Source of the DNA: Telmatactis stephensoni
Taxonomy: Eukaryota > Cnidaria > Anthozoa > Actiniaria > Isophelliidae
Assembly (NCBI GenBank): GCA_029948255.1
Contig: JALIZF010001419.1
Location: forward strand, 186,501 to 250,500
Direction: 5' to 3'
DNA length: 64,000 bases
Below, in pieces: positions 1 through 64,000 of this stretch (its first letter is position 1; the number at the start of each line of letters is the position of its first letter). The notes below the pieces were generated by a model. It was not told the DNA's origin and made no database searches. It worked only from the letters and a program-made list of their open reading frames with translations. A program made the position numbers and the translations under genes.

Positions 1-650
1 GTTACTAGACTACTAGTTACTAGTAGATCCTATTTCCATTGTTTTCTTTTGTGTCTATTGAACTATTACACACTAACCTTTAATTTTTATTTCACGGGTT
101 AAGTGCGCTAACTCTACTACGTAATAATTATTACTATCATAGTAGATATAGTAGAGTGCTCATACTAAATGCATGAAACAGATAATACTAAGTACTAGAG
201 TGAGGGCACTTAACCAATGAAATAGTACACTATTAGTTACTAGTGGATCTTATTTCCATTGTTTTCGTTTGTGCATATTGAACCATTACACACCAAGATT
301 CAGATAGTGTTTCACGGATTAAGTGCACTCACTCTACTATAAAATAGTGTTGATTAGACAATAGGAAAAAAATGCATTGTAATAATTTATTGATCACTTG
401 TTTGATACTATTTATGTTTCATAGATTTAGTGCAAGCACTATACTTGAATTTTCTAACAATAGATATTGAAAACTTTACAACCCAGCAGTCAGTACAAAA
501 AACCCGTGAAACAAAATCTAATAGTCAGTGCGTAATAGTTAGATGTATACAAAAAACAATGGAAATATGGTCTTTTAGTGTTTATTAGTCTACTATTTCG
601 CGGGTTTTTGACTTCACTCTACTATGTACTAGATATAGATATTGCTATTT
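1..650. repeat. Direct and inverted short repeats next to the Helentron
   Basis: No gene is visible. A segment of about 120 bp with the core TATTTCCATTGTTTTC and, further on, TTTCACGGGTTAAGTGC occurs at about 8-148 and again at about 228-345. An inverted relative lies at about 499-590, visible as AAAAACAATGGAAATATG and ACCCGTGAAAC. A second inverted fragment of the GTTAAGTGC part is near 195-222. The block abuts the end of the RPA-like gene, so it may be subterminal Helentron sequence, but no terminal signature could be fixed. Confidence 0.55.
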
Positions 651-719
651 GTAACTTATAACTCAACATGCAGCATAGATATTGCTATAAGGGTTCTTAA
701 TAGTAGCATGAAACCTAGA

Positions 720-3700
720 TTACTTTTTGGCTGGTGTGAAATCAATATCTAAAATGACATAATCAATATAGTTGTTCTTGGATCTTTTTGTTACAAGAAA
801 TGATCCAGCTTTACCTTTAAACAGAGAGACTGCCTTAACAAGGTCCTCAGTGGAAAGAGTAGTTATATCTGAAGTTAGTAAACAACCTATGTTATCTTGG
901 AAAAGCTTAAGATCATGTTCAAAGTTCTTTAACTTGATGCTTAATACAAGTCTTTTGATTGTTTCAGTAGATTTATTGCATTTTGGGCAATAGTTTTCAT
1001 CTAAAACTGTTATTACACCAGATTTGCATATCTTGCATGATACAAACATATTGCATTTGCAACTGTCAATAGCTGACAGCACTCTGACTTCCATTCCTAC
1101 ATTTACACTTTCAAGCTCCGTTATATTTATAGTTTCATAATCTCCCAAGTCAAGCCTCCTTTTGGCAGTTGAAACTGGAGTTGTCATAGGCTTTTGTTTA
1201 AACCACTCTGTCAATGATTTACTTTTAGGTGAAGTGTTATCTATTTCCATGGAAACAACAGAAATACTTGCTTTATTTTGAAAAGACTTAACTGGGGAAT
1301 TTTTTATCTTTACTACTGGATTATTGTGCAAATCAAATTTGTCAGTGTCTTCCCCCCACAGTGTAGCTTGCGTTTCTTTTAGGGAGTCGTCAACAATAGT
1401 TATCTCTCGTTTGAGAATTTTTTTTCCTTGCTGTGTTATTATGGTTGATGGTTCTTTCTCAAATGACTTAACGATGCCAATAATGTTAACTCTCTTACTG
1501 ATTTAACCTGATTTAGGTTACTGATAGAACAATAGGTAGTTTCTGGTGACACGATTTCTTGCTCACATGCCTTAATGTTAACTCCTGCAGATAGTACTAG
1601 TTCGATGTCTAATGCGTCTTGATACTGATATTGCGGTTTTATCTTTCGCACAGTAATATCTGTTATCATATAGGTTTGATCTACATTTAGCTTCTTGTAA
1701 AAGAATGATGCGAGATTATTCCATGCAATACATCTGGCATATGCTTTTCCATCTGTAACCATCAGTTCTAATATTGATCCTGTGGAAACATTCCTGAGCT
1801 CCTTGCTTGTTACTTTAACCTTAACACTTACTGTGCTTTGATTGTCTGCATTTATTTTGGACAATTCTGTCAAATAAAATAGAGATTTAGAAAAAGGAAA
1901 AAAGCAATATGGCATAGCAATGTGTGCCAAACTTAAATCTTTGAATTCAACATAGCACTTTTGATATTCATTGTAATAATCTACCTGTTCAGCATCTTAG
2001 TTTCAAGGTACAGTAATGAGACACAAAAACTCCTAATTTGTTGCACATTGCTCATCAAGTTATAAACAATGTTTCTTGTTTTGTATTGTCACCCTTGATA
2101 CAAGCATATCATTGTTGTATGAAAGTTTGTAACAAGGGTTATAAAAGGAGAAACACTGTCTTTGAACTTGATATGCAGCAATGTTGTGGGACAAGTTAGG
2201 TCTTTTGTGCATTTTTGACAATCCAGCATAACTACAGTAAGTTTCACTGTCCAACTGATTTATTGACTTATTACCTGTGACATTAGTGCCATCACTTTCC
2301 ATTTCAGATGCAGTTAAAATTTTTTGCCCTGTTAACAAATAGACAATTTGTGATTCAGTTAACCATATAATGTTTGTCGCCACATTAAAAAAGAAAGATT
2401 CCAGAGAGAAATATATTTGGCAGTACGTGACAATTTTGAGAAAATTCGGAATACTAAAAAACCATTGTTTCAAAACACACTTTCCCGCTCAAAATACTCA
2501 GAAGTTAAATCTAAATCACACCTATTAACAGAAACTATGATAATCAAATTGTATTATATCAAAAAACCAGTACTTTTGCCAAGTGAGTTAAAAAAATTGC
2601 TAATTGCAAAATTTTCTTTAATTAGTTGTGCTTGACCTTAAAATAATTTTTTTTATTCACAATGTAAATGATAACAATAAGTTATAAATGTGGCATTGGG
2701 TATACCTGCAGTTGCTGTTGAGGTACTAGGTTTTTGAATAACTGTTGATCCTTGAAAAGAAGAGAAAATGGTTACATTAGATAAATGAAGGAGTACAGAT
2801 CAAGCATAAGTAAAAGTTACAAAGAGAGCTATTTACCATGCTGAGAAGTAAAATCTTAAAATGCTGCATTTTTGCCTGTTAACCGCAGCACAAGAGTAGC
2901 ATGGGTTTATTGAAAGTGTGAACTTTATTGTGTCTGCTGAGAAATGCCGGGATATTTGATAACCATAAAGCATCACTTTATGTTAGTTAGTCTAGGATTT
3001 TATATTGAGGCTTATTTTATCATATCCAGACAAAAGAGCAGAGTAAGTTTCCAATATTATGCTCTGAATCTTCAGAAGTTCGTCCTTTAGGTCGTAGATG
3101 TTTATGTAATATAACACACTCCATATATAGCTAGAAAATTACTTAATATTGTGTTGACAGTGTTACAGGTATACAGTATTTTAAAACGGTATTTAAGATA
3201 TGGGACGCCTTTCAAAAAGTCTATGCCCTGATTTTAGTATAAAGGATAATCGAACATTACATGGTTTCTTTGGATTATATAATTCTATTAATTCTCACAT
3301 CATGCTACAAGTGGAAGACTGTTTTCATACAGGAAGCTGCATGCAAGAATTTCAAAGTTATACTAGATTGAAGTGTTGTAAACATTTTTGTGCTCCAAAC
3401 ATGATCTCAATCCATTTTAGCAATCATTTCCCCCTCCCTGATAAGGCTGATAATTGTAAACAATATACATTTATTATAAATAAATAGCATCTGGGTGTGA
3501 GATCTATTCAACAAAATATCAGACTGAGGTCTTGAAAATAAGTACCAGCGATCGAGGTCTAATATTTTCTGCACAGACTGAGCCAGGAGATCGAGCAACC
3601 GAGGAAAAGTTTTGTAATCTGTCTTTCAATCTTTTGCAATGGTATTCTGGTAGACCAGACATAAAGTCTTCTGCTTTACTAAAAAAATGTTTTTTAAATG

Positions 3701-5448
3701 GGTACAAGATTATTGAGAAGCAAAATTTGAATGATTACAAGTTAGGCATGGTAATAATGACAGTGGTTCCCGTTTTCTATATAGTCAGGCCTGCAACGTT
3801 ATCATTTTATGAATAGTTGCAACTCACTGAAAAGAGTCGTACAGCTTTGCTCCCTTTCTTAGAATGCTGTTTCTAAGGGTGTACAGGAGGATATATGTTA
3901 CATAATAAATATAAGAATTTACCTGCTGATTGTATCTCACTTGCAATGGTTGAAGCATGTGGTTCAAACATTTCTGTAATATTGAGGGGAGGAGTTAGTA
4001 TATGTCTGCAGTATATTTCTAAAGTTATGATTTTTCATAAAATGGTATATTTTCTTCTATTTTAATGGTCATTATGTGAGAAAGAGTATGTTATTAACTT
4101 GTTACAATAATCATAGCCTGTGTACAGCCGTTTCCCACCCCTCCCCCCCTACGGGGAAAAACGGGGAGGGAACGTCTGTGAAATGGCGTTCTTAATCGTG
4201 TTCCAGGTCATAAATTTGCATATGTAATTAGTTGTTTACACGCAGAGAACACGAAGCTTTTGGCAGAAATAATGATAAATTGCGGGTTTTAAACAGTTTA
4301 TTTGAGTCTTTTAAATCTTTAAAAACATCCAGTAAGTGACCAGAGCAAAGAGAAATCTCAAAGGAATTGTTGTTCTGTGCGAGTCGAATGTCGGCAGACC
4401 GGCAGTTGTGGAGTCTATTTGACCCTAGACCAGGCTAAAAAGTCCTGAAAATGTCACGTTATCAAAGCAGTCAAGTTATATTTTATGTATTTTTACTGCT
4501 GTGTACTTACTGAATAATCTTATGACTGTTTTAAATACAAATTGCTCTAGATTTCTCCTTTGGTACGGTTCGATGCGAATGACACACTGATGACATGCCA
4601 ACAAAGTCGGGTTTCACACAGAATTTGGCTTTTGATAGATAAACTAAGAACAACACAGAATCTTTCCACATCAACGAGTCAAATTGCCACCTCCAGGACT
4701 GTTTTCGATGATATATTTTCGATATAAATTGAGAATATGGAGCAGTAAATATGATTCTTTGACTTCTTGTTCGTTGAAACTTGATCGGCAAAACAATAGC
4801 AGTCAATCAGATTGTTCCTCAAGATCTTGAGAACCTCACGTGACCATGGAACAGGATTAAGAACGCCGTTTCACAGACGTTCCCTCCCTGTTTTTCCGCG
4901 TAGGGGGGGAGGGGTGGGAAATGGCTGTACACAGGCTACAATAATCAATTTTATTTAAGAAAAAATAAATCAGTTACCTGTTATGCCAGTGAAGTCAAAC
5001 TCATTGTCAACAGTGCAACTTGATGCTGCAAACACTTCTATTGGAACAAAATAAAAGATTTTAAGGGACTGCTTTTTAATCAAAATGACAGGACTAAAAG
5101 AGGTATTACCTTCAGAGTGTTGATTTTTGCTGCTTGAACTGATACTTGCAGTTTTACTGCAACCTTTATCATGTCTACCACCTTTTAGAGAAAAGGAAGC
5201 ATGTATTTGTAACTAAGAATTTCATTTTTTGCATTAGCATTACTTCACATTTACAAATAAGAAAGCTATAGTACCTGCTGTCTTAGTTTTTATGCCGGGA
5301 TATTGAAACTTGTTTTTCCCTTTTTTGGTATGTACTTGAAAATAAGACAATTGAAGAACAATATATTTAATTACAGCCATGAACATATAAATATAATTTA
5401 GGTATAATGCTTCTTGTAATTACCTTTGAGTTTTTCTTTTGCATTCAT
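720..5448 (-). pseudogene. RPA1-like single-strand DNA-binding protein, eight exons, one frameshift
   Basis: The proposed exons are 5448-5424 (ATG, MNAKEKLK), 5334-5275, 5181-5110, 5037-4978, 3973-3923, 2750-2706, 2328-2275 and 1995-720. Each intron has GT and AG ends, and all seven introns are phase 1. The six internal exons are 45-72 nt, all multiples of three, and encode a Ser/Thr-rich linker. The last exon encodes OB folds. The first part (about 1995-1500) holds TGSILELMVTDGKAYA. The second resembles RPA DBD-B (IIGIVKSF, KRETTIVDDSL, ATLWGEDTDKFD). The third resembles DBD-C with a zinc ribbon (CKCNMFVSCKIC, YCPKCNK). A one-base frameshift near 1500 separates the first and second parts. 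Helitrons of plants and some animals encode RPA-like proteins. It follows the Rep gene by about 290 bp on the same strand. The domain is seen directly; the exon chain is inference from splice sites and phase. Confidence 0.72.
4114..4938. mobile_element. MULE-like MITE, 825 bp, 9-bp target duplication
   Basis: The element begins TAGCCTGTGTACAGCC and ends with the complement, GGCTGTACACAGGCTA. The inverted repeats run about 95 bp with few mismatches and include a C-rich/G-rich tract. It is flanked by CAATAATCA at 4105-4113 and 4939-4947, a 9-bp duplication typical of Mutator-like elements. It sits in the intron between exons 4 and 5 of the RPA-like gene. A 91-codon reading frame at 4531-4806 (-) has no recognisable domain, and no transposase is present, so it is non-autonomous. 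Confidence 0.88.
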
Positions 5449-5735
5449 TTTCTTGTTTATGACCTTTTGTAAGAAGCAAGCATACTTAATATCCAAAAAT
5501 ATCACATTATAAACAATCATTTGTGATAATCTAATATATTTAGTAACTAAAGGGAAATTTGTTTAAAACATACTAACAGTCTTTTAATGATGAGAATCTA
5601 AATAATCAATCATATTTGTTACAATTCCTGGTAAGTTTTAAATAAAACAATCGTAAGAAAAGAACTAACAGAAGACTGTTAATTTACTAAATAAAATGTA
5701 GTTCTTATTATCAAACACAGTTCCAACAAGTCACT

Positions 5736-6008
5736 TTACATTTGAATAATTATCTTAACAGAGTCATGATCTGAGTAATAAACACTAACAACTGAAGTCA
5801 TCAGAACTGAGTTTTGCAAATTTTCCAATACATAAATATGATCTAAAAGTGTCCCTGAAGAGATAAAGGTAGCTGTTTGAACTAGTTGAACATATCTCTT
5901 TGTTTGCATTAACTGTTTCAGAGTTGTCGCTTCTTGATCATTCAAAAAGTTGACATTAAAATCACCAAATACTAAATGTATATGATTGTGTAAATTCTGT
6001 GATAGCAA
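5736..6008 (-). pseudogene. C-terminal part of the Helentron endonuclease, out of frame
   Basis: The frame reads HIHLVFGDFNVNFLN, then LLDHIYV, then YYSDHDSVKI. These are the late motifs (GDFN, LDHI/V, SDH) of the exonuclease-endonuclease-phosphatase fold used by LINE endonucleases. The first half of the same domain ends the 2218-aa protein, which closes at 5962 in another frame. The two frames overlap by 47 bp, so a small indel near 6010 most simply explains the break. A short intron is less likely because no clean GT-AG pair was seen. Confidence 0.75.
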
Positions 6009-9000
6009 TATTATTCTTTTTGTACAATAAAAGGCAATGCAACAAGTTTTGATTCTTTTGCCTAAATAGAGAAAACTTCAAACCATTTATAGAAGGAAAA
6101 AATTCTTCGTACTCAAAATCTATGACAACATGCTTATAGCAGATTGCTAAGCTACAATATTTATCTGTATTGTGATCTTGGCGAAAAATTGTGAACGGTT
6201 TCAGATTGGTCCTAATATTTTCATCGTCAACTTGGGGAAGAAGATGTGTTTCTGTTAAAGCAACAACATCGCAATCAAAAATGTTTTGATCCAACTTCAT
6301 ATCTTGATGGTGTTTTCTAAGAGAGCGAATATTAAGAAGACAGATTTTTAAATGACCACTCTGAGGAGTAACAATTGGTACACTGTTGATGGATGATACA
6401 TTTCGTAATCTTTCATACTCAGCATTAACTTTTGGATTTGCTTTAACATGTTTACTTTCTATTTTAGAGAGAACTCGAATGCCTTCTAATGAGCGTGATC
6501 TACTAAGAGCAACATATATTTGCCCAAAATTAAAAGATCTTTGCTTGATTAAATCAAAGCTTATGACAACATTATCTAATGTTAGTCCCTGTACTTTATG
6601 AACTGTGCATGCCCATGATAAAGCTATTGGAAATTGTATTCTTTGAATTTCTGGGGATGATGGCTTGTTTGGTCTTAACTTTATCTTTGTTAAAATTGGC
6701 TCAATTGGGACAACATTTTGTGCAGATACAAATTGATTACTGGAATGCTTGTCAATCAGCTGTCTACCAGCCCTGGGATCATCAAATTTTATAAAGATAA
6801 CTGACACTTTATTTGAATGTGGATTTAGTTCAACTTTGTGAATAGTACCCATTTGTCCATTAATAAGCCTGTCTTTTATGTCAATGTTAGTTGTCAACAT
6901 AACCCTAGCACCCTCTTTTATGTGAATCTCAAAATCAAGACCACCAGTTTCACTTCGTCCTCTCATTAAAACCATATCTATGTCTTTCTGGCTAACATTG
7001 GGTGGATAATGATCTATGGCTTTTAAAATATGCAGTGGTTTAACAATTTCATCAAGTTTTGTCATATTATGACTTGTCACAGGTGCATTTTCAGCCCATA
7101 TGTGAAGTGCATCTGATGGATAATGTGAATCAGAGGGGTTTAATAATCTTGTATTGATATCATCAAGATCTTTGTTTGTGTGGGAGGCTGTTCTAAACCT
7201 ATTCAAAATATCAATGAATGCATTTGCATTCTTTTGTCTCATGATTTCTGTTAATTCTAACAGTTCAAAAAGTTGCCAGGGATGAAATAAATTGTGAAGA
7301 TCATTTTTAAAAGGCTCAAAAACTGGTCTGCTTCTAATGGGAGGTAATTGGTAGAAATCACCAACAATAAGCATGCCTAATCCAGCAAACATTTGGGATG
7401 AAACCGTTCCAAAAATTTCCTTTAACCTCTGATGTATATGAAGGAGTGTACAGTTTGAAACCATGGATATTTCATCAATGATTATAAGTTTTAATTCCTT
7501 TAAAGTAAGTCTCATTTGTGTCTTTGTATGATCACTCATGGCAGGTAAAAAAGTCGATGTATTTTTTGGAATAGCTAAAGCAGTATTGATTGTCGTACCA
7601 CTTATGTTAATCGCTGCTACACCAGTCGGCGCCATTAATATAACTGTTGGCAAATCGGGATTTCTATTAGAACATTTGAACGTTTTGTGAGCAGAGTGAT
7701 AAATAGTTCTTATTAAATGACTTTTGCCTGTTCCTCCTGCACCAGAAATAAAAATATTCAAAGGCTTAATCTCTTGAGGTTCTAAGGTATTTTGGTTTTT
7801 AACAGTATTCCTTGACCAAGACAGTACAATATCAAAGGCATGACGTTGCTTTGCATGAAGACTTCTTATAGATTGTCTCAACTCATCATCAGTTATTTCA
7901 GAAGGCATTGTGTGCGACGAAATGATTGCTCTATGTTGGTTTGAAGCTGCTGCAAGATCTGAAGGTTGTTGTTCATTGAAAGATTCATCAAGTCTCGAAT
8001 TATCAACACAATGTTGCGAGATATCGGAATTTTCTTGATCATTAATTGCATCTAGAGAAAAATTCAATTCTTGTGGATGGTCTCTGATAGACTGAAGGGC
8101 TTCAATAACTGCATCCCCATTTGGCTCAAATATTGATCTATTTTGTTCAACTACAATCTGCACATCAGGCTCATTGTATTTTGATTCATAAGTTTGATTT
8201 TGACCTAACAGGCTGTTTTCTTCTGTCCACGGATAATATAAAAATAGCAAATGATGAAAATATCTTTCTGGCTCTTTTTGTTTGTTTGGTGTATGGTATC
8301 GAATAACAGACTTGACATTTCTGCATTTCATTATCTCCTTATTTGATAATGTTATTCGCTTGGGGAGCATGACATTATTTTCAGCTTCTATTAAAACTGC
8401 ATCATCAGTGAGAATAATAGGTTGTGCATCGGCTGTTTCACAAATATCACTTCTACATTCTTTGTAATAATATGAAGCAAACTGTGCTAGACAAAGACTG
8501 GCTATTTGTGGATTTGAGGTGGGTCTTAAGCTGTATCGATTAATGATATTCGATTTAAAAATGTCTGTACTATCATCTGGTAAAGCATCAAGCTCCTGTT
8601 TACTTTTAGCTATTCTAATTCTCTTTTCAGGGAGATCTGTTGTGATAAAAATTGATGCAGGAAAAGTTTTCCTGAGCCACAACTCTGGCATACACCTATA
8701 CGCACACTCTTGAGAACTGACTTCCCTTGTAGACAAAAATGCTGCTCCGACCTTTCTCAAGGTATCTCTAGTATCGGAATTTAAGAATTTAGCCTCTTTA
8801 GCTGCATTCATTATTGCCTGTGAGCATTCTGTTTCATCTTTTGTGAAATAGGAACACACATAGGTCACACATTTATAATGATTGAAAACAGGTTGTAGGT
8901 CAACATTGGCTTGGAAACCTTTCAATCCAGCAACAAAATAATTGTTAATGAAGCAGCTGTCTATAGGACGTTTCAAGTGCAATCCAAAATCAGAGTCTGG

Positions 9001-12000
9001 TGAAACTGAAAGAGCTGTGTAATAGTCATTTTCAGTTATGTTCAAGTTTGATAAAATATCATTTTCTGTTAAATTAGGATTGTAGTCATTGGTACTAGGA
9101 TTTAATGATTTATCTATGCTTTCTTTTACACGTGAAAGAATTTCTGATCTTTTATCAAGAATTATACTTTTTGTTTTGTCATCCATGCTTTCGGGTAATG
9201 GTTCTGAGATTATAGTTTTGTTGGTAAAAAATTGACCAAAACTAAATCGGCAGGCAACATTCTTATACTTTCTGCAAGTCTTAGAGTGAGAATGCTTCTG
9301 ATAAGAGTAGACAAGATCATGTAATTCCTTATCTAATAGTTTGTCAGGAAGAAATGCTTGAACATGGCTATCAATAAAGTCAACATAGTCTTTTTTGGTA
9401 TCTGGTGTAAGTTTAGGACAGTTTGATGTCCAGATGAGAGCATGTAAATGTGGTGATCCTCTCATTTGAAACTCTATACGCAATGCATAATAGGTGATTT
9501 TACCTATTGGATTACACGAGCTTAAAAGGATTTCTGTAAAAAAATTCTCCACTCTATACTGAAAGTGTTTTGCAACAATAACTGGATTATGGTTAAGAAG
9601 TGAACATCTCTCATTGTATGATAAATTCTCAATTTCAGATTTGCTTAAAGTCATTCCCTTAAGTTTTGTGATTATCTCAAAAAGTTCATTCCACCTTAGG
9701 TCAGCACACGACAATGTCATAAACCAGGTGGGAATACCAAGCTGTTTTATCATTGCAAGTACATCATACATAAAAGTTTGCCAATATGGAGGGGTACCAG
9801 GAATTTGGCGAAGGAAGAGATAAGCTTGGTCTTGATAAATAAGACTTTTTAGATGCTCAGGACCTGATTTTAAATTTAAGGCAGTAATTGATTGTCCTTG
9901 AAGTTTTGTTAGTGCAATATTAATGCTGTCTGATACCTTTTTCTGCTCAGTGATAAATTGGGCAAAAAACAAATATTCTGGGTTTGAAGCAAATTTTCCA
10001 CTGTAATGTAAAAGACGAGCATTAAAATATTTGACAGGTGAAAGCTTTACTTCTCGTTCTACTTTATAACCAAACCTTCCTTTTGGAAACAACACTGGAA
10101 AGGCTAATTCCTCACATTGACTGTCAACCATGCATGAAACAGGATGTTTATTTTCCCCAGGAGCAATGTCATAAATTTCATTTCCTAATGACTCACTACA
10201 TCCTTGTAATTGTACAGGGTAATCTGGAATATTTGATTGTAAACAGGTTTCACTGGTTGGTGCTCTTAATTCAAGCAAAGGGTCATCAGCTTCTTCAGTA
10301 TCATTGTCATTAGAAGTTTGCAAGTTTTCACAGTTGGATTGTACTAACACTGGTTCATTTGGACTATGGTTAAGATCGCCATTCAAGGATCTTACATTAT
10401 CCTCAATATTTTCCAAATCAATCTTAATACCACTGTACAATGTATTGTTATTTTTTAACCATAGAAGTGCATTAAAAATTACATTTGGTCTAACAGGTTG
10501 AAAGTATACATGGCCTCTATACTGTATTTTTCTTTTAAGCTTTACTAAAATAATTCCAGACATTGTAGGAGGTCGAGGCAAAACATTTGAAGTGTGAACA
10601 CATTCCACAGGTACATTGCAAATTGCCCCTTTTATTTTACGTTGTTGACCTTTAGGCATCACAACAATTTTTTGAAAGATGATTCTCTGTGCTATAAGAA
10701 TTTGTTCAAGTTTTTCAAGACATAATAGATCAGGAGGAGTATCATCTACAGCTAGTTTATTATAAACAGCTTGGCAAGGAGTCTTCTTCTTAGATATCGT
10801 ATTTTTACATGTTTTGCAGATATATTCCTGGTTGTCATATGATTTTTTACCTGTAAACAAATGCTTCAACTCAAAATTTGATGGTTGCAAAATAACAACA
10901 GAACGTTTATAAAGCATTCTATGGCATACGGTACAGATGTAAAATGGACCTTCCCTTATTTTATTGTGGAATCTTTCAATACACACATCTAATGTTTGAC
11001 AATCAGTTCCTAAACGAGCACGTTTACACTTTGGTTGAAATTCTGCCTGAGCTGTAGTTGATTTCCTTTTGATGTGTTTAGATAGAACTTTCCTTCTTTC
11101 TACTTCTGTCAAATTATTTGCTACACACGAAACAAAATAAACCTTGTATGACACACCAGATGGAGAAGTACTTACATTGAGACAGTCATAAATTGATCTT
11201 ACAAGTTCATCCATTTCATTTGTCTGGACAATATTAATATGGTCATTTTCATTGGAGAGAGAAACAAGAAAGTACTGGATTTTATTTTGTTTTCTAACAT
11301 TTCGTTTCACATGGTGAATGATACATGTTAAATGGCAAAAAGAGGTGGATAATATAAATCCATTATTTTTGATATTATCAGCTATAAGATTTTTAAATGA
11401 TGCATTATCCGAATCAACAGAAAATAGTCCTTCATCAATAACAGGATATTGTGTGTCAATGGTAGCACCACAAATTTTATATTGTTGAATTGTTTGACAG
11501 TCAGGCAAATTGTCTAAATGACTCAACTCTTTTTGGACAAATTGCTGTGCATTGACTAAAATACTATTTAGTGTTAGAGATTTTGACTTCCAAAATGTAC
11601 AAGGCTTTAAAATTGAATAGCATAGAGCATGATAACTTATAGCAAAACTCAATTTGTTTTTTTCTTGTGGCATAGATAAGGCTGAAGGTGATTCTTGATA
11701 AACACTTTCCTGTTCAGTGTTGATTACTGTGTTGTCGATGGTGTCATTAAAATTAGAAGCTATGCTTATTTCTAAACCTTTCAATTCATAAATTGCATCC
11801 ACTCCTGACACAGTCTGAAAATACTCTACTAAGTTGTCTATACCATTCACCTCTAGCAATACACAAGTTCCTTGATGGTGTGCAAAACCTCGTGTGTCTC
11901 TTGCATGGGAATCAAATATTTTGAATATTTTTTGGCTGTTTGAATTCTCCACCAAATTAATAGCTACAGTGTTACATCTAATTGTCAATAAAAATGAATG

Positions 12001-12618
12001 AAACATTTCATTTATTAGTGTTTCAATAGCTGTTTTCAGTGGCAATGCAAATGGCATGTTTATGGAAGGTGAAGCATTCAAAGTGTTGGTGTAGCTTTGA
12101 CTGTAACTTATTTCAAACATACTCTCCAGCCAATATAAAGCAGTAGGTAATTCTGTCAACATTAAAAAGGCTTGTCCACATGAATTATATAGAAATGAGT
12201 ACAGTTCGTTACCCAAATGCAAAATTTTGTCCAAATTGCTAGTTGAAGAGACATCATTTTTCTTTATAAAAAGCAAATAACAGAATGACATAGCAACACA
12301 TTGTGTTCCTGCATGTACACCAAAGACTTGGACATTTCCTTGACAATAAGATGCACATATTGTCTTTACTGGATCTATCAGAGGTCCTGGGTTTTTCTCA
12401 ATTGTTATAAGTTGATTGATGATGTAAATTATTGTTTGCCTTAGAGACTTGAGGGTTTTTTTTAAGTGTAAATATAACACAGTGATATTCCATGTGAATT
12501 TCATTTTTGACCTTGACTCTGCCATGATACAGATAGAGTGTAAGTGTCTAAATTCAGCACAATTATCAAGTGAATTTGGTTTGCAAAGTGCTTTGGTTTC
12601 AAAGAGCTTCATGCACAT
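5962..12618 (-). CDS. Helentron Rep-helicase-endonuclease polyprotein (2218 aa)
   Basis: This is a replication initiator and helicase for rolling-circle transposition. ATGs occur at residues 1, 3 and 32 (MAESRSK). A 2A-like motif, IEKNPGP, lies at 73-79. Residues 100-270 look like a papain-fold protease/deubiquitinase: GTQCVA with C107, FDSHARD with D236/H238, then GTCVLLEV. Residues 325-480 may be a degenerate second copy. CxxC pairs at 562-565 and 601-604 suggest a zinc finger. A Helitron N-terminal region spans about 860-1060. The HUH motif PHLHALIW (H1057, H1059) is followed by the tyrosine motif YVCSYFTK (Y1253, Y1257). The PIF1-type helicase has Walker A GAGGTGKS (1626-1633), IIDEISM (D1715, E1716), VGDFYQLPP, VHKVQG and YVALSR. 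From about 2088 a LINE-like endonuclease begins (LNIRSLRKHH, ALTETHL) and is cut by the frameshift at the 3' end. All catalytic Rep and helicase residues are intact. Confidence 0.9.
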   Translation of the reverse strand: MCMKLFETKALCKPNSLDNCAEFRHLHSICIMAESRSKMKFTWNITVLYLHLKKTLKSLRQTIIYIINQLITIEKNPGPLIDPVKTICASYCQGNVQVFGVHAGTQCVAMSFCYLLFIKKNDVSSTSNLDKILHLGNELYSFLYNSCGQAFLMLTELPTALYWLESMFEISYSQSYTNTLNASPSINMPFALPLKTAIETLINEMFHSFLLTIRCNTVAINLVENSNSQKIFKIFDSHARDTRGFAHHQGTCVLLEVNGIDNLVEYFQTVSGVDAIYELKGLEISIASNFNDTIDNTVINTEQESVYQESPSALSMPQEKNKLSFAISYHALCYSILKPCTFWKSKSLTLNSILVNAQQFVQKELSHLDNLPDCQTIQQYKICGATIDTQYPVIDEGLFSVDSDNASFKNLIADNIKNNGFILSTSFCHLTCIIHHVKRNVRKQNKIQYFLVSLSNENDHINIVQTNEMDELVRSIYDCLNVSTSPSGVSYKVYFVSCVANNLTEVERRKVLSKHIKRKSTTAQAEFQPKCKRARLGTDCQTLDVCIERFHNKIREGPFYICTVCHRMLYKRSVVILQPSNFELKHLFTGKKSYDNQEYICKTCKNTISKKKTPCQAVYNKLAVDDTPPDLLCLEKLEQILIAQRIIFQKIVVMPKGQQRKIKGAICNVPVECVHTSNVLPRPPTMSGIILVKLKRKIQYRGHVYFQPVRPNVIFNALLWLKNNNTLYSGIKIDLENIEDNVRSLNGDLNHSPNEPVLVQSNCENLQTSNDNDTEEADDPLLELRAPTSETCLQSNIPDYPVQLQGCSESLGNEIYDIAPGENKHPVSCMVDSQCEELAFPVLFPKGRFGYKVEREVKLSPVKYFNARLLHYSGKFASNPEYLFFAQFITEQKKVSDSINIALTKLQGQSITALNLKSGPEHLKSLIYQDQAYLFLRQIPGTPPYWQTFMYDVLAMIKQLGIPTWFMTLSCADLRWNELFEIITKLKGMTLSKSEIENLSYNERCSLLNHNPVIVAKHFQYRVENFFTEILLSSCNPIGKITYYALRIEFQMRGSPHLHALIWTSNCPKLTPDTKKDYVDFIDSHVQAFLPDKLLDKELHDLVYSYQKHSHSKTCRKYKNVACRFSFGQFFTNKTIISEPLPESMDDKTKSIILDKRSEILSRVKESIDKSLNPSTNDYNPNLTENDILSNLNITENDYYTALSVSPDSDFGLHLKRPIDSCFINNYFVAGLKGFQANVDLQPVFNHYKCVTYVCSYFTKDETECSQAIMNAAKEAKFLNSDTRDTLRKVGAAFLSTREVSSQECAYRCMPELWLRKTFPASIFITTDLPEKRIRIAKSKQELDALPDDSTDIFKSNIINRYSLRPTSNPQIASLCLAQFASYYYKECRSDICETADAQPIILTDDAVLIEAENNVMLPKRITLSNKEIMKCRNVKSVIRYHTPNKQKEPERYFHHLLFLYYPWTEENSLLGQNQTYESKYNEPDVQIVVEQNRSIFEPNGDAVIEALQSIRDHPQELNFSLDAINDQENSDISQHCVDNSRLDESFNEQQPSDLAAASNQHRAIISSHTMPSEITDDELRQSIRSLHAKQRHAFDIVLSWSRNTVKNQNTLEPQEIKPLNIFISGAGGTGKSHLIRTIYHSAHKTFKCSNRNPDLPTVILMAPTGVAAINISGTTINTALAIPKNTSTFLPAMSDHTKTQMRLTLKELKLIIIDEISMVSNCTLLHIHQRLKEIFGTVSSQMFAGLGMLIVGDFYQLPPIRSRPVFEPFKNDLHNLFHPWQLFELLELTEIMRQKNANAFIDILNRFRTASHTNKDLDDINTRLLNPSDSHYPSDALHIWAENAPVTSHNMTKLDEIVKPLHILKAIDHYPPNVSQKDIDMVLMRGRSETGGLDFEIHIKEGARVMLTTNIDIKDRLINGQMGTIHKVELNPHSNKVSVIFIKFDDPRAGRQLIDKHSSNQFVSAQNVVPIEPILTKIKLRPNKPSSPEIQRIQFPIALSWACTVHKVQGLTLDNVVISFDLIKQRSFNFGQIYVALSRSRSLEGIRVLSKIESKHVKANPKVNAEYERLRNVSSINSVPIVTPQSGHLKICLLNIRSLRKHHQDMKLDQNIFDCDVVALTETHLLPQVDDENIRTNLKPFTIFRQDHNTDKYCSLAICYKHVVIDFEYEEFFPSINGLKFSLFRQKNQNLLHCLLLYKKNNIAITEFTQSYTFSIW
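12382..12405 (-). other. 2A-like ribosome-skipping motif at the Helentron N terminus
   Basis: Residues 72-79 of the Helentron protein read TIEKNPGP, preceded by the hydrophobic stretch IIYIINQLI. The 2A consensus is D-(V/I)-E-x-N-P-G-P, with skipping between G78 and P79. The E, N, P, G and P positions match, but the usual Asp is Thr. If active, it would release a peptide of about 47 residues (counting from M32) from the rest of the protein. Activity is inferred only. Confidence 0.6.
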
Positions 12619-12881
12619 ATTGGCTTGATGTATATTGGCTTGATGTATAGTTTTACTTGTTGGTACTCGTGCTTAATATTCAAATCACTTAGTCTTAATA
12701 AGCTTAAATAGAGCCAATGCTTAAGAACAATTTAGCTTTTAAATTCCAAGTTTTGAATGATTTCAAGTCGAGATAACTTGGCGTAGTTTGACAAAAGTTT
12801 GGTTTCACAAAGTCAAATATTTATTGCGTAATAACCTAAAGAAGCCGAAAAATCGGCTATAAAACCGATTTCTATTCTACA
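12619..12881. other. Upstream region of the Helentron gene
   Basis: No coding sequence is visible. A direct repeat of TTGGCTTGATGTATA lies just before the first ATG (about 12620-12650). A small hairpin GCCGAAAAATCGGC occurs near 12844. The region is probably 5' untranslated or promoter sequence of the minus-strand Helentron gene. Confidence 0.4.
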
Positions 12882-13455
12882 AAAAACTCTACAAGGATTG
12901 CAACAGTAGTAAGGACAAAGGTTTAGCTAATAGTGAGCTGTTTACGCAGGTAAAAATACTCTTACGTACCTCAGATGAATCCTTCGACAACACGATCAAG
13001 TCGTAATGGCGTCAAACTCGACCACGATGGAGGACCAATTCCATGTGCTTTTGACGACTAGCTTTCGAATATATGCACGAAGAAAACTCTACAAGGATAA
13101 CAACAGTAGTAAGGACAAAGGTTTAGCTAATAGTGAGCTGTTTAAGCAGGTAAAAATACTTTTACGTACCTCAGATGAATCTTCCACTCCTTCCACAACA
13201 CGATCAAGTCGAAATGGCGTCAAACTCGACCAAAATATGCAAGAAGAAAAGTCTACAAGGATTGCAACAGTAGTAAGGACAAAAGTTTAGCTAATAGTGA
13301 GCTGTTTAAGCAGGGAAAAATACGCTTACATACCTCAGATGAATCTTCCACCCCTACCACAACACGATCAAGTCGGTAATGGCGTCAAACTCGACCACGA
13401 TGGGACCATATTCCATGTGCTTTTGACGACTAGCTTCCGAAATATGCACGAAGAC
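12882..13455 (-). repeat. Three tandem copies of a 165-200 bp module with a splice-donor motif
   Basis: Copies start near 12882, 13082 and 13247 and share the blocks TCTACAAGGAT, CAACAGTAGTAAGGACAAA, GCTAATAGTGAGCTGTTTA and CACGATCAAGTCG. On the minus strand, the direction of the Helentron gene, the first two copies contain a strong splice donor (AG then GTACGTAA); the third has AGGTATGTAAG. The block lies upstream of the Helentron start, so it may be a multiplied promoter or 5' leader exon. This role is inferred. Confidence 0.6.
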
Positions 13456-13639
13456 GACGTCGCAAAGATAATTAGTTTTCGGGCTATTATAATCAGTCAG
13501 CAATATGCAAATGTACTATATACGAGTAGCTATCGACTGATTTATCTTCTACGCGATTGGATATTGCTTGTCTCCGAGAGCATACCGGCCCGTTTGTGGT
13601 ACTCTCGAAGCCTGACGGCAATTTAAAGCTCTTGGCCCT

Positions 13640-14560
13640 ACGGGCCAGAGCAATAATAATTATAATATTTATTCAGGAAAGCTCACGTCACATTACGTGG
13701 TTTTCAGTGAGGCCCTGCAGATGACATAAATTTGAATTAAGGGAAAAAAAAAACAAGAAATCACAAAAACATAAATTTACAAATATGAAATTAATGAAAG
13801 AATATGATGAAAAGAATATGCAAGTTTCAGTTAATGTTCTTAGGTCTATGAATAAAGCAATACTATTTTAGCTTTTGCTTTGAAGCCTTGCAAGTTTTTT
13901 ACACCTCTTAGGTTATCATGTAAATAGTTCCAGTCATCAGCTAAGGTATAGAGTAGTGTTTGTTTTCCCCAATTTCGCTTTGCAAAGGGCAGACGAATGT
14001 CGTTTCTTCTACGTGTATCATGGTTATGTACATCCTTGTTGTAATGCACATTGAATTCATGATAATCAATGTATCCATTTAGATATTTGAAGGCCATTAC
14101 AACTCGGTGGTACCGACGTTCTCCAAGTGGTTTCCAACTAAGCTTATCGAGAGCATATGTTGCAGAGGAGTACACTGGAAAGTCCAATATCAGTTTTGCT
14201 GCCTTATTTTGTAAAATCTGCAACTGGTTCATAAGACTTGAGTTGTTTTTATCCCCCCAGACAAAATCAGCATAATCAAACAGTGGACCAATCAAACTAT
14301 TATAGAAAGTGACGCGGGTATGTGTTGGTAGTAGATATTTAACTCTTCTCAATATACCCAGCCTCTGATTGACCTTGGTACAAAGTCTGTCGACATGCTC
14401 AGTCCATAACATGGTTTGCTGAACTGTTACACCAAGATACTTGAAGGACTTAGTAGATTCTATGGGTTGGTCGTTGGCATATAGTCTTTGATTGCCTTTA
14501 ACTTTTGAGCACTTCCAAAATCATAAATTTGCATTTTGATGTATTTAATGTCAGCAAATT
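13640..14560 (-). mobile_element. 5'-truncated LINE (CR1/L2-like) remnant
   Basis: Only the end of a reverse transcriptase ORF and its 3' untranslated region remain. The 3' end on the minus strand carries AATAAATATT and ends near 13640. There is no endonuclease, and the 5' part of the RT is absent, as expected from incomplete target-primed reverse transcription. The satellite array begins right at its 5' side. Confidence 0.65.
13846..14550 (-). pseudogene. C-terminal fragment of a LINE reverse transcriptase
   Basis: The frame is open from about 14550 through 13846. It begins with SFKYLGVTVQQ, the thumb-proximal motif of CR1/Jockey-group RTs (FKYLG). The conserved tail follows: HVDRLCTKVNQRLGILRR, YNSLIGPLFDYADFVWGD, LQILQNKAAKLI and later NHDTRRRND. 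The catalytic palm (FADD-type motif) is missing, so it cannot encode an active enzyme. It is a separate, more diverged family than the LINE at 21495-31627. Confidence 0.8.
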
Positions 14561-14565
14561 GTTAC

Positions 14566-16488
14566 GAATCCTTTTCAACAGCCTTTGATGTCCAAATGTT
14601 GGGTGGTTTTCAAGCCAGGGGGCCACACTTGACATCAGTGAACAAAAGCTATGTACACGCAAAGGATTGTGCTACATCCAGGGGGCCCACAGGGCTCCCC
14701 TCTTGGACCTCATGCTTGAGTGGGCCTGATAGCTGTGGATTTTCTAAGTGGATTTTTGACAAGGGTGCTATGCAATTTGCCAAGGCTCGACAATATCCTT
14801 GTGGAAAATTCACTTAGAAGATGGCCCAAAATGCTGCTAGACCATTAAATATGACCATCTTAGTGGGTGAGTAGGGTCCCCTGATGCCAGCAACAATAGT
14901 TTCTTGATGAGGCGCACCTCTACTGTTGGTAGCTACAAGGTGAGGAAGCCATTCCACTGCTAGCAGAATCCTTTTCAACAGCCTTTGATGTCCAAATGTT
15001 GGGTGGTTTTCAAGCCAGGGGGCCACACTTGACATCAGTGAACAAAAGCTATGTACACGCAAAGGATTGTGCTACATCCAGGGGGCCCACAGGGCTCCCC
15101 CCTTGGACCTCATGCTTGAGTGGGCCTGATAGCTGTGGATTTTCTAAGTGGATTTTTGACAAGGGTGCTATGCAATTTGCCAAGGCTCGACAATATCCTT
15201 GTGGAAAATTCACTTAGAAGATGGCCCAAAATGCTGCTAGACCATTAAATATGACCATCTTAGTGGGTGAGTAGGGTCCCCTGATGCCAGCAACAATAGT
15301 TTCTTGATGAGGCGCACCTCTACTGTTGGTAGCTACAAGGTGAGGAAGCCATTCCACTGCTAGCAGAATCCTTTTCAACAGCCTTTGATGTCCAAATGTT
15401 GGGTGGTTTTCAAGCCAGGGGGCCACACTTGACATCAGTGAACAAAAGCTATGTACACGCAAAAGATTGTGCTACATCCAGGGGGCCCACAGGGCTCCCC
15501 CCTTGGACCTCATGCTTGAGTGGGCCTGATAGCTGTGGATTTTCTAAGTGGATTTTTGACAAGGGTGCTATGCAATTTGCCAAGGCTCGACAATATCCTT
15601 GTGGAAAATTCACTTAGAAGATGGCCCAAAATGCTGCTAGACCATTAAATATGACCATCTTAGTGGGTGAGTAGGGTCCCCTGATGCCAGCAACAATAGT
15701 TTCTTGATGAGGCGCACCTCTACTGTTGGTAGCTACAAGGTGAGGAAGCCATTCCACTGCTAGCAGAATCCTTTTCAACAGCCTTTGATGTCCAAATGTT
15801 GGGTGGTTTTCAAGCCAGGGGGCCACACTTGACATCAGTGAACAAAAGCTATGTACACGCAAAGGATTGTGCTACATCCAGGGGGCCCACAGGGCTCCCC
15901 TCTTGGACCTCATGCTTGAGTGGGCCTGATAGCTGTGGATTTAAAGATGGCCACAAATGCTGCTAGACAATTAAATATGACCATCTTAGTGGGTGAGTAG
16001 GGTCCCTTGATCCCAGAAACAATAGTTTCTTGATGAGGCGCACATCTACTGTTGGTAGCTACAAGGTGAGGAAGCCATTCCACTGCTAGCAGAATCCTTT
16101 TCAACAGCCTTTGATGTCCAAATGTTGGGTGGTTTTCAAGCCAGTGGGCCACACTTGACATCAGTGAACAAAAGCTATGTACACGCAAAGGATTGTGGTA
16201 CATCCAGGGGGCCCACAGGGCTCCCCCCTTGGACCTCATGCTTGAGTGGGCCTGATAGCTCTGGATTTTCTAAGTGGATTTTTGACAAGGATGCTATGCA
16301 ATTTATCAAGGCTCGACAATATCCTTGTGGAAAATTCACTTAGAAGATGGCCACAAATGCTGCTAGACAATTAAATATGACCATCTTAGTGGGTGAGTAG
16401 GGTCCCTTGATCCCAGAAACAATAGTTTCTTGATGAGGCGCACATCTACTGTTGGTAGCTACAAGGTGAGGAAGCCATTCCACTGCTA
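14566..16488. repeat. 400-bp tandem satellite, five units
   Basis: Units start at 14566, 14966, 15366, 15766 and 16092, each at GAATCCTTTTCAACAGCC. Units 1-3 are exactly 400 bp and almost identical. Unit 4 is 326 bp and unit 5 about 397 bp. Units 4 and 5 share 3' variants (CCACAAATGC, TTGATCCCAGAAAC, CACATCTACT), so the array has two subfamilies. Reading frames of 73 codons (+) and 82 codons (-) recur in each unit but resemble no known family. The end at 16488 is abrupt. Confidence 0.93.
15144..15217. repeat. 74-bp hairpin module inside the satellite unit
   Basis: The arms are CTAAGTGGATTTTTGACAAG and CTTGTGGAAAATTCACTTAG, imperfectly complementary over about 21 bp around a 31-nt loop. The same module is present in units 1, 2, 3 and 5. 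It is cleanly missing from unit 4 near 15941, where GTGGATTT joins AAAGATGG, and this accounts for the shorter length of that unit. Confidence 0.8.
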
Positions 16489-17429
16489 ATACTTGATTAT
16501 TCTGCAGTTTCTTGCACGAGTTATGACTATAATTCCCCTATAATTTCACTGGAGTCCAGACTAGATAACACGTGGACAACGTATGACATATGACACCTAA
16601 ATAGGGTCCCTAAAATGCCCTCTTGTCTTATATAGGGTATCGTTTTCGAGAATTTAGGTGTCCCCATCAGATCCGGAACAAGTGCCCCCCCCCCCCCCCC
16701 CCCCCGGGCTTCTGTCTCAGTGGAAAGAGAATTTCCTGCATCAATTCTCAAGTGTTCTGGGTGAGGGAGAAATTTCATTACTTTGGTATAAGAGATGTGA
16801 CAGCAATGCTTCTTAGGGACCGGTCATTATTTACAGGGATGGGGGGGGGGGGGGGGGGGGGGCTTGTGGACACATTGTAAAATACAAACAGTATTGTACA
16901 TTTCTTATGCATTAAAATTTTTATTATCAACAGAGCTTTCTAACCTATTTGGCATGTTTCTGTTTCTGTTTAATTAGTGCCCATAATGATATTTTAGCTC
17001 TTCATCTACTGAAAAGCTGGATGGTCTAGCTGATATTTCTAGAGAACTGATGAATAACCATGCAATGCAAATGAGATAACATTGTTTGAGGAATCATTAC
17101 ATATGCAAATCCAAATCAGGAAAATCCCTAATGTGATGTCACTTTATAATGCATTAAAAGCTAATAATAATTCAGGTCAATCAAGAATATCAGACTAGTG
17201 GGCTTTTTGTTTGAAAGATTCCAGCTAGGCGTTATAGGGACTAGGATACAAATTATATAGTATACATATATATATAGTAACAGTTGAAGGGTTCTCTATG
17301 GAAATGGCCTAAGTGACTCATGTATATCAAGACATTGAAAGTTATCCTCGGATTTTCTGAGTAGCATTTCTGCTAATATCTCCAAGACTCATTCGCACAC
17401 TCGCTACCCCTACATTCGATATACTCTGC
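16489..17429. other. Non-coding stretch with poly-C and poly-G tracts
   Basis: No gene is recognised. A run of 21 C lies at 16685-16705 and a run of 22 G at 16841-16862, in opposite sense about 135 bp apart, with ACAAGTGCC outside the first and GGCTTGTG outside the second. This could be a small element with homopolymer-rich termini. The rest is unremarkable AT-rich DNA. Confidence 0.5.
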
Positions 17430-17632
17430 ATACAATTTTAAAAACTCACATGTTGATTTTTATGGAGGGAGGAAACCGGAGAACCGGAGAAAACCCTCGT
17501 GGCAAGGGGAGAGAACAACACATCAAACAAACTCAAACTCACATATGATCCAGTTCCCGAGCCGGGACTTGAACCTGGACCACAGCAGTGAGAGGCGAGT
17601 GGCTTAACCACTACGCCACCCATGCCACCCAA
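17430..17632 (-). mobile_element. tRNA-derived SINE
   Basis: On the minus strand the element starts with a tRNA-like head: TGGCGTAGTGGTTAAGCC (A box, revcomp near 17601-17620) and GGTTCAAGTCC (B box, 17565-17575). These are the two internal RNA polymerase III promoter boxes. A body follows with CCACGAGGGTTTTCTCCGG and CTCCGGTTTCCTCC, then the end near 17430. The head does not make a complete functional tRNA cloverleaf by eye. The tail was not defined. Confidence 0.75.
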
Positions 17633-18336
17633 AATGTTAACTGATAATTAATTGATAACATTTTGTACCATTGAAAATAAATCATCAAAAAAGTCATTTA
17701 GGCTGATTTCGTAGGGAGCCATTCAGTTACTCAAATGGCACAGAGGTGCAAATTAAGTCTAAATAGTGCTACAAGTGCATACAGCATTCCCAGCTTGGTT
17801 TCCTTTGTCTAAATGGTGCTGTCAAGTACACAAATTTAGTTTATTACTTTGGTGCAGGTTCAATACTAGCAATGTTAAGGTTTTCTAATTTTTGTCCATC
17901 CATTCTTTTCTACTGCTAATGCAAGTGTATACTTCATCTCTGATAGTGTTGGTGGATCTCCAGTCATTAGTTCATGTCCTTTCACTTCATGGAACTGATA
18001 ATTTGTGCCTTTTCTATTGAACAGTTACATAACCCAGACACTATGAATTAGCAAAACTCCATCAATATGCATCTAGAATGTTTTTTAGAAATTGTCTAAA
18101 TACAACCTTTTTGGAACTTATGGATAATGCACTTCATTACACGCTTGCATTAGCAGTAGGAAAGAATGGATGGAATAAGAGATGTAAAATACACCACAGA
18201 ATGGGATGCAAGGCTCAGTCTGGTTAGTAGACTACTACTACACTCCATTAAAATGCATCTGATAAAAATTGTATAATACCAAAAGAATTTTTTTTGAGAA
18301 ATAAAAACCTTTGAAACTTAACCATTGTCTGATTAA
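17633..18336. other. Non-coding spacer
   Basis: Nothing is recognised on either strand. It holds two oppositely oriented stretches around TCCATCCATTCTTTTC and its approximate complement AAGAATGGATGGAATAAG (17896 and 18162), suggesting a small foldback of about 290 bp. Confidence 0.4.
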
Positions 18337-18414
18337 TTGAATGAATGAATGAATGAATGAATGAATGAATGAATGAATGAATGAATGAATGAATGAATGA
18401 ATGAATGAATGAAT
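18337..18414. repeat. (GAAT)n microsatellite
   Basis: About 19 perfect copies of a GAAT tetranucleotide. It directly precedes the GTGGGGACC motif cluster, and the second cluster near 18820 begins with a two-copy trace of the same GAAT unit. Confidence 0.97.
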
Positions 18415-18870
18415 GTTCTCTAGTAACCAGCAATGTGGGGACCTGCGTGTGTTTGCACACCAACAATGTGGGGACCTGTGACAATGTGGGGACCCAACTT
18501 GGGTCCCCACATTGCAAATTCCGCGAAACAGCTTATTATTGCTGGAAAATATGTTTTTGATGAAAATAAAATAGGTCCCCAGATTGTCATTTTTGGAGTG
18601 CAAACTTCAGGTCCCCACTTTGCTTAAGAAAAAGTGAACAAAAAAAATTCCCGATTTTTAAAGTTTTTATTGTAGCTTATCCTTTTTTTTGGCGTAAAAA
18701 ACAAGATTCAGAAAAAATAAATGGTTTATTTCATTTTTAAAAAGCCATGCACTCTCCCAAAAATAAGGTCCCCACATTGTCAGTGAATAGGATAGTGAGT
18801 AGGTCCCCACATTGTTAAGTGAATGAATGTTGTCGAGTAACCAGCAATGTGGGGACCTGCGTGTGGGGGG
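18415..18870. repeat. Cluster of GTGGGGACC / GGTCCCCAC motifs
   Basis: The core AATGTGGGGACC or its complement GGTCCCCACATT appears about eight times in both orientations. It includes a perfect palindromic pair around 18493-18515 (TGGGGACCCA, TGGGTCCCCA). The phrase AGTAACCAGCAATGTGGGGA opens the cluster at 18421 and recurs near 18836. One member reads GGTCCCCAGATTG, which is also the core of the satellite at 36690-44640. Confidence 0.75.
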
Positions 18871-19257
18871 ACCCATGTCGTCTTGTGAGGACGTTTTGTA
18901 TCCCTCTGTATACAAAAATCCTTTCAAAAATCTTAAATATTCAAATTCCAAACTCCTGCAAAAATTAAAAAAAAATTGATTTTACGGAATTCTATTCTAG
19001 TATGGAGATTGGATTTTATCATAAACGTTGCTTTATCAAACACCATTAAATTCTTCGAATGTACCCTTGTTTCGCGTGAATATTGGGATTAATCGTTCGA
19101 CGGTAAAAACTTTTTCTAGAGAGGTTAACATTGAGGGTGACCCCACATCGTAGAATGGCGGAGCAACGGAAAACACCCCCAAATCCTTAAGCACGTAATT
19201 ACATAAATTATTATAAAGATATTTGAATTTTCAATAACACTGATAAATAGATAGTAC
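18871..19257. other. Non-coding spacer before the minisatellite
   Basis: No gene or repeat is recognised. Moderately AT-rich sequence of unknown origin. It ends where the first ACGATACAGCAATAC units begin. Confidence 0.4.
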
Positions 19258-21494
19258 GACGATACAGCAATACAACGATACAGCAATACGACGATACAGT
19301 AATACAATACAGCAATACGACATTACAGCAATACAACGATACAGCAATACAATACAGCAATACGACGACATTACAGCAATACGACGACATTACAGCAATA
19401 CAACGTTACAGCAATACAACGATACAGCAATAAGTGCAATACAATACAGCAATACAACGATACAGTAATACGACAATACAGCAATACGACGATACAGCAA
19501 TACGACATTACACCAATACAACGATACAGCAATACAATACAACAATACAACTATACAGTAATACGACAATACAGCAATACGATGATACAGCAATACGACA
19601 TTACAGCAATACAACGATACAGCAATACAATACAGTAATACAACGATACAGCAATACGATGACATTACAGCAATACGACAATACAGCAATACAACGATAC
19701 AGCAATACGACGATACAGCAATACGACAATACAGCAATACCACAATACAGCAATACGACGACATTACAGCAATACGACGATATAGCAATACGACGTTACA
19801 GCAATACAACGATACAGCGATACAACAATAGAGCGATACAACGATGCAGCAATACAACGATGCATCGATACAGCAATACAACGATACAGCAATACAACGA
19901 TACAACGATACAACGATACAACGATACAACGATAAGGCGATACAGCGATACAGCAATACAGCAATATAACGATATAACGATACAGCAATACAACGATACA
20001 ACGATACAGGCGATACAGCAATCAGCAATACAACATAACAGCAATACAACGATACGAACAGCAATACAACGATACAGCAATCAGCGATACAAGAGCGATA
20101 CAGCAATACGACGACATTACAGCAATACGACGACGTTACAGCAATACGACGACGTTACAGCAATACGACGATACAGCAATACGACATTACAGCAATACAA
20201 CGATACAGCAATACAACGATACAGCAATACAATACAGCAATACAACGATCTGATACAGTAATACGACGATACAACAATACCACATTACAGCAATACGACA
20301 ATACAGCAATACGACATTACAGCAATACGAAAATACCAGGCGATACAGGCTGATAGCAGGCGATACAGGCGATAGAACGATACAGGTCGATAGAACGATA
20401 CAGGCGATAGAGCGAACGATACAGGCGATACCAACGATACAGGCGATACAGGCGGATACAACGACTACAGGTGATACAAGGGATACAACGATACAGGATG
20501 ATAACAACGATACAGGGCGATACAACGATACAGGCGAATACAAGGCGATACAGGCGCATACAACCATACAACGATACAGGCGATCACAACGATACAGGCG
20601 ATACAACGATACAGGGATACAACGATACAGGCGATACAACGATACAGGCTGATACAACGATACAGGCGATACAACGATACAGGCGCATACAACGATACAA
20701 CGATACAGACGATACAACGATACAGGCGATACAACGATACAGACGATACAACGATACAGACCATACAGACGATACAACGATACAGACCATACAGACGATA
20801 CAACGATACAGCGATACAGGCGATACAACGATACAGGCGATACAACGATACAGGCGATACAACGATACAGGCGCATACAGCGATACCACGATACAACGAT
20901 ACAGGCGATACAGGCGATTTACAGTCGCATACAACGATACGAGGCGATACAAACGAACAGGCGATACAAACGATACAGGGCCGCATACAATGAATACAGG
21001 AGATACAACGATACAGCAATACAACGATACAGCAATACCACGATACAGCAGTATAACAATACAGCAATACAACGATACAGCAATACCACGATACAGCAAT
21101 GCAACGATACAGCAATACAATACAGCAATACAATGATACAGCAATACCACGATACAGGCGATACAACGATACAGCACAGTACCAACGATACAGGGGAATT
21201 ACCGGCGATTCAAGCGATACTAGGCGATACAGGCGATACAGGCGAGATACAAGTGCATACAGGGACGACTACAACGATAACAGGCGATACAACGATACAG
21301 GCGCATACAACGATCAGGCGCATACAACCGAGTACAGGCGATACAGCAGATACAGGATATACAGGCGATACAACGATACAGGCGATACATACAACGATAC
21401 AGGCGATACATCGATACAGGCGATACAACGATACAGCAATACCACGATAACGCAATACCGCGATACCGTAATACCAAGATACAGCAATACAACG
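19258..21494. repeat. GATACAGCAATAC-type minisatellite, left block
   Basis: About 2.2 kb of short units: ACGATACA, GCAATACA and GGCGATACA in changing order, giving local periods of 8, 16 and 17 bp. The left two-thirds are rich in AGCAATAC, while 20330-21450 is rich in CAGGCGATAC. Long reading frames run through all phases on both strands because the units lack stops. They are not genes. The same array resumes at 31617 after the LINE. Confidence 0.95.
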
Positions 21495-21499
21495 ATATA

Positions 21500-22321
21500 T
21501 TATCAAAGATTGCGGAGGTCGATCATCCGAACTCTGAACAAATTAGCCTCAACACCGTTAAGGAGCTCCTTAAAGTACAGGAGAACAGTTTCAAATGCTT
21601 CGTAAACCTCCTTGTAGATAATTTTAACAGCTGATTTGACTGTCTGAACCGGGAAATACAAGAAATCAAAGACAGTCTACAATACTCCCAGAAAGATCTA
21701 GACGAGGTAAAGACTAAATCAAACCGTGTTGACAGCCTATCTGTAGAGATACTCTCTCTAAAAAGAACTATAGATGACATCGATGACAAAGTCGATTACT
21801 TAGAGAATCAAAGCAGAAGGAACAACGTGAGGATCAGTGGCTTGAAGGAAGACAAAAACGAAAGTTGGACTACAACAGAAGACAAGGTCAAAGGATTGCT
21901 CAATGAGAAGTTTGGTATCTTTCCCGAAAACATCGAAATAGAAAGGGCGCACAGAACAGGAAAACGCACTGAGAAACCCAGACAGATCGTCGTAAAATTC
22001 CTACGTTACAAAGATAGAGAAATTATTCTGCAATCCAGCAAGAAGCTAAAGGGGACCGGCATTTACATTAATGAAGACCTGTCCTCACGCGTTAAAAAAC
22101 GACAAGATCAAAACGAAGAACTTCAACCGGCGCGTAAGGAAGGAAAGATCGCGTATTTCAGTATGGATCGACTAATCATTAAGCCAAAACCGATGATCTC
22201 AAGCAGAATTCAACCTTTTGGAAGTCTTGGTGCGACCGCAGGATTTGGGTTTACACCAGCTGATACATATCAAGATAGAGACAACTCAATTTCAAGACAG
22301 TCCTCTCAAGAAGAAACCTAA
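21500..22321 (+). pseudogene. LINE ORF1 protein (coiled coil plus RRM-like), one stop
   Basis: The frame can be read from about 21500 to the stop at 22321, with one internal TGA at 21632-21634. The section before the TGA is VKELLKVQENSFKCFVNLL. After it comes a heptad-rich coiled coil (NREIQEIKDSLQYSQKDL, LKRTIDDIDDKVDYLENQ). Next is the L1-ORF1-type RNA-binding core SRRNNVRISGLKED, with IERAHRTG and PRQIVVKF. The C-terminal part holds GIYINEDLSSRVKKRQ. This is the Transposase_22 architecture, a nucleic-acid chaperone that coats the LINE RNA. The 5' end is short or truncated. Confidence 0.82.
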
Positions 22322-22473
22322 TTGAACTGAATTGACTGAACATCATGGCTAAGTATCTAAAACCACAACAAACTGAACAACCTGTCAAGCTAAGTGGACA
22401 TAAAATTATAATTTATGATACGTTAAACCGTATTTATTTACTTATTTATTATCTATTTTCATCCTGAATTAAT

Positions 22474-23569
22474 ATGCGTAAAACTAGAACTAATTTATGC
22501 ACAATATGCTGTAAACGCATAAACTCAAATTCTAGAATAGTTAATTGTTCAGTTTGTCACCACCGTTCACACCTTACGTGCCTATCCAAAGCACACAGTT
22601 CTATTGATGCTAATGAGCTAAACCATTTATGTTGCTTATGCATAAATGACGCATTGCCTTTCGCATCATTAGATAGCGTAGACTTCCACTCAGCCATACT
22701 TGAATTACAATATGGCTTGAGCCCTTTTCACAATTTCGATAAACTCAATGGTTTAGCATTCCAGCCATTTCAAAACACATTTACTAAATCCAAGGCAAAT
22801 TTCATTGATAATTTTTGCGACCCTGATGAAAACATTTTCGCAAATGTCAATAATCTGATAAATAATTGCAAATATTACGTTGAAGATAGTTTTAAAACTA
22901 TTTTAGACAAGCCAATCAATTTTTCATTCATCCATTTTAATATAAGAAGCTTGCGAAAGCACTTTACGGATCTGGTATGCTATCTCGCTTCTTTGAAGTT
23001 TCACTGACGTCATTGCTCTGACGGACACATGGCTTAAGGAGAAAGACGATCTGGCTTCTTTAGGAATGACGGGCTACCAGGGCCCAATTGTATTAAATCG
23101 ACCGAACGAGGACGGCGGGGGAGGAATCGCTCTTTATATAAAAAACAATTATAATTTCAAGATTCGTAAGGATCTAATCTATAATAGTAATGAAAGCCAG
23201 TTCTTGTTTGTTGAAGTCAGTGGAAAGGATGATACAAGTAAGTTAGTGGGCGTCTCTTATAAACCTCCAAAAATCAACATTGACAGTTACTCAAATGTTT
23301 TTACAGAGTTATTAGATAAACTGCATAATAATACGAAGAACTGCTACATTGCTGGAGACTTCAACATAGACCTTCTAAAAAGCGAACTTAACGCTGAAAC
23401 GTATGCTTTTGTTGATACATTACTTTCCTATTCTCTTTTCCCAGTTATTATTAAACCTACAAGAATTACCAGTGAGTCGGCCACTTTGATAGATAATATT
23501 TACATGAATACCTTCCACCAAGTCGAAAACAACCTTTCTGGCATTTTATATACTGATATTTCTGATCAC
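22474..23569 (+). pseudogene. LINE ORF2 N-terminal half: PHD-type finger and endonuclease
   Basis: It starts at ATG 22474. Residues 8-55 form a PHD/esterase-type zinc finger (LCTICCKRI, NCSVCHHRSHLTC, HLCCLC). The endonuclease starts with FIHFNIRSLRKH. A small deletion near 23005 shifts the frame: the first frame stops at 23007, and the domain continues in another frame with ALTDTWL, GGGIALYIKN, CYIAGDFNIDLL and LIDNIYM. At SDH the gypsy element interrupts it, and the rest lies at 27892. The endonuclease would nick the target and prime reverse transcription. Confidence 0.85.
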
Positions 23570-23693
23570 TGTCACGATCATACTTGATATATGATACTAG
23601 TATATGTAAATAGATATGTTTGAAGAGCCGGAGAGCTCACTTGAATAAAGACACGCAAGCAAGAGTACGCCAGTGTATTTTATAATCATTACA
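23570..23693 (+). repeat. 5' LTR (124 bp)
   Basis: A very short LTR. It holds AATAAAG, a likely polyadenylation signal, about 50 bp before its end. It is followed without spacer by the primer-binding site. Confidence 0.96.
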
Positions 23694-23703
23694 TGGTGTC
23701 AGA
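23694..23703 (+). promoter_or_regulatory. Primer-binding site
   Basis: TGGTGTCAGA follows the LTR directly and would pair with a tRNA ending in TGACACCA. The gag-pol ATG begins at the next base (23704), leaving practically no untranslated leader. Confidence 0.75.
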
Positions 23704-26700
23704 ATGAGCAAATTTCGACCCCCTGAGCCTCTTATATTCGAGGGGAATCTTGCTGATCAATGGGACCGATGGAAACAACAATTCGAGATATATCTCATCG
23801 CAACTGAATCGACAGAAAAGGCAGAGAAGATCAAGACATCAATATTGCTCACGTGCATTGGAAAACAAGGACTCGATATATACAATACTTTCACGTTCTC
23901 GGAAGACGACAACAAAATGAAACTCAAGCCAGTTATGGATCAATTCGAAGCATACTGCAAACCAAGGAAGAATATTACGCTACTAAGACATAATTTCCTG
24001 ACCCACAAGCAACAGGACGGCGTCTCATTTGACATGTTTGTTACTGAACTAAAACGACGAAGTGCTCAATGCGAACTTGGAGAATTGAGAGACTCGCTAG
24101 TAAAGGACATGATCGTCATTGGTGTAGCGGACAATCAATTAAGAGAAAGATTATTGCGAACAGATGATCTTACGCTAGATGTCGCAATAAAACTAGGACA
24201 AGCAGCAGAGGCAACAAAACAACAAGCCGTAACGCTAGCCAGACCACTGACCGGAAGTCAGGCTACAGTTGATGTATTAAACCTAAAGGACAATTCAAAT
24301 CGACCCCAAAGACAACAACAGGCATCTAATTCCTCAACAGCGCCATCTCAGACTTGCAAGTACTGTGGTTCATCCCATCCACGAGGGAAATGCCCGGCAT
24401 ATGGCAAAACGTGCTCCAAATGCCACAAGCTCAATCACTACGCTTCTGTTTGCTTATCTACCTCCCGCAGTGTGCATTACGCAAACACATATCAATCGAA
24501 CGATGACAGCAACACCAGAAATGAGAACGACATGGAACACTTTTTTATCGGAACAATAGAAAACCAGGAGGCCGTAGACAGAAACAACCCACAAAATGAT
24601 CAAAGACGAAACGAACAAGACTGGCTCATTTCTCTACAATCAAATAACACGATGATACAGTACAAGATCGACACTGGAGCTCAAGCCAATGTATTACCCC
24701 TATCAACGCTAAGACAAATATCCACTGTACCTACCCTAGAGAAAACAGACACGAGACTATCAGCTTACAATGGCAGCGATATACCAATCATCGGGAAAAC
24801 CAAGTTAACTATCAATCACCGCAATCAAAGTCACAATGTTTCATTCGTAGTTGCAGACACACAGTCTCCTCCACTACTTGGACTCCAGACATGTCAAGCT
24901 TTGAATCTAATTAAACGTGTCTGGGCCGTGAACGCCGCCTCGCCAAACTTCATGCAAGAATATGAAGATGTATTCGGCGAACTCGGCTGTCTAGAGGGGG
25001 AATATCACATTAATCTTGACCCAAATGCAACACCAGTGGTCCACCCACCACGGAAAATTCCCATTTCCTTGCTAGAAAAGCTAAAAACTGAGCTAGAGCG
25101 CATGTGCAAGCTAGATGTCATAGCCAAAGTTGATGAACCAACCGACTGGGTAAGCTCCATGGTTATCGTCGAAAAGGACAATGGTCAACTTCGTATTTGC
25201 CTTGACCCCAGGGACCTGAATCGTGCAATCAAGCGACATCACTATCCTATGCCGACAGTCGACGAAGTCCTTTCAAAGTTGGGTGGAGCTACAGTCTTCT
25301 CTAAGCTTGACGCATCCAGCGGATACTGGCAGGTTAAAGTAGATGAAGACAGCGCTAAGCTTCTTGCGTTCAATACACCATTTGGACGTTATTGCTTCAA
25401 GCGACTACCATTTGGAATCCATAGTGCAGCGGAAATCTTCCAAAAGAAAGTGGCAGAGATTATCGATGGCATCGGAAACGCCGAAAACGACCAGGATGAT
25501 ATCATTGTTTTTGGACGAGACAGAGAACAGCATGACAAAGCCCTGAAAGAGGTCCTCGACAAACTCAGAGAGTCCGGACTGAAACTAAACAAGAAGAAAT
25601 GCAAAATTGGAGTCACCGAGACAACATTCCTTGGTCATGTAATCTCAGCGGAGGGAATCAAACCCGACCAAAGGAAAATCGAAGCAATTGCCAACATGCC
25701 ATCACCGTCCAACAAAACGGAGCTACAGAGATTCCTCGGTATGGTTACATACCTTGGGAAGTTCGTGCCAAACCTTTCTGACGAGACAGCCCCCCTGAGA
25801 CAGCTGTTAGAAAAAGACGTCATCTGGCACTTTGACGAGCGTCATGATAAGGCAGTGAAAACCCTAAAAGGCCTTGTCACCAGCAGTCCTGTTCTCGCCT
25901 ACTTTGACCCCGTTCTACCTCTGAGAATCACAGCAGATGCGTCAAAGACAGGTCTCGGCGCGGTAATGGAGCAACAGCATTCAGACAGATGGAAACCAAT
26001 TGCATTCGCAAGCAGAGCCTTGACCCAGTGTGAACAAAACTACGCCCAAATCGAGAAGGAAACGCTGGCCATTGTGTTTGCTTGTGAACGGTTCCATGAA
26101 TATGCGTATGGCAGGCCCGTAATGGTGCGATCAGACCACAAGCCTCTCAAAGCTATCTTCGCCAAACCACTCAGCAAGGCACCACCCCGAATTCAGAGAC
26201 TACTTCTGAGACTACAAAGATATGACATCCAAGTCGAATTCACTCCTGGAACAGACATTCCAGTCGCTGATACACTCAGCAGGGCATACCTGACGCAATA
26301 TCAACAGCCAGAGATTCCCGAAGAAGACATCACCTGCCATGTACACTCAGTGCTTCACAGCCTACCAATCACCACAGCCAAACTAGAAGAATTTAAGAAG
26401 GAAACTAGGACAGACGCAACCTTACAACAGTTGAAACAACTAATTATCGACGGGTGTCCACCAGACAAAAGACACCTCCCAGACGCAGTTAAGCCCTACA
26501 TTACATACATAGATGAAATCTCTGATGCTGAAGGTATACTCTTACGAGGAAATCGAATCATAGTACCGTCTTCAATGAGAAAGGAAATGAAGGCAAGAAT
26601 CCATGAAGGGCATTTAGGAATTGAAAGATGTAAGACCCGTGCACGCGAAGTACTCTTCTGGCCCGGAATGGCGACCGAGATAGTAGACATGGTTTCACGC

Positions 26701-27642
26701 TGTGAAACTTGTCTTCAGTCAAGAAAAAGACAGCCACGAGAACCTCTCATTCCGCTCCCCCCAACCACCGATGCTTGGAGTAGAGTGGCATGTGACCTTT
26801 TCCACATGAGTGGAAAGGACTATCTCTTGATAGTAGACTATCACACCAACTATCCAGAAGTGAGTCTATTACCTGAGATCTCTAGTGCAGCAGTAATCAG
26901 ACATACTAAATCAATATTTGCGAGACATGGCATACCAGACACAGTAATCACCGACAATGGTCCTCAATTCTCTTGCAAGGAGTATCGTGATTTTGCGAAA
27001 CAATGGGAGTTTGAGCACACAACCAGCAGTCCAAGGCACCCCAGGTCTAATGGCAAGGTTGAGCGTACCGTGCAAACGGTTAAAACCCTCCTAAAGAAGG
27101 CGACAAAATCCGGTGAGGATCCATACCTAGCCTTACTAAACTTCCGCGCCTGCACCAGTCCTGACGGCACTCCAGCACCTGCAATGGGACTCATGAAGAG
27201 AAACCTAAGGACACGCCTTCCATCCATAACTAAGGAACAGCAGAGGTCACTGAAGGCAGCTAAGCAGAAGCAATACTACGATAGAGGAACTAGGACTCTC
27301 ACAGAGATTCCAAAGGGAATGAACGTCAAAATACATGATGGAAACAGCTGGAGTATTCAGGGACAAGTACTTGAAAAGGCTGACACACCTCGATCCTACA
27401 TTGTGCAAACAGAGTCTGGCAGACAACTTAGAAGGAACCGTCAAGATCTACTGGCCGTGCCCGAGTTCCAACCACCAGCCGAGGAACCAAGACAACCCGA
27501 GTGTGACGTCCCAAGCACCTCACCCAAAGAACTTGATATCCCAAGTCCAGATGGACCGCCAGACAACCCTCAAGAACGGAGCCCATATGTGACTCGATTT
27601 GGCAGGGTAGTCAGACCACCTGTAAGATTTCAGGACACTTGA
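23704..27642 (+). CDS. Ty3/gypsy Gag-Pol polyprotein (1312 aa)
   Basis: This single frame provides capsid, protease, reverse transcriptase, RNase H and integrase. Gag occupies 1-260 with two zinc knuckles: CKYCGSSHPRGKC (218-230) and CSKCHKLNHYASVC (237-250). The protease motif is IDTGAQ (D323). The RT spans about 450-630 with FSKLDASSGYW (D536), LPFGIHSA and NDQDDIIVFG (D598, D599); the usual Tyr of YxDD is Asp here. RNase H spans about 735-860 (DASKTGLGAVM, KETLAI, DHKPL). Integrase has the HHCC finger (HEGHLGIERCK, CETCLQSRK) and catalytic D1031, D1084 (ITDNGPQF) and E1120 (NGKVER). The frame has no break. There is no env gene and no separate gag frame. Confidence 0.96.
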   Translation: MSKFRPPEPLIFEGNLADQWDRWKQQFEIYLIATESTEKAEKIKTSILLTCIGKQGLDIYNTFTFSEDDNKMKLKPVMDQFEAYCKPRKNITLLRHNFLTHKQQDGVSFDMFVTELKRRSAQCELGELRDSLVKDMIVIGVADNQLRERLLRTDDLTLDVAIKLGQAAEATKQQAVTLARPLTGSQATVDVLNLKDNSNRPQRQQQASNSSTAPSQTCKYCGSSHPRGKCPAYGKTCSKCHKLNHYASVCLSTSRSVHYANTYQSNDDSNTRNENDMEHFFIGTIENQEAVDRNNPQNDQRRNEQDWLISLQSNNTMIQYKIDTGAQANVLPLSTLRQISTVPTLEKTDTRLSAYNGSDIPIIGKTKLTINHRNQSHNVSFVVADTQSPPLLGLQTCQALNLIKRVWAVNAASPNFMQEYEDVFGELGCLEGEYHINLDPNATPVVHPPRKIPISLLEKLKTELERMCKLDVIAKVDEPTDWVSSMVIVEKDNGQLRICLDPRDLNRAIKRHHYPMPTVDEVLSKLGGATVFSKLDASSGYWQVKVDEDSAKLLAFNTPFGRYCFKRLPFGIHSAAEIFQKKVAEIIDGIGNAENDQDDIIVFGRDREQHDKALKEVLDKLRESGLKLNKKKCKIGVTETTFLGHVISAEGIKPDQRKIEAIANMPSPSNKTELQRFLGMVTYLGKFVPNLSDETAPLRQLLEKDVIWHFDERHDKAVKTLKGLVTSSPVLAYFDPVLPLRITADASKTGLGAVMEQQHSDRWKPIAFASRALTQCEQNYAQIEKETLAIVFACERFHEYAYGRPVMVRSDHKPLKAIFAKPLSKAPPRIQRLLLRLQRYDIQVEFTPGTDIPVADTLSRAYLTQYQQPEIPEEDITCHVHSVLHSLPITTAKLEEFKKETRTDATLQQLKQLIIDGCPPDKRHLPDAVKPYITYIDEISDAEGILLRGNRIIVPSSMRKEMKARIHEGHLGIERCKTRAREVLFWPGMATEIVDMVSRCETCLQSRKRQPREPLIPLPPTTDAWSRVACDLFHMSGKDYLLIVDYHTNYPEVSLLPEISSAAVIRHTKSIFARHGIPDTVITDNGPQFSCKEYRDFAKQWEFEHTTSSPRHPRSNGKVERTVQTVKTLLKKATKSGEDPYLALLNFRACTSPDGTPAPAMGLMKRNLRTRLPSITKEQQRSLKAAKQKQYYDRGTRTLTEIPKGMNVKIHDGNSWSIQGQVLEKADTPRSYIVQTESGRQLRRNRQDLLAVPEFQPPAEEPRQPECDVPSTSPKELDIPSPDGPPDNPQERSPYVTRFGRVVRPPVRFQDT

Positions 27643-27757
27643 GATACTCCAAAGTAGACTCAAGGTTATTTACCTTAGTTACTATACATAGAAACATTAA
27701 CACTTATAATCAATGACTGGAGATACTGTTTTGTTGTTACTGTTCATAAACTTCCCA

Positions 27758-27767
27758 GAAGGGGAGA
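27758..27767 (+). promoter_or_regulatory. Polypurine tract
   Basis: GAAGGGGAGA lies directly before the 3' LTR and would prime plus-strand DNA synthesis. Confidence 0.85.
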
Positions 27768-27891
27768 TGTCACGATCATACTTGATATATGATACTAGTA
27801 TATGTAAATAGATATGTTTGAAGAGCCGGAGAGCTCACTTGAATAAAGACACGCAAGCAAGAGTACGCCAGTGTATTTTATAATCATTACA
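27768..27891 (+). repeat. 3' LTR (124 bp)
   Basis: No base differs from the 5' LTR on visual comparison. It is followed by the ATCAC target duplication. Confidence 0.96.
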
Positions 27892-30063
27892 ATCACCTAC
27901 CAGTTTTTGTCATTCAGTATGCGACAGAACGTAGAAAATCTCGAGAAAAGATAACCAGATGTATTTTTTCCACTCGCGGGGCAGAAAGTTTTAAAGCTGA
28001 TATTTCAAAAGTGGATTGGTCACCTGTTTATAATTCCAATGAACCCAACGCACAATATAATTACATGATGGATGTACTTAAGAAAACATACGACAAACAC
28101 TTTCCCATAAAAACAATCTCAGTCAAATCCACAACTAAGGATCATCCCTGGATTACCACAGGAATTATAAAATCGATAAAAATGAAAAACAAATTATACA
28201 GAACAAAACTCCAGAATCCTACGGCAAAAAATATCGAACCCTTCCGTAATTATCGTAATAAATTGAATCACCTAATTAGGTTTACAAAAAAGGAATACTA
28301 CAATACATTAATCACCAAAGCTCGCGGGAACTTGAAAGCCACTTGGGAAATAATTAACGAATTGCTAAACAAAAAGAAAAAGAATACAAAATGCCCTTCT
28401 AACGTTACATACAATGGAAAGCGTTATGACAAAAAATCTGATATTGTTAACATCTTCAATAGGTTTTTTACCAACATAGGATCTTCGCTAGCAAAGAAAC
28501 TACCACCAAGTAAATTGTGTTCTAATAACTGGTTGAAAGATACTTCTCCTGTTGAGCTTAAATTTCAATCCGTGTCACCTTTTAAAGTCTTAGACCACCT
28601 GTACAGCCTCGATTGCTCGAAGTCTACAGGTCATGATGGTATTCATGTAAAATATCTATTAATGATAGCCGAGTCAATTTATCAACCACTTTGTTTTATT
28701 TTCAACACTTCTATAGTGACTAGTACTTTCCCAGACATGATGAAAATAGCCAAGATAATCCCACTTTTTAAAAGTGGTGATAACTCCGTTGTCACCAATT
28801 ACAGACCTATCTCTCTTCTTCCAACTCTTTCAAAAGTATTTGAAAAAATAATATGCGAATTCAATTTGGTTTCAGGAAAAAGAGAAACACAACTTTTGCC
28901 ATTCTAGATTTCGTAAATAGAATCATAGACTCAATAGATGCAGGGAATTTTTCCATAGGTTTCTTTCTAGACTTATCCAAAGCTTTTGATTCGCGATTGA
29001 TCACAATTTATTGTTACGCAAATTACCTTATTACAGGATCAACAATGGCACTAAGGCTTGGTTTGAGAGTTATTTAAAAGACAGGAAGCAATATGTTTCT
29101 ATTGATGGGGTGGATTCTGATCTTCTACCTATTTCCTATGGTGTTCCTCAAGGTTCCATCCTCGGACCTATACCATTCCTAATCTTTATAAACGATGCAA
29201 AATACGTAACAAAACTCATACACCTAGTATTATACTCTGACGATATGAATTTGTTTTTCAGTCATAAAAGTTTAACATCTACCTTATCTGTTTTAAACAG
29301 TGAGTTAAACTCGCTTCAAGAATGGCTACTGGCAAATAAATTAACTGTCAACATTTCAAAGACAAATTTCGTCCTATTCGGTTCAAAACAAAAGCTCAAA
29401 GACATTGAGCAAAATCTGACACTAGAGCTAATGAAACAACCAATAAGTCGAGTTTCATACATAAAATTTCTTGGAATTATAATTGATCAACATTTAACAT
29501 GGGACTCACACATTGACTTCATCTCGCGAAAAATCGCTAAAACAATTGGTATACTATATAAAGTCAGGCACTTTCTAAACATCGCCATTCTTAAAAACCT
29601 CTATTATAACCTGATTTACTCTTATGTTTCTTATGCTACATTGATTTGGGGTAGCAATTACAAATCGAAACTTAAGCGTATTCACGTTCTCCAAAAGCGT
29701 GCCCTCCGCGTTATCTCTTTCGCGGATAGAAGAGCCCCGAGTAGGCCGTTATTTCAGAAGCTTGATGTCTTAAATATCTTTGAAATAGTGAACCTTCAAC
29801 TAGGTGAGCTAGCATATCAACACAATACGAACTGTCTACCAGATATCTTTGCCGACTATTTCACTGATTTATCACAAGTACACAACTACAATACTCGTTC
29901 TAAATCAAATAAAAGTTTCTTTCTACCTAGACAAAATTTAAATTATGGCAAATTTGGCGTTTAATACGCCGCCGCTAAGATCTGGAATGATATTCCTATT
30001 CATATAAAAAATAGTACGTCCATTAAGACCTTCAAAAAAATTACAAAAAACACTTCATTGATA
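27892..30063 (+). pseudogene. LINE ORF2 C-terminal half: reverse transcriptase, broken
   Basis: It continues the endonuclease after the gypsy insertion (HLPVFVIQYATERRK). The RT palm begins with KIIPLFKSGD and NYRPISLLPTLSKVFEKI. Near 28857 the frame changes and the usual linker of about 20 residues before QFGFRKKRNT is missing, so this is a deletion. A second frameshift follows SKAFD near 28996. The rest is in one frame: YGVPQGSILGP, LYSDDMNLFF (catalytic YxDD, normally YADD), FLGIIIDQHLTWDSHI and NYNTRSKSN. A TAA at 29962-29964 interrupts before YAAAKIWNDIPIHIKN. At least three independent lesions are seen. Confidence 0.88.
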
Positions 30064-30174
30064 TAGATTGAATATTTTCTATTACCCCTAAAATGATTCT
30101 AGCTTTGATTTGAAGTATTGTCCTATACCTCCTGTAACTTTTAGTAAATTTATTTGATAACTCTACATATATAT

Positions 30175-31293
30175 GAGGGGTGTCAACACAAAAGGGGTCT
30201 TGTCTACTAAGACCCCTTTGATGTACCATCTTTCAGATTTGCCGCTTTAACAGCAATCTTTAGGGGTTTTTTGGTCATTTCTCGGCGAAGATAGGAGAGA
30301 GAACAACAACAACAACAACGAAACTCTCAAAAGAGGGGGGGGGAACAGAGAGAAAAGAAAGAAAAATGAACAGAAAAACTGCAGAGCGCGCTTGGGTAAG
30401 AGAGAAGGTAAGAAGGAAAAACAAAACAGAAAACAAAGACAATAGTTGTTCGGATTTCTTTTGCCAATTAGTGGGAACCAAAAACAAACTTAAAAAAAGA
30501 AATAACTTACAAATGAGAAAGAGAAAAGAAAGAAAAACAGAAAAAATGTGTTTGTGAAACAGAAAAAGAGAGAAGAAAAAGAAAAAAAAAAACGGGAAAG
30601 AGAAACAATAGTTGTCAAGGTAACTGTCAATTTGGTGCTGTTCTAGAAGACTGAAGGCTCACTTATCCAGTGACGCCTGACGAATTCTAGGGTTTACGTT
30701 CGGTGAGCGTACTGATCGTGGCCTGAATTCAGCTTCTAAGTGCTTTTTCGAGTCATTTTGTAGCACAGAAGTCGCTTGACTTGCATCATTAAGCAAGGAA
30801 AGACGGCGGAGACAAACTCCTGGAAGAACTCAGGAGTGGGAAGCGACTTTACGAAGAACGAGTCACAGTAATTACGGCGACAAGGTTCAACTGTGATCTC
30901 CGGAGTATTGAGGCTTCTCTGGTCGTTCTGTGATGCATCCCCCAAGCCAACAAGGCCATTTCGGCGAGTTTTGAACTGTAAAGAAGGCAATCGGTGCCGT
31001 CTGGGACCTGTTAGCGAGGGGGGCTCGGCACTTATAAGAAATTTCTAAGACTAAGAGTAGGGGATGGGTGCTGTCCAATTTTTCATGGATGCCCATAATC
31101 CTTTTCTTCCGCTGTATCTGATCCAGCGGAAGAAATGCATTATGGGATGCATGTTTGGACGCGTACAGTGTTTTTCCTTGGACCAGCTATGGTTGTAGCG
31201 CTGAGAATGCCAAAACGGGGTCGACTTGCGCACCGTGCGTTACAGCCTATCTTATGGTCAACCTTTAAGACCCCTTTTGTGTTGTCATTCCTC
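30175..31293. mobile_element. Non-autonomous TIR element, 1119 bp, copy 1
   Basis: The ends are GAGGGGTGTCAACACAAAAG and, inverted at the right, GAGGAATGACAACACAAAAG, both followed by GGGTCTT: a TIR of about 27 bp. ATATATAT flanks both sides (30167-30174, 31294-31301) and could be an 8-bp duplication as in hAT elements, although the flank is AT-repeat DNA. It is inserted in the 3' untranslated region of the LINE. The interior is non-coding, purine-rich at 30290-30610. A second copy lies at 62381-63518. Confidence 0.82.
31084..31153. repeat. Internal palindrome of the 1.1-kb TIR element
   Basis: CCCATAATCCTTTTCTTCCG and its near-complement around CGGAAGAAATGCATTATGGG form a stem of about 30 bp with an 8-nt loop. 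It is conserved in the second copy near 63310-63377. Confidence 0.85.
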
Positions 31294-31627
31294 ATATATA
31301 TTTATATATATTCCCTTTTGATTTAAAATATCTAGTCTTGTACGTGTATTTCCTGTAACTTTTTAGTAAATCTATTCAATAACTATATATTTATTCCTTT
31401 TTGACAATTTATATGATATATATTTTTTGTACAGATAGTTCAATTATCAGCCCTTCCATCTTATAAAAGTATTTTTTCCTACCTGTTTCTAGGTTGCAAG
31501 AGCTAGTTTAACCCCTAGGGTTGTTCTCTTGCAACCTCCACATTTTTTTTGTGTGTAAAATATTATATTATTGTTTTAAATGTAGAATGTGAAAATAAAG
31601 AACCTTTGAACCTTTGAACCTTTGAAC
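31294..31627 (+). other. 3' untranslated end of the LINE with hairpin and octamer tail
   Basis: This segment repeats sequence seen before the nested insertion (CTGTAACTTTTAGTAAAT at about 30131 and again at about 31352). A stem GGTTGCAAGAG...CTCTTGCAACC lies at about 31493-31537. The tail is AATAAAGAACCTTTGAAC plus further CTTTGAAC copies. Short tandem tails are usual for CR1/L2-group LINEs. Confidence 0.75.
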
Positions 31628-32965
31628 GATACAGCAATACCACGATACAGCAATACAACGGATACAAGGCGATACAACGAATACAGGCGATACGAACGAT
31701 ACAGGCGATTACAGGATACAACATACAGGCGAATACGAACGATACAGGCGATACGAACGATACGAGGCGATAGCCAACGCTACAGGCGATAGACAGCGAT
31801 ACAGGCTATAGCAGGCGGATACAGGCGATACAACGATACAGGCGATACAACGATACAGGCGATACAGCGATACAGGCGATACAACGATACAGGCGATACA
31901 GCATACAACGATACAGGCGATACAACGATACAGGCGATACAACGATACAGGCGATACAACGATACAGGCGCATATACAACGATACAGGCGATACAACGAT
32001 ACAGGCGCATACAACGATACAGCGCATAACAATCGATACAGCAATACATCGATACAAGCAATTACATCGATACATAATACAACAATACAGACGATAAAGC
32101 AATACAACGATTACGGCCATCACAACGATACAGCAATACAATACAGCAATACGACGATACAGCAATACAATACAGCAATACGACGATACAGCAATACAAT
32201 ACAGTAATACCACGATACAGCAATACGACGATACAGTAATACCACGATACAGCAATACCATGATACAGCAATACCATGATACAGCAATACCACGATACAG
32301 CAATACCACGATACAGCAATACTACGATACAGCAATACGATGATACAGCAATACAACGATACAGCAATACAACGATACAGCAATATAACGATACAGCAGT
32401 ACAACGATACAGCAATACAACGATACAGCAATACCACGATACAGTAATACCACGATACAGCAATATGACGACATTACAGCAATACGACAATACAGCAATA
32501 CAACGATACAGCAATACAATACAGCAATACCACGATGCAGCAGTACCACGATACAGCAATACCACGATACAGAATACAATACAGCAATACGACGATACAG
32601 TAATACGACGCCGGATACAGTAATACGACGATACAGCAATACCACGATATAGCAATACAACGATACATGCGGATGTACAGGCAGGATACAAAGATAAACA
32701 AGACAGAGGCGATACAACGAAACATACAAAAAACAAAAACAGGGCGGATACAAAAAATAACAAAATATACAAAAATGACATACAGGCGATACAAACGATA
32801 CAGGCGATACAACGATACAGGCGCTACATAACTGATACAGGTGATACAACGATACAGGCGATACAAGATACAACGATACAGGCGATACAAACGATACAGG
32901 GCGATACAACGATACAGCAATACAACGATACAGCAATACGACAATACAGCAATACGACATTAATC
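31617..32965. repeat. GATACAGCAATAC-type minisatellite, right block
   Basis: Same unit vocabulary as 19258-21494: CGATACAGCAATACCACG, AGGCGATACAACGATAC. It is degenerate near 32660-32790. The reading frames through it are artefacts. It is the continuation of the left block, displaced by the LINE. Confidence 0.95.
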
Positions 32966-34930
32966 CCCACTGGAAGTTTGTTAGGTATGTGGTCAGATGA
33001 ATGCAAAGATCCAAATACAAATTGGATAACAAATTAAATGTGTAAGTTTAGCCCCCCCCCAAAAAAAAACAAAAAACAAAAACAAAAAAAAACCGTATGC
33101 TTATAATACCAAAAGTGGTGATCAAGTTGTCAAGTGAAAAGGAATGACTCTGATGCCAAAAACAGAAAAGTTTCTTCAAATAAGTACAATGTTAAAGTTA
33201 TTACAGATGGATCATATTATCTTTAAATATGTTATTAACCTTATCATTTTTCATTTACTTATATTATTGTTATGTATTTCCTTTTTTACAAATGTTAATG
33301 TATATATAGTTTTATTACTGGCCTGCCTCGATTAGTTTCCTTTACTATTTGCAGCCCAGTAGAGTAATGTAAATCTGTATTGTTTTCTATAAATAAAAAT
33401 TGACCTTGACCTTGATCAGTTTAGACAAAGTTCCAGTTGAATATGACAAATCCAATGTACGAGATAGAAAATCGAAACAAAGGCAGAAGAATATTCCATC
33501 TTGTAAAAGCATTTTAAAAAGATGAAATAAAGGTTGTGGATAAAACTTTTAATAATTTGTTTGAAGGTTTGTGTATATTAATACTTTTAATAATCTCCTG
33601 TCAGTCTTGCTATGTTTTTCAGACCCAGTCATTGTATTGACTCTGCAGTTGTTCACAATTCTAATGAATAGAAAGCAAATTGAAGCCCACCTAATGCTCC
33701 AAAACTGCTTTGATCCATACAAGTAAACCATATATTATTGTCCTTCTAACAGACTAGATATTGCAGAACATAACATTTTGATTGTTTAGTCTTCATAATT
33801 ATGGTTTTGTATGTTTTCATGTGGAATACAGTAGGCAGTACTGAATGTTCCTTATACTTATGCAAGTATTGTCTTGGTTTATTTTGAGTGCAAAACAACA
33901 GTTCTCTAGCTCTTAAATGTTATTAGATGCAAATTGAAGAAAGATATAGAAAATCAATTATTTGGCATACAAAATAGAAAGATCACAAGGAATACAGCAT
34001 TTCCAATTTAGATTGAAGATCAGATTTCTGAACAACTCTACTTTACATGCAAGTAACTGCACCTTTTTGCTGTCAATTTCTTTATTGAAAATATTATAGA
34101 CCTAAACTTGAGCTGTAATTACACAGAGAGAATGAAATATATTTTCAATGAAAAGGGAAGTTAATTTTAAAACTGCCTAATTACTGTAATTAACGATCCG
34201 ATTACACGTGTTAGAATCAGTTTTTTGAAGTTTTTGTACCAAACGTTTGAATATTGGGCAGTTTTACCACAGAAATATTTATTTTTCAATATTCATAAAT
34301 TCTAAATGAAAAATACATCGTCTAATAGGTACAAGATACGTTTTAGCATCACATTTTCTTTTATTATGCATGTCCTTTACCCGGCTTGAAACGTTTTTCT
34401 TCAGTTATTGTCTTTCAAAGCATAAAAGTCCTTTTCGTTCAAATTTTGCAGACAACTCTTGTTTTCCAACTTTGGAGGGATTGTTAAGCAGTTCTACCAA
34501 AGGCATCTTTACGAAACGCGACATACATAATCATCAATGACTCAGTTATACGAGGAACTTTTTTGAAGCTACAAATCCATCAACAGAGTCTACCAGCCTT
34601 GAAAATGTTCGTTGAGTTTTTCGTCTTTCAAGCAGTATTTGAAACGACACAGTTACGAAAAAAAATCCAAACGTACGATTTCTTTGCTCAAAAACGTTGA
34701 GATTCATAAAGATGAATGTCCGTGAAAATCTTCAAATTTTTATGAGGTTTTCAGAAATATACTTGGAAGTTTTTGGTGTAAAAACTGCAAGCAAACCTGC
34801 TGAAATCTCCTTCTTTTACCGCCATGTTGAAGCTATGCCACGCCACCGTGACGTCGCATCGCAGACATCACTGTACCCGTGACTGCGATAGCAGAACAGT
34901 ATTTTACCACACGGCTCACAGCAAGGCTCA
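32966..34930. other. Non-coding AT-rich stretch
   Basis: No gene is recognised. A C9/A9 tract lies near 33052-33090. At 33385-33420 the sequence AATAAAAATTGACCTTGACCTTGATC looks like the polyadenylation signal and short-repeat tail of another LINE, of which only about 280 bp upstream might belong to the element. From 33430 to 34810 I see only unique-looking DNA. Confidence 0.45.
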
Positions 34931-35978
34931 TTACTCGTGCCCAGGCCTTTAAGCCGGGAACGAGTTATAAACTGCAAATGTTTTTTTTTTCTTCTGATTT
35001 CGTCTCGAGAACAGGCCATTCTTGCGCAATCGGTGACGTGTGCACTCCTGATTGGTTAAGAGCGTAAGAAACAATGCCCTTCATTCATCACCTTTGAGCG
35101 CGTGCAAACTCTTCGTAGTGAAGGCAAGCCAGGAATTTTAGGAATGCAAGATGTCCGACTTCAAAGATAAGCTTTCAGGGACAGGCTTTTCCTACAGTAG
35201 AACAATGTAATTTGGAGCTTTTAACTCGAGATATACCTATATACATATAAGAGCTTCAGAATAAGCTGTTATTTTGAGCTTCATCTCCAATACTTTGACC
35301 AAATATCGAACTCTACTGAAATGGAGTACTTGGAACAATGCCCTCGCGATAAAGACTATTTCCTATGAGCTGGAAATCTACGAATTTCTCATCCTACATG
35401 TTGCTAAACGAACATACATAGAAGCAAGTCAATTATATTCCTCATTCAAGCATTCAAGAGATCTTGAGAGGTTTTTGTACTGAATTTTAATATCAAAACA
35501 GTTCTGGAGCATATTGCATGGAACTTGACCTTGTATTTGTCACGTAACGCCTATTATTCATGTATAAAACATCCGAAACATGAACGAAAAAATAAACGAT
35601 TTGTTATATATTGTGTCAAAAACGCCGTCATTGTAGAAGTCTTTACAGCAAACAGTTTAAATATATAGTGAAATAAAAAGTTGAATAAACTGGTATATTC
35701 GCAGGTAATATTTTTGCATGTCGGAGTACCCATGCATGATAATAGAAAAACAAAGGCAAACACTAATAGCTGCTGACAGACAAATCGACTAATCAGATAT
35801 TCTTTAGTTTTAATAAGTTAGCCGATTCAAAAAAAGGTCTTTATGTTACCGTTAACTATTTCCCGGAATGGTGAAGAATGCGTGAAACGGCTCGAGAAAG
35901 AGTACGAATGGGGCCGGTCATTGGGGCCTCTCCTAAAAGGGGCTCCCAGGGCACGAGTGAACGCACGTGTGCGTCTAG
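34931..35978 (+). mobile_element. ACTCGTGCCC-ended foldback-type repeat, copy 1
   Basis: It starts TTACTCGTGCCCAGGCC and ends CCAGGGCACGAGTGAACGC followed by ACGTGTGCGTCTAG. The ends are an inverted repeat of about 13 bp, ACTCGTGCCC(A/T)GG, and the right end adds a self-complementary CGCACGTGTGCG block. The interior has no coding sequence. Landmarks: TTTAACTCGAGATATACCT, TTCAAGCATTCAAGAGATC, CGTGAAACGGCTCG. No target duplication was identified. Confidence 0.75.
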
Positions 35979-36689
35979 TTTCTGCCTAGATTACAACACT
36001 ATAGCACAGTTTGTACAATCCAGATGCCGACTTACATATATGCAAATTGTTAGATGTTGAACTCACGGTTAAAATATTGACCCCCATAAGAGTCCTAGTT
36101 GAAGAAATTTGTGATCGGGCACGTACAGGGGTCAGACGAAGGGTAATTCATGCTCAGTCGAGTGTTTTGATGGACAATTGCCTAAGTATCGTTTCCTTTG
36201 ATGATTGCGACGGTTAACCACGGCCACGGTTAACCAAGACTCCCATAAAGAGATACAGTAAATTAGTGTATTTAAACAACGGTTAATCTGGTTAACCGTG
36301 TGACGTCACGAGCGGATTTTTTAAGCTGAAAGCGCAAAAGAAAACTCGATATACAGCCGCTTGATACTGCAAACAAGTTTTATACTACAAGACAGGCCTA
36401 ATCTTTAGTGTTGCTCTTCTAATGTTATACGTTTTATAGCAATTCGTTAAAATATCGGCGTCATTTATCAACATAATGGCGTGACGCTGGAAATTGGTTT
36501 AACAGCTTGAAATTGGTTTAACAGCCGACAGGATATATAATTATGAAACCTGTCATACTCTAAACTACATCTTCTAGTTTTGAAACTTTTCACATTTATT
36601 ATTAGTGTTTTTGTTGTTCTTGTTGTGCTCCAAAAGCTTTTTGAAACTAATTTATCGTTATTGGCCTTGCGTGTATATCCATTCCTAAA
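35979..36689. other. Non-coding spacer before the satellite
   Basis: No gene is seen. A cluster of GGTTAACC half-sites (CGGTTAACCACGG, CACGGTTAACCAAG, CTGGTTAACCGTG) lies at about 36207-36301, and a tandem GAAATTGGTTTAACAGC pair lies near 36490-36525. Confidence 0.45.
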
Positions 36690-39600
36690 AATGTATGCCG
36701 GGCGAATGGAGAATACAAAATCAACGCATGTTCTTTTTTAGAGTATACACTTTCTTAGAGTTCAGTGATTCACTATTAACATATGTTAAATTATTGTGTC
36801 GGGCATACACTTGTAAAAAAAAGCGAGATAACGACAAGCTACTTGGGTATATTTTTTATTTCCAAACGATAAATGTAATATTTCGCTTCCATATATTTCG
36901 GATGATAGCCGAAATATCATATTTATCGTTTGGAAATAAAAAATATGAACAAGTTGCTTCTCGTTATGGAGAAACAATCGTCAAGCTCAAAACAGATCGA
37001 AACCTTGTCAGATCTTAGTGCTGAAATCGGCAATCAATTCAGGTCCCCAGATTGCAACAGGGCCGGGTGAATGGAGAATACAAAATCAATGAATGTTCTT
37101 TTTTAGAGTATACACTTTCTTAGAGTTCAGTGATTCACTGTTAACATATGTTAAAATATTGAGTTGGGCATACAATCGTAAAAAAACACGAGTGTACGAC
37201 AAGCTACTTGTTTATATTTTTATTTCCAAACAATAAATGTAATATTTCGCTACCATATATTTGGAGGCCCAAAATATCATATTTATCGTTTGGATATCAA
37301 AAATATGAACAACTGGCTTCTCGTTATGGAGAAATAATCGTCAAGCTCAAAACAGATCGAAACCTTGTCAGATCTTAGTGCTGAAATCGGCAATCAATTC
37401 AGGTCCCCAGATTGCCGGGTGAATGGAAAATACAAAAATCAATGCATGTTCTTTTTTAGAATATATAATTTCTTAGAGTTCAGTGATCCACTTATTAACG
37501 GCATATGTTCAAATATTAATTCGGGCATACACTTGTAAAAAAACGATATAACGAGAAGCTACTTCTTTTTATTTTTTCTTTCCAAACGATAAATATAATA
37601 TTTCGCTACCATATATTTCGGATGATAGCCGAAATATCATATTTATCGTTTGGAAATCAAAAATATGAACAAGTGGCTTCTCGTTATGGAGAAACAATCG
37701 TCAAGCTCAAAACAGAACGAAACCTTGTCAGATCTTAGTGCTGAAATGGGCAATCAATTCAGGTCCCCAGATTGCCGGGTGAACATATCGAGATGTTATC
37801 AGATCTCAGTGCTCGAATCGACATTCAATTCAGGTCCCCAGATTGCAACAGGGCCGGGTGAATGGAGAATACAAAATCAGCAAATGTTCTTTTTTAGAGT
37901 ATACACTTTCTTAGAGTTCAGTGATTCACTATTAACATATGTTAAAATATTGAGTTGGGCATACAATCGTAAAAAAACACGAGTTAACGACAAGCTACTT
38001 GTTTATATTTTTTCTTTCCAAACGATAAATACAATATTTCGCTACCATATATTTGGAGGCCGAAATATCATATTTATCGTTTGTAAATCAAAAATATGAA
38101 CAAGTGGCTTCTCGTTATGGAGAAACAATCGTCAAGCTCAAAACAGATCGAAACCTTGTCAGATCTTAGTGCTGAAATGGGCAATCAATTCAGGTCCCCA
38201 GATTGCCGGGTGAATGGAAAATACAAAAATCAATGCATGTTCTTTTTTAGAATATACAATTTCTTAGAGTTCAGTGATCCACTTATTAACGGCATATGTT
38301 CAAATATTAATTCGGGCATACACTTGTAAAAAAAACCGATATAACGAGAAGCTACTTCTTTTTATTTTATATTTTATTTCCAAACGATAAATATAATATT
38401 TCGCTTCCATATATTTCGGATGATAGCCGAAATATCATATATTTATCGTTTGGAAATCAAAAATATGAACAAGTGGCTTCTCGTTATGGAGAAACAATCG
38501 TCAAGCTCAAAACAGATCGAAACCTTGTCGGATCTTAGTGCTGAAATGGGCAATCAATTCAGGTCCCCAGATTACAACAGGGCTGATAACATATCGAGAT
38601 GTTATCAGATCTCAGTGCTCTAATCGACATTCAATTCAGGTCCCCAGATTGCAACAGGGCCGGGTGAATGGAGAATACAAAATCAACGGATGTTCTTTTT
38701 TAGAGTATACACTTTCTTAGAGTTCAGTGATTCACTATTAACATATGTTAAATTATTGTGTCGGGCATACACTTGTAAACTGAAAAAAAAGCGAGATAAC
38801 GACAAGCTACTTGGGTATATTTTTTATTTCCTTTTTCCAAACGATAAATGTAATATTTCGCTTCCATATATTTCGGATGATAGCCGAAATATCATATATT
38901 TATCGTTTGTAAATCGGCATAAATATGAACAAGTTGCTTCTCGTTATGGAGAAATAATTGTCAAGCTCAAAACAGATCGAAACCTTGTCAGATCTTAGTG
39001 CTGAAATGGGCAATCAATTCAGGTCCCCAGATTGCATCAGGGCCGGGTGAATGGCAAATACAAAATCATCGCATGTTCTTTTTTAGAGTATACACTTTTT
39101 TAGAGTTCAGTGATTCACTGTTAACATATGTTAAAATATTGAGTTGGGCATACAATCGTAAAAAAACACGAGTGTACGACAAGCTACTTGTTTATATTTT
39201 TATTTCCAAACGATAAATATAATATTTCGCTACCATATATTTGGAGGCCCAAAATATCATATTTATCGTTTGGATATCAAAAATATGAACAACTGGCTTC
39301 TCGTTATGGAGAAATAATCGTCAAGCTCAAAACAGATCGAAACCTTGTCAGATCTTAGTGCTGAAATCGGCAATCAATTCAGGTCCCCAGATTGCCGGGT
39401 GAATGGAAAATACAAAAATCAATGCATGTTCTTTTTTAGAATATATAATTTCTTAGAGTTCAGTGATCCACTTATTAACGGCATATGTTCAAATATTAAT
39501 TCGGGCATACACTTGTAAAAAAACGATATAACGAGAAGCTACTTCTTTTTATTTTTTATTTCCAAACGATAAATATAATATTTCGCTACCATATATTTCG

Positions 39601-42600
39601 GATGATAGCCGAAATATCATATTTATCGTTTGGAAATCAAAAATATGAACAAGTGGCTTCTCGTTATGGAGAAACAATCGTCAAGCTCAAAACAGATCGA
39701 AACCTTGTCAGATCTTAGTGCTGAAATGGGCAATCAATTCAGGTCCCCAGATTACAACAGGGCTGATAACATATCGAGATGTTATCAGATCTCAGTGCTC
39801 TAATCGACATTCAATTCAGGTCCCCAGATTGCAACAGGGCCGGGTGAATGGAGAATACAAAATCAACGGATGTTCTTTTTTAGAGTATACACTTTCTTAG
39901 AGTTCAGTGATTCACTATTAACATATGTTAAATTATTGTGTCGGGCATACACTTGTAAACTGAAAAAAAAGCGAGATAACGACAAGCTACTTGGGTATAT
40001 TTTTTATTTCCTTTTTCCAAACGATAAATGTAATATTTCGCTTCCATATATTTCGGATGATAGCCGAAATATCATATTTATCGTTTGGAAATCAAAAATA
40101 TGAACAAGTGGCTTCTCGTTATGGAGAAACAATCGTCAAGCTCAAAACAGATCGAAACCTTGTCAGATCTTAGTGCTGAAATGGGCAATCAATTCAGGTC
40201 CCCAGATTACAACAGGGCTGATAACATATCGAGATGTTATCAGATCTCAGTGCTCTAATCGACATTCAATTCAGGTCCCCAGATTGCAACAGGGCCGGGT
40301 GAATGGAGAATACAAAATCAACGGATGTTCTTTTTTAGAGTATACACTTTCTTAGAGTTCAGTGATTCACTATTAACATATGTTAAATTATTGTGTCGGG
40401 CATACACTTGTAAACTGAAAAAAAAAGCGAGATAACGACAAGCTACTTGGGTATATTTTTTATTTCCTTTTTCCAAACGATAAATGTAATATTTCGCTTC
40501 CATATATTTCGGATGATAGCCGAAATATCATATATTTATCGTTTGTAAATCGGCATAAATATGAACAAGTTGCTTCTCGTTATGGAGAAATAATTGTCAA
40601 GCTCAAAACAGATCGAAACCTTGTCAGATCTTAGTGCTGAAATGGGCAATCAATTCAGGTCCCCAGATTGCATCAGGGCCGGGTGAATGGCAAATACAAA
40701 ATCATCGCATGTTCTTTTTTAGAGTATACACTTTTTTAGAGTTCAGTGATTCACTGTTAACATATGTTAAAATATTGAGTTGGGCATACAATCGTAAAAA
40801 AACACGAGTGTACGACAAGCTACTTGTTTATATTTTTATTTCCAAACGATAAATATAATATTTCGCTACCATATATTTGGAGGCCCAAAATATCATATTT
40901 ATCGTTTGGATATCAAAAATATGAACAACTGGCTTCTCGTTATGGAGAAATAATCGTCAAGCTCAAAACAGATCGAAACCTTGTCAGATCTTAGTGCTGA
41001 AATCGGCAATCAATTCAGGTCCCCAGATTGCCGGGTGAATGGAAAATACAAAAATCAATGCATGTTCTTTTTTAGAATATATAATTTCTTAGAGTTCAGT
41101 GATCCACTTATTAACGGCATATGTTCAAATATTAATTCGGGCATACACTTGTAAAAAAACGATATAACGAGAAGCTACTTCTTTTTATTTTTTCTTTCCA
41201 AACGATAAATATAATATTTCGCTACCATATATTTCGGATGATAGCCGAAATATCATATTTATCGTTTGGAAATCAAAAATATGAACAAGTGGCTTCTCGT
41301 TATGGAGAAACAATCGTCAAGCTCAAAACAGATCGAAACCTTGTCAGATCTTAGTGCTGAAATGGGCAATCAATTCAGGTCCCCAGATTACAACAGGGCT
41401 GATAACATATCGAGATGTTATCAGATCTCAGTGCTCTAATCGACATTCAATTCAGGTCCCCAGATTGCAACAGGGCCGGGTGAATGGAGAATACAAAATC
41501 AACGGATGTTCTTTTTTAGAGTATACACTTTCTTAGAGTTCAGTGATTCACTATTAACATATGTTAAATTATTGTGTCGGGCATACACTTGTAAACTGAA
41601 AAAAAAAGCGAGATAACGACAAGCTACTTGGGTATATTTTTTATTTCCTTTTTCCAAACGATAAATGTAATATTTCGCTTCCATATATTTCGGATGATAG
41701 CCGAAATATCATATATTTATCGTTTGTAAATCGGCATAAATATGAACAAGTTGCTTCTCGTTATGGAGAAATAATTGTCAAGCTCAAAACAGATCGAAAC
41801 CTTGTCAGATCTTAGTGCTGAAATGGGCAATCAATTCAGGTCCCCAGATTGCATCAGGGCCGGGTGAATGGCAAATACAAAATCATCGCATGTTCTTTTT
41901 TAGAGTATACACTTTTTTAGAGTTCAGTGATTCACTGTTAACATATGTTAAAATATTGAGTTGGGCATACAATCGTAAAAAAACACGAGTGTACGACAAG
42001 CTACTTGTTTATATTTTTATTTCCAAACGATAAATATAATATTTCGCTACCATATATTTGGAGGCCCAAAATATCATATTTATCGTTTGGATATCAAAAA
42101 TATGAACAACTGGCTTCTCGTTATGGAGAAATAATCGTCAAGCTCAAAACAGATCGAAACCTTGTCAGATCTTAGTGCTGAAATCGGCAATCAATTCAGG
42201 TCCCCAGATTGCCGGGTGAATGGAAAATACAAAAATCAATGCATGTTCTTTTTTAGAATATATAATTTCTTAGAGTTCAGTGATCCACTTATTAACGGCA
42301 TATGTTCAAATATTAATTCGGGCATACACTTGTAAAAAAACGATATAACGAGAAGCTACTTCTTTTTATTTTTTATTTCCAAACGATAAATATAATATTT
42401 CGCTACCATATATTTCGGATGATAGCCGAAATATCATATTTATCGTTTGGAAATCAAAAATATGAACAAGTGGCTTCTCGTTATGGAGAAACAATCGTCA
42501 AGCTCAAAACAGATCGAAACCTTGTCAGATCTTAGTGCTGAAATGGGCAATCAATTCAGGTCCCCAGATTACAACAGGGCTGATAACATATCGAGATGTT

Positions 42601-44640
42601 ATCAGATCTCAGTGCTCTAATCGACATTCAATTCAGGTCCCCAGATTGCAACAGGGCCGGGTGAATGGAGAATACAAAATCAACGGATGTTCTTTTTTAG
42701 AGTATACACTTTCTTAGAGTTCAGTGATTCACTATTAACATATGTTAAATTATTGTGTCGGGCATACACTTGTAAACTGAAAAAAAAGCGAGATAACGAC
42801 AAGCTACTTGGGTATATTTTTTATTTCCTTTTTCCAAACGATAAATGTAATATTTCGCTTCCATATATTTCGGATGATAGCCGAAATATCATATATTTAT
42901 CGTTTGTAAATCGGCATAAATATGAACAAGTTGCTTCTCGTTATGGAGAAATAATTGTCAAGCTCAAAACAGATCGAAACCTTGTCAGATCTTAGTGCTG
43001 AAATGGGCAATCAATTCAGGTCCCCAGATTGCATCAGGGCCGGGTGAATGGCAAATACAAAATCATCGCATGTTCTTTTTTAGAGTATACACTTTTTTAG
43101 AGTTCAGTGATTCACTGTTAACATATGTTAAAATATTGAGTTGGGCATACAATCGTAAAAAAACACGAGTGTACGACAAGCTACTTGTTTATATTTTTAT
43201 TTCCAAACGATAAATATAATATTTCGCTACCATATATTTGGAGGCCCAAAATATCATATTTATCGTTTGGATATCAAAAATATGAACAACTGGCTTCTCG
43301 TTATGGAGAAATAATCGTCAAGCTCAAAACAGATCGAAACCTTGTCAGATCTTAGTGCTGAAATCGGCAATCAATTCAGGTCCCCAGATTGCCGGGTGAA
43401 TGGAAAATACAAAAATCAATGCATGTTCTTTTTTAGAATATATAATTTCTTAGAGTTCAGTGATCCACTTATTAACGGCATATGTTCAAATATTAATTCG
43501 GGCATACACTTGTAAAAAAACGATATAACGAGAAGCTACTTCTTTTTATTTTTTATTTCCAAACGATAAATATAATATTTCGCTACCATATATTTCGGAT
43601 GATAGCCGAAATATCATATTTATCGTTTGGAAATCAAAAATATGAACAAGTGGCTTCTCGTTATGGAGAAACAATCGTCAAGCTCAAAACAGAACGAAAC
43701 CTTGTCAGATCTTAGTGCTGAAATGGGCAATCAATTCAGGTCCCCAGATTGCCGGGTGAACATATCGAGATGTTATCAGATCTCAGTGCTCCAATCGACA
43801 TTCAATTCAGGTCCCCAGATTGCAACAGGGCCGGGTGAATGGAGAATACAAAATCAGCAAATGTTCTTTTTTAGAGTATACACTTTCTTAGAGTTCAGTG
43901 ATTCACTATTAACATATGTTAAAATATTGAGTTGGGCATACAATCGTAAAAAAACACGAGTTAACGACAAGCTACTTGGGTATATTTTTTCTTTCCAAAC
44001 GATAAATACAATATTTCGCTACCATATATTTGGAGGCCGAAATATCATATTTGTCGTTTGTAAATCAAAAATATGGACAAGTGGCCTCTCGTTATGGAGT
44101 AATAATCGTCAAGCTCAAAACAGATCGAAACCTTGTCAGATCTTAGTGCTGAAATGGGCAATCAATTCAGGTCCCCAGATTGCCGGGTGAACATATCGAG
44201 ATGTTATCAGATCTCAGTGCTCGAATCGACATTCAATTCAGGTCCCCAGATTGCAACAGGGCACATAAAAGATCGAAATCGGCTTATCAGATCTCTATTC
44301 TCAAATAGGCAATCAATTCAAGTCCCCAGATTGCTATAGGGCCGGGTCAATGGAAAATACTAAATCACCGAATAATGTTTATAAGAGTATACACTTTCTT
44401 AGAGTTCATTGATCCGGCACTTTTATAATATTTTATTGCTGAAAAAAATTCTTAAACTATTCAATATCCTTTTGAGCGGAAAAAATAGTCGTCAAGCTTA
44501 TGACAGAACGAAATTTTACCAGATCTCAGTGCTCGAATCGACAATCACTTCCGGTTCCCATATTGCAACAGGGCTCATAACAGATCGAAATCGGCTAGTT
44601 ATGGCAGCGTATAGCGACGTGCCGGACTCACTCAAGTAAC
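36690..44640. repeat. Satellite with a higher-order repeat of about 1181 bp
   Basis: The basic monomer is about 360 bp and carries CAATCAATTCAGGTCCCCAG. That motif recurs near 40195, 40272, 40658, 41019, 41376, 41453, 41838, 42199, 42558, 42636, 43018, 43378 and 43738. From 40195 the spacing 77-386-361-357 repeats, which is a higher-order unit of 1180-1182 bp. Three consecutive units (40195-43738) are nearly identical; another lies at 38560-39742, followed by a shortened unit of about 453 bp. The edges (36690-38500, 43740-44640) are more diverged, as in alpha-satellite-like arrays. Reading frames of 60-187 codons are by-products of the repeats. Confidence 0.95.
37584..37653. repeat. Conserved stem-loop within each satellite monomer (example)
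   Basis: CCAAACGATAAATATAATAT followed by TTCGCTA pairs with TAGCCGAAATATCATATTTA plus TCGTTTGG, giving a stem of about 27 bp with one mismatch and one bulge around a loop of about 17 nt. It recurs in about 20 monomers of the array and in the outlier at 49085-49155. Confidence 0.9.
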
Positions 44641-44960
44641 ACAAACAAATCCTCTAGTGTCACGATTATGCGATTTATTGCTTCTCTTGAGAGGTCGACT
44701 GAAATACAATCAGTGACCGTGTAAATCAACTAAGTAAGGCACTTACATTGGTTACATTGGTAAATGGTATCCTAAATTATTCTATGTTTAACCATGAATT
44801 ACATATACGCTAACTGGCGATTACATGAGATTATCTTACAATCAACAATAGTACGCTAAATGGTACATGGAAATACATAATTGTACAAATTACACGGAGA
44901 TCAATATTCTAACAATAGATGATTTGCTATACCTGATTATTACGATGAAATCATTGAAAA
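44641..44960. other. Spacer between satellite and foldback repeats
   Basis: No gene or known repeat. Unique-looking AT-rich DNA up to the first CTAGACGCACACGTGCG terminus. Confidence 0.4.
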
Positions 44961-45410
44961 CTAGACGCACACGTGCGTTCACTCGTGCCCCTGGAGCCCT
45001 TTTTAAGAGAGGCTCCAATGACCGGCTCCATTCGTACTTTTCCCCGAGCCGTTTCACGCATTCTTCACCATTCCGGGAAATAGCTAACCGTAACATAATG
45101 ACCTTTTTTGAATCGGCTAACTTAAACTAAAAAAATATCTTGATTAGTCAGTTTGTCTGTCAACAGCTATTAGTGTTTAATTACGGGTAAATAAACGGCT
45201 GCACGCAGGCTAAAATATACCAGTTTATTCAACTTCTTATTTCACTATATATCTCAATTGTTTGCTGTAAAGACTTCTACAACGGCATATTTGACACAAT
45301 AACAAATCGTGTATTTTTTCGTTCATGTTTCAGATGTTTTATATATGAATAAAAGACGTTACGTGACCAAACGTGAAATACAAGGTCAATGGAATCCAGT
45401 TTCATGCCAT
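44961..45410 (-). mobile_element. Foldback-type repeat, copy 2a (truncated)
   Basis: It starts CTAGACGCACACGTGCGTTC and follows copy 1 in reverse to about TGTTTCAGATGTTTTATA and the ACGTGACC stretch, then breaks off before a fresh terminus at 45424. About 450 bp of the full length remain. Confidence 0.75.
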
Positions 45411-45423
45411 TCCGATATTAAAC

Positions 45424-46909
45424 TAGACGCACACGTGCGTTCACTCGTGCCCTGGGAGACCCTTTTAGGAGAGGCTTCAATGACCGGCCCCGTTCGTACA
45501 GGGTGGCCCAGGGTTAACGCGTGACGCGTGATTCGGCCTAAAATAAGTGCGTGATTCGTGAAAATAACAAAATTTATTGTGTGATTCGTGAATTCCATGT
45601 TCATCGTCACGCGTGATTCCCATTTTAAGATGTACGTGATTCGTGAATGAGTAGTTCGATGTCGTGACAAATGCATGACTTTTTGAGATAAAGTACTCGG
45701 GCTTCACCGGTATATTTCACTTCCTGTAGACTGCTACGTGATACTTGTTTGTAAACACGTGTAAACTGTAAACTGAGCCATGAGCAACGTCACTTGAGGT
45801 CAAGATCATTATTATTCTCAGCAAACAGAGCAAAAACAAAAAAACTGAAAATAGAATTGCTGGAAAGCGAGATTTTCGACACGTTTATTATAGTTGAAAT
45901 TCGTGATTCGTGAATTCGAGATAAAATTGTTCGTGGCGCGTGAATATCGGAAATATTGATACGTGAAACTTGATGCCGACCCCCCCTGGACCACCCTGTT
46001 CGTACTCTTCCCCGAGCCGTTTCACGCATTCTTCACTTAACCGTAACATAATAAAGACCTTTTTTGACCTTTTTAAAGAATATCTGATTAGTCAATTTGT
46101 CTGTCAGCAGCTATTAGTCGACATGCAAAATATTACCAGCGAATATACCAGTTTATTCAACTTTTTATTTCACTATGTATCTCAATTGTTTGCTGTAAAG
46201 ACTTCTACAACGGCGTTTTTAACACAATAACAAATCATTGACAAATCGTGAATTTTTTCGTTCATGTTTCGGATGTTTTAAATAATAAAAGACGTTACGT
46301 GACCAACAAGGTCAATGGAACCTATCCGTTCCATGCAATGGTCTGCTCCGTAGAATTCCGTACTAAAATTCAGTACAAAAACCTCTCAAGATCTCTTGAA
46401 TGCTTGAATGAGGAATACAATTGACTTGCTTCTACGTATCTTCGTTTAGCAACATGTAGGATGAGAAATTCGTAGATTCACAGCTCATAGGAAATACTCT
46501 TTATCCATGTTTATCGAGAGGGTTCTCTTTCAAGTACTCCATTTAGAGTTCGATATTTGGTCAAAGTATTGGAGATGAAGCTCAAAATAACAGCCCGTTC
46601 TGAAGCTCTTATAAGTATATAAGTATATCTCGAGTTAAAAGCTCCAAATTACATTGTGCTACTGCAGGAAAAGCCCGTCTCTGAAAGCTATTTTCTTTGT
46701 AGTCGGCCATCTTGCATTCCTAAAGTTCCTCGCTGGCGTTCACTACGGGGGTGATGAATGAAGGGCATTGTTTTTTACGTTCTTAACCAATCAGGGGTGT
46801 AACACGTGACCGATTGCGCAAGAATGCTGCATTCTCGAGACGAAATCAGGAAAAAAAAACATTTGCAGTTTATAACTCGTTCCCGGCCTAAAGGCCTGGG
46901 CACGAGTAA
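45424..46909 (-). mobile_element. Foldback-type repeat, copy 2b with a nested 500-bp element
   Basis: It starts CTAGACGCACACGTGCGTTC and ends CCTGGGCACGAGTAA. Without the insertion at 45499-45998 it is about 0.98 kb. It joins copy 3 head to head at 46909/46910, making a large palindrome. Confidence 0.8.
45499..45998. mobile_element. Small TIR element (500 bp), 6-bp target duplication
   Basis: The ends are CAGGGTGGCCCAGGG and, inverted, CAGGGTGGTCCAGGGG. TTCGTA flanks it at 45493-45498 and 45999-46004. The interior is full of GTGATTCGTGAA and ACGCGTGATTC motifs and is non-coding. Its motif style resembles the element at 57358-58191. Confidence 0.85.
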
Positions 46910-48170
46910 TTACTCATGCCCAGGCCTTTAGGCCGGGAACGAGTTATAAACTGCAAATGTTTCTTTTTTTTCTTTTTTTTTTTCCTCTCGTCGTCCACGA
47001 GAATGCGGCATTCTTGCGCAACCAGTCACGTGTTAAAGCTCCCGATTGGGTAAGAGCGTAAGAAACAATGCCCCTCATTCATCACCTTTGAGCGAGTGCG
47101 AACTCTTCGAAGGTCTTCGAAGTGAACGCCAGTCAGGAACTTTAGGAATGCAAGATGGCGGACAGCCCAAAAAATGGCTTTCAGAGACAGGCTTTTCCAG
47201 CAGTGAGACAATAGAAAATGAAGCTTTTAACTCGAGATATACCTACAATCATTGCCAGTATTGTTGGCACGATATTGTCGTGATGCGCGCGAAAAGTAGA
47301 TGGTGATGAGATTGGCTCCCCCCGTGCCCCCTTTACAATGTTGCTGTGAAAATCCCGACACCTACGACTCGGCAATCAGTTCGAAATACCTTTTATCTAG
47401 CAGCAACATTGTACAGTGGGGAGGGGGGTCCAATGGCATGGTCACAAAGTGTACAATTGTAGAAATATCCGTTGACTGCACATCGTGCCAACTAATTTTG
47501 GCAAGGATTGTAGATACTTATAAGAGCTTCAAAATGGGCTGTTATTTTGAGCTTGATCTCCAATACTTTGACCAAATATCGAACTCCGATGGAGTACTTG
47601 AAAACTGAAGCTCTCGCGACTCGTAGCAATTCCTTTGAGCTGGAAATCTACGAATTTCTCACCCTACATGTTGCTAAACGAACGCATATAGAGGCAAGTC
47701 AATTATATTTTTCATTCAAGCATTCAAGAGATCTTGAGACGTTTTTGTAATGAATTTTAACACAATTCTGGCCTGACAATTTATTTATATATTTTCGTGA
47801 ACAAGGCTCTATTTGACCTGATGCGTTTGGTCACGTAATAGATAAAACATCTGAAACATGAACGCCGAAAAAATACACGATTTGTTATTGTGTCAAAAAC
47901 GTCGTTGTAGAAGTCTTTACAGTAAACAATTGAGATATATAGTGAAATAAAAAGTTGAATAAACTGGTATATTTTTGCATGTTGGGATAAAGGCAAACAC
48001 TAAGCTGCTGACAGACAAATTGACTAATCAGATATTCTCCAAAAAGGTCAAAAAAGGTCTTTATTATGTTACGGTTAAGTGAAGAATGCGTGAAACGGCT
48101 CGGGGAAGAGTACGCACGGGGCCGGTCACTGAAGGGCTCCCGGGGCACGAGTGAACGCACGTGTGCGTCT
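46910..48170 (+). mobile_element. Foldback-type repeat, copy 3 with a nested 265-bp element
   Basis: It starts TTACTCATGCCCAGGCC and ends GGGGCACGAGTGAACGC plus ACGTGTGCGTCT. It is inverted relative to copy 2b and abuts it directly. It contains a TA-flanked insertion at 47246-47510. Confidence 0.8.
47246..47510. mobile_element. Small TIR element (265 bp) with TA duplication
   Basis: Left end CAATCATTGCCAGTATTG and right end inverted CAATCCTTGCCAAAATTAG, both followed by TTGGCACGA. TA flanks both sides (47244-47245, 47511-47512). Comparison with copy 1 of the host repeat, which lacks it, shows the empty site. It contains CAGCAACATTGTACAGTG and the inverse ACAATGTTGCTGTG. Probably a Tc1/mariner-type or PIF-like MITE. 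Confidence 0.75.
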
Positions 48171-48172
48171 TG

Positions 48173-48691
48173 TTAAAATTAATTCAGCACAAAAACCTCT
48201 CAAGATCTCTTGAATGCTTGAATGAGGAATATAATTGACTTGCTTCTATGTATGTTCGTTTAGCAACATGTAGGATGAGAAATTCCGTAGTTTTCCAGCT
48301 CATAGGAAATAGTTCTTATCGCGAGGGCCTCGGCTTTCAAGTACTCCATTTAGAGTTCGATATTTGGTCAAAGTATTGGAGATGAAGCTCAAAATAACAG
48401 CCCATCCTGAAGCTCTTATAAGTATATAGGTATTTCTCGAGTTAAAAGCTCCAAATTACATTATTCTACTGCAGGAAAAGCCCGTCTCTGAAAGCTATTT
48501 TCTTTGTCATCGGCCATCTTGCATTCCTAAAGTTCCTGGCTTGCGTTCGCGGTCGCTCAAAGGTGATGAATGAAGGGCATTGTTGTTTTTACATTCTTAA
48601 CCAATCAGAAGTTCCTCAGGACGAACAGAGAAGAAAAAAACATTTGCAGTTTATAACTCGTTCCCGGCCTAAAGGCCTGGGCACGAGTAAT
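48173..48691 (-). mobile_element. Foldback-type repeat, copy 4 (partial)
   Basis: It begins inside the repeat (GCACAAAAACCTCTCAAG) and ends at the CCTGGGCACGAGTAAT terminus. It is inverted relative to copy 3, just after that copy's end. Confidence 0.75.
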
Positions 48692-48879
48692 AAGGAATTA
48701 TACGTACCAACATTCGCGGCATTGACAACAGTTCTTTCTCGTTCAAGACAAAGATGAAAACTGACGCTAAGTGATCATATTACGTTTACTTAACTAAAAG
48801 CCGGGTGAAAAGAAGTGCGCTTAACGTAGTTAAGGCGTTGCGTGACGCCAGCAGTAACACGGCTTATAAGATCTCAAGG

Positions 48880-49680
48880 CTCAACTCTGCAATCAATTCA
48901 GGTCCCCAGACTGCATCAGGGCCGGTGAATGGAAAAAATACAAAATCATCGCATGTCCTTTTTTACAGTATACACTTTCTTAGAGTTCAGTGATCCACTT
49001 ATTAACGGCATATGTTAAAATATTGATTCGGGCATACACTTGTAAAAAAACGATATAACGAGAAGCTACTTCTTTTTATTTTTTATTTCCAAACGATAAA
49101 TATAATATTTCGCTACCATATATTTCGGATGATAGCCGAAATATCATATTTATCGTTTGGAAATCAAAAATATGAACAAGTGGCTTCTCGTTATGGAGAA
49201 ACAATCGTCAAGCTCAAAACAGATCGAAACCTTGTCAGATATTAGTGCTGAAATGGGCAATCAATTCAGGTCCCCAGATTGCCGGCTGAATGGAAAATAC
49301 AAAATCAACGCATGTTCTTTTTTAGAGTATAAACTTTCTCAGAGTTCACTGATCCACTATTAACATATGTGAAATTATTGTGTTGGGCATACACTTGTAA
49401 AAAAAGCGAGATAACGACAAGCTACTTGTTTACTTTTTTTTTCCAAACGATAAATATAATGTTTCGCTACCATATATTTGGAGGCCGAAATATCATATTT
49501 ATCGTTTGGAAATCAAAAATATGGACAAGTGACTTCTCGTTATGGAGAAATAATTGTCACGCTCAAAACAGATCGAAACCTTGTCAGATCTTAGTGCTGA
49601 AATGGGCAATCAATTCAGGTCCCCAGATTGCAAAAGGGGCGGGTGAATGGAAAATACAAAATCGTCGTCTATTGTTTATT
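48880..49680. repeat. Outlying block of the 360-bp satellite
   Basis: Two to three monomers of the array at 36690-44640, with the same CAGGTCCCCAG core and stem-loop. The first copy begins CTGCAATCAATTCAGGTCC. The block is separated from the main array by the foldback repeats, so it was probably contiguous before they inserted or rearranged. Confidence 0.92.
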
Positions 49681-49689
49681 TTCACAATA

Positions 49690-50220
49690 ACTTTTCACAA
49701 GTTGCTTTGTTTAAACAGCCAATCAATGTGTGGTTGGCACATGAATGACAAAGCCCTACGTCACCGTGAGCACTGCTATACACTTTCTTAGAGTTCAGTT
49801 GCTTTTGTCGTCAAGCATTTCCATTGTCAAGTTTTTTTTCTCAACATGTGAATTCCGATATGCCACTTTTGATTGCCTTTTTGTAAACCTTTCGAGTACC
49901 TACCCATATGATAATTTGCAAATGTAATTTCAATGGCTGATATTAAAATAACAAAGAATGAAAGCAACGAACTGAATCGGAATTTACAAGTCGAGAAAAA
50001 AACTAGACAATGGAGATGTTTGACGACAAAAACAACTTGAACCCGACGTAAGCGGTCTAAAATTCACGTTTTTAAAAATTATTTTGGATACTTTACATTG
50101 CTTCAAAAGTCATGAAATGTGTAGAATTAAGAACCATCTTGGTAAAAATACTGATATTGAAGTAAGAAAAAAAATTATCGAGGGAATCTTAAGTTTTCTA
50201 GCTATTTATAAAACTAAGTG
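49690..50220. other. Non-coding spacer
   Basis: Nothing is recognised. AT-rich, no repeats apparent at this scale. Confidence 0.4.
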
Positions 50221-50353
50221 AGGCCTAGTTCAAACGTCGCATCTCACATGTGCTGAATTCAATGCAAATGAGATGATAATGAGAAGAAACAAAAGATTTG
50301 ACTAATTTGCATTGAGTTTGGCACATGTGAGATGCGACGTTTGAACTAGGCCT
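50221..50353. mobile_element. Short inverted-repeat element (133 bp)
   Basis: AGGCCTAGTTCAAACGTCGC and its complement at the other end, with arms of about 33 perfect bp extending to about 48 with mismatches. The loop is about 35 nt. No clear target duplication. A MITE or foldback. Confidence 0.8.
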
Positions 50354-50610
50354 AAAATGATAAACAAAACACGAAAAAGCGCAGCTCTATCAACTAGACC
50401 TAAATTTATATTTCTCAAAATCGTACAAGGCAATTTTGCTCTATTTTTCCAAACAAACAAATAAAAAGTGTGTCAACAAAATGAGCTCTAAAGAAGCTAT
50501 TTCTGAGTCCTTTAAGTAAGGTTTTTGGGCTGGTGAACTATATGTTTTGAATTATTCACCTTTTTGGTGCACAAAAATACAAACGCGTTTTATTCAAAAA
50601 CGCTTCCATA

Positions 50611-50873
50611 GAATTTAAAAATTAAACGAGACTTACCTGGAAGTTGAAGTTTGATTGTAATTCTACCGAGTTACAGAGTGCTGAGAGATTACATGAGATA
50701 GCAAGCGCATGCGCCAATCAGTTTTAGAAGACTGAATGTACGTGTTACCCTTCAAGGTATCCCTACATGGGTGGGTAAGGGTTATGGGCATGTAATCTCT
50801 CAGCACTCTGTAACTCGGTAGAATTACAATCAAACTTCAACTTCCAGGTAAGTCTCGTTTAATTTTTAAATTC
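50611..50873. repeat. Perfect palindrome, 85-bp arms, containing a variant DIRS terminus
   Basis: The left arm 50611-50695 starts GAATTTAAAAATTAAACGAG. It is the exact complement of the right arm 50789-50873, with a 93-nt spacer. Each arm includes AATTCTACCGAGTTACAGAG and GAGAGATTACATG, related to the inverted terminal repeat of the adjacent DIRS element. The spacer holds AGCAAGCGCATGCGCCAATC, also found inverted at the right end of the DIRS element (55258-55279). Confidence 0.9.
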
Positions 50874-50985
50874 TACCTCGTTACCATGCTGAGAGATCCC
50901 ATGAGATTTTAAAGCAACACGGACATGAAGCCCAAAATGCTCTATTTATTGTCTATTCAAGGCACTATACATATCAAGATATATC

Positions 50986-52155
50986 TTATGCATCTGACAA
51001 CACTGATTTTGCATAAGTGAAAACACTAGCTATAGGCTTTTTATAATATCGAGCAAAGCAGCATTCAGACGACCATCCTGCAGTCTTCAAGATGTCATCT
51101 AGATTAGCAGACGCCCTACTGGCTGCTGAAGTAGAAGCTGCCCTGGTACTGTGGGGAGAGTAGATAGATATATTGATTCCAGCTTGAGCCATAACTTCTC
51201 GCACCCACCTAGTTATAGTATCTCTACTTACAGGCTTGTAAGGTTTTACATAACTTATAAGTAACTTCGAGTTAGTGTTATCTCTAAGAGCTTTGGTTCT
51301 TGCAATATATTCTCTCAATGTAGTTACAACGCAAATACATGACTTTTCAAAAGGTTCAAGAACAACCCGAGGGTTAGGTAATCCTGGTTTGCTTTGTTTA
51401 ACATGGTCTGGAATAACAAAAGTAACTTTGTTCTGAGACTCAAACATGTTTTTAACATCTAACATATGAATAGTCTGGCCCCTCTGGCCAGTAACTAATA
51501 ATAATAACATGACAAGCTTCAGGGTAAACTGTTTCAGAGTTAATGTCTCAACTGGGTGCAGTGTACCCAAGTACTTTAGTACTACTTGAACATCCCATAT
51601 CTCCTTGTACTTTGACCTGGGTGGTCTGGATTGAAAAATCCCCTTGAGTAAGCGTTGAACAAGTGGGTGTTGTCCAACACTCTTTCCATCAGATACTGTG
51701 ACATATGTAGAAATTGCACTTCTTGCAGTGTTAATAGCACTGTATGTAAGTCCCTGTTTGTAAAGCTCAGAGAAGAAATCAAGAACCTGTCCTATAGATG
51801 GCTGAAAATGATTGACTTTCCTTTCAGCACAAAACAGTGTCCACCTTTTAAGGTAGCTTGAATATTGTTTTTTGGTACCTTCTCTCCATGATTGCATGAG
51901 TAATCTGGCAGCTGCCTCTGATACTCCCTTTGCTTGATAGTGTTCCCTGACAATGAACATGCCATCATCTGGAGCTTGTTCTTCAAGGGGTGTTGAGCTC
52001 CTGAGTGTGGGAGAGTGAGCAGTTCTTTCTGATGTGGGAGCATCAGAGGAGCTGCTACAAGGAGGCTGAGTACTTGGGGCCACCAGACCTGTGTGGGCCA
52101 GACAGGAGCTATCAACAATGCATTTCCTTGTTCCTTCTCTAACTTCTGGAGACAT
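50986..52155 (-). CDS. DIRS tyrosine recombinase (about 389 aa)
   Basis: It inserts the circular DNA copy by site-specific recombination. The N-terminal SAM-like/core-binding region (about 75-185) has QSWREGTKKQYSSYLKRW, and the catalytic domain is at about 200-389. Visible catalytic residues are R225 (TGQRGQT), H335 and R338 (SPHSTRAAS), W361 and Y370/Y371 (CCFARYYKKP). This is the R-H-R-(W)-Y set of tyrosine recombinases. The first 60 residues are low-complexity and overlap the RNase H frame (to 51792) in another phase, an arrangement common in DIRS elements. The start is uncertain. The frame is unbroken. Confidence 0.9.
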   Translation of the reverse strand: MSPEVREGTRKCIVDSSCLAHTGLVAPSTQPPCSSSSDAPTSERTAHSPTLRSSTPLEEQAPDDGMFIVREHYQAKGVSEAAARLLMQSWREGTKKQYSSYLKRWTLFCAERKVNHFQPSIGQVLDFFSELYKQGLTYSAINTARSAISTYVTVSDGKSVGQHPLVQRLLKGIFQSRPPRSKYKEIWDVQVVLKYLGTLHPVETLTLKQFTLKLVMLLLLVTGQRGQTIHMLDVKNMFESQNKVTFVIPDHVKQSKPGLPNPRVVLEPFEKSCICVVTTLREYIARTKALRDNTNSKLLISYVKPYKPVSRDTITRWVREVMAQAGINISIYSPHSTRAASTSAASRASANLDDILKTAGWSSECCFARYYKKPIASVFTYAKSVLSDA

Positions 52156-53778
52156 CTAGAGATGAGACAAAATGGGGGAAATATGTAAACAAACTTATCA
52201 CCCCAAGATATAGAGAATGCATCTACATGCATAGCTCCTGGATCTGGTTTCCAGGAGACATACTTTGGCAACTGGTTGTTTAGCCTTGATGCAAAAAGAT
52301 CAATCTCTGGAGTTCCAAGTTTGTCAGTAATCTTGGCAAAGATTTCTGGCTTTAAATGCCACTCAGTTCTCACATTAAATACCCTAGATTGTTTATCTGC
52401 TTCCACATTGAGAACACCTGGAAGGTGGCATGCAGTTAACCAGATATTATTTTGCATGCAGAGCATCCACAGGGATTTTGTAAGTGAATTACACTCGATG
52501 GATTTTGTACCTCCCATTGCATTTATATAGCAAACTGTAGTAGAATTATCACTTTTAATAGCAACATGGTGTCCCTTTAGTAAAGAGAGGAATGATTTCA
52601 CCCCAAAGAATACTGCTAGAATTTCAAGTTCATTGATATGCTTTTGTTTCTCTTCAGGGGACCACATCCCTGTGCAGCCTGTCCATTGCACACTGCCCCC
52701 ACCCTGTTTTGGAGGCATCTGTTGCCATTTCAATATCTGGGTTGTTAATGGAAACACTCTTATAAGCTCCTGGTAGGTGAGCAACCCACCAATTCAGATC
52801 ACTTCTAGAGTCATTTGACAATGTCATGGGTGCTTCAAAGTTTCCATTATTAAGTTTCAAAGCCTTATTCTTATCTATTTCTATGTTTCTATAGAACAGG
52901 GCCCCATACTGGACTCCTGGCAGAGAAGACACTAATAGCCCAATAATTTGAGCAACCTCTCTTATAGTGGTCAACATTTTCTTTAACAGTAGTTGGCAGG
53001 CTGAGACTATTTTGTCTGCTTTTTCAGGTGTAAGATATACTCTCATCTGAACAGAATCTAAGATGAAGCCAAGAAAGGACAACTTTTGACAAGGTTGCAA
53101 CACTGACTTTTTAGAATTTATAATGAACCCCAATGACTCAAAGAGCCTCTGTGTGGCCAAAATGTTGTTTGTGCATTCCACAACTGAGGACCCCTGTATA
53201 TAAGAGTCACCAATATACCCTACATTTAGGTATCCCTGACTACGCAGAGTAGAATACACTGGCTTTAAGAGTTTTGTGAAATATCTCGGTGCTGATGCAA
53301 GTCCATTTGGAAGACAAGTATATTGAAAAAGGTTGTTTCTCCAAATGAATCTTAAAAATTTTCTGTGTTCTATTGCTACAGGCACAGTATAATATGCATC
53401 AGTGAGGTCTATGGAACCCATATAACAGTTTTTCTTCATTAATTGTATGGCACATGTTAGGCTCTCCATTTTGAAATGGATGTACTCTATTGACTCATTG
53501 AGTCCTTTCAGGTTGAGAATCATTCTATAAGAGCCATTTTTCTTTTTCCTAAGGAAAATGTTAGAAATAAACTAAGTGTCAATGGGGATAGCTTCTTCAA
53601 TTACCCCTTTCTCTAGTAATCGGTTTACCTCACAATCAATTATTTCAGCCTCATTAGGGCTAAATCTCATAGATGGTATAGGATAGTTTTGCTTTGGGGT
53701 TTCAATAAATTCAAGATGACAGTGTTGCACCATGTCTAATATTTTCTTGTCTGAGGTAAGGTTTGTCCAAGCTGACAA
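51792..53778 (-). pseudogene. DIRS reverse transcriptase and RNase H, broken
   Basis: The RT N-terminal part (53778-53572) contains MRFSPNEAEIIDCEVNRLLEK and stops at a TAG (53571-53569). It then resumes in the same frame: MILNLKGLNESI, GSIDLTDAYYTVPV (first catalytic Asp), LPNGLASAPRYFTKLL. The catalytic box reads YIGDSYIQG where YIDD is expected, so one catalytic Asp is Gly. RNase H begins MATDASKTGWG. Near 52690 the frame shifts, and the rest (52784-51792) has INELEILAVFFGVKSFL, IKSDNSTTVCYINAMGG and the DIRS-typical EIDLFASRLNNQLPKYVSW. Nonsense, frameshift and active-site loss make it inactive. Confidence 0.9.
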
Positions 53779-53843
53779 ATAAAATCTTAGCCTGCCAGCA
53801 ACCTTTAAGTTTCTTACCTCTGGATTGGTTTCAGTTTGGTTGT

Positions 53844-55174
53844 CTAGTGTTGGTTCTTTTGACCGCTTTTCTTCCCCCCTTCCCTCTTGCTGGGGAAGGG
53901 GCGGTTGTAGTTTTTTGATCCTGAGTATTTGTATGGGTATCTCTTCCCATACTTGTCTGAAGCACTGGTATCCCTGGACCGTTTGTAGCCATCTTTTCGC
54001 TCTCTACTAATCTTTGAAGTAATCCGATTGGTGTCGGTTATATCTTTAACAGCTTTGGGTAAATCATCTCCAAATAACTCAGTAGTTATAGGATTTGATG
54101 GGGCACATAAGTAGCGGTAACTAGTGTGAAGCTCTGGTTTCAGGGCTTCTCTACGTCTTATGTTGACTTCTATGTTGGCATTGGCCAGTAACTGCACACC
54201 ATCCATAAGGGTGTCCACAATTTTTTCTTTTGGTGGCATTTCTGATTTGTTTAGTACTTCATTGATCACTTGGACCACAGCAGTTATGCCTTTTACTAGT
54301 TAACTAGTGCTTTTTGAGCCTTTTGGAGTTTTATGTCTCCTGTCCTTGCCTTGTCTGAGATGTTGTTCCATATCGCTGAATTGACTTTGGTTTCGGTCAA
54401 GATTTCACAGTTTTTTGGCTTGGGGTAGCGTTTCTTAATTTCGTTGAGCTTTTCCTCATCAGTCTTTTCCCCCAAGAGGTTTTTCACTATTTTGGCCAAA
54501 CTTGCATTTATATCAGGTCCATCCTGATCAGTAACGTTGTACTGCTTTTCTAGCTGACTAAGTATGGCATTGCTTTCCTCGCTTAAGGAAGCACCATCGC
54601 CATCAGATTTTTGCCTCTTTGGGGCCGGTGGCTCTGTGTCACTGACACTCTCTTCCTCCGATTCAGAGTCAGAGCTAGACAAATCCTCGTGTCGACCACC
54701 TCGGTACTCGTTTTTGTCTTTGAGTAGTTTTCCTAAGTCAAGGAAGCCTTTATTCATGCTAGCCGCCAAGCTGGAAAGCGAGTCTTTAAAGACTTGAGCG
54801 ATGTTTTCGCCTGACGTTGAGCTTTCATTCAACGAGCTGTCATGGTTCTCGGCCAGCTTTGGTGACCCTTTTGGCGCGCTTTTTTCCCTTGTGGATTTTT
54901 TCGAGGTCTTTCTTCCTGTAGGAGTTTCGCTGGACTTCTGCCCAGGGTCTTTGCTTTCAGTATCACTTTTGAGTGATTTTGTGGGATCTTTGGTCCCGTT
55001 TGCCTGAGTTTTTGCATTTGGCGTTTTGCCGCCTTTGCCATTGCTGCCATTCATGGTAGCTGTGGACTGTTCTGTTCGTTTTCCTTTGGGTTCTGGCTGC
55101 CATTTGCTCAAAAGACAGCCTCTGCCGTCGTCTTTTTCCTTTGATTTATCTTGCGAGTCTTTAGAACCCGACAT
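53844..55174 (-). pseudogene. DIRS Gag-like protein, split by an 8-bp insertion
   Basis: The ATG at 55174 opens a 292-aa frame: Lys/Ser/Pro-rich N-terminus, an acidic Ser-rich tract (SSSDSESEEESVSDTE) near 165-185, and helical NAILSQLEKQYNVTDQ. It ends at 54296 after KAQKALVN. The protein continues in another phase from about 54290 (KGITAVVQVINEVLN, then SYRYLCAPSNPITTELFGDD) to 53844, with a basic C-terminus. The break coincides with ACTAGTTAACTAGT at 54295-54308. Removing one 8-bp copy restores the phase. It is called Gag from position and composition; no CCHC finger is present. Confidence 0.75.
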
Positions 55175-55368
55175 TGGTATGATTTAGACGAATTTTCGGG
55201 CAATTTTCCTTTGTTCAAACACATGAACAACTTCACTGACCGGCGACAGACGTTGCACTGATTGGCGCATGCGCTTGCTATCTCATGGGATCTCTCAGCA
55301 TGGTAACGAGGTAGAATTCTTTGAAACATAATAACTGCGGAGAACTTGATCTGGATTGTATGTAATGT

Positions 55369-55498
55369 TTCAAGTCCGACAATGAGGACTGGACGGGATT
55401 TCAAGTCCGCGCAATTAGTTCCAGTCCGAGGCGCATCCGAGGACTGGAACTAATTGCAAGGACTTGAAATCTAGTCCAGTCCGAATTGGAGGACTTGG
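55369..55498. mobile_element. Foldback of about 130 bp
   Basis: CAAGTCCGACAATGAGGACT at the left pairs with AGTCCGAATTGGAGGACTTG at the right. Arms are about 60 bp with a few mismatches around a centre near 55434 (CCGAGGCGCATCCGAGG). No duplication recognised. Confidence 0.75.
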
Positions 55499-55764
55499 AA
55501 CGACTTCAAATCCTCATTAATTATTCGGGAGGAGAAAAAGGCCGAAAAATAAAGTCGATAGGAATATATTGGTTATATTTGCTACTTCATGCAGGATTTC
55601 AGATTTACATAGTTTTGAATTCATTGAGCACTATTCATTGTTCATCAATCCCCATTTGGGCATTTGAAACAAAAGCTATTCAAATTCCGTGTCTGCTATT
55701 CATTTCAATCCTAATGAACTGATTCATAACATTTAAAATCATTTTATCTTCCGAGATTTTTCAT

Positions 55765-55850
55765 CGGATAGTGAGTGGTGTAATGGTTTAAGGCGGAGGG
55801 CATAGATCAGCAGGTTGGGCGTTCGAATCTCTAGGTGAAATTTATCATAG
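55765..55850 (+). repeat. tRNA-like SINE head
   Basis: GTGGTGTAATGGTTTAAGGC resembles an A box and GGGCGTTCGAATCTC a B box, about 30 nt apart, as in a tRNA-derived pol III promoter. No tRNA cloverleaf or SINE body is evident. The rest of 55499-55912 shows nothing else. Confidence 0.55.
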
Positions 55851-57357
55851 ATTTTTTTCACTGAATTCTAAACTTAGTTTGCTATTTCTACATGTTTAAA
55901 AGAATTTCAATAGAGTCGTTCTCATTAACCCGTGGAACACACCTTGGCGTTTTATTCTTTACTACACTTTATTACACTTTCTCTGTTATTTTATCCACGA
56001 GCTAGTAACAAAAATATTTGCATATGAATTTCTTTTTATTGAAGTAACTCAGCAACGCTTTATTAGTCTAATACAACTGTAACAGGTTAATTATTTGAAT
56101 CAACTCATTTATTACATAAATATCGATTATTATATGCCTTCATTTATTTTATCCATGAGACTTCAACTCGGAGAGAAAGAACACAATACCCATGTAAATA
56201 TAGAATTGCTACCAGGAAAATACTAATCTACTAGATCATTCGTTTTCATGAAAGCTCCTGATAGCAAATTTTTCTTACAAGCTGACTTTGTAATATGTTA
56301 ACATAATTTTAAATGGGGGTACTGTTATGTCCTGTTCTACCAGCGGACATTCAAATTAAAAACACCTCCGCAAGAACTACAAAACTTGTCCTCTTCTGCG
56401 TTGCACTTTGACACTTTGCAATATGGACAGTAATCCTGGTCGGATGTAAAGACCCTTGGCATCATACTTGACAGCTGTTTACTCGATTCCGGTTTGGCTC
56501 ATCAGTTGCAAATTGACTACTTGCTGCATTAGGACTGTAGAAAGACAAGAGGTTTGGCTCTGCAGATGACTCCACTGGTTCCAGCTCTTTTTCCCTGACA
56601 GTTGCCAAGATGTCGGCAAGAGCGCTTGCCTTGACATCAATTTGCCCTACACTGGATAACACACTCTCGTATGTTATATATGTAGGTCTTGGTGATGAAT
56701 CACACTCCTCAGTCAGATCTATTGCACTCGACTTCTCAAACGATGAAGCATGTTCGTCCGTCAAATCGATGGCACTCGCCATTTCCAGTGTTTCATTTGT
56801 CGCTTCATCCTCTGCCTCGACTGGTTCTTCTAATATGCACTGCACCACTGCATTGAGATCTCCCTTTTCACGGGTCAGTAATGCCGCCGATTTCACATCA
56901 GAAGCCGAGGGCAGAACCGATTTTAGTTGCTCCAATTTATCTTCAAAGTGCGATGGCTGAATTACCCTCTGATTATAAAGCAAATGCGCTGGAAGTGGTG
57001 CTTGAACGAGAGGCAATGCTTTTGATTTTAGGTCTTCTGTTTCATGCTTTTCTACCCTTGGTTCTTGTTGGTGAAGCTATATAGCTGTTTTTAACACCGT
57101 CAAGGGACTTAGCCCCGGAGAAGAGGTGGCTATCTCTTGAGAATACATATTTATGCTGTTGTAAAGGGCTTTGTGCTTTTCCAGCTGAAGCATTTGCTTA
57201 GCTGAAAATATAAGAAAAAATGTGTTCATAGCATTCACTGATTTTAGCCATAGGATAAGCCAGAGTCTAGTTGTGTTAAAAGAAGAAAGAAATAATACTA
57301 TAACAGAATTATATCTAAAACAGTTCGGCCATGAAAATTAAATTCAGTAGGGTTGAA

Positions 57358-58191
57358 CAGGGGCGTACAGGGGGGGGGGGGGGGGGGGGTTGTCTTTGTC
57401 ACGGATCACGAAAAATAAAATCGAAAAATCCCGAGTCACGGGACGCCAGTTCAGATTTTCCCGAATCACGAAAAAAAACCGCCCACCCACAAGCATTTAT
57501 CAGAAACTTCGTGCATGTTGGTAGTTACTGTGTTAATTGCGAAGGTCTTACTACCATCTTTGGACTTCAAAAGACGACATAATTTTACTTCGATTAGGGT
57601 GCCCAGTCCATGCTTCTCAGCCTCAACTTTGAGTCCACAAAGCTTTGTCAACTTTTTAACAAAGTTTTGAAGACATGTGTCTTCAATAAATTTCAGCGGA
57701 ACTCGCAGGCTTTCTTTGCCCAGATGGATTGGGACAGCTATCTCTCTCGAAGGATTTAAATAGAATATAATGCTCTCGAACATTGGCTCCGCCATCACTA
57801 CAAATACGCGTAAGCTGTAACTGGTAATTTGATGACGATCGGTAGCTGCGGGTGAGCCCGGAAACAATACAACCAATCATATAGCCTGCATAGTGCCTAG
57901 TCCAGTTGCAGATTAACTTATTTTGACAAACAACAACGTTATGGGATCATTCTGTCATCTATCAATAAGTTTATGGTTAACTCAACGGTAAGACATTCGA
58001 TAATTGGATAAAAATCCCGAAAAATACATCCAAAAATCACGGATATCGAATAATTATTTCGGCTTTTCACGTGTCACGAGAGAAGTGTCATGCACGGATC
58101 ATGATCACGAGAAATGATTTATTAGAATCCCGAATCACGAAAAACAAAAATGCCCGATCACGCGTCACGAGAAAACCCCTGTACGCCCCTG
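57358..58191. mobile_element. Small TIR element (834 bp), 6-bp target duplication
   Basis: CAGGGGCGTACAGGGG opens it, and the exact complement CCCCTGTACGCCCCTG closes it. GTTGAA flanks it at 57352-57357 and 58192-58197. A run of about 20 G follows the left TIR. Motifs such as GAATCACGAAAAA recur near both ends. A 136-codon frame at 57466-57876 (-) has no recognised domain. It lies in the intron of the DM gene. Confidence 0.85.
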
Positions 58192-58226
58192 GTTGAAAAA
58201 CACACTAGCCCAATCTGGTGAGTCTT

Positions 58227-58733
58227 TAGTCCAGTCCCAGACTCTCTTTCTTGCCGCTCCAGGACTCGCGGAGAAAGAGAGTCCAGTATAACTTGCATGC
58301 GCATGTGCAAAATGAGCCAATCAATTAATTAATTAGTATTTTGCGAGTTTGCAATATGCAAATGTCAGTGTTTGGTAGCAGTGGTAGTGATGCGTATCGA
58401 AAAATTCACAAATACGTCTTTCACAACTGTCCATCCGTAAATGGCCTGTAACTGCTCAAACTTTGGTAAAAGATTATAATTGGTTTTTCCAAGTGCATAG
58501 CTCACTGAATCAACAAATGGCTTTCCGAAATGAGACTGATATCGTGTATACAAAACACTTTCTTCTTCAGCCATCTTGAATCATTAGATGACTTTAGGAT
58601 TTGTAACCACGCGATCACCACATGAATGTGGTGATCGCGTGGTCACTAAACTGACATGCGCATGCAAGTTATACTGGACTCTCTTTCTCCGCGAGTCCTT
58701 GAGCGGCAAGAAAGAGAGTCTGGGACTGGACTA
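58227..58733. mobile_element. MULE-like MITE (507 bp), 9-bp target duplication
   Basis: TAGTCCAGTCCCAGACTCTC opens it, and the complement closes it. The arms are about 82 bp. GTGAGTCTT flanks it at 58218-58226 and 58734-58742. A 66-codon frame at 58365-58574 (-) starts MAEEESVLYTRYQSHFGKPF and ends within the element. It may be a captured exon, but I do not recognise it. Confidence 0.88.
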
Positions 58734-59351
58734 GTGAGTCTTGGGAAATTCACTATCTGAATATTATGGCTTCTTTCTTTCTTTTTTTTTTTTTTTTTCG
58801 GTAATTTTATTTCACTTATGGGTACAGAATAATTGTAAACTTACTAATCATTTCATCAGGTATGCAAACAATTTCATATAATATAATATGATATATAATA
58901 ATCACGTTCTACTAGTATTGTGCACAGTGAATGAAGATTGAATTGAATATTAATAATATAATATATAATAATATACATTTACCCTTTCGTTTTTCGGCCT
59001 GGTCTTTTTCTTTTCGACAGTAGCTTTGGCATCTTCGAAGTTTGCAATCTGGAAAGCCAGCATTGCATTTTGTCCTTGAGCACCCCCGTCGCAGACAGAC
59101 ATTTCTGGAAATGGTGTTGATGACACTGTGGCAGTGCTTGACGGCTTGGACAGAGTATGAGAAAGAGCGCGCCTCCACTGTTTCCCCTTGTCGTTCTTTT
59201 CGTCTCGGAGAGTATTTTTGTGTGCCAATACGTGGTCGTGACTTGCACTCTTATTACATGTACAATTCGCATACGGGCATACTCTTTTATGACCTTTTAG
59301 AACTTCAACTTGTCCATGCAAACGACATTTGGTACAAGTTCTAGTGGACAT

Positions 59352-59830
59352 GACTGAAGAAACCTTCGCTGATAGCTTTCGACCTCTCTTTCGCAAAATT
59401 GGTAATAACTGTGAACTTGTGTGTCGTGTATAAAGCTTTTTATAGATGTAGTGCAAAATCAGCTGTAAGCCGTTGGGTGCACGAAACAATCGGTTATGTT
59501 TATATTCAAGGCATTTTCATGAGTATTCAATCGCTATACCGAGAAAGTAAGAGTTGTTAGATTTTTTTGTCAACTCAGTACAAAAAAAGAGCGATTATTG
59601 TATGTCTCATGGGTGTTTCCAATGTCACACCCCTACAATAAAAACAAAACAAAACAACATCAAAAAACAATAACAAATGCTTTGTGAAATATTTGAATAA
59701 AACAATATTAACAACTGGCCTTTCGCTGCCATTTATAGAATTATTCGTTAAAAAAAAAACACTGCAGACTGAAATGCACAAACTACTGAGCTAGAGCACA
59801 GGCAATTCGAAACGTGAGTTAAACCGAGCG
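59352..59830. promoter_or_regulatory. Shared intergenic region of the DM and transposase genes
   Basis: 479 bp between two divergent start codons, so both promoters must lie here. The plus strand shows no clear TATA box near 59831. The adjacent minus-strand DM frame stays open upstream of its ATG to about 59489, so an upstream start cannot be excluded. Confidence 0.5.
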
Positions 59831-60839
59831 ATGCCCTGGCATTTAAATGAAAAAGGTGGTTGCTACAGGTATGGCTGCATTTATCCGTCGCAGAAACGAC
59901 TTCAGGTTATCGTTACTTATCTGACCACGCAGTCCACTGCTAACACGGCAAGAATCGGCCAAGTATCTTACAGCTGTGTTGATAAATTTGTAAAATTGTT
60001 TCAGCAAAAAGTAACGTTAGCACCATCGAATAACAACAACGCAAGACCAAAGAAAATAGAACGGTGGATGGAAGCGTACTTGAAGGCTTTGGTTATAATA
60101 TATCCAACCATGTATCTCCGTGAACTGCAGCAATTACTTGCCCTTGACTTCAATTTAGCCCCAAGAGATATTCTCTCCGTTCAGACGATAGCCAGACTAT
60201 TGACCGAGCTTCGTGTAACCCGAAAGAAATGTGTACATGTCGCTCTAGAGCGAATGTCTTCATATAATCGATATTGCCGTCAACTATTCGTTCAGTGGAG
60301 GATAACAATCAACCCAACTCGCGTATATTTTTTTGACGAAAGCTGCTTAAATAGCGAAACCGATAACAGAGCATATGGGAAAACAGATTTTGGAGTCGCA
60401 TGTCCATCCTTTAGGCCGAAGAGTCAAGCTCGTACTGGGAAATTTTCCGTGCTCAGTGTTTGCGGTTTTATAGAAGGAGTTGTACAAGTGATTCCTATTG
60501 CTGGGAATTGCACAGCAGATATCATAATTGAACCTATTGAAAACCAAATATTGCCATTGCTACCAAGAAATGTATTTCTAGTTGCCGACAACGCTAGCGT
60601 CCACAATGAGACTCTGTGCAATTCTACGTCAAAGAAACATCACACTTGTTAAATTACCGGCGTATGCGTATGACCTGAATCCCATTGAAATGATATTTAG
60701 TCAAGCTAAGGCTATCGCACGTTCTACTCCTGGATTTATTGCTCAAAATCCCATGCTTGCTATTGTAAATGCTTTTCAACAGATAAGCGCTCTAAATGTC
60801 AGGAAATTCTATCAACGTTCGTGGAAAATCGCAGTGTAG
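59831..60839 (+). pseudogene. Tc1/mariner-superfamily DDE transposase, one frameshift
   Basis: The ATG at 59831 opens a 273-codon frame to 60652. An N-terminal helix-turn-helix (KRLQVIVTYLTTQSTANTAR, VSYSCVDKFVKLF) is followed by a second DNA-binding region (YLRELQQLLALDF). The catalytic core has VYFFDESCLN (first Asp) and VFLVADNASVH (second Asp). After a frameshift near 60615 the domain continues to 60839 with LVKLPAYAYDLNPIEMIF, giving the third acidic residue (NPIE). The spacing of the second Asp to Glu is about 33-34 residues, as in Tc1-like DD34E enzymes. With the frameshift it is inactive. TA target duplications agree with this family. Confidence 0.88.
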
Positions 60840-61024
60840 TAACTTAGGAACTAATAAATTGCAGAAATTGTAATCTTGCAGTTGTTTCTTTAATGAATAT
60901 GAATTTGAAATTTTGTGTGGTGGGCAGAGTATTTAACCAACAGCACTATTACACCCTCATACACTTTGTCACTCCTTTCCTATTACACTTTAATTTGTTC
61001 TACGGGTTAATGAGAACGACTCTA

Positions 61025-61800
61025 ACTTGGACTTTGAAATTATCTGAGAAATTAAGGTGAGTCAATAGTTCCAAATGGCCGAATCGGTCATATCGGTTTT
61101 TGGCTCATAACTTTGACTCCCTTTGAGCAATGACCGTCAAACGGCACCAAAATCTAAAACAGTCATTCAGCTATAATTTAATATACACTGATTGCGTTTT
61201 ATGTCAGTAATTTATGATATATACGGCATTAAACGAATGAACTGTTGTCACAAAAACTCGATTTTGTGGAAAATCTAGCCGTTTTATTTCGCTAAAAAAT
61301 TTAGAATCCTTTTAGCTAAACATAACAGACAACTCGGCCACGTTTTAAGAAATTCGTCGGAACTGAAGTCTCGCAACAGAAACGAACAGAAAAGGCACCT
61401 AAATTCTATACTGTCATCATCTTGAATGTTGTGAAGAAATAGTCGCTCCCTAAACATGCTTTAAAGCCGCGGTTTTAGGCTAAAGCTGGCGTCAATTCAT
61501 TATACTTTGGACTGTCATACCGCGATTTTCGACCAGACTGACCGTTTTAAAGTATTTTAAAGTTGTATGAATGTAATAAAATGCTCAAATACCTGCCTAG
61601 GTCCAAGAAGTTGCGTTTTCTCCAATTTCTTCGTACGTTTTTCAAATTGTTCCGTTAGAATTTTCCCACATAAGCTTCAAAGCACTGTGATAAATTATTA
61701 ACCAATTTTGCTGCTGTTGGTGGTTTGGAATAAGAGAAATTACGTTTTTGGTTGAGCTCAGTTCCATCTCGTCGCTCAAACCAAAATCTTTGCTGCTTTG
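61025..61800. other. Non-coding stretch
   Basis: No gene is recognised. Landmarks are CCAAATGGCCGAATCGGTCA near 61072 (a small GGCCGAATCGGTC-type dyad) and several ACCGTTTTA or GCCGTTTTA phrases. The origin is unknown. Confidence 0.4.
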
Positions 61801-61999
61801 TTTTTGAATACGCAATGAGGCAAGGTGCAAGATATGTCAAGAATTCGCACCCTTGTTAGGGGGGAGCCTAAAACTAATTATAACCACGAACTAAAATGCG
61901 ATATGCATTTTGTCGGCATACTGTATAATAGAGGCTCCCCCTAACAAGGGTGCGAATTCTTGACATATCTTGCACCTTGTCTCATTGCGTATTCAAAAA
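61801..61999. repeat. Long hairpin with about 68-bp arms
   Basis: TTTTTGAATACGCAATGAGG at 61801 pairs with the complement ending 61999. The arms (61801-61869, 61932-61999) differ at one or two bases, with a loop of about 62 nt. The arms include AAGAATTCGCACCCTTGTTA. No terminal duplication seen. Confidence 0.9.
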
Positions 62000-62380
<381 letters not shown>

Positions 62381-63518
62381 GAGCGGTGTTCACACAAAAG
62401 GGGTCTTCTTTACTAAGACCCCTTTGATGTACCATCTTCAAGATTTGCCGCTTTAACAGCAATCTTTAGCGTTTCTTTGGTCATTTCTCGGCGAAGAAAG
62501 GAGAGAGAACAAGCACAACAACAAAACTCTCAAAAGAAAAAGGAAAAAAAAAAAAAAAAAAAAAACAGAGAGAGAAAAGAAAGAAAAAGGAACAGAAAAA
62601 CCGAAGGGCGCGTTTTGTGAGAGAGAAAGTAAGACAGCAAAGAAAGACAACAGTTGTTCGGATTTCTTTGCCAATTAAATGGGAATCAAAAACAAACTTT
62701 AAAAAAGAATTAACCGAGAAATAAGAAAGAGAAAAGAAAGAAAAACAGGAAAAATGGGTTTGTGAAAGAGAAAAAGAGAGAAGAAAAAGAGAAAAAGAAA
62801 AAAAAAAAAAAAAAAGCAGGAAAGACAAACAATAGTTGTCACGGTAACTGTCAATTTGGTGCTGTTCTAGAAGACTGAAGGCTCAATTATACAGTGACGC
62901 CTGACGAATTCTAGGCTTTACGTTCGGTGAGCGTACTCATCGTGGCCTGAATTCAGCTTCTAAGTGCTTTTCCGAGTCATTTTGTAGCACAGAAGTCGCT
63001 TGGCTTGCATCATTAAGCAAGAAAAGACGGCGGAGACAATCTCCTGGAAGAACTCAGGAGTGGGAAGCGACTTTACGAAGAAAGAGTCACAGTAATTACG
63101 GAGACAAGATTCAACTGTGATCTCTGGAGTATTGAGGCTTCTCTGGTCGTTCTGTGATGCATTCCCCAAGCCAACAAGGCCATTTCGGCGAGTTTTGAAC
63201 TGTAACGAAGGCAATCGGTGCCGTCTGTGGCCTGTTAGCGAGGGGGGCTCAGCACTTATAAGAAATTTCTACGACTAAGAGTAGGGGACGGGTGCTGTGC
63301 AAATTTTTCATGGATGCCCATAATGCTTTTCTTCCGCTGTATCTGATCCAGCGGAAGAAATGCATTATGGGATGCATGTTTGGACGCGTAGAGTGTTTGA
63401 CCTTGGACCAGCTATGATTGTAGCGCAGAGAATGCCAAAACGGGGTCGACTTGCACACCGTGCGTTACAGCCTAACTTATGGTCAACCTTTAAGACCCCT
63501 TTTAAGTGATCACGCCTC
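62381..63518. mobile_element. Non-autonomous TIR element, 1138 bp, copy 2
   Basis: Ends: GAGCGGTGTTCACACAAAAG and, inverted, GAGGCGTGATCACTTAAAAG, both followed by GGGTCTT. It is collinear with copy 1 (30175-31293), about 95% alike in the compared 254-bp segment. The differences are mostly in purine-rich tracts. It keeps the CCGCTGTATCTGATCCAGCG palindrome. No clear target duplication. Confidence 0.82.
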
Positions 63519-63678
63519 ATGTTGTATACTTAAATTTGGCGTTTCCTTGGAATTCTCTCTAGATCGACACAAAATCACCGAATGGCTCATACCTTGCATG
63601 AATGCAGCAAAACACAGGCCGTGATCGCCTTTTAGCTCGAGAATCGGTCATTTTGGTTGGTTATAGTAACAACAATTG
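63519..63678. other. Short spacer between related TIR elements
   Basis: No gene. ATGATGTATTATGCTTCTGT-like flanking sequence occurs only after the next element; here nothing is recognised. Confidence 0.35.
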
Positions 63679-63811
63679 AGGTCTGAGCACATAAAAAGGC
63701 TCTTCTTTACTAAGATCCTTTTGTTCTAGATTGGTTCTAGTATAGTTTGCAGTCGTTTGCTATTGGATACAACAGAATCCTTTAGAATCCCTTTTATGTG
63801 CACATTCCTCA
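63679..63811. mobile_element. Short relative of the GAGG...GGTCTT element
   Basis: The left end GAGGTCTGAGCACATAAAAA and inverted right end GAGGAATGTGCACATAAAAG are related to the TIRs of the 1.1-kb elements. CTTCTTTACTAAGATCCTTT parallels CTTCTTTACTAAGACCCCTT in copy 2. About 133 bp, an internally deleted derivative or sister family. After it, ATGATGTATTATGCTTCTGT occurs twice (63811 and 63960), about 149 bp apart, hinting at a tandem repeat leaving the window. Confidence 0.65.
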
Positions 63812-64000
63812 TGATGTATTATGCTTCTGTAAGTCATGATCTCGCAACATTTTGTACACTGAATAAATGCAGAAAATACCGAGAAAAAAGTCCCTTAAAG
63901 GTCAAAGCGCCATTGGAAAACAGTGCGCAACCTTTACACTCTGTCTCTACAACATAACAATGATGTATTATGCTTCTGTAAGTCATGATCTCGCAACATT

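Follow-up and report, generated by a model that had tools for sequence, protein, structure and literature searches.

The stretch analysed here, hereafter the window, comprises 64,000 nucleotides of contig JALIZF010001419.1 from the Telmatactis stephensoni assembly GCA_029948255.1, and it contains a Tc1/mariner-type element of 5.1 kb in which a DD34E transposase gene lies next to a divergent, two-exon gene for a DM-domain protein. An inverted-repeat search places the terminal inverted repeats (TIRs), each of 27 bp, at 55913..55939 on the forward strand and at 60996..61022 on the reverse strand, and in the sequence they are flanked by TA target-site duplications at 55911..55912 and 61023..61024. 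Counted with the TA, the arms are 29 nt long and 97% complementary. A preliminary description of this DNA had given the element as 55913..61022, enclosed by a TIR pair with TA duplications, and these limits proved exact.

The window copy is dead, which the preliminary description had not noted: it has a serine at the eighth zinc ligand of the DM domain, a loss of frame in exon 1 of the DM gene, both a stop codon and a frameshift within exon 2, and a frameshift in the transposase gene. The family as a whole is not decayed and has uninterrupted members elsewhere in the genome. The element is very probably a decayed member of a clade of IS630-Tc1-mariner cut-and-paste transposons that carry two genes.

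The transposase

The transposase gene occupies 59831..60839 on the forward strand, with its frameshift near 60.6 kb. The two pieces score 23.7 and 26.7 against DDE_3, slightly below the cut-off of 28.6, and PF13358 is listed for intact relatives of 337 aa, P0004 among them; this bears out the DDE transposase named in the preliminary description. In an alignment of 26 transposase sequences, D253 and E288 are invariant with 34 residues between them (DD34E) and D169 is kept in at least 90%, and fold matches include Mos1 and Sleeping Beauty (catalytic) as well as Pax6. A paired (Pax-like) DNA-binding domain lies at 59843..60202 on the same strand (20.6 bits, slightly below the cut-off of 22), a feature missed in the preliminary description; in the profile of the transposase family, the first 125 residues give a nearly full-length match to PDB paired domains (E 1.4e-9 to 1.4e-7). 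The TA duplication, terminal inverted repeats and DDE/D triad with DD34E spacing that characterise IS630-Tc1-mariner elements are all present. Animal members of this group typically carry the transposase alone, which is not a defining trait, and here the transposase is not the only gene, since a DM gene adjoins it both in the window's element and in the 14 copies read from families B-E.

The DM accessory gene

The accessory gene runs on the reverse strand and consists of exon 1 (58983..59351), whose frame is lost before the donor in the window copy, an intron (57202..58982), and exon 2 (56337..57201), with the one stop and one frameshift mentioned above; the place of the GT-AG, phase-1 intron was taken from alignment with intact families. 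Nested insertions enlarge the intron, namely an element at 57358..58191 with perfect 16-bp inverted ends (CAGGGGCGTACAGGGG) and a fold-back element at 58220..58740 with 87-nt arms that are 95% complementary. The bases from about 58220 to 58740 are absent in the alignment of the window with C604.

Within exon 1, also on the reverse strand, the DM zinc module (59250..59342), in which the eighth ligand has changed from Cys to Ser, reaches 42.3 bits where Pfam sets the cut-off at 27, as the earlier reading of a DM module in the divergent gene had it. Exon 2 encodes, on the same strand, a CUE-like three-helix domain at 56825..56944 and, in another frame of the window copy, the C-terminal zinc ribbon (CPYC...FCSSCGG...NVRW) at 56340..56429, which had likewise been recognised before. 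The CUE-like domain reaches 12.5 bits in the window, below the Pfam CUE cut-off of 21.1, and is supported by the intact relative P0002, which at 21.6 bits lies slightly above the cut-off and has the three-helix bundle. The preliminary description had spoken of a CUE/DMA-like region, a name that is only partly apt: CUE is among the 18 Pfam families listed for 24 members at E up to 0.1, and DMA (PF03474) is not.

Five families yield uninterrupted, spliced accessory proteins of 337-398 aa, which comprise a DM domain, a helical hairpin, the CUE-like domain and the zinc ribbon, and all five gene models have a single phase-1 GT-AG intron at the identical place; family F was excluded from the intact models because its exon 2 breaks. 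Separate families show 31-43% protein identity to family B. PF00751 is matched by 11/11 members (the first at 50.1 bits, cut-off 27), and the eight zinc ligands are invariant in all 11 aligned sequences; one ligand is missing in the window copy and another in the Actinostola protein P0063, which lies outside the 11-sequence alignment. The four cysteines of the zinc ribbon are invariant in 7/7 sequences of the accessory alignment A1. With the whole exon-2 protein as query, Foldseek matched nothing at an E value of 0.001 or below. Spliced relatives are also annotated in Exaiptasia (P0061, as 'DMRTA1') and Actinostola, and the splice junctions of our models agree with these annotated proteins. 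From its sequence, the Exaiptasia 'DMRTA1' record reads as a transposon gene, and caution is warranted in that cnidarian DMRT annotations can be transposon genes.

The preliminary description had proposed purifying selection as a check. Synonymous sites are saturated in 10/10 accessory pairs and 15/15 transposase pairs, and omega is not computable because dS is saturated; dN is 0.55-0.86 between accessory genes and 0.27-0.48 between transposases, and constraint acting on both genes is indicated.

Distribution in the genome

The genome was searched for DM domains in two ways, with the DM exon as a query (71 places) and with the Pfam DM model (88 matches). When neighbouring matches were merged, the DM places came to 69 and the 123 transposase places to 104; the loci taken for reading were 30 of the 71 DM places, 30 of the 123 transposase places and 8 of 40 end matches. 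The 88 Pfam matches divide into 13 of host type and 75 weaker ones, and a related transposase lies within 25 kb of 59/75 weaker matches vs 0/13 host-type matches. Among these 59, the two genes are divergent or convergent in 58 and tandem in one (at 23 kb), and in 6 others of the 59 the transposase is 6-25 kb away. The remaining 16/75 weaker matches are without a related transposase within 25 kb. In the DM-exon search, a transposase is found no more than 6 kb from 49 of the 69 merged loci, in divergent order at 47; by chance, a given transposase would have a DM match that close in about 0.2% of cases. Conversely, among 41 close transposases of full length, 5 are without a Pfam-model DM match within 25 kb, and these include C188, which has a DM-exon match at 9.1 kb, as well as C3 and C900, which have in common a 1.65-kb stretch in which TIR sequence was found at one end only.

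Beyond the window, both ends were read in 14 copies, belonging to families B (6), C (2), D (3) and E (3), and in 14/14 of these copies TIRs with TA enclose both genes and the flanks differ. Such copies had been named beforehand as a check, and they support the reading of a transposon that carries a DM-domain gene. A single-copy DM gene syntenic with a host DMRT locus, the contrary case, is not what the genome holds; the DM matches are multicopy across the genome, which rules out one host DMRT locus. The two-exon DM accessory gene has been retained with the transposase through deep divergence, and the transposase and accessory trees are congruent in the groups (E,F) and (A,B,C,H). Gene order varies: a second transposase lineage (34-44%) also has a DM match, in convergent order and at a spacing of 2.6-18.8 kb, and family G, known from partial copies only, is convergent too. 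With P0041 as a second transposase query, the matches looked through showed no further lineage beside DM matches, apart from a short piece on C177 that a gap of about 2 kb separates from a DM match.

C604 was considered as another copy and rejected, because its flanks are shared with the window and it is therefore not an independent insertion. C351/C371 and C511/C594 are other near-identical pairs that may be haplotypes, and the genome counts therefore overstate the number of independent copies. Of the elements scanned by an automatic TIR search, only that of the window yielded the known pair, the hits elsewhere being chance ones or, on C667, a perfect repeat, and a regular expression for MITE ends gave 0 matches.

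Possible role of the accessory protein

In the mechanism envisaged here, the transposase would bind the TIRs through its paired-like domain and carry out cut-and-paste at TA, and the DM protein would be transcribed divergently, in most families from a spacer common to both genes. By analogy with PIF/Harbinger elements, in which a Myb-like protein assists the transposase, the DM protein could be a DNA-binding partner or a regulator that the element itself provides, and it probably acts in transposition or its regulation. That the CUE-like domain links the DM protein to host ubiquitin is a more tentative suggestion. The DM protein might instead have no part in transposition and travel as a passenger with effects on the host, for example as a silencing suppressor or a germ-line mimic of host DMRTs. 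A VIDLTD motif, which we take to resemble a SUMO-interacting motif, occurs in several families and, with the CUE-like domain, suggests contact with host modifiers; DM consensus half-sites, moreover, are not enriched in 4/5 elements, and the family B element has 8 vs 2.5 expected (p about 0.03, uncorrected). In other cut-and-paste elements, however, accessory genes usually assist transposition, and the passenger role seems unlikely.

Origin of the transposon DM domains

The DM domain counts as a hallmark of the regulators of sex determination in animals, and jumping genes may have taken a DNA-binding protein of this type or have a common origin with such regulators. It is somewhat favoured that an early anthozoan Tc1/mariner element once captured a host DMRT (DM plus a CUE/DMA-like C-terminus), which was kept because it was helpful, for example through germline-timed expression. 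This account has to contend with a segment behind the zinc module that is unlike host DMRTs, with the Pfam assignment to CUE and not DMA, and with the DM tree that the preliminary description had called for, in which (unrooted, 53 columns, no outgroup, weak support) a single branch (81/85) separates host DMRTs from transposon DMs and the transposon DMs are not nested within one canonical host paralogue. The split was found but did not stay fixed, as in another run one divergent host DM, C110, joined the transposon side.

The same branch can be taken in the other direction, with DM as primarily a transposon DNA-binding module and the DMRT family as descended from such an accessory gene. In its favour, DM matches adjoin two transposase lineages whose gene orders differ, and a Pax-like domain is present within the same element, but the named hosts seen are three hexacorals whereas DMRT genes are animal-wide, and the brevity of the unrooted tree and the shift of C110 weigh against it; it is improbable. 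There is a parallel in the Pax paired domain, whose derivation from a Tc1/mariner element is already in print, according to an excerpt of the published account (PMC8290160). The fuller version, in which the DM zinc module began as an accessory DNA-binding protein of a Tc1/mariner lineage with a Pax-like transposase, and DMRT and Pax both come from one jumping-gene lineage, would be a long shot. As for chance neighbourhood, in which a DMRT pseudogene family adjoining a mariner element was amplified along with it a few times, the decayed window copy and the 16 weaker matches that stand alone would fit, but it is rejected as next to impossible on the association of 59/75 vs 0/13; the intron place and TIR-TA boundaries common to families as divergent as those described above and the saturated synonymous sites also contradict it. 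With weaker DM matches outnumbering host-type ones, DM domains are abundant as transposon proteins in this genome, and the elements offer a concrete way to test the origin of DMRT genes or their exploitation by transposons.

Comparison with known systems

A search of the open-access literature found no such two-gene element. The Tc1 (DD34E) branch, which includes Sleeping Beauty, shares the TA duplication, short TIRs, DD34E, the Mos1/Sleeping Beauty catalytic fold and a bipartite paired-like DNA-binding region, whereas the elements described here are 3.0-5.1 kb long and have a conserved, intron-containing DM-domain second gene, so that the Tc1/mariner elements of animals gain an architecture with two genes. 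PIF/Harbinger elements, which have a Myb-like second protein, are similar in pairing a separate DNA-binding accessory protein with a DDE transposase, but belong to another transposase superfamily, use Myb/SANT and not DM, and make another target duplication.

The ciliate TBE and Tec elements are likewise Tc1/mariner, with a DD34E transposase plus accessory genes, which in TBE include a zinc-finger/kinase ORF, the three ORFs being under purifying selection; they differ in their ciliate hosts, their three ORFs and the length of their TIRs, which is about 80 bp in TBE, where most bear telomeric repeats, and 700 bp in Tec, and the excerpted text of the two accounts mentions no DM domain (PMC7325037, PMC4724952). 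DMRT factors of the DMRTA/DMD-4 type share the DM zinc module and its eight ligands and combine an N-terminal DM with a CUE-like domain; in DMD-4 and human DMRT3 this second domain binds ubiquitin, as an excerpt of that work states (PMC7538159). In contrast to these, the transposon genes are multicopy and TIR-enclosed, with another segment behind the zinc module, and their proteins have Pfam CUE rather than DMA together with an extra helical hairpin and zinc ribbon. The PAX paired domain, finally, is matched by the N-terminal 125 residues of the transposase, the difference being that here it sits in a transposase and is followed by the DDE catalytic core.

The DM-bearing transposon and its surroundings

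The Tc1/mariner-type transposon placed by the preliminary description at 55913..61022 lies exactly there, with 29-nt arms (55911-55939 and 60996-61024, TA included) that are 97% complementary, and the two genes reported between them are both present on opposite strands, the transposase at 59831-60839 (forward) and a divergent two-exon accessory gene with a DM domain (reverse; exon 1 at 58983-59351, exon 2 at 56337-57201). Against the DM model this copy reaches 42.3 bits, where the cut-off is 27. Both genes show decay: a frameshift near 60.6 kb interrupts the transposase, the accessory reading frame is lost just upstream of the donor site, exon 2 carries one stop and one frameshift, and the eighth zinc ligand is Ser, not the Cys retained in a copy on contig C604. 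Because the flanks of the C604 copy are those of the window copy on both sides, it represents the same insertion, in the other haplotype or in a duplication. The accessory-gene intron in the window holds two nested insertions, one an element whose 16-bp inverted ends match perfectly, the other a fold-back with 87-nt arms.

Other regions of the window resemble mobile elements. On the reverse strand, a Helitron-like region (720-12672) includes an open 2236-aa ORF with Helitron_like_N and PIF1 helicase (5962-12672) and an RPA-type OB-fold ORF (720-1502), and a DIRS-like arrangement (50986-53571) pairs ORFs for a tyrosine recombinase (50986-52155) and a reverse transcriptase (52654-53571). A forward-strand retroelement stretch (22997-29964) contains a 1318-aa open polyprotein (23686-27642), Gypsy-like by reading alone, with LINE-kind ORFs on either side (endonuclease-like, 22997-23587; reverse-transcriptase, 28990-29964); it lies between simple-repeat arrays at 19390-21605 and 31806-33047, which have several open frames with YNDTTIQ and RCIAVSLY readings. 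Near-identical ORFs about 6 kb apart (37629-38099 and 43606-44190; PKYHIYRLEIKNMNKWLLVM...) are a repeat.

Genome-wide association with the transposase

Counts in the genome searched (G000; 483.5 Mb, 1782 contigs) are lower bounds, because the search scores only the best candidates, and in several near-identical pairs the two copies may be alternative haplotypes of a single locus and so overcounted. The DM exon matches at least 71 places (69 after merging neighbours), and P0004, an intact 337-aa transposase relative, at least 123 (104 once merged). A transposase lies within 6 kb of 49 of the 69 merged DM loci listed, divergently in 47, and in 36 of these divergent pairs the gap between matched stretches is 350-610 bp. 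The Pfam DM model gives at least 88 matches, 87 above cut-off; by score, a division of our own, those listed comprise 13 that we call host-type (59.8-90.1 bits, with equal scores in three pairs) and 75 weaker ones (25-53 bits). Within 25 kb, a related transposase accompanies 59 of the 75 weaker matches listed (closer than 6 kb, 47 divergent and 5 convergent; between 6 and 25 kb, 2 divergent, 4 convergent and 1 tandem) and 0 of the 13 host-type matches; some of the 16 weaker matches for which none was found in this range may be divergent host genes. A DM match at C1:3778414-3778536, for which no related transposase was found in the same range, sits on a long branch next to the first group of transposon DMs (86/73) and could be a domesticated copy.

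Multiple copies hold both genes between TIRs: 14 copies of four other families were read at each end, six of family B (about 3.9 kb), two of C (about 3.65-3.7 kb), three of D (about 3.2 kb) and three of E (about 3.05 kb). All have TA then GAGT... at both ends, differing outer flanks, and DM and transposase matches inside. Pairwise identity among the six B copies is 98.4-99.9%, from which we infer that this family moved recently on a genomic time scale. Six loci match the element only at its ends, and in three of them (L003, L006, L007) the two ends are separated by 124-197 bp, as in MITEs. Perfect inverted repeats, 30 nt long, lie close to the two genes of a family F copy (C667:45625-48478).

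A second transposase lineage shows 34-44% identity; at seven of seven loci with a full-length member, a DM match lies 3' of the gene on the opposite strand, 2.6-18.8 kb away (C571:246427, C739:144512, C178:499515, C186:363253, C362:249293, C1096:42517 and C231:482409); these convergent loci are possibly larger elements with further cargo. Among the matches listed, no DM match lies within 25 kb of six partial transposases of this lineage, or of any of 19 full-length transposases whose identity does not exceed 30%. The three second-lineage DM exons read form their own tree group, and family G (2 copies) is likewise convergent. One DM gain before the two lineages split fits, two separate gains being a possible alternative.

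Transposase, constraint and relatives

In a 26-sequence alignment D253 and E288 are invariant with 34 residues between them, and the transposase is therefore DD34E. PDB matches of the family profile are paired domains only, from four sequences (Prd, Pax5, Pax6 and Pax8; E up to 0.01). A predicted structure (mean pLDDT 77.7, pTM 0.55) matches Mos1 with E 8.6e-11, yet with TM 0.34 across the whole chain; the model also matches the catalytic domains of Sleeping Beauty and Metnase (TM up to 0.69 of target) and the paired domains of Pax6 and Pax5.

Synonymous sites are saturated in 10 of 10 accessory pairs (dN 0.55-0.86) and 15 of 15 transposase pairs (dN 0.27-0.48). This pattern speaks for purifying selection on each of the two genes, as had been proposed for examination across copies, and for faster evolution of the accessory one. 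Groups (E,F) and (A,B,C,H) are common to both gene trees, in a comparison where the H transposase is partial, the G accessory gene is left out and the accessory tree has flagged long branches.

The predicted exon 1-exon 2 junction is matched by the public proteins P0061 (Exaiptasia) and P0063 (Actinostola); P0003 is without a DM domain, yet spans the junction. The organism from which the window comes is probably a hexacoral. P0061, from Exaiptasia diaphana and named DMRTA1, reads as a putative spliced accessory protein of family C type. Transposase-like pieces occur in Exaiptasia and Actinostola records P0056 and P0057; the last part of P0056 (Exaiptasia diaphana AIPGENE15269) is a fragment of this transposase, and the record is either a fused gene model or an exonized element.

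Origin of the transposon DM domain

A DM tree was built from 10 host DM sequences of the genome, DMRT1 (PDB 4yj0) and transposon DMs. Under LG+G4, a single branch (81/85) separates the host DMs from those of the transposons, and under LG+I+G4 the divergent host DM on contig C110 groups on the transposon side; unrooted, built on 53 columns and lacking an outgroup, the tree shows neither capture nor transposon origin. Host DMRTs pair the DM domain with a ubiquitin-binding CUE-like DMA domain (PMC7538159), and the accessory protein has the same DM and CUE-like plan. This common plan speaks for a shared ancestry of the entire gene, which most simply means capture; we lean towards capture of a host DMRT gene by the transposon, and regard an origin of DM within transposons as improbable.

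Titles and abstracts found in the open full-text literature, which leaves Repbase and most subscription papers as places where an earlier entry may exist, name no transposon encoding a DM domain. A survey of transcription factors derived from transposons across Metazoa does not mention DMRT, DM domain, doublesex or PAX in its main text (PMC10027918). The converse case is reported for the frog gene dm-W, whose coding sequence includes what had been a noncoding stretch of a DNA transposon (PMC9250109).
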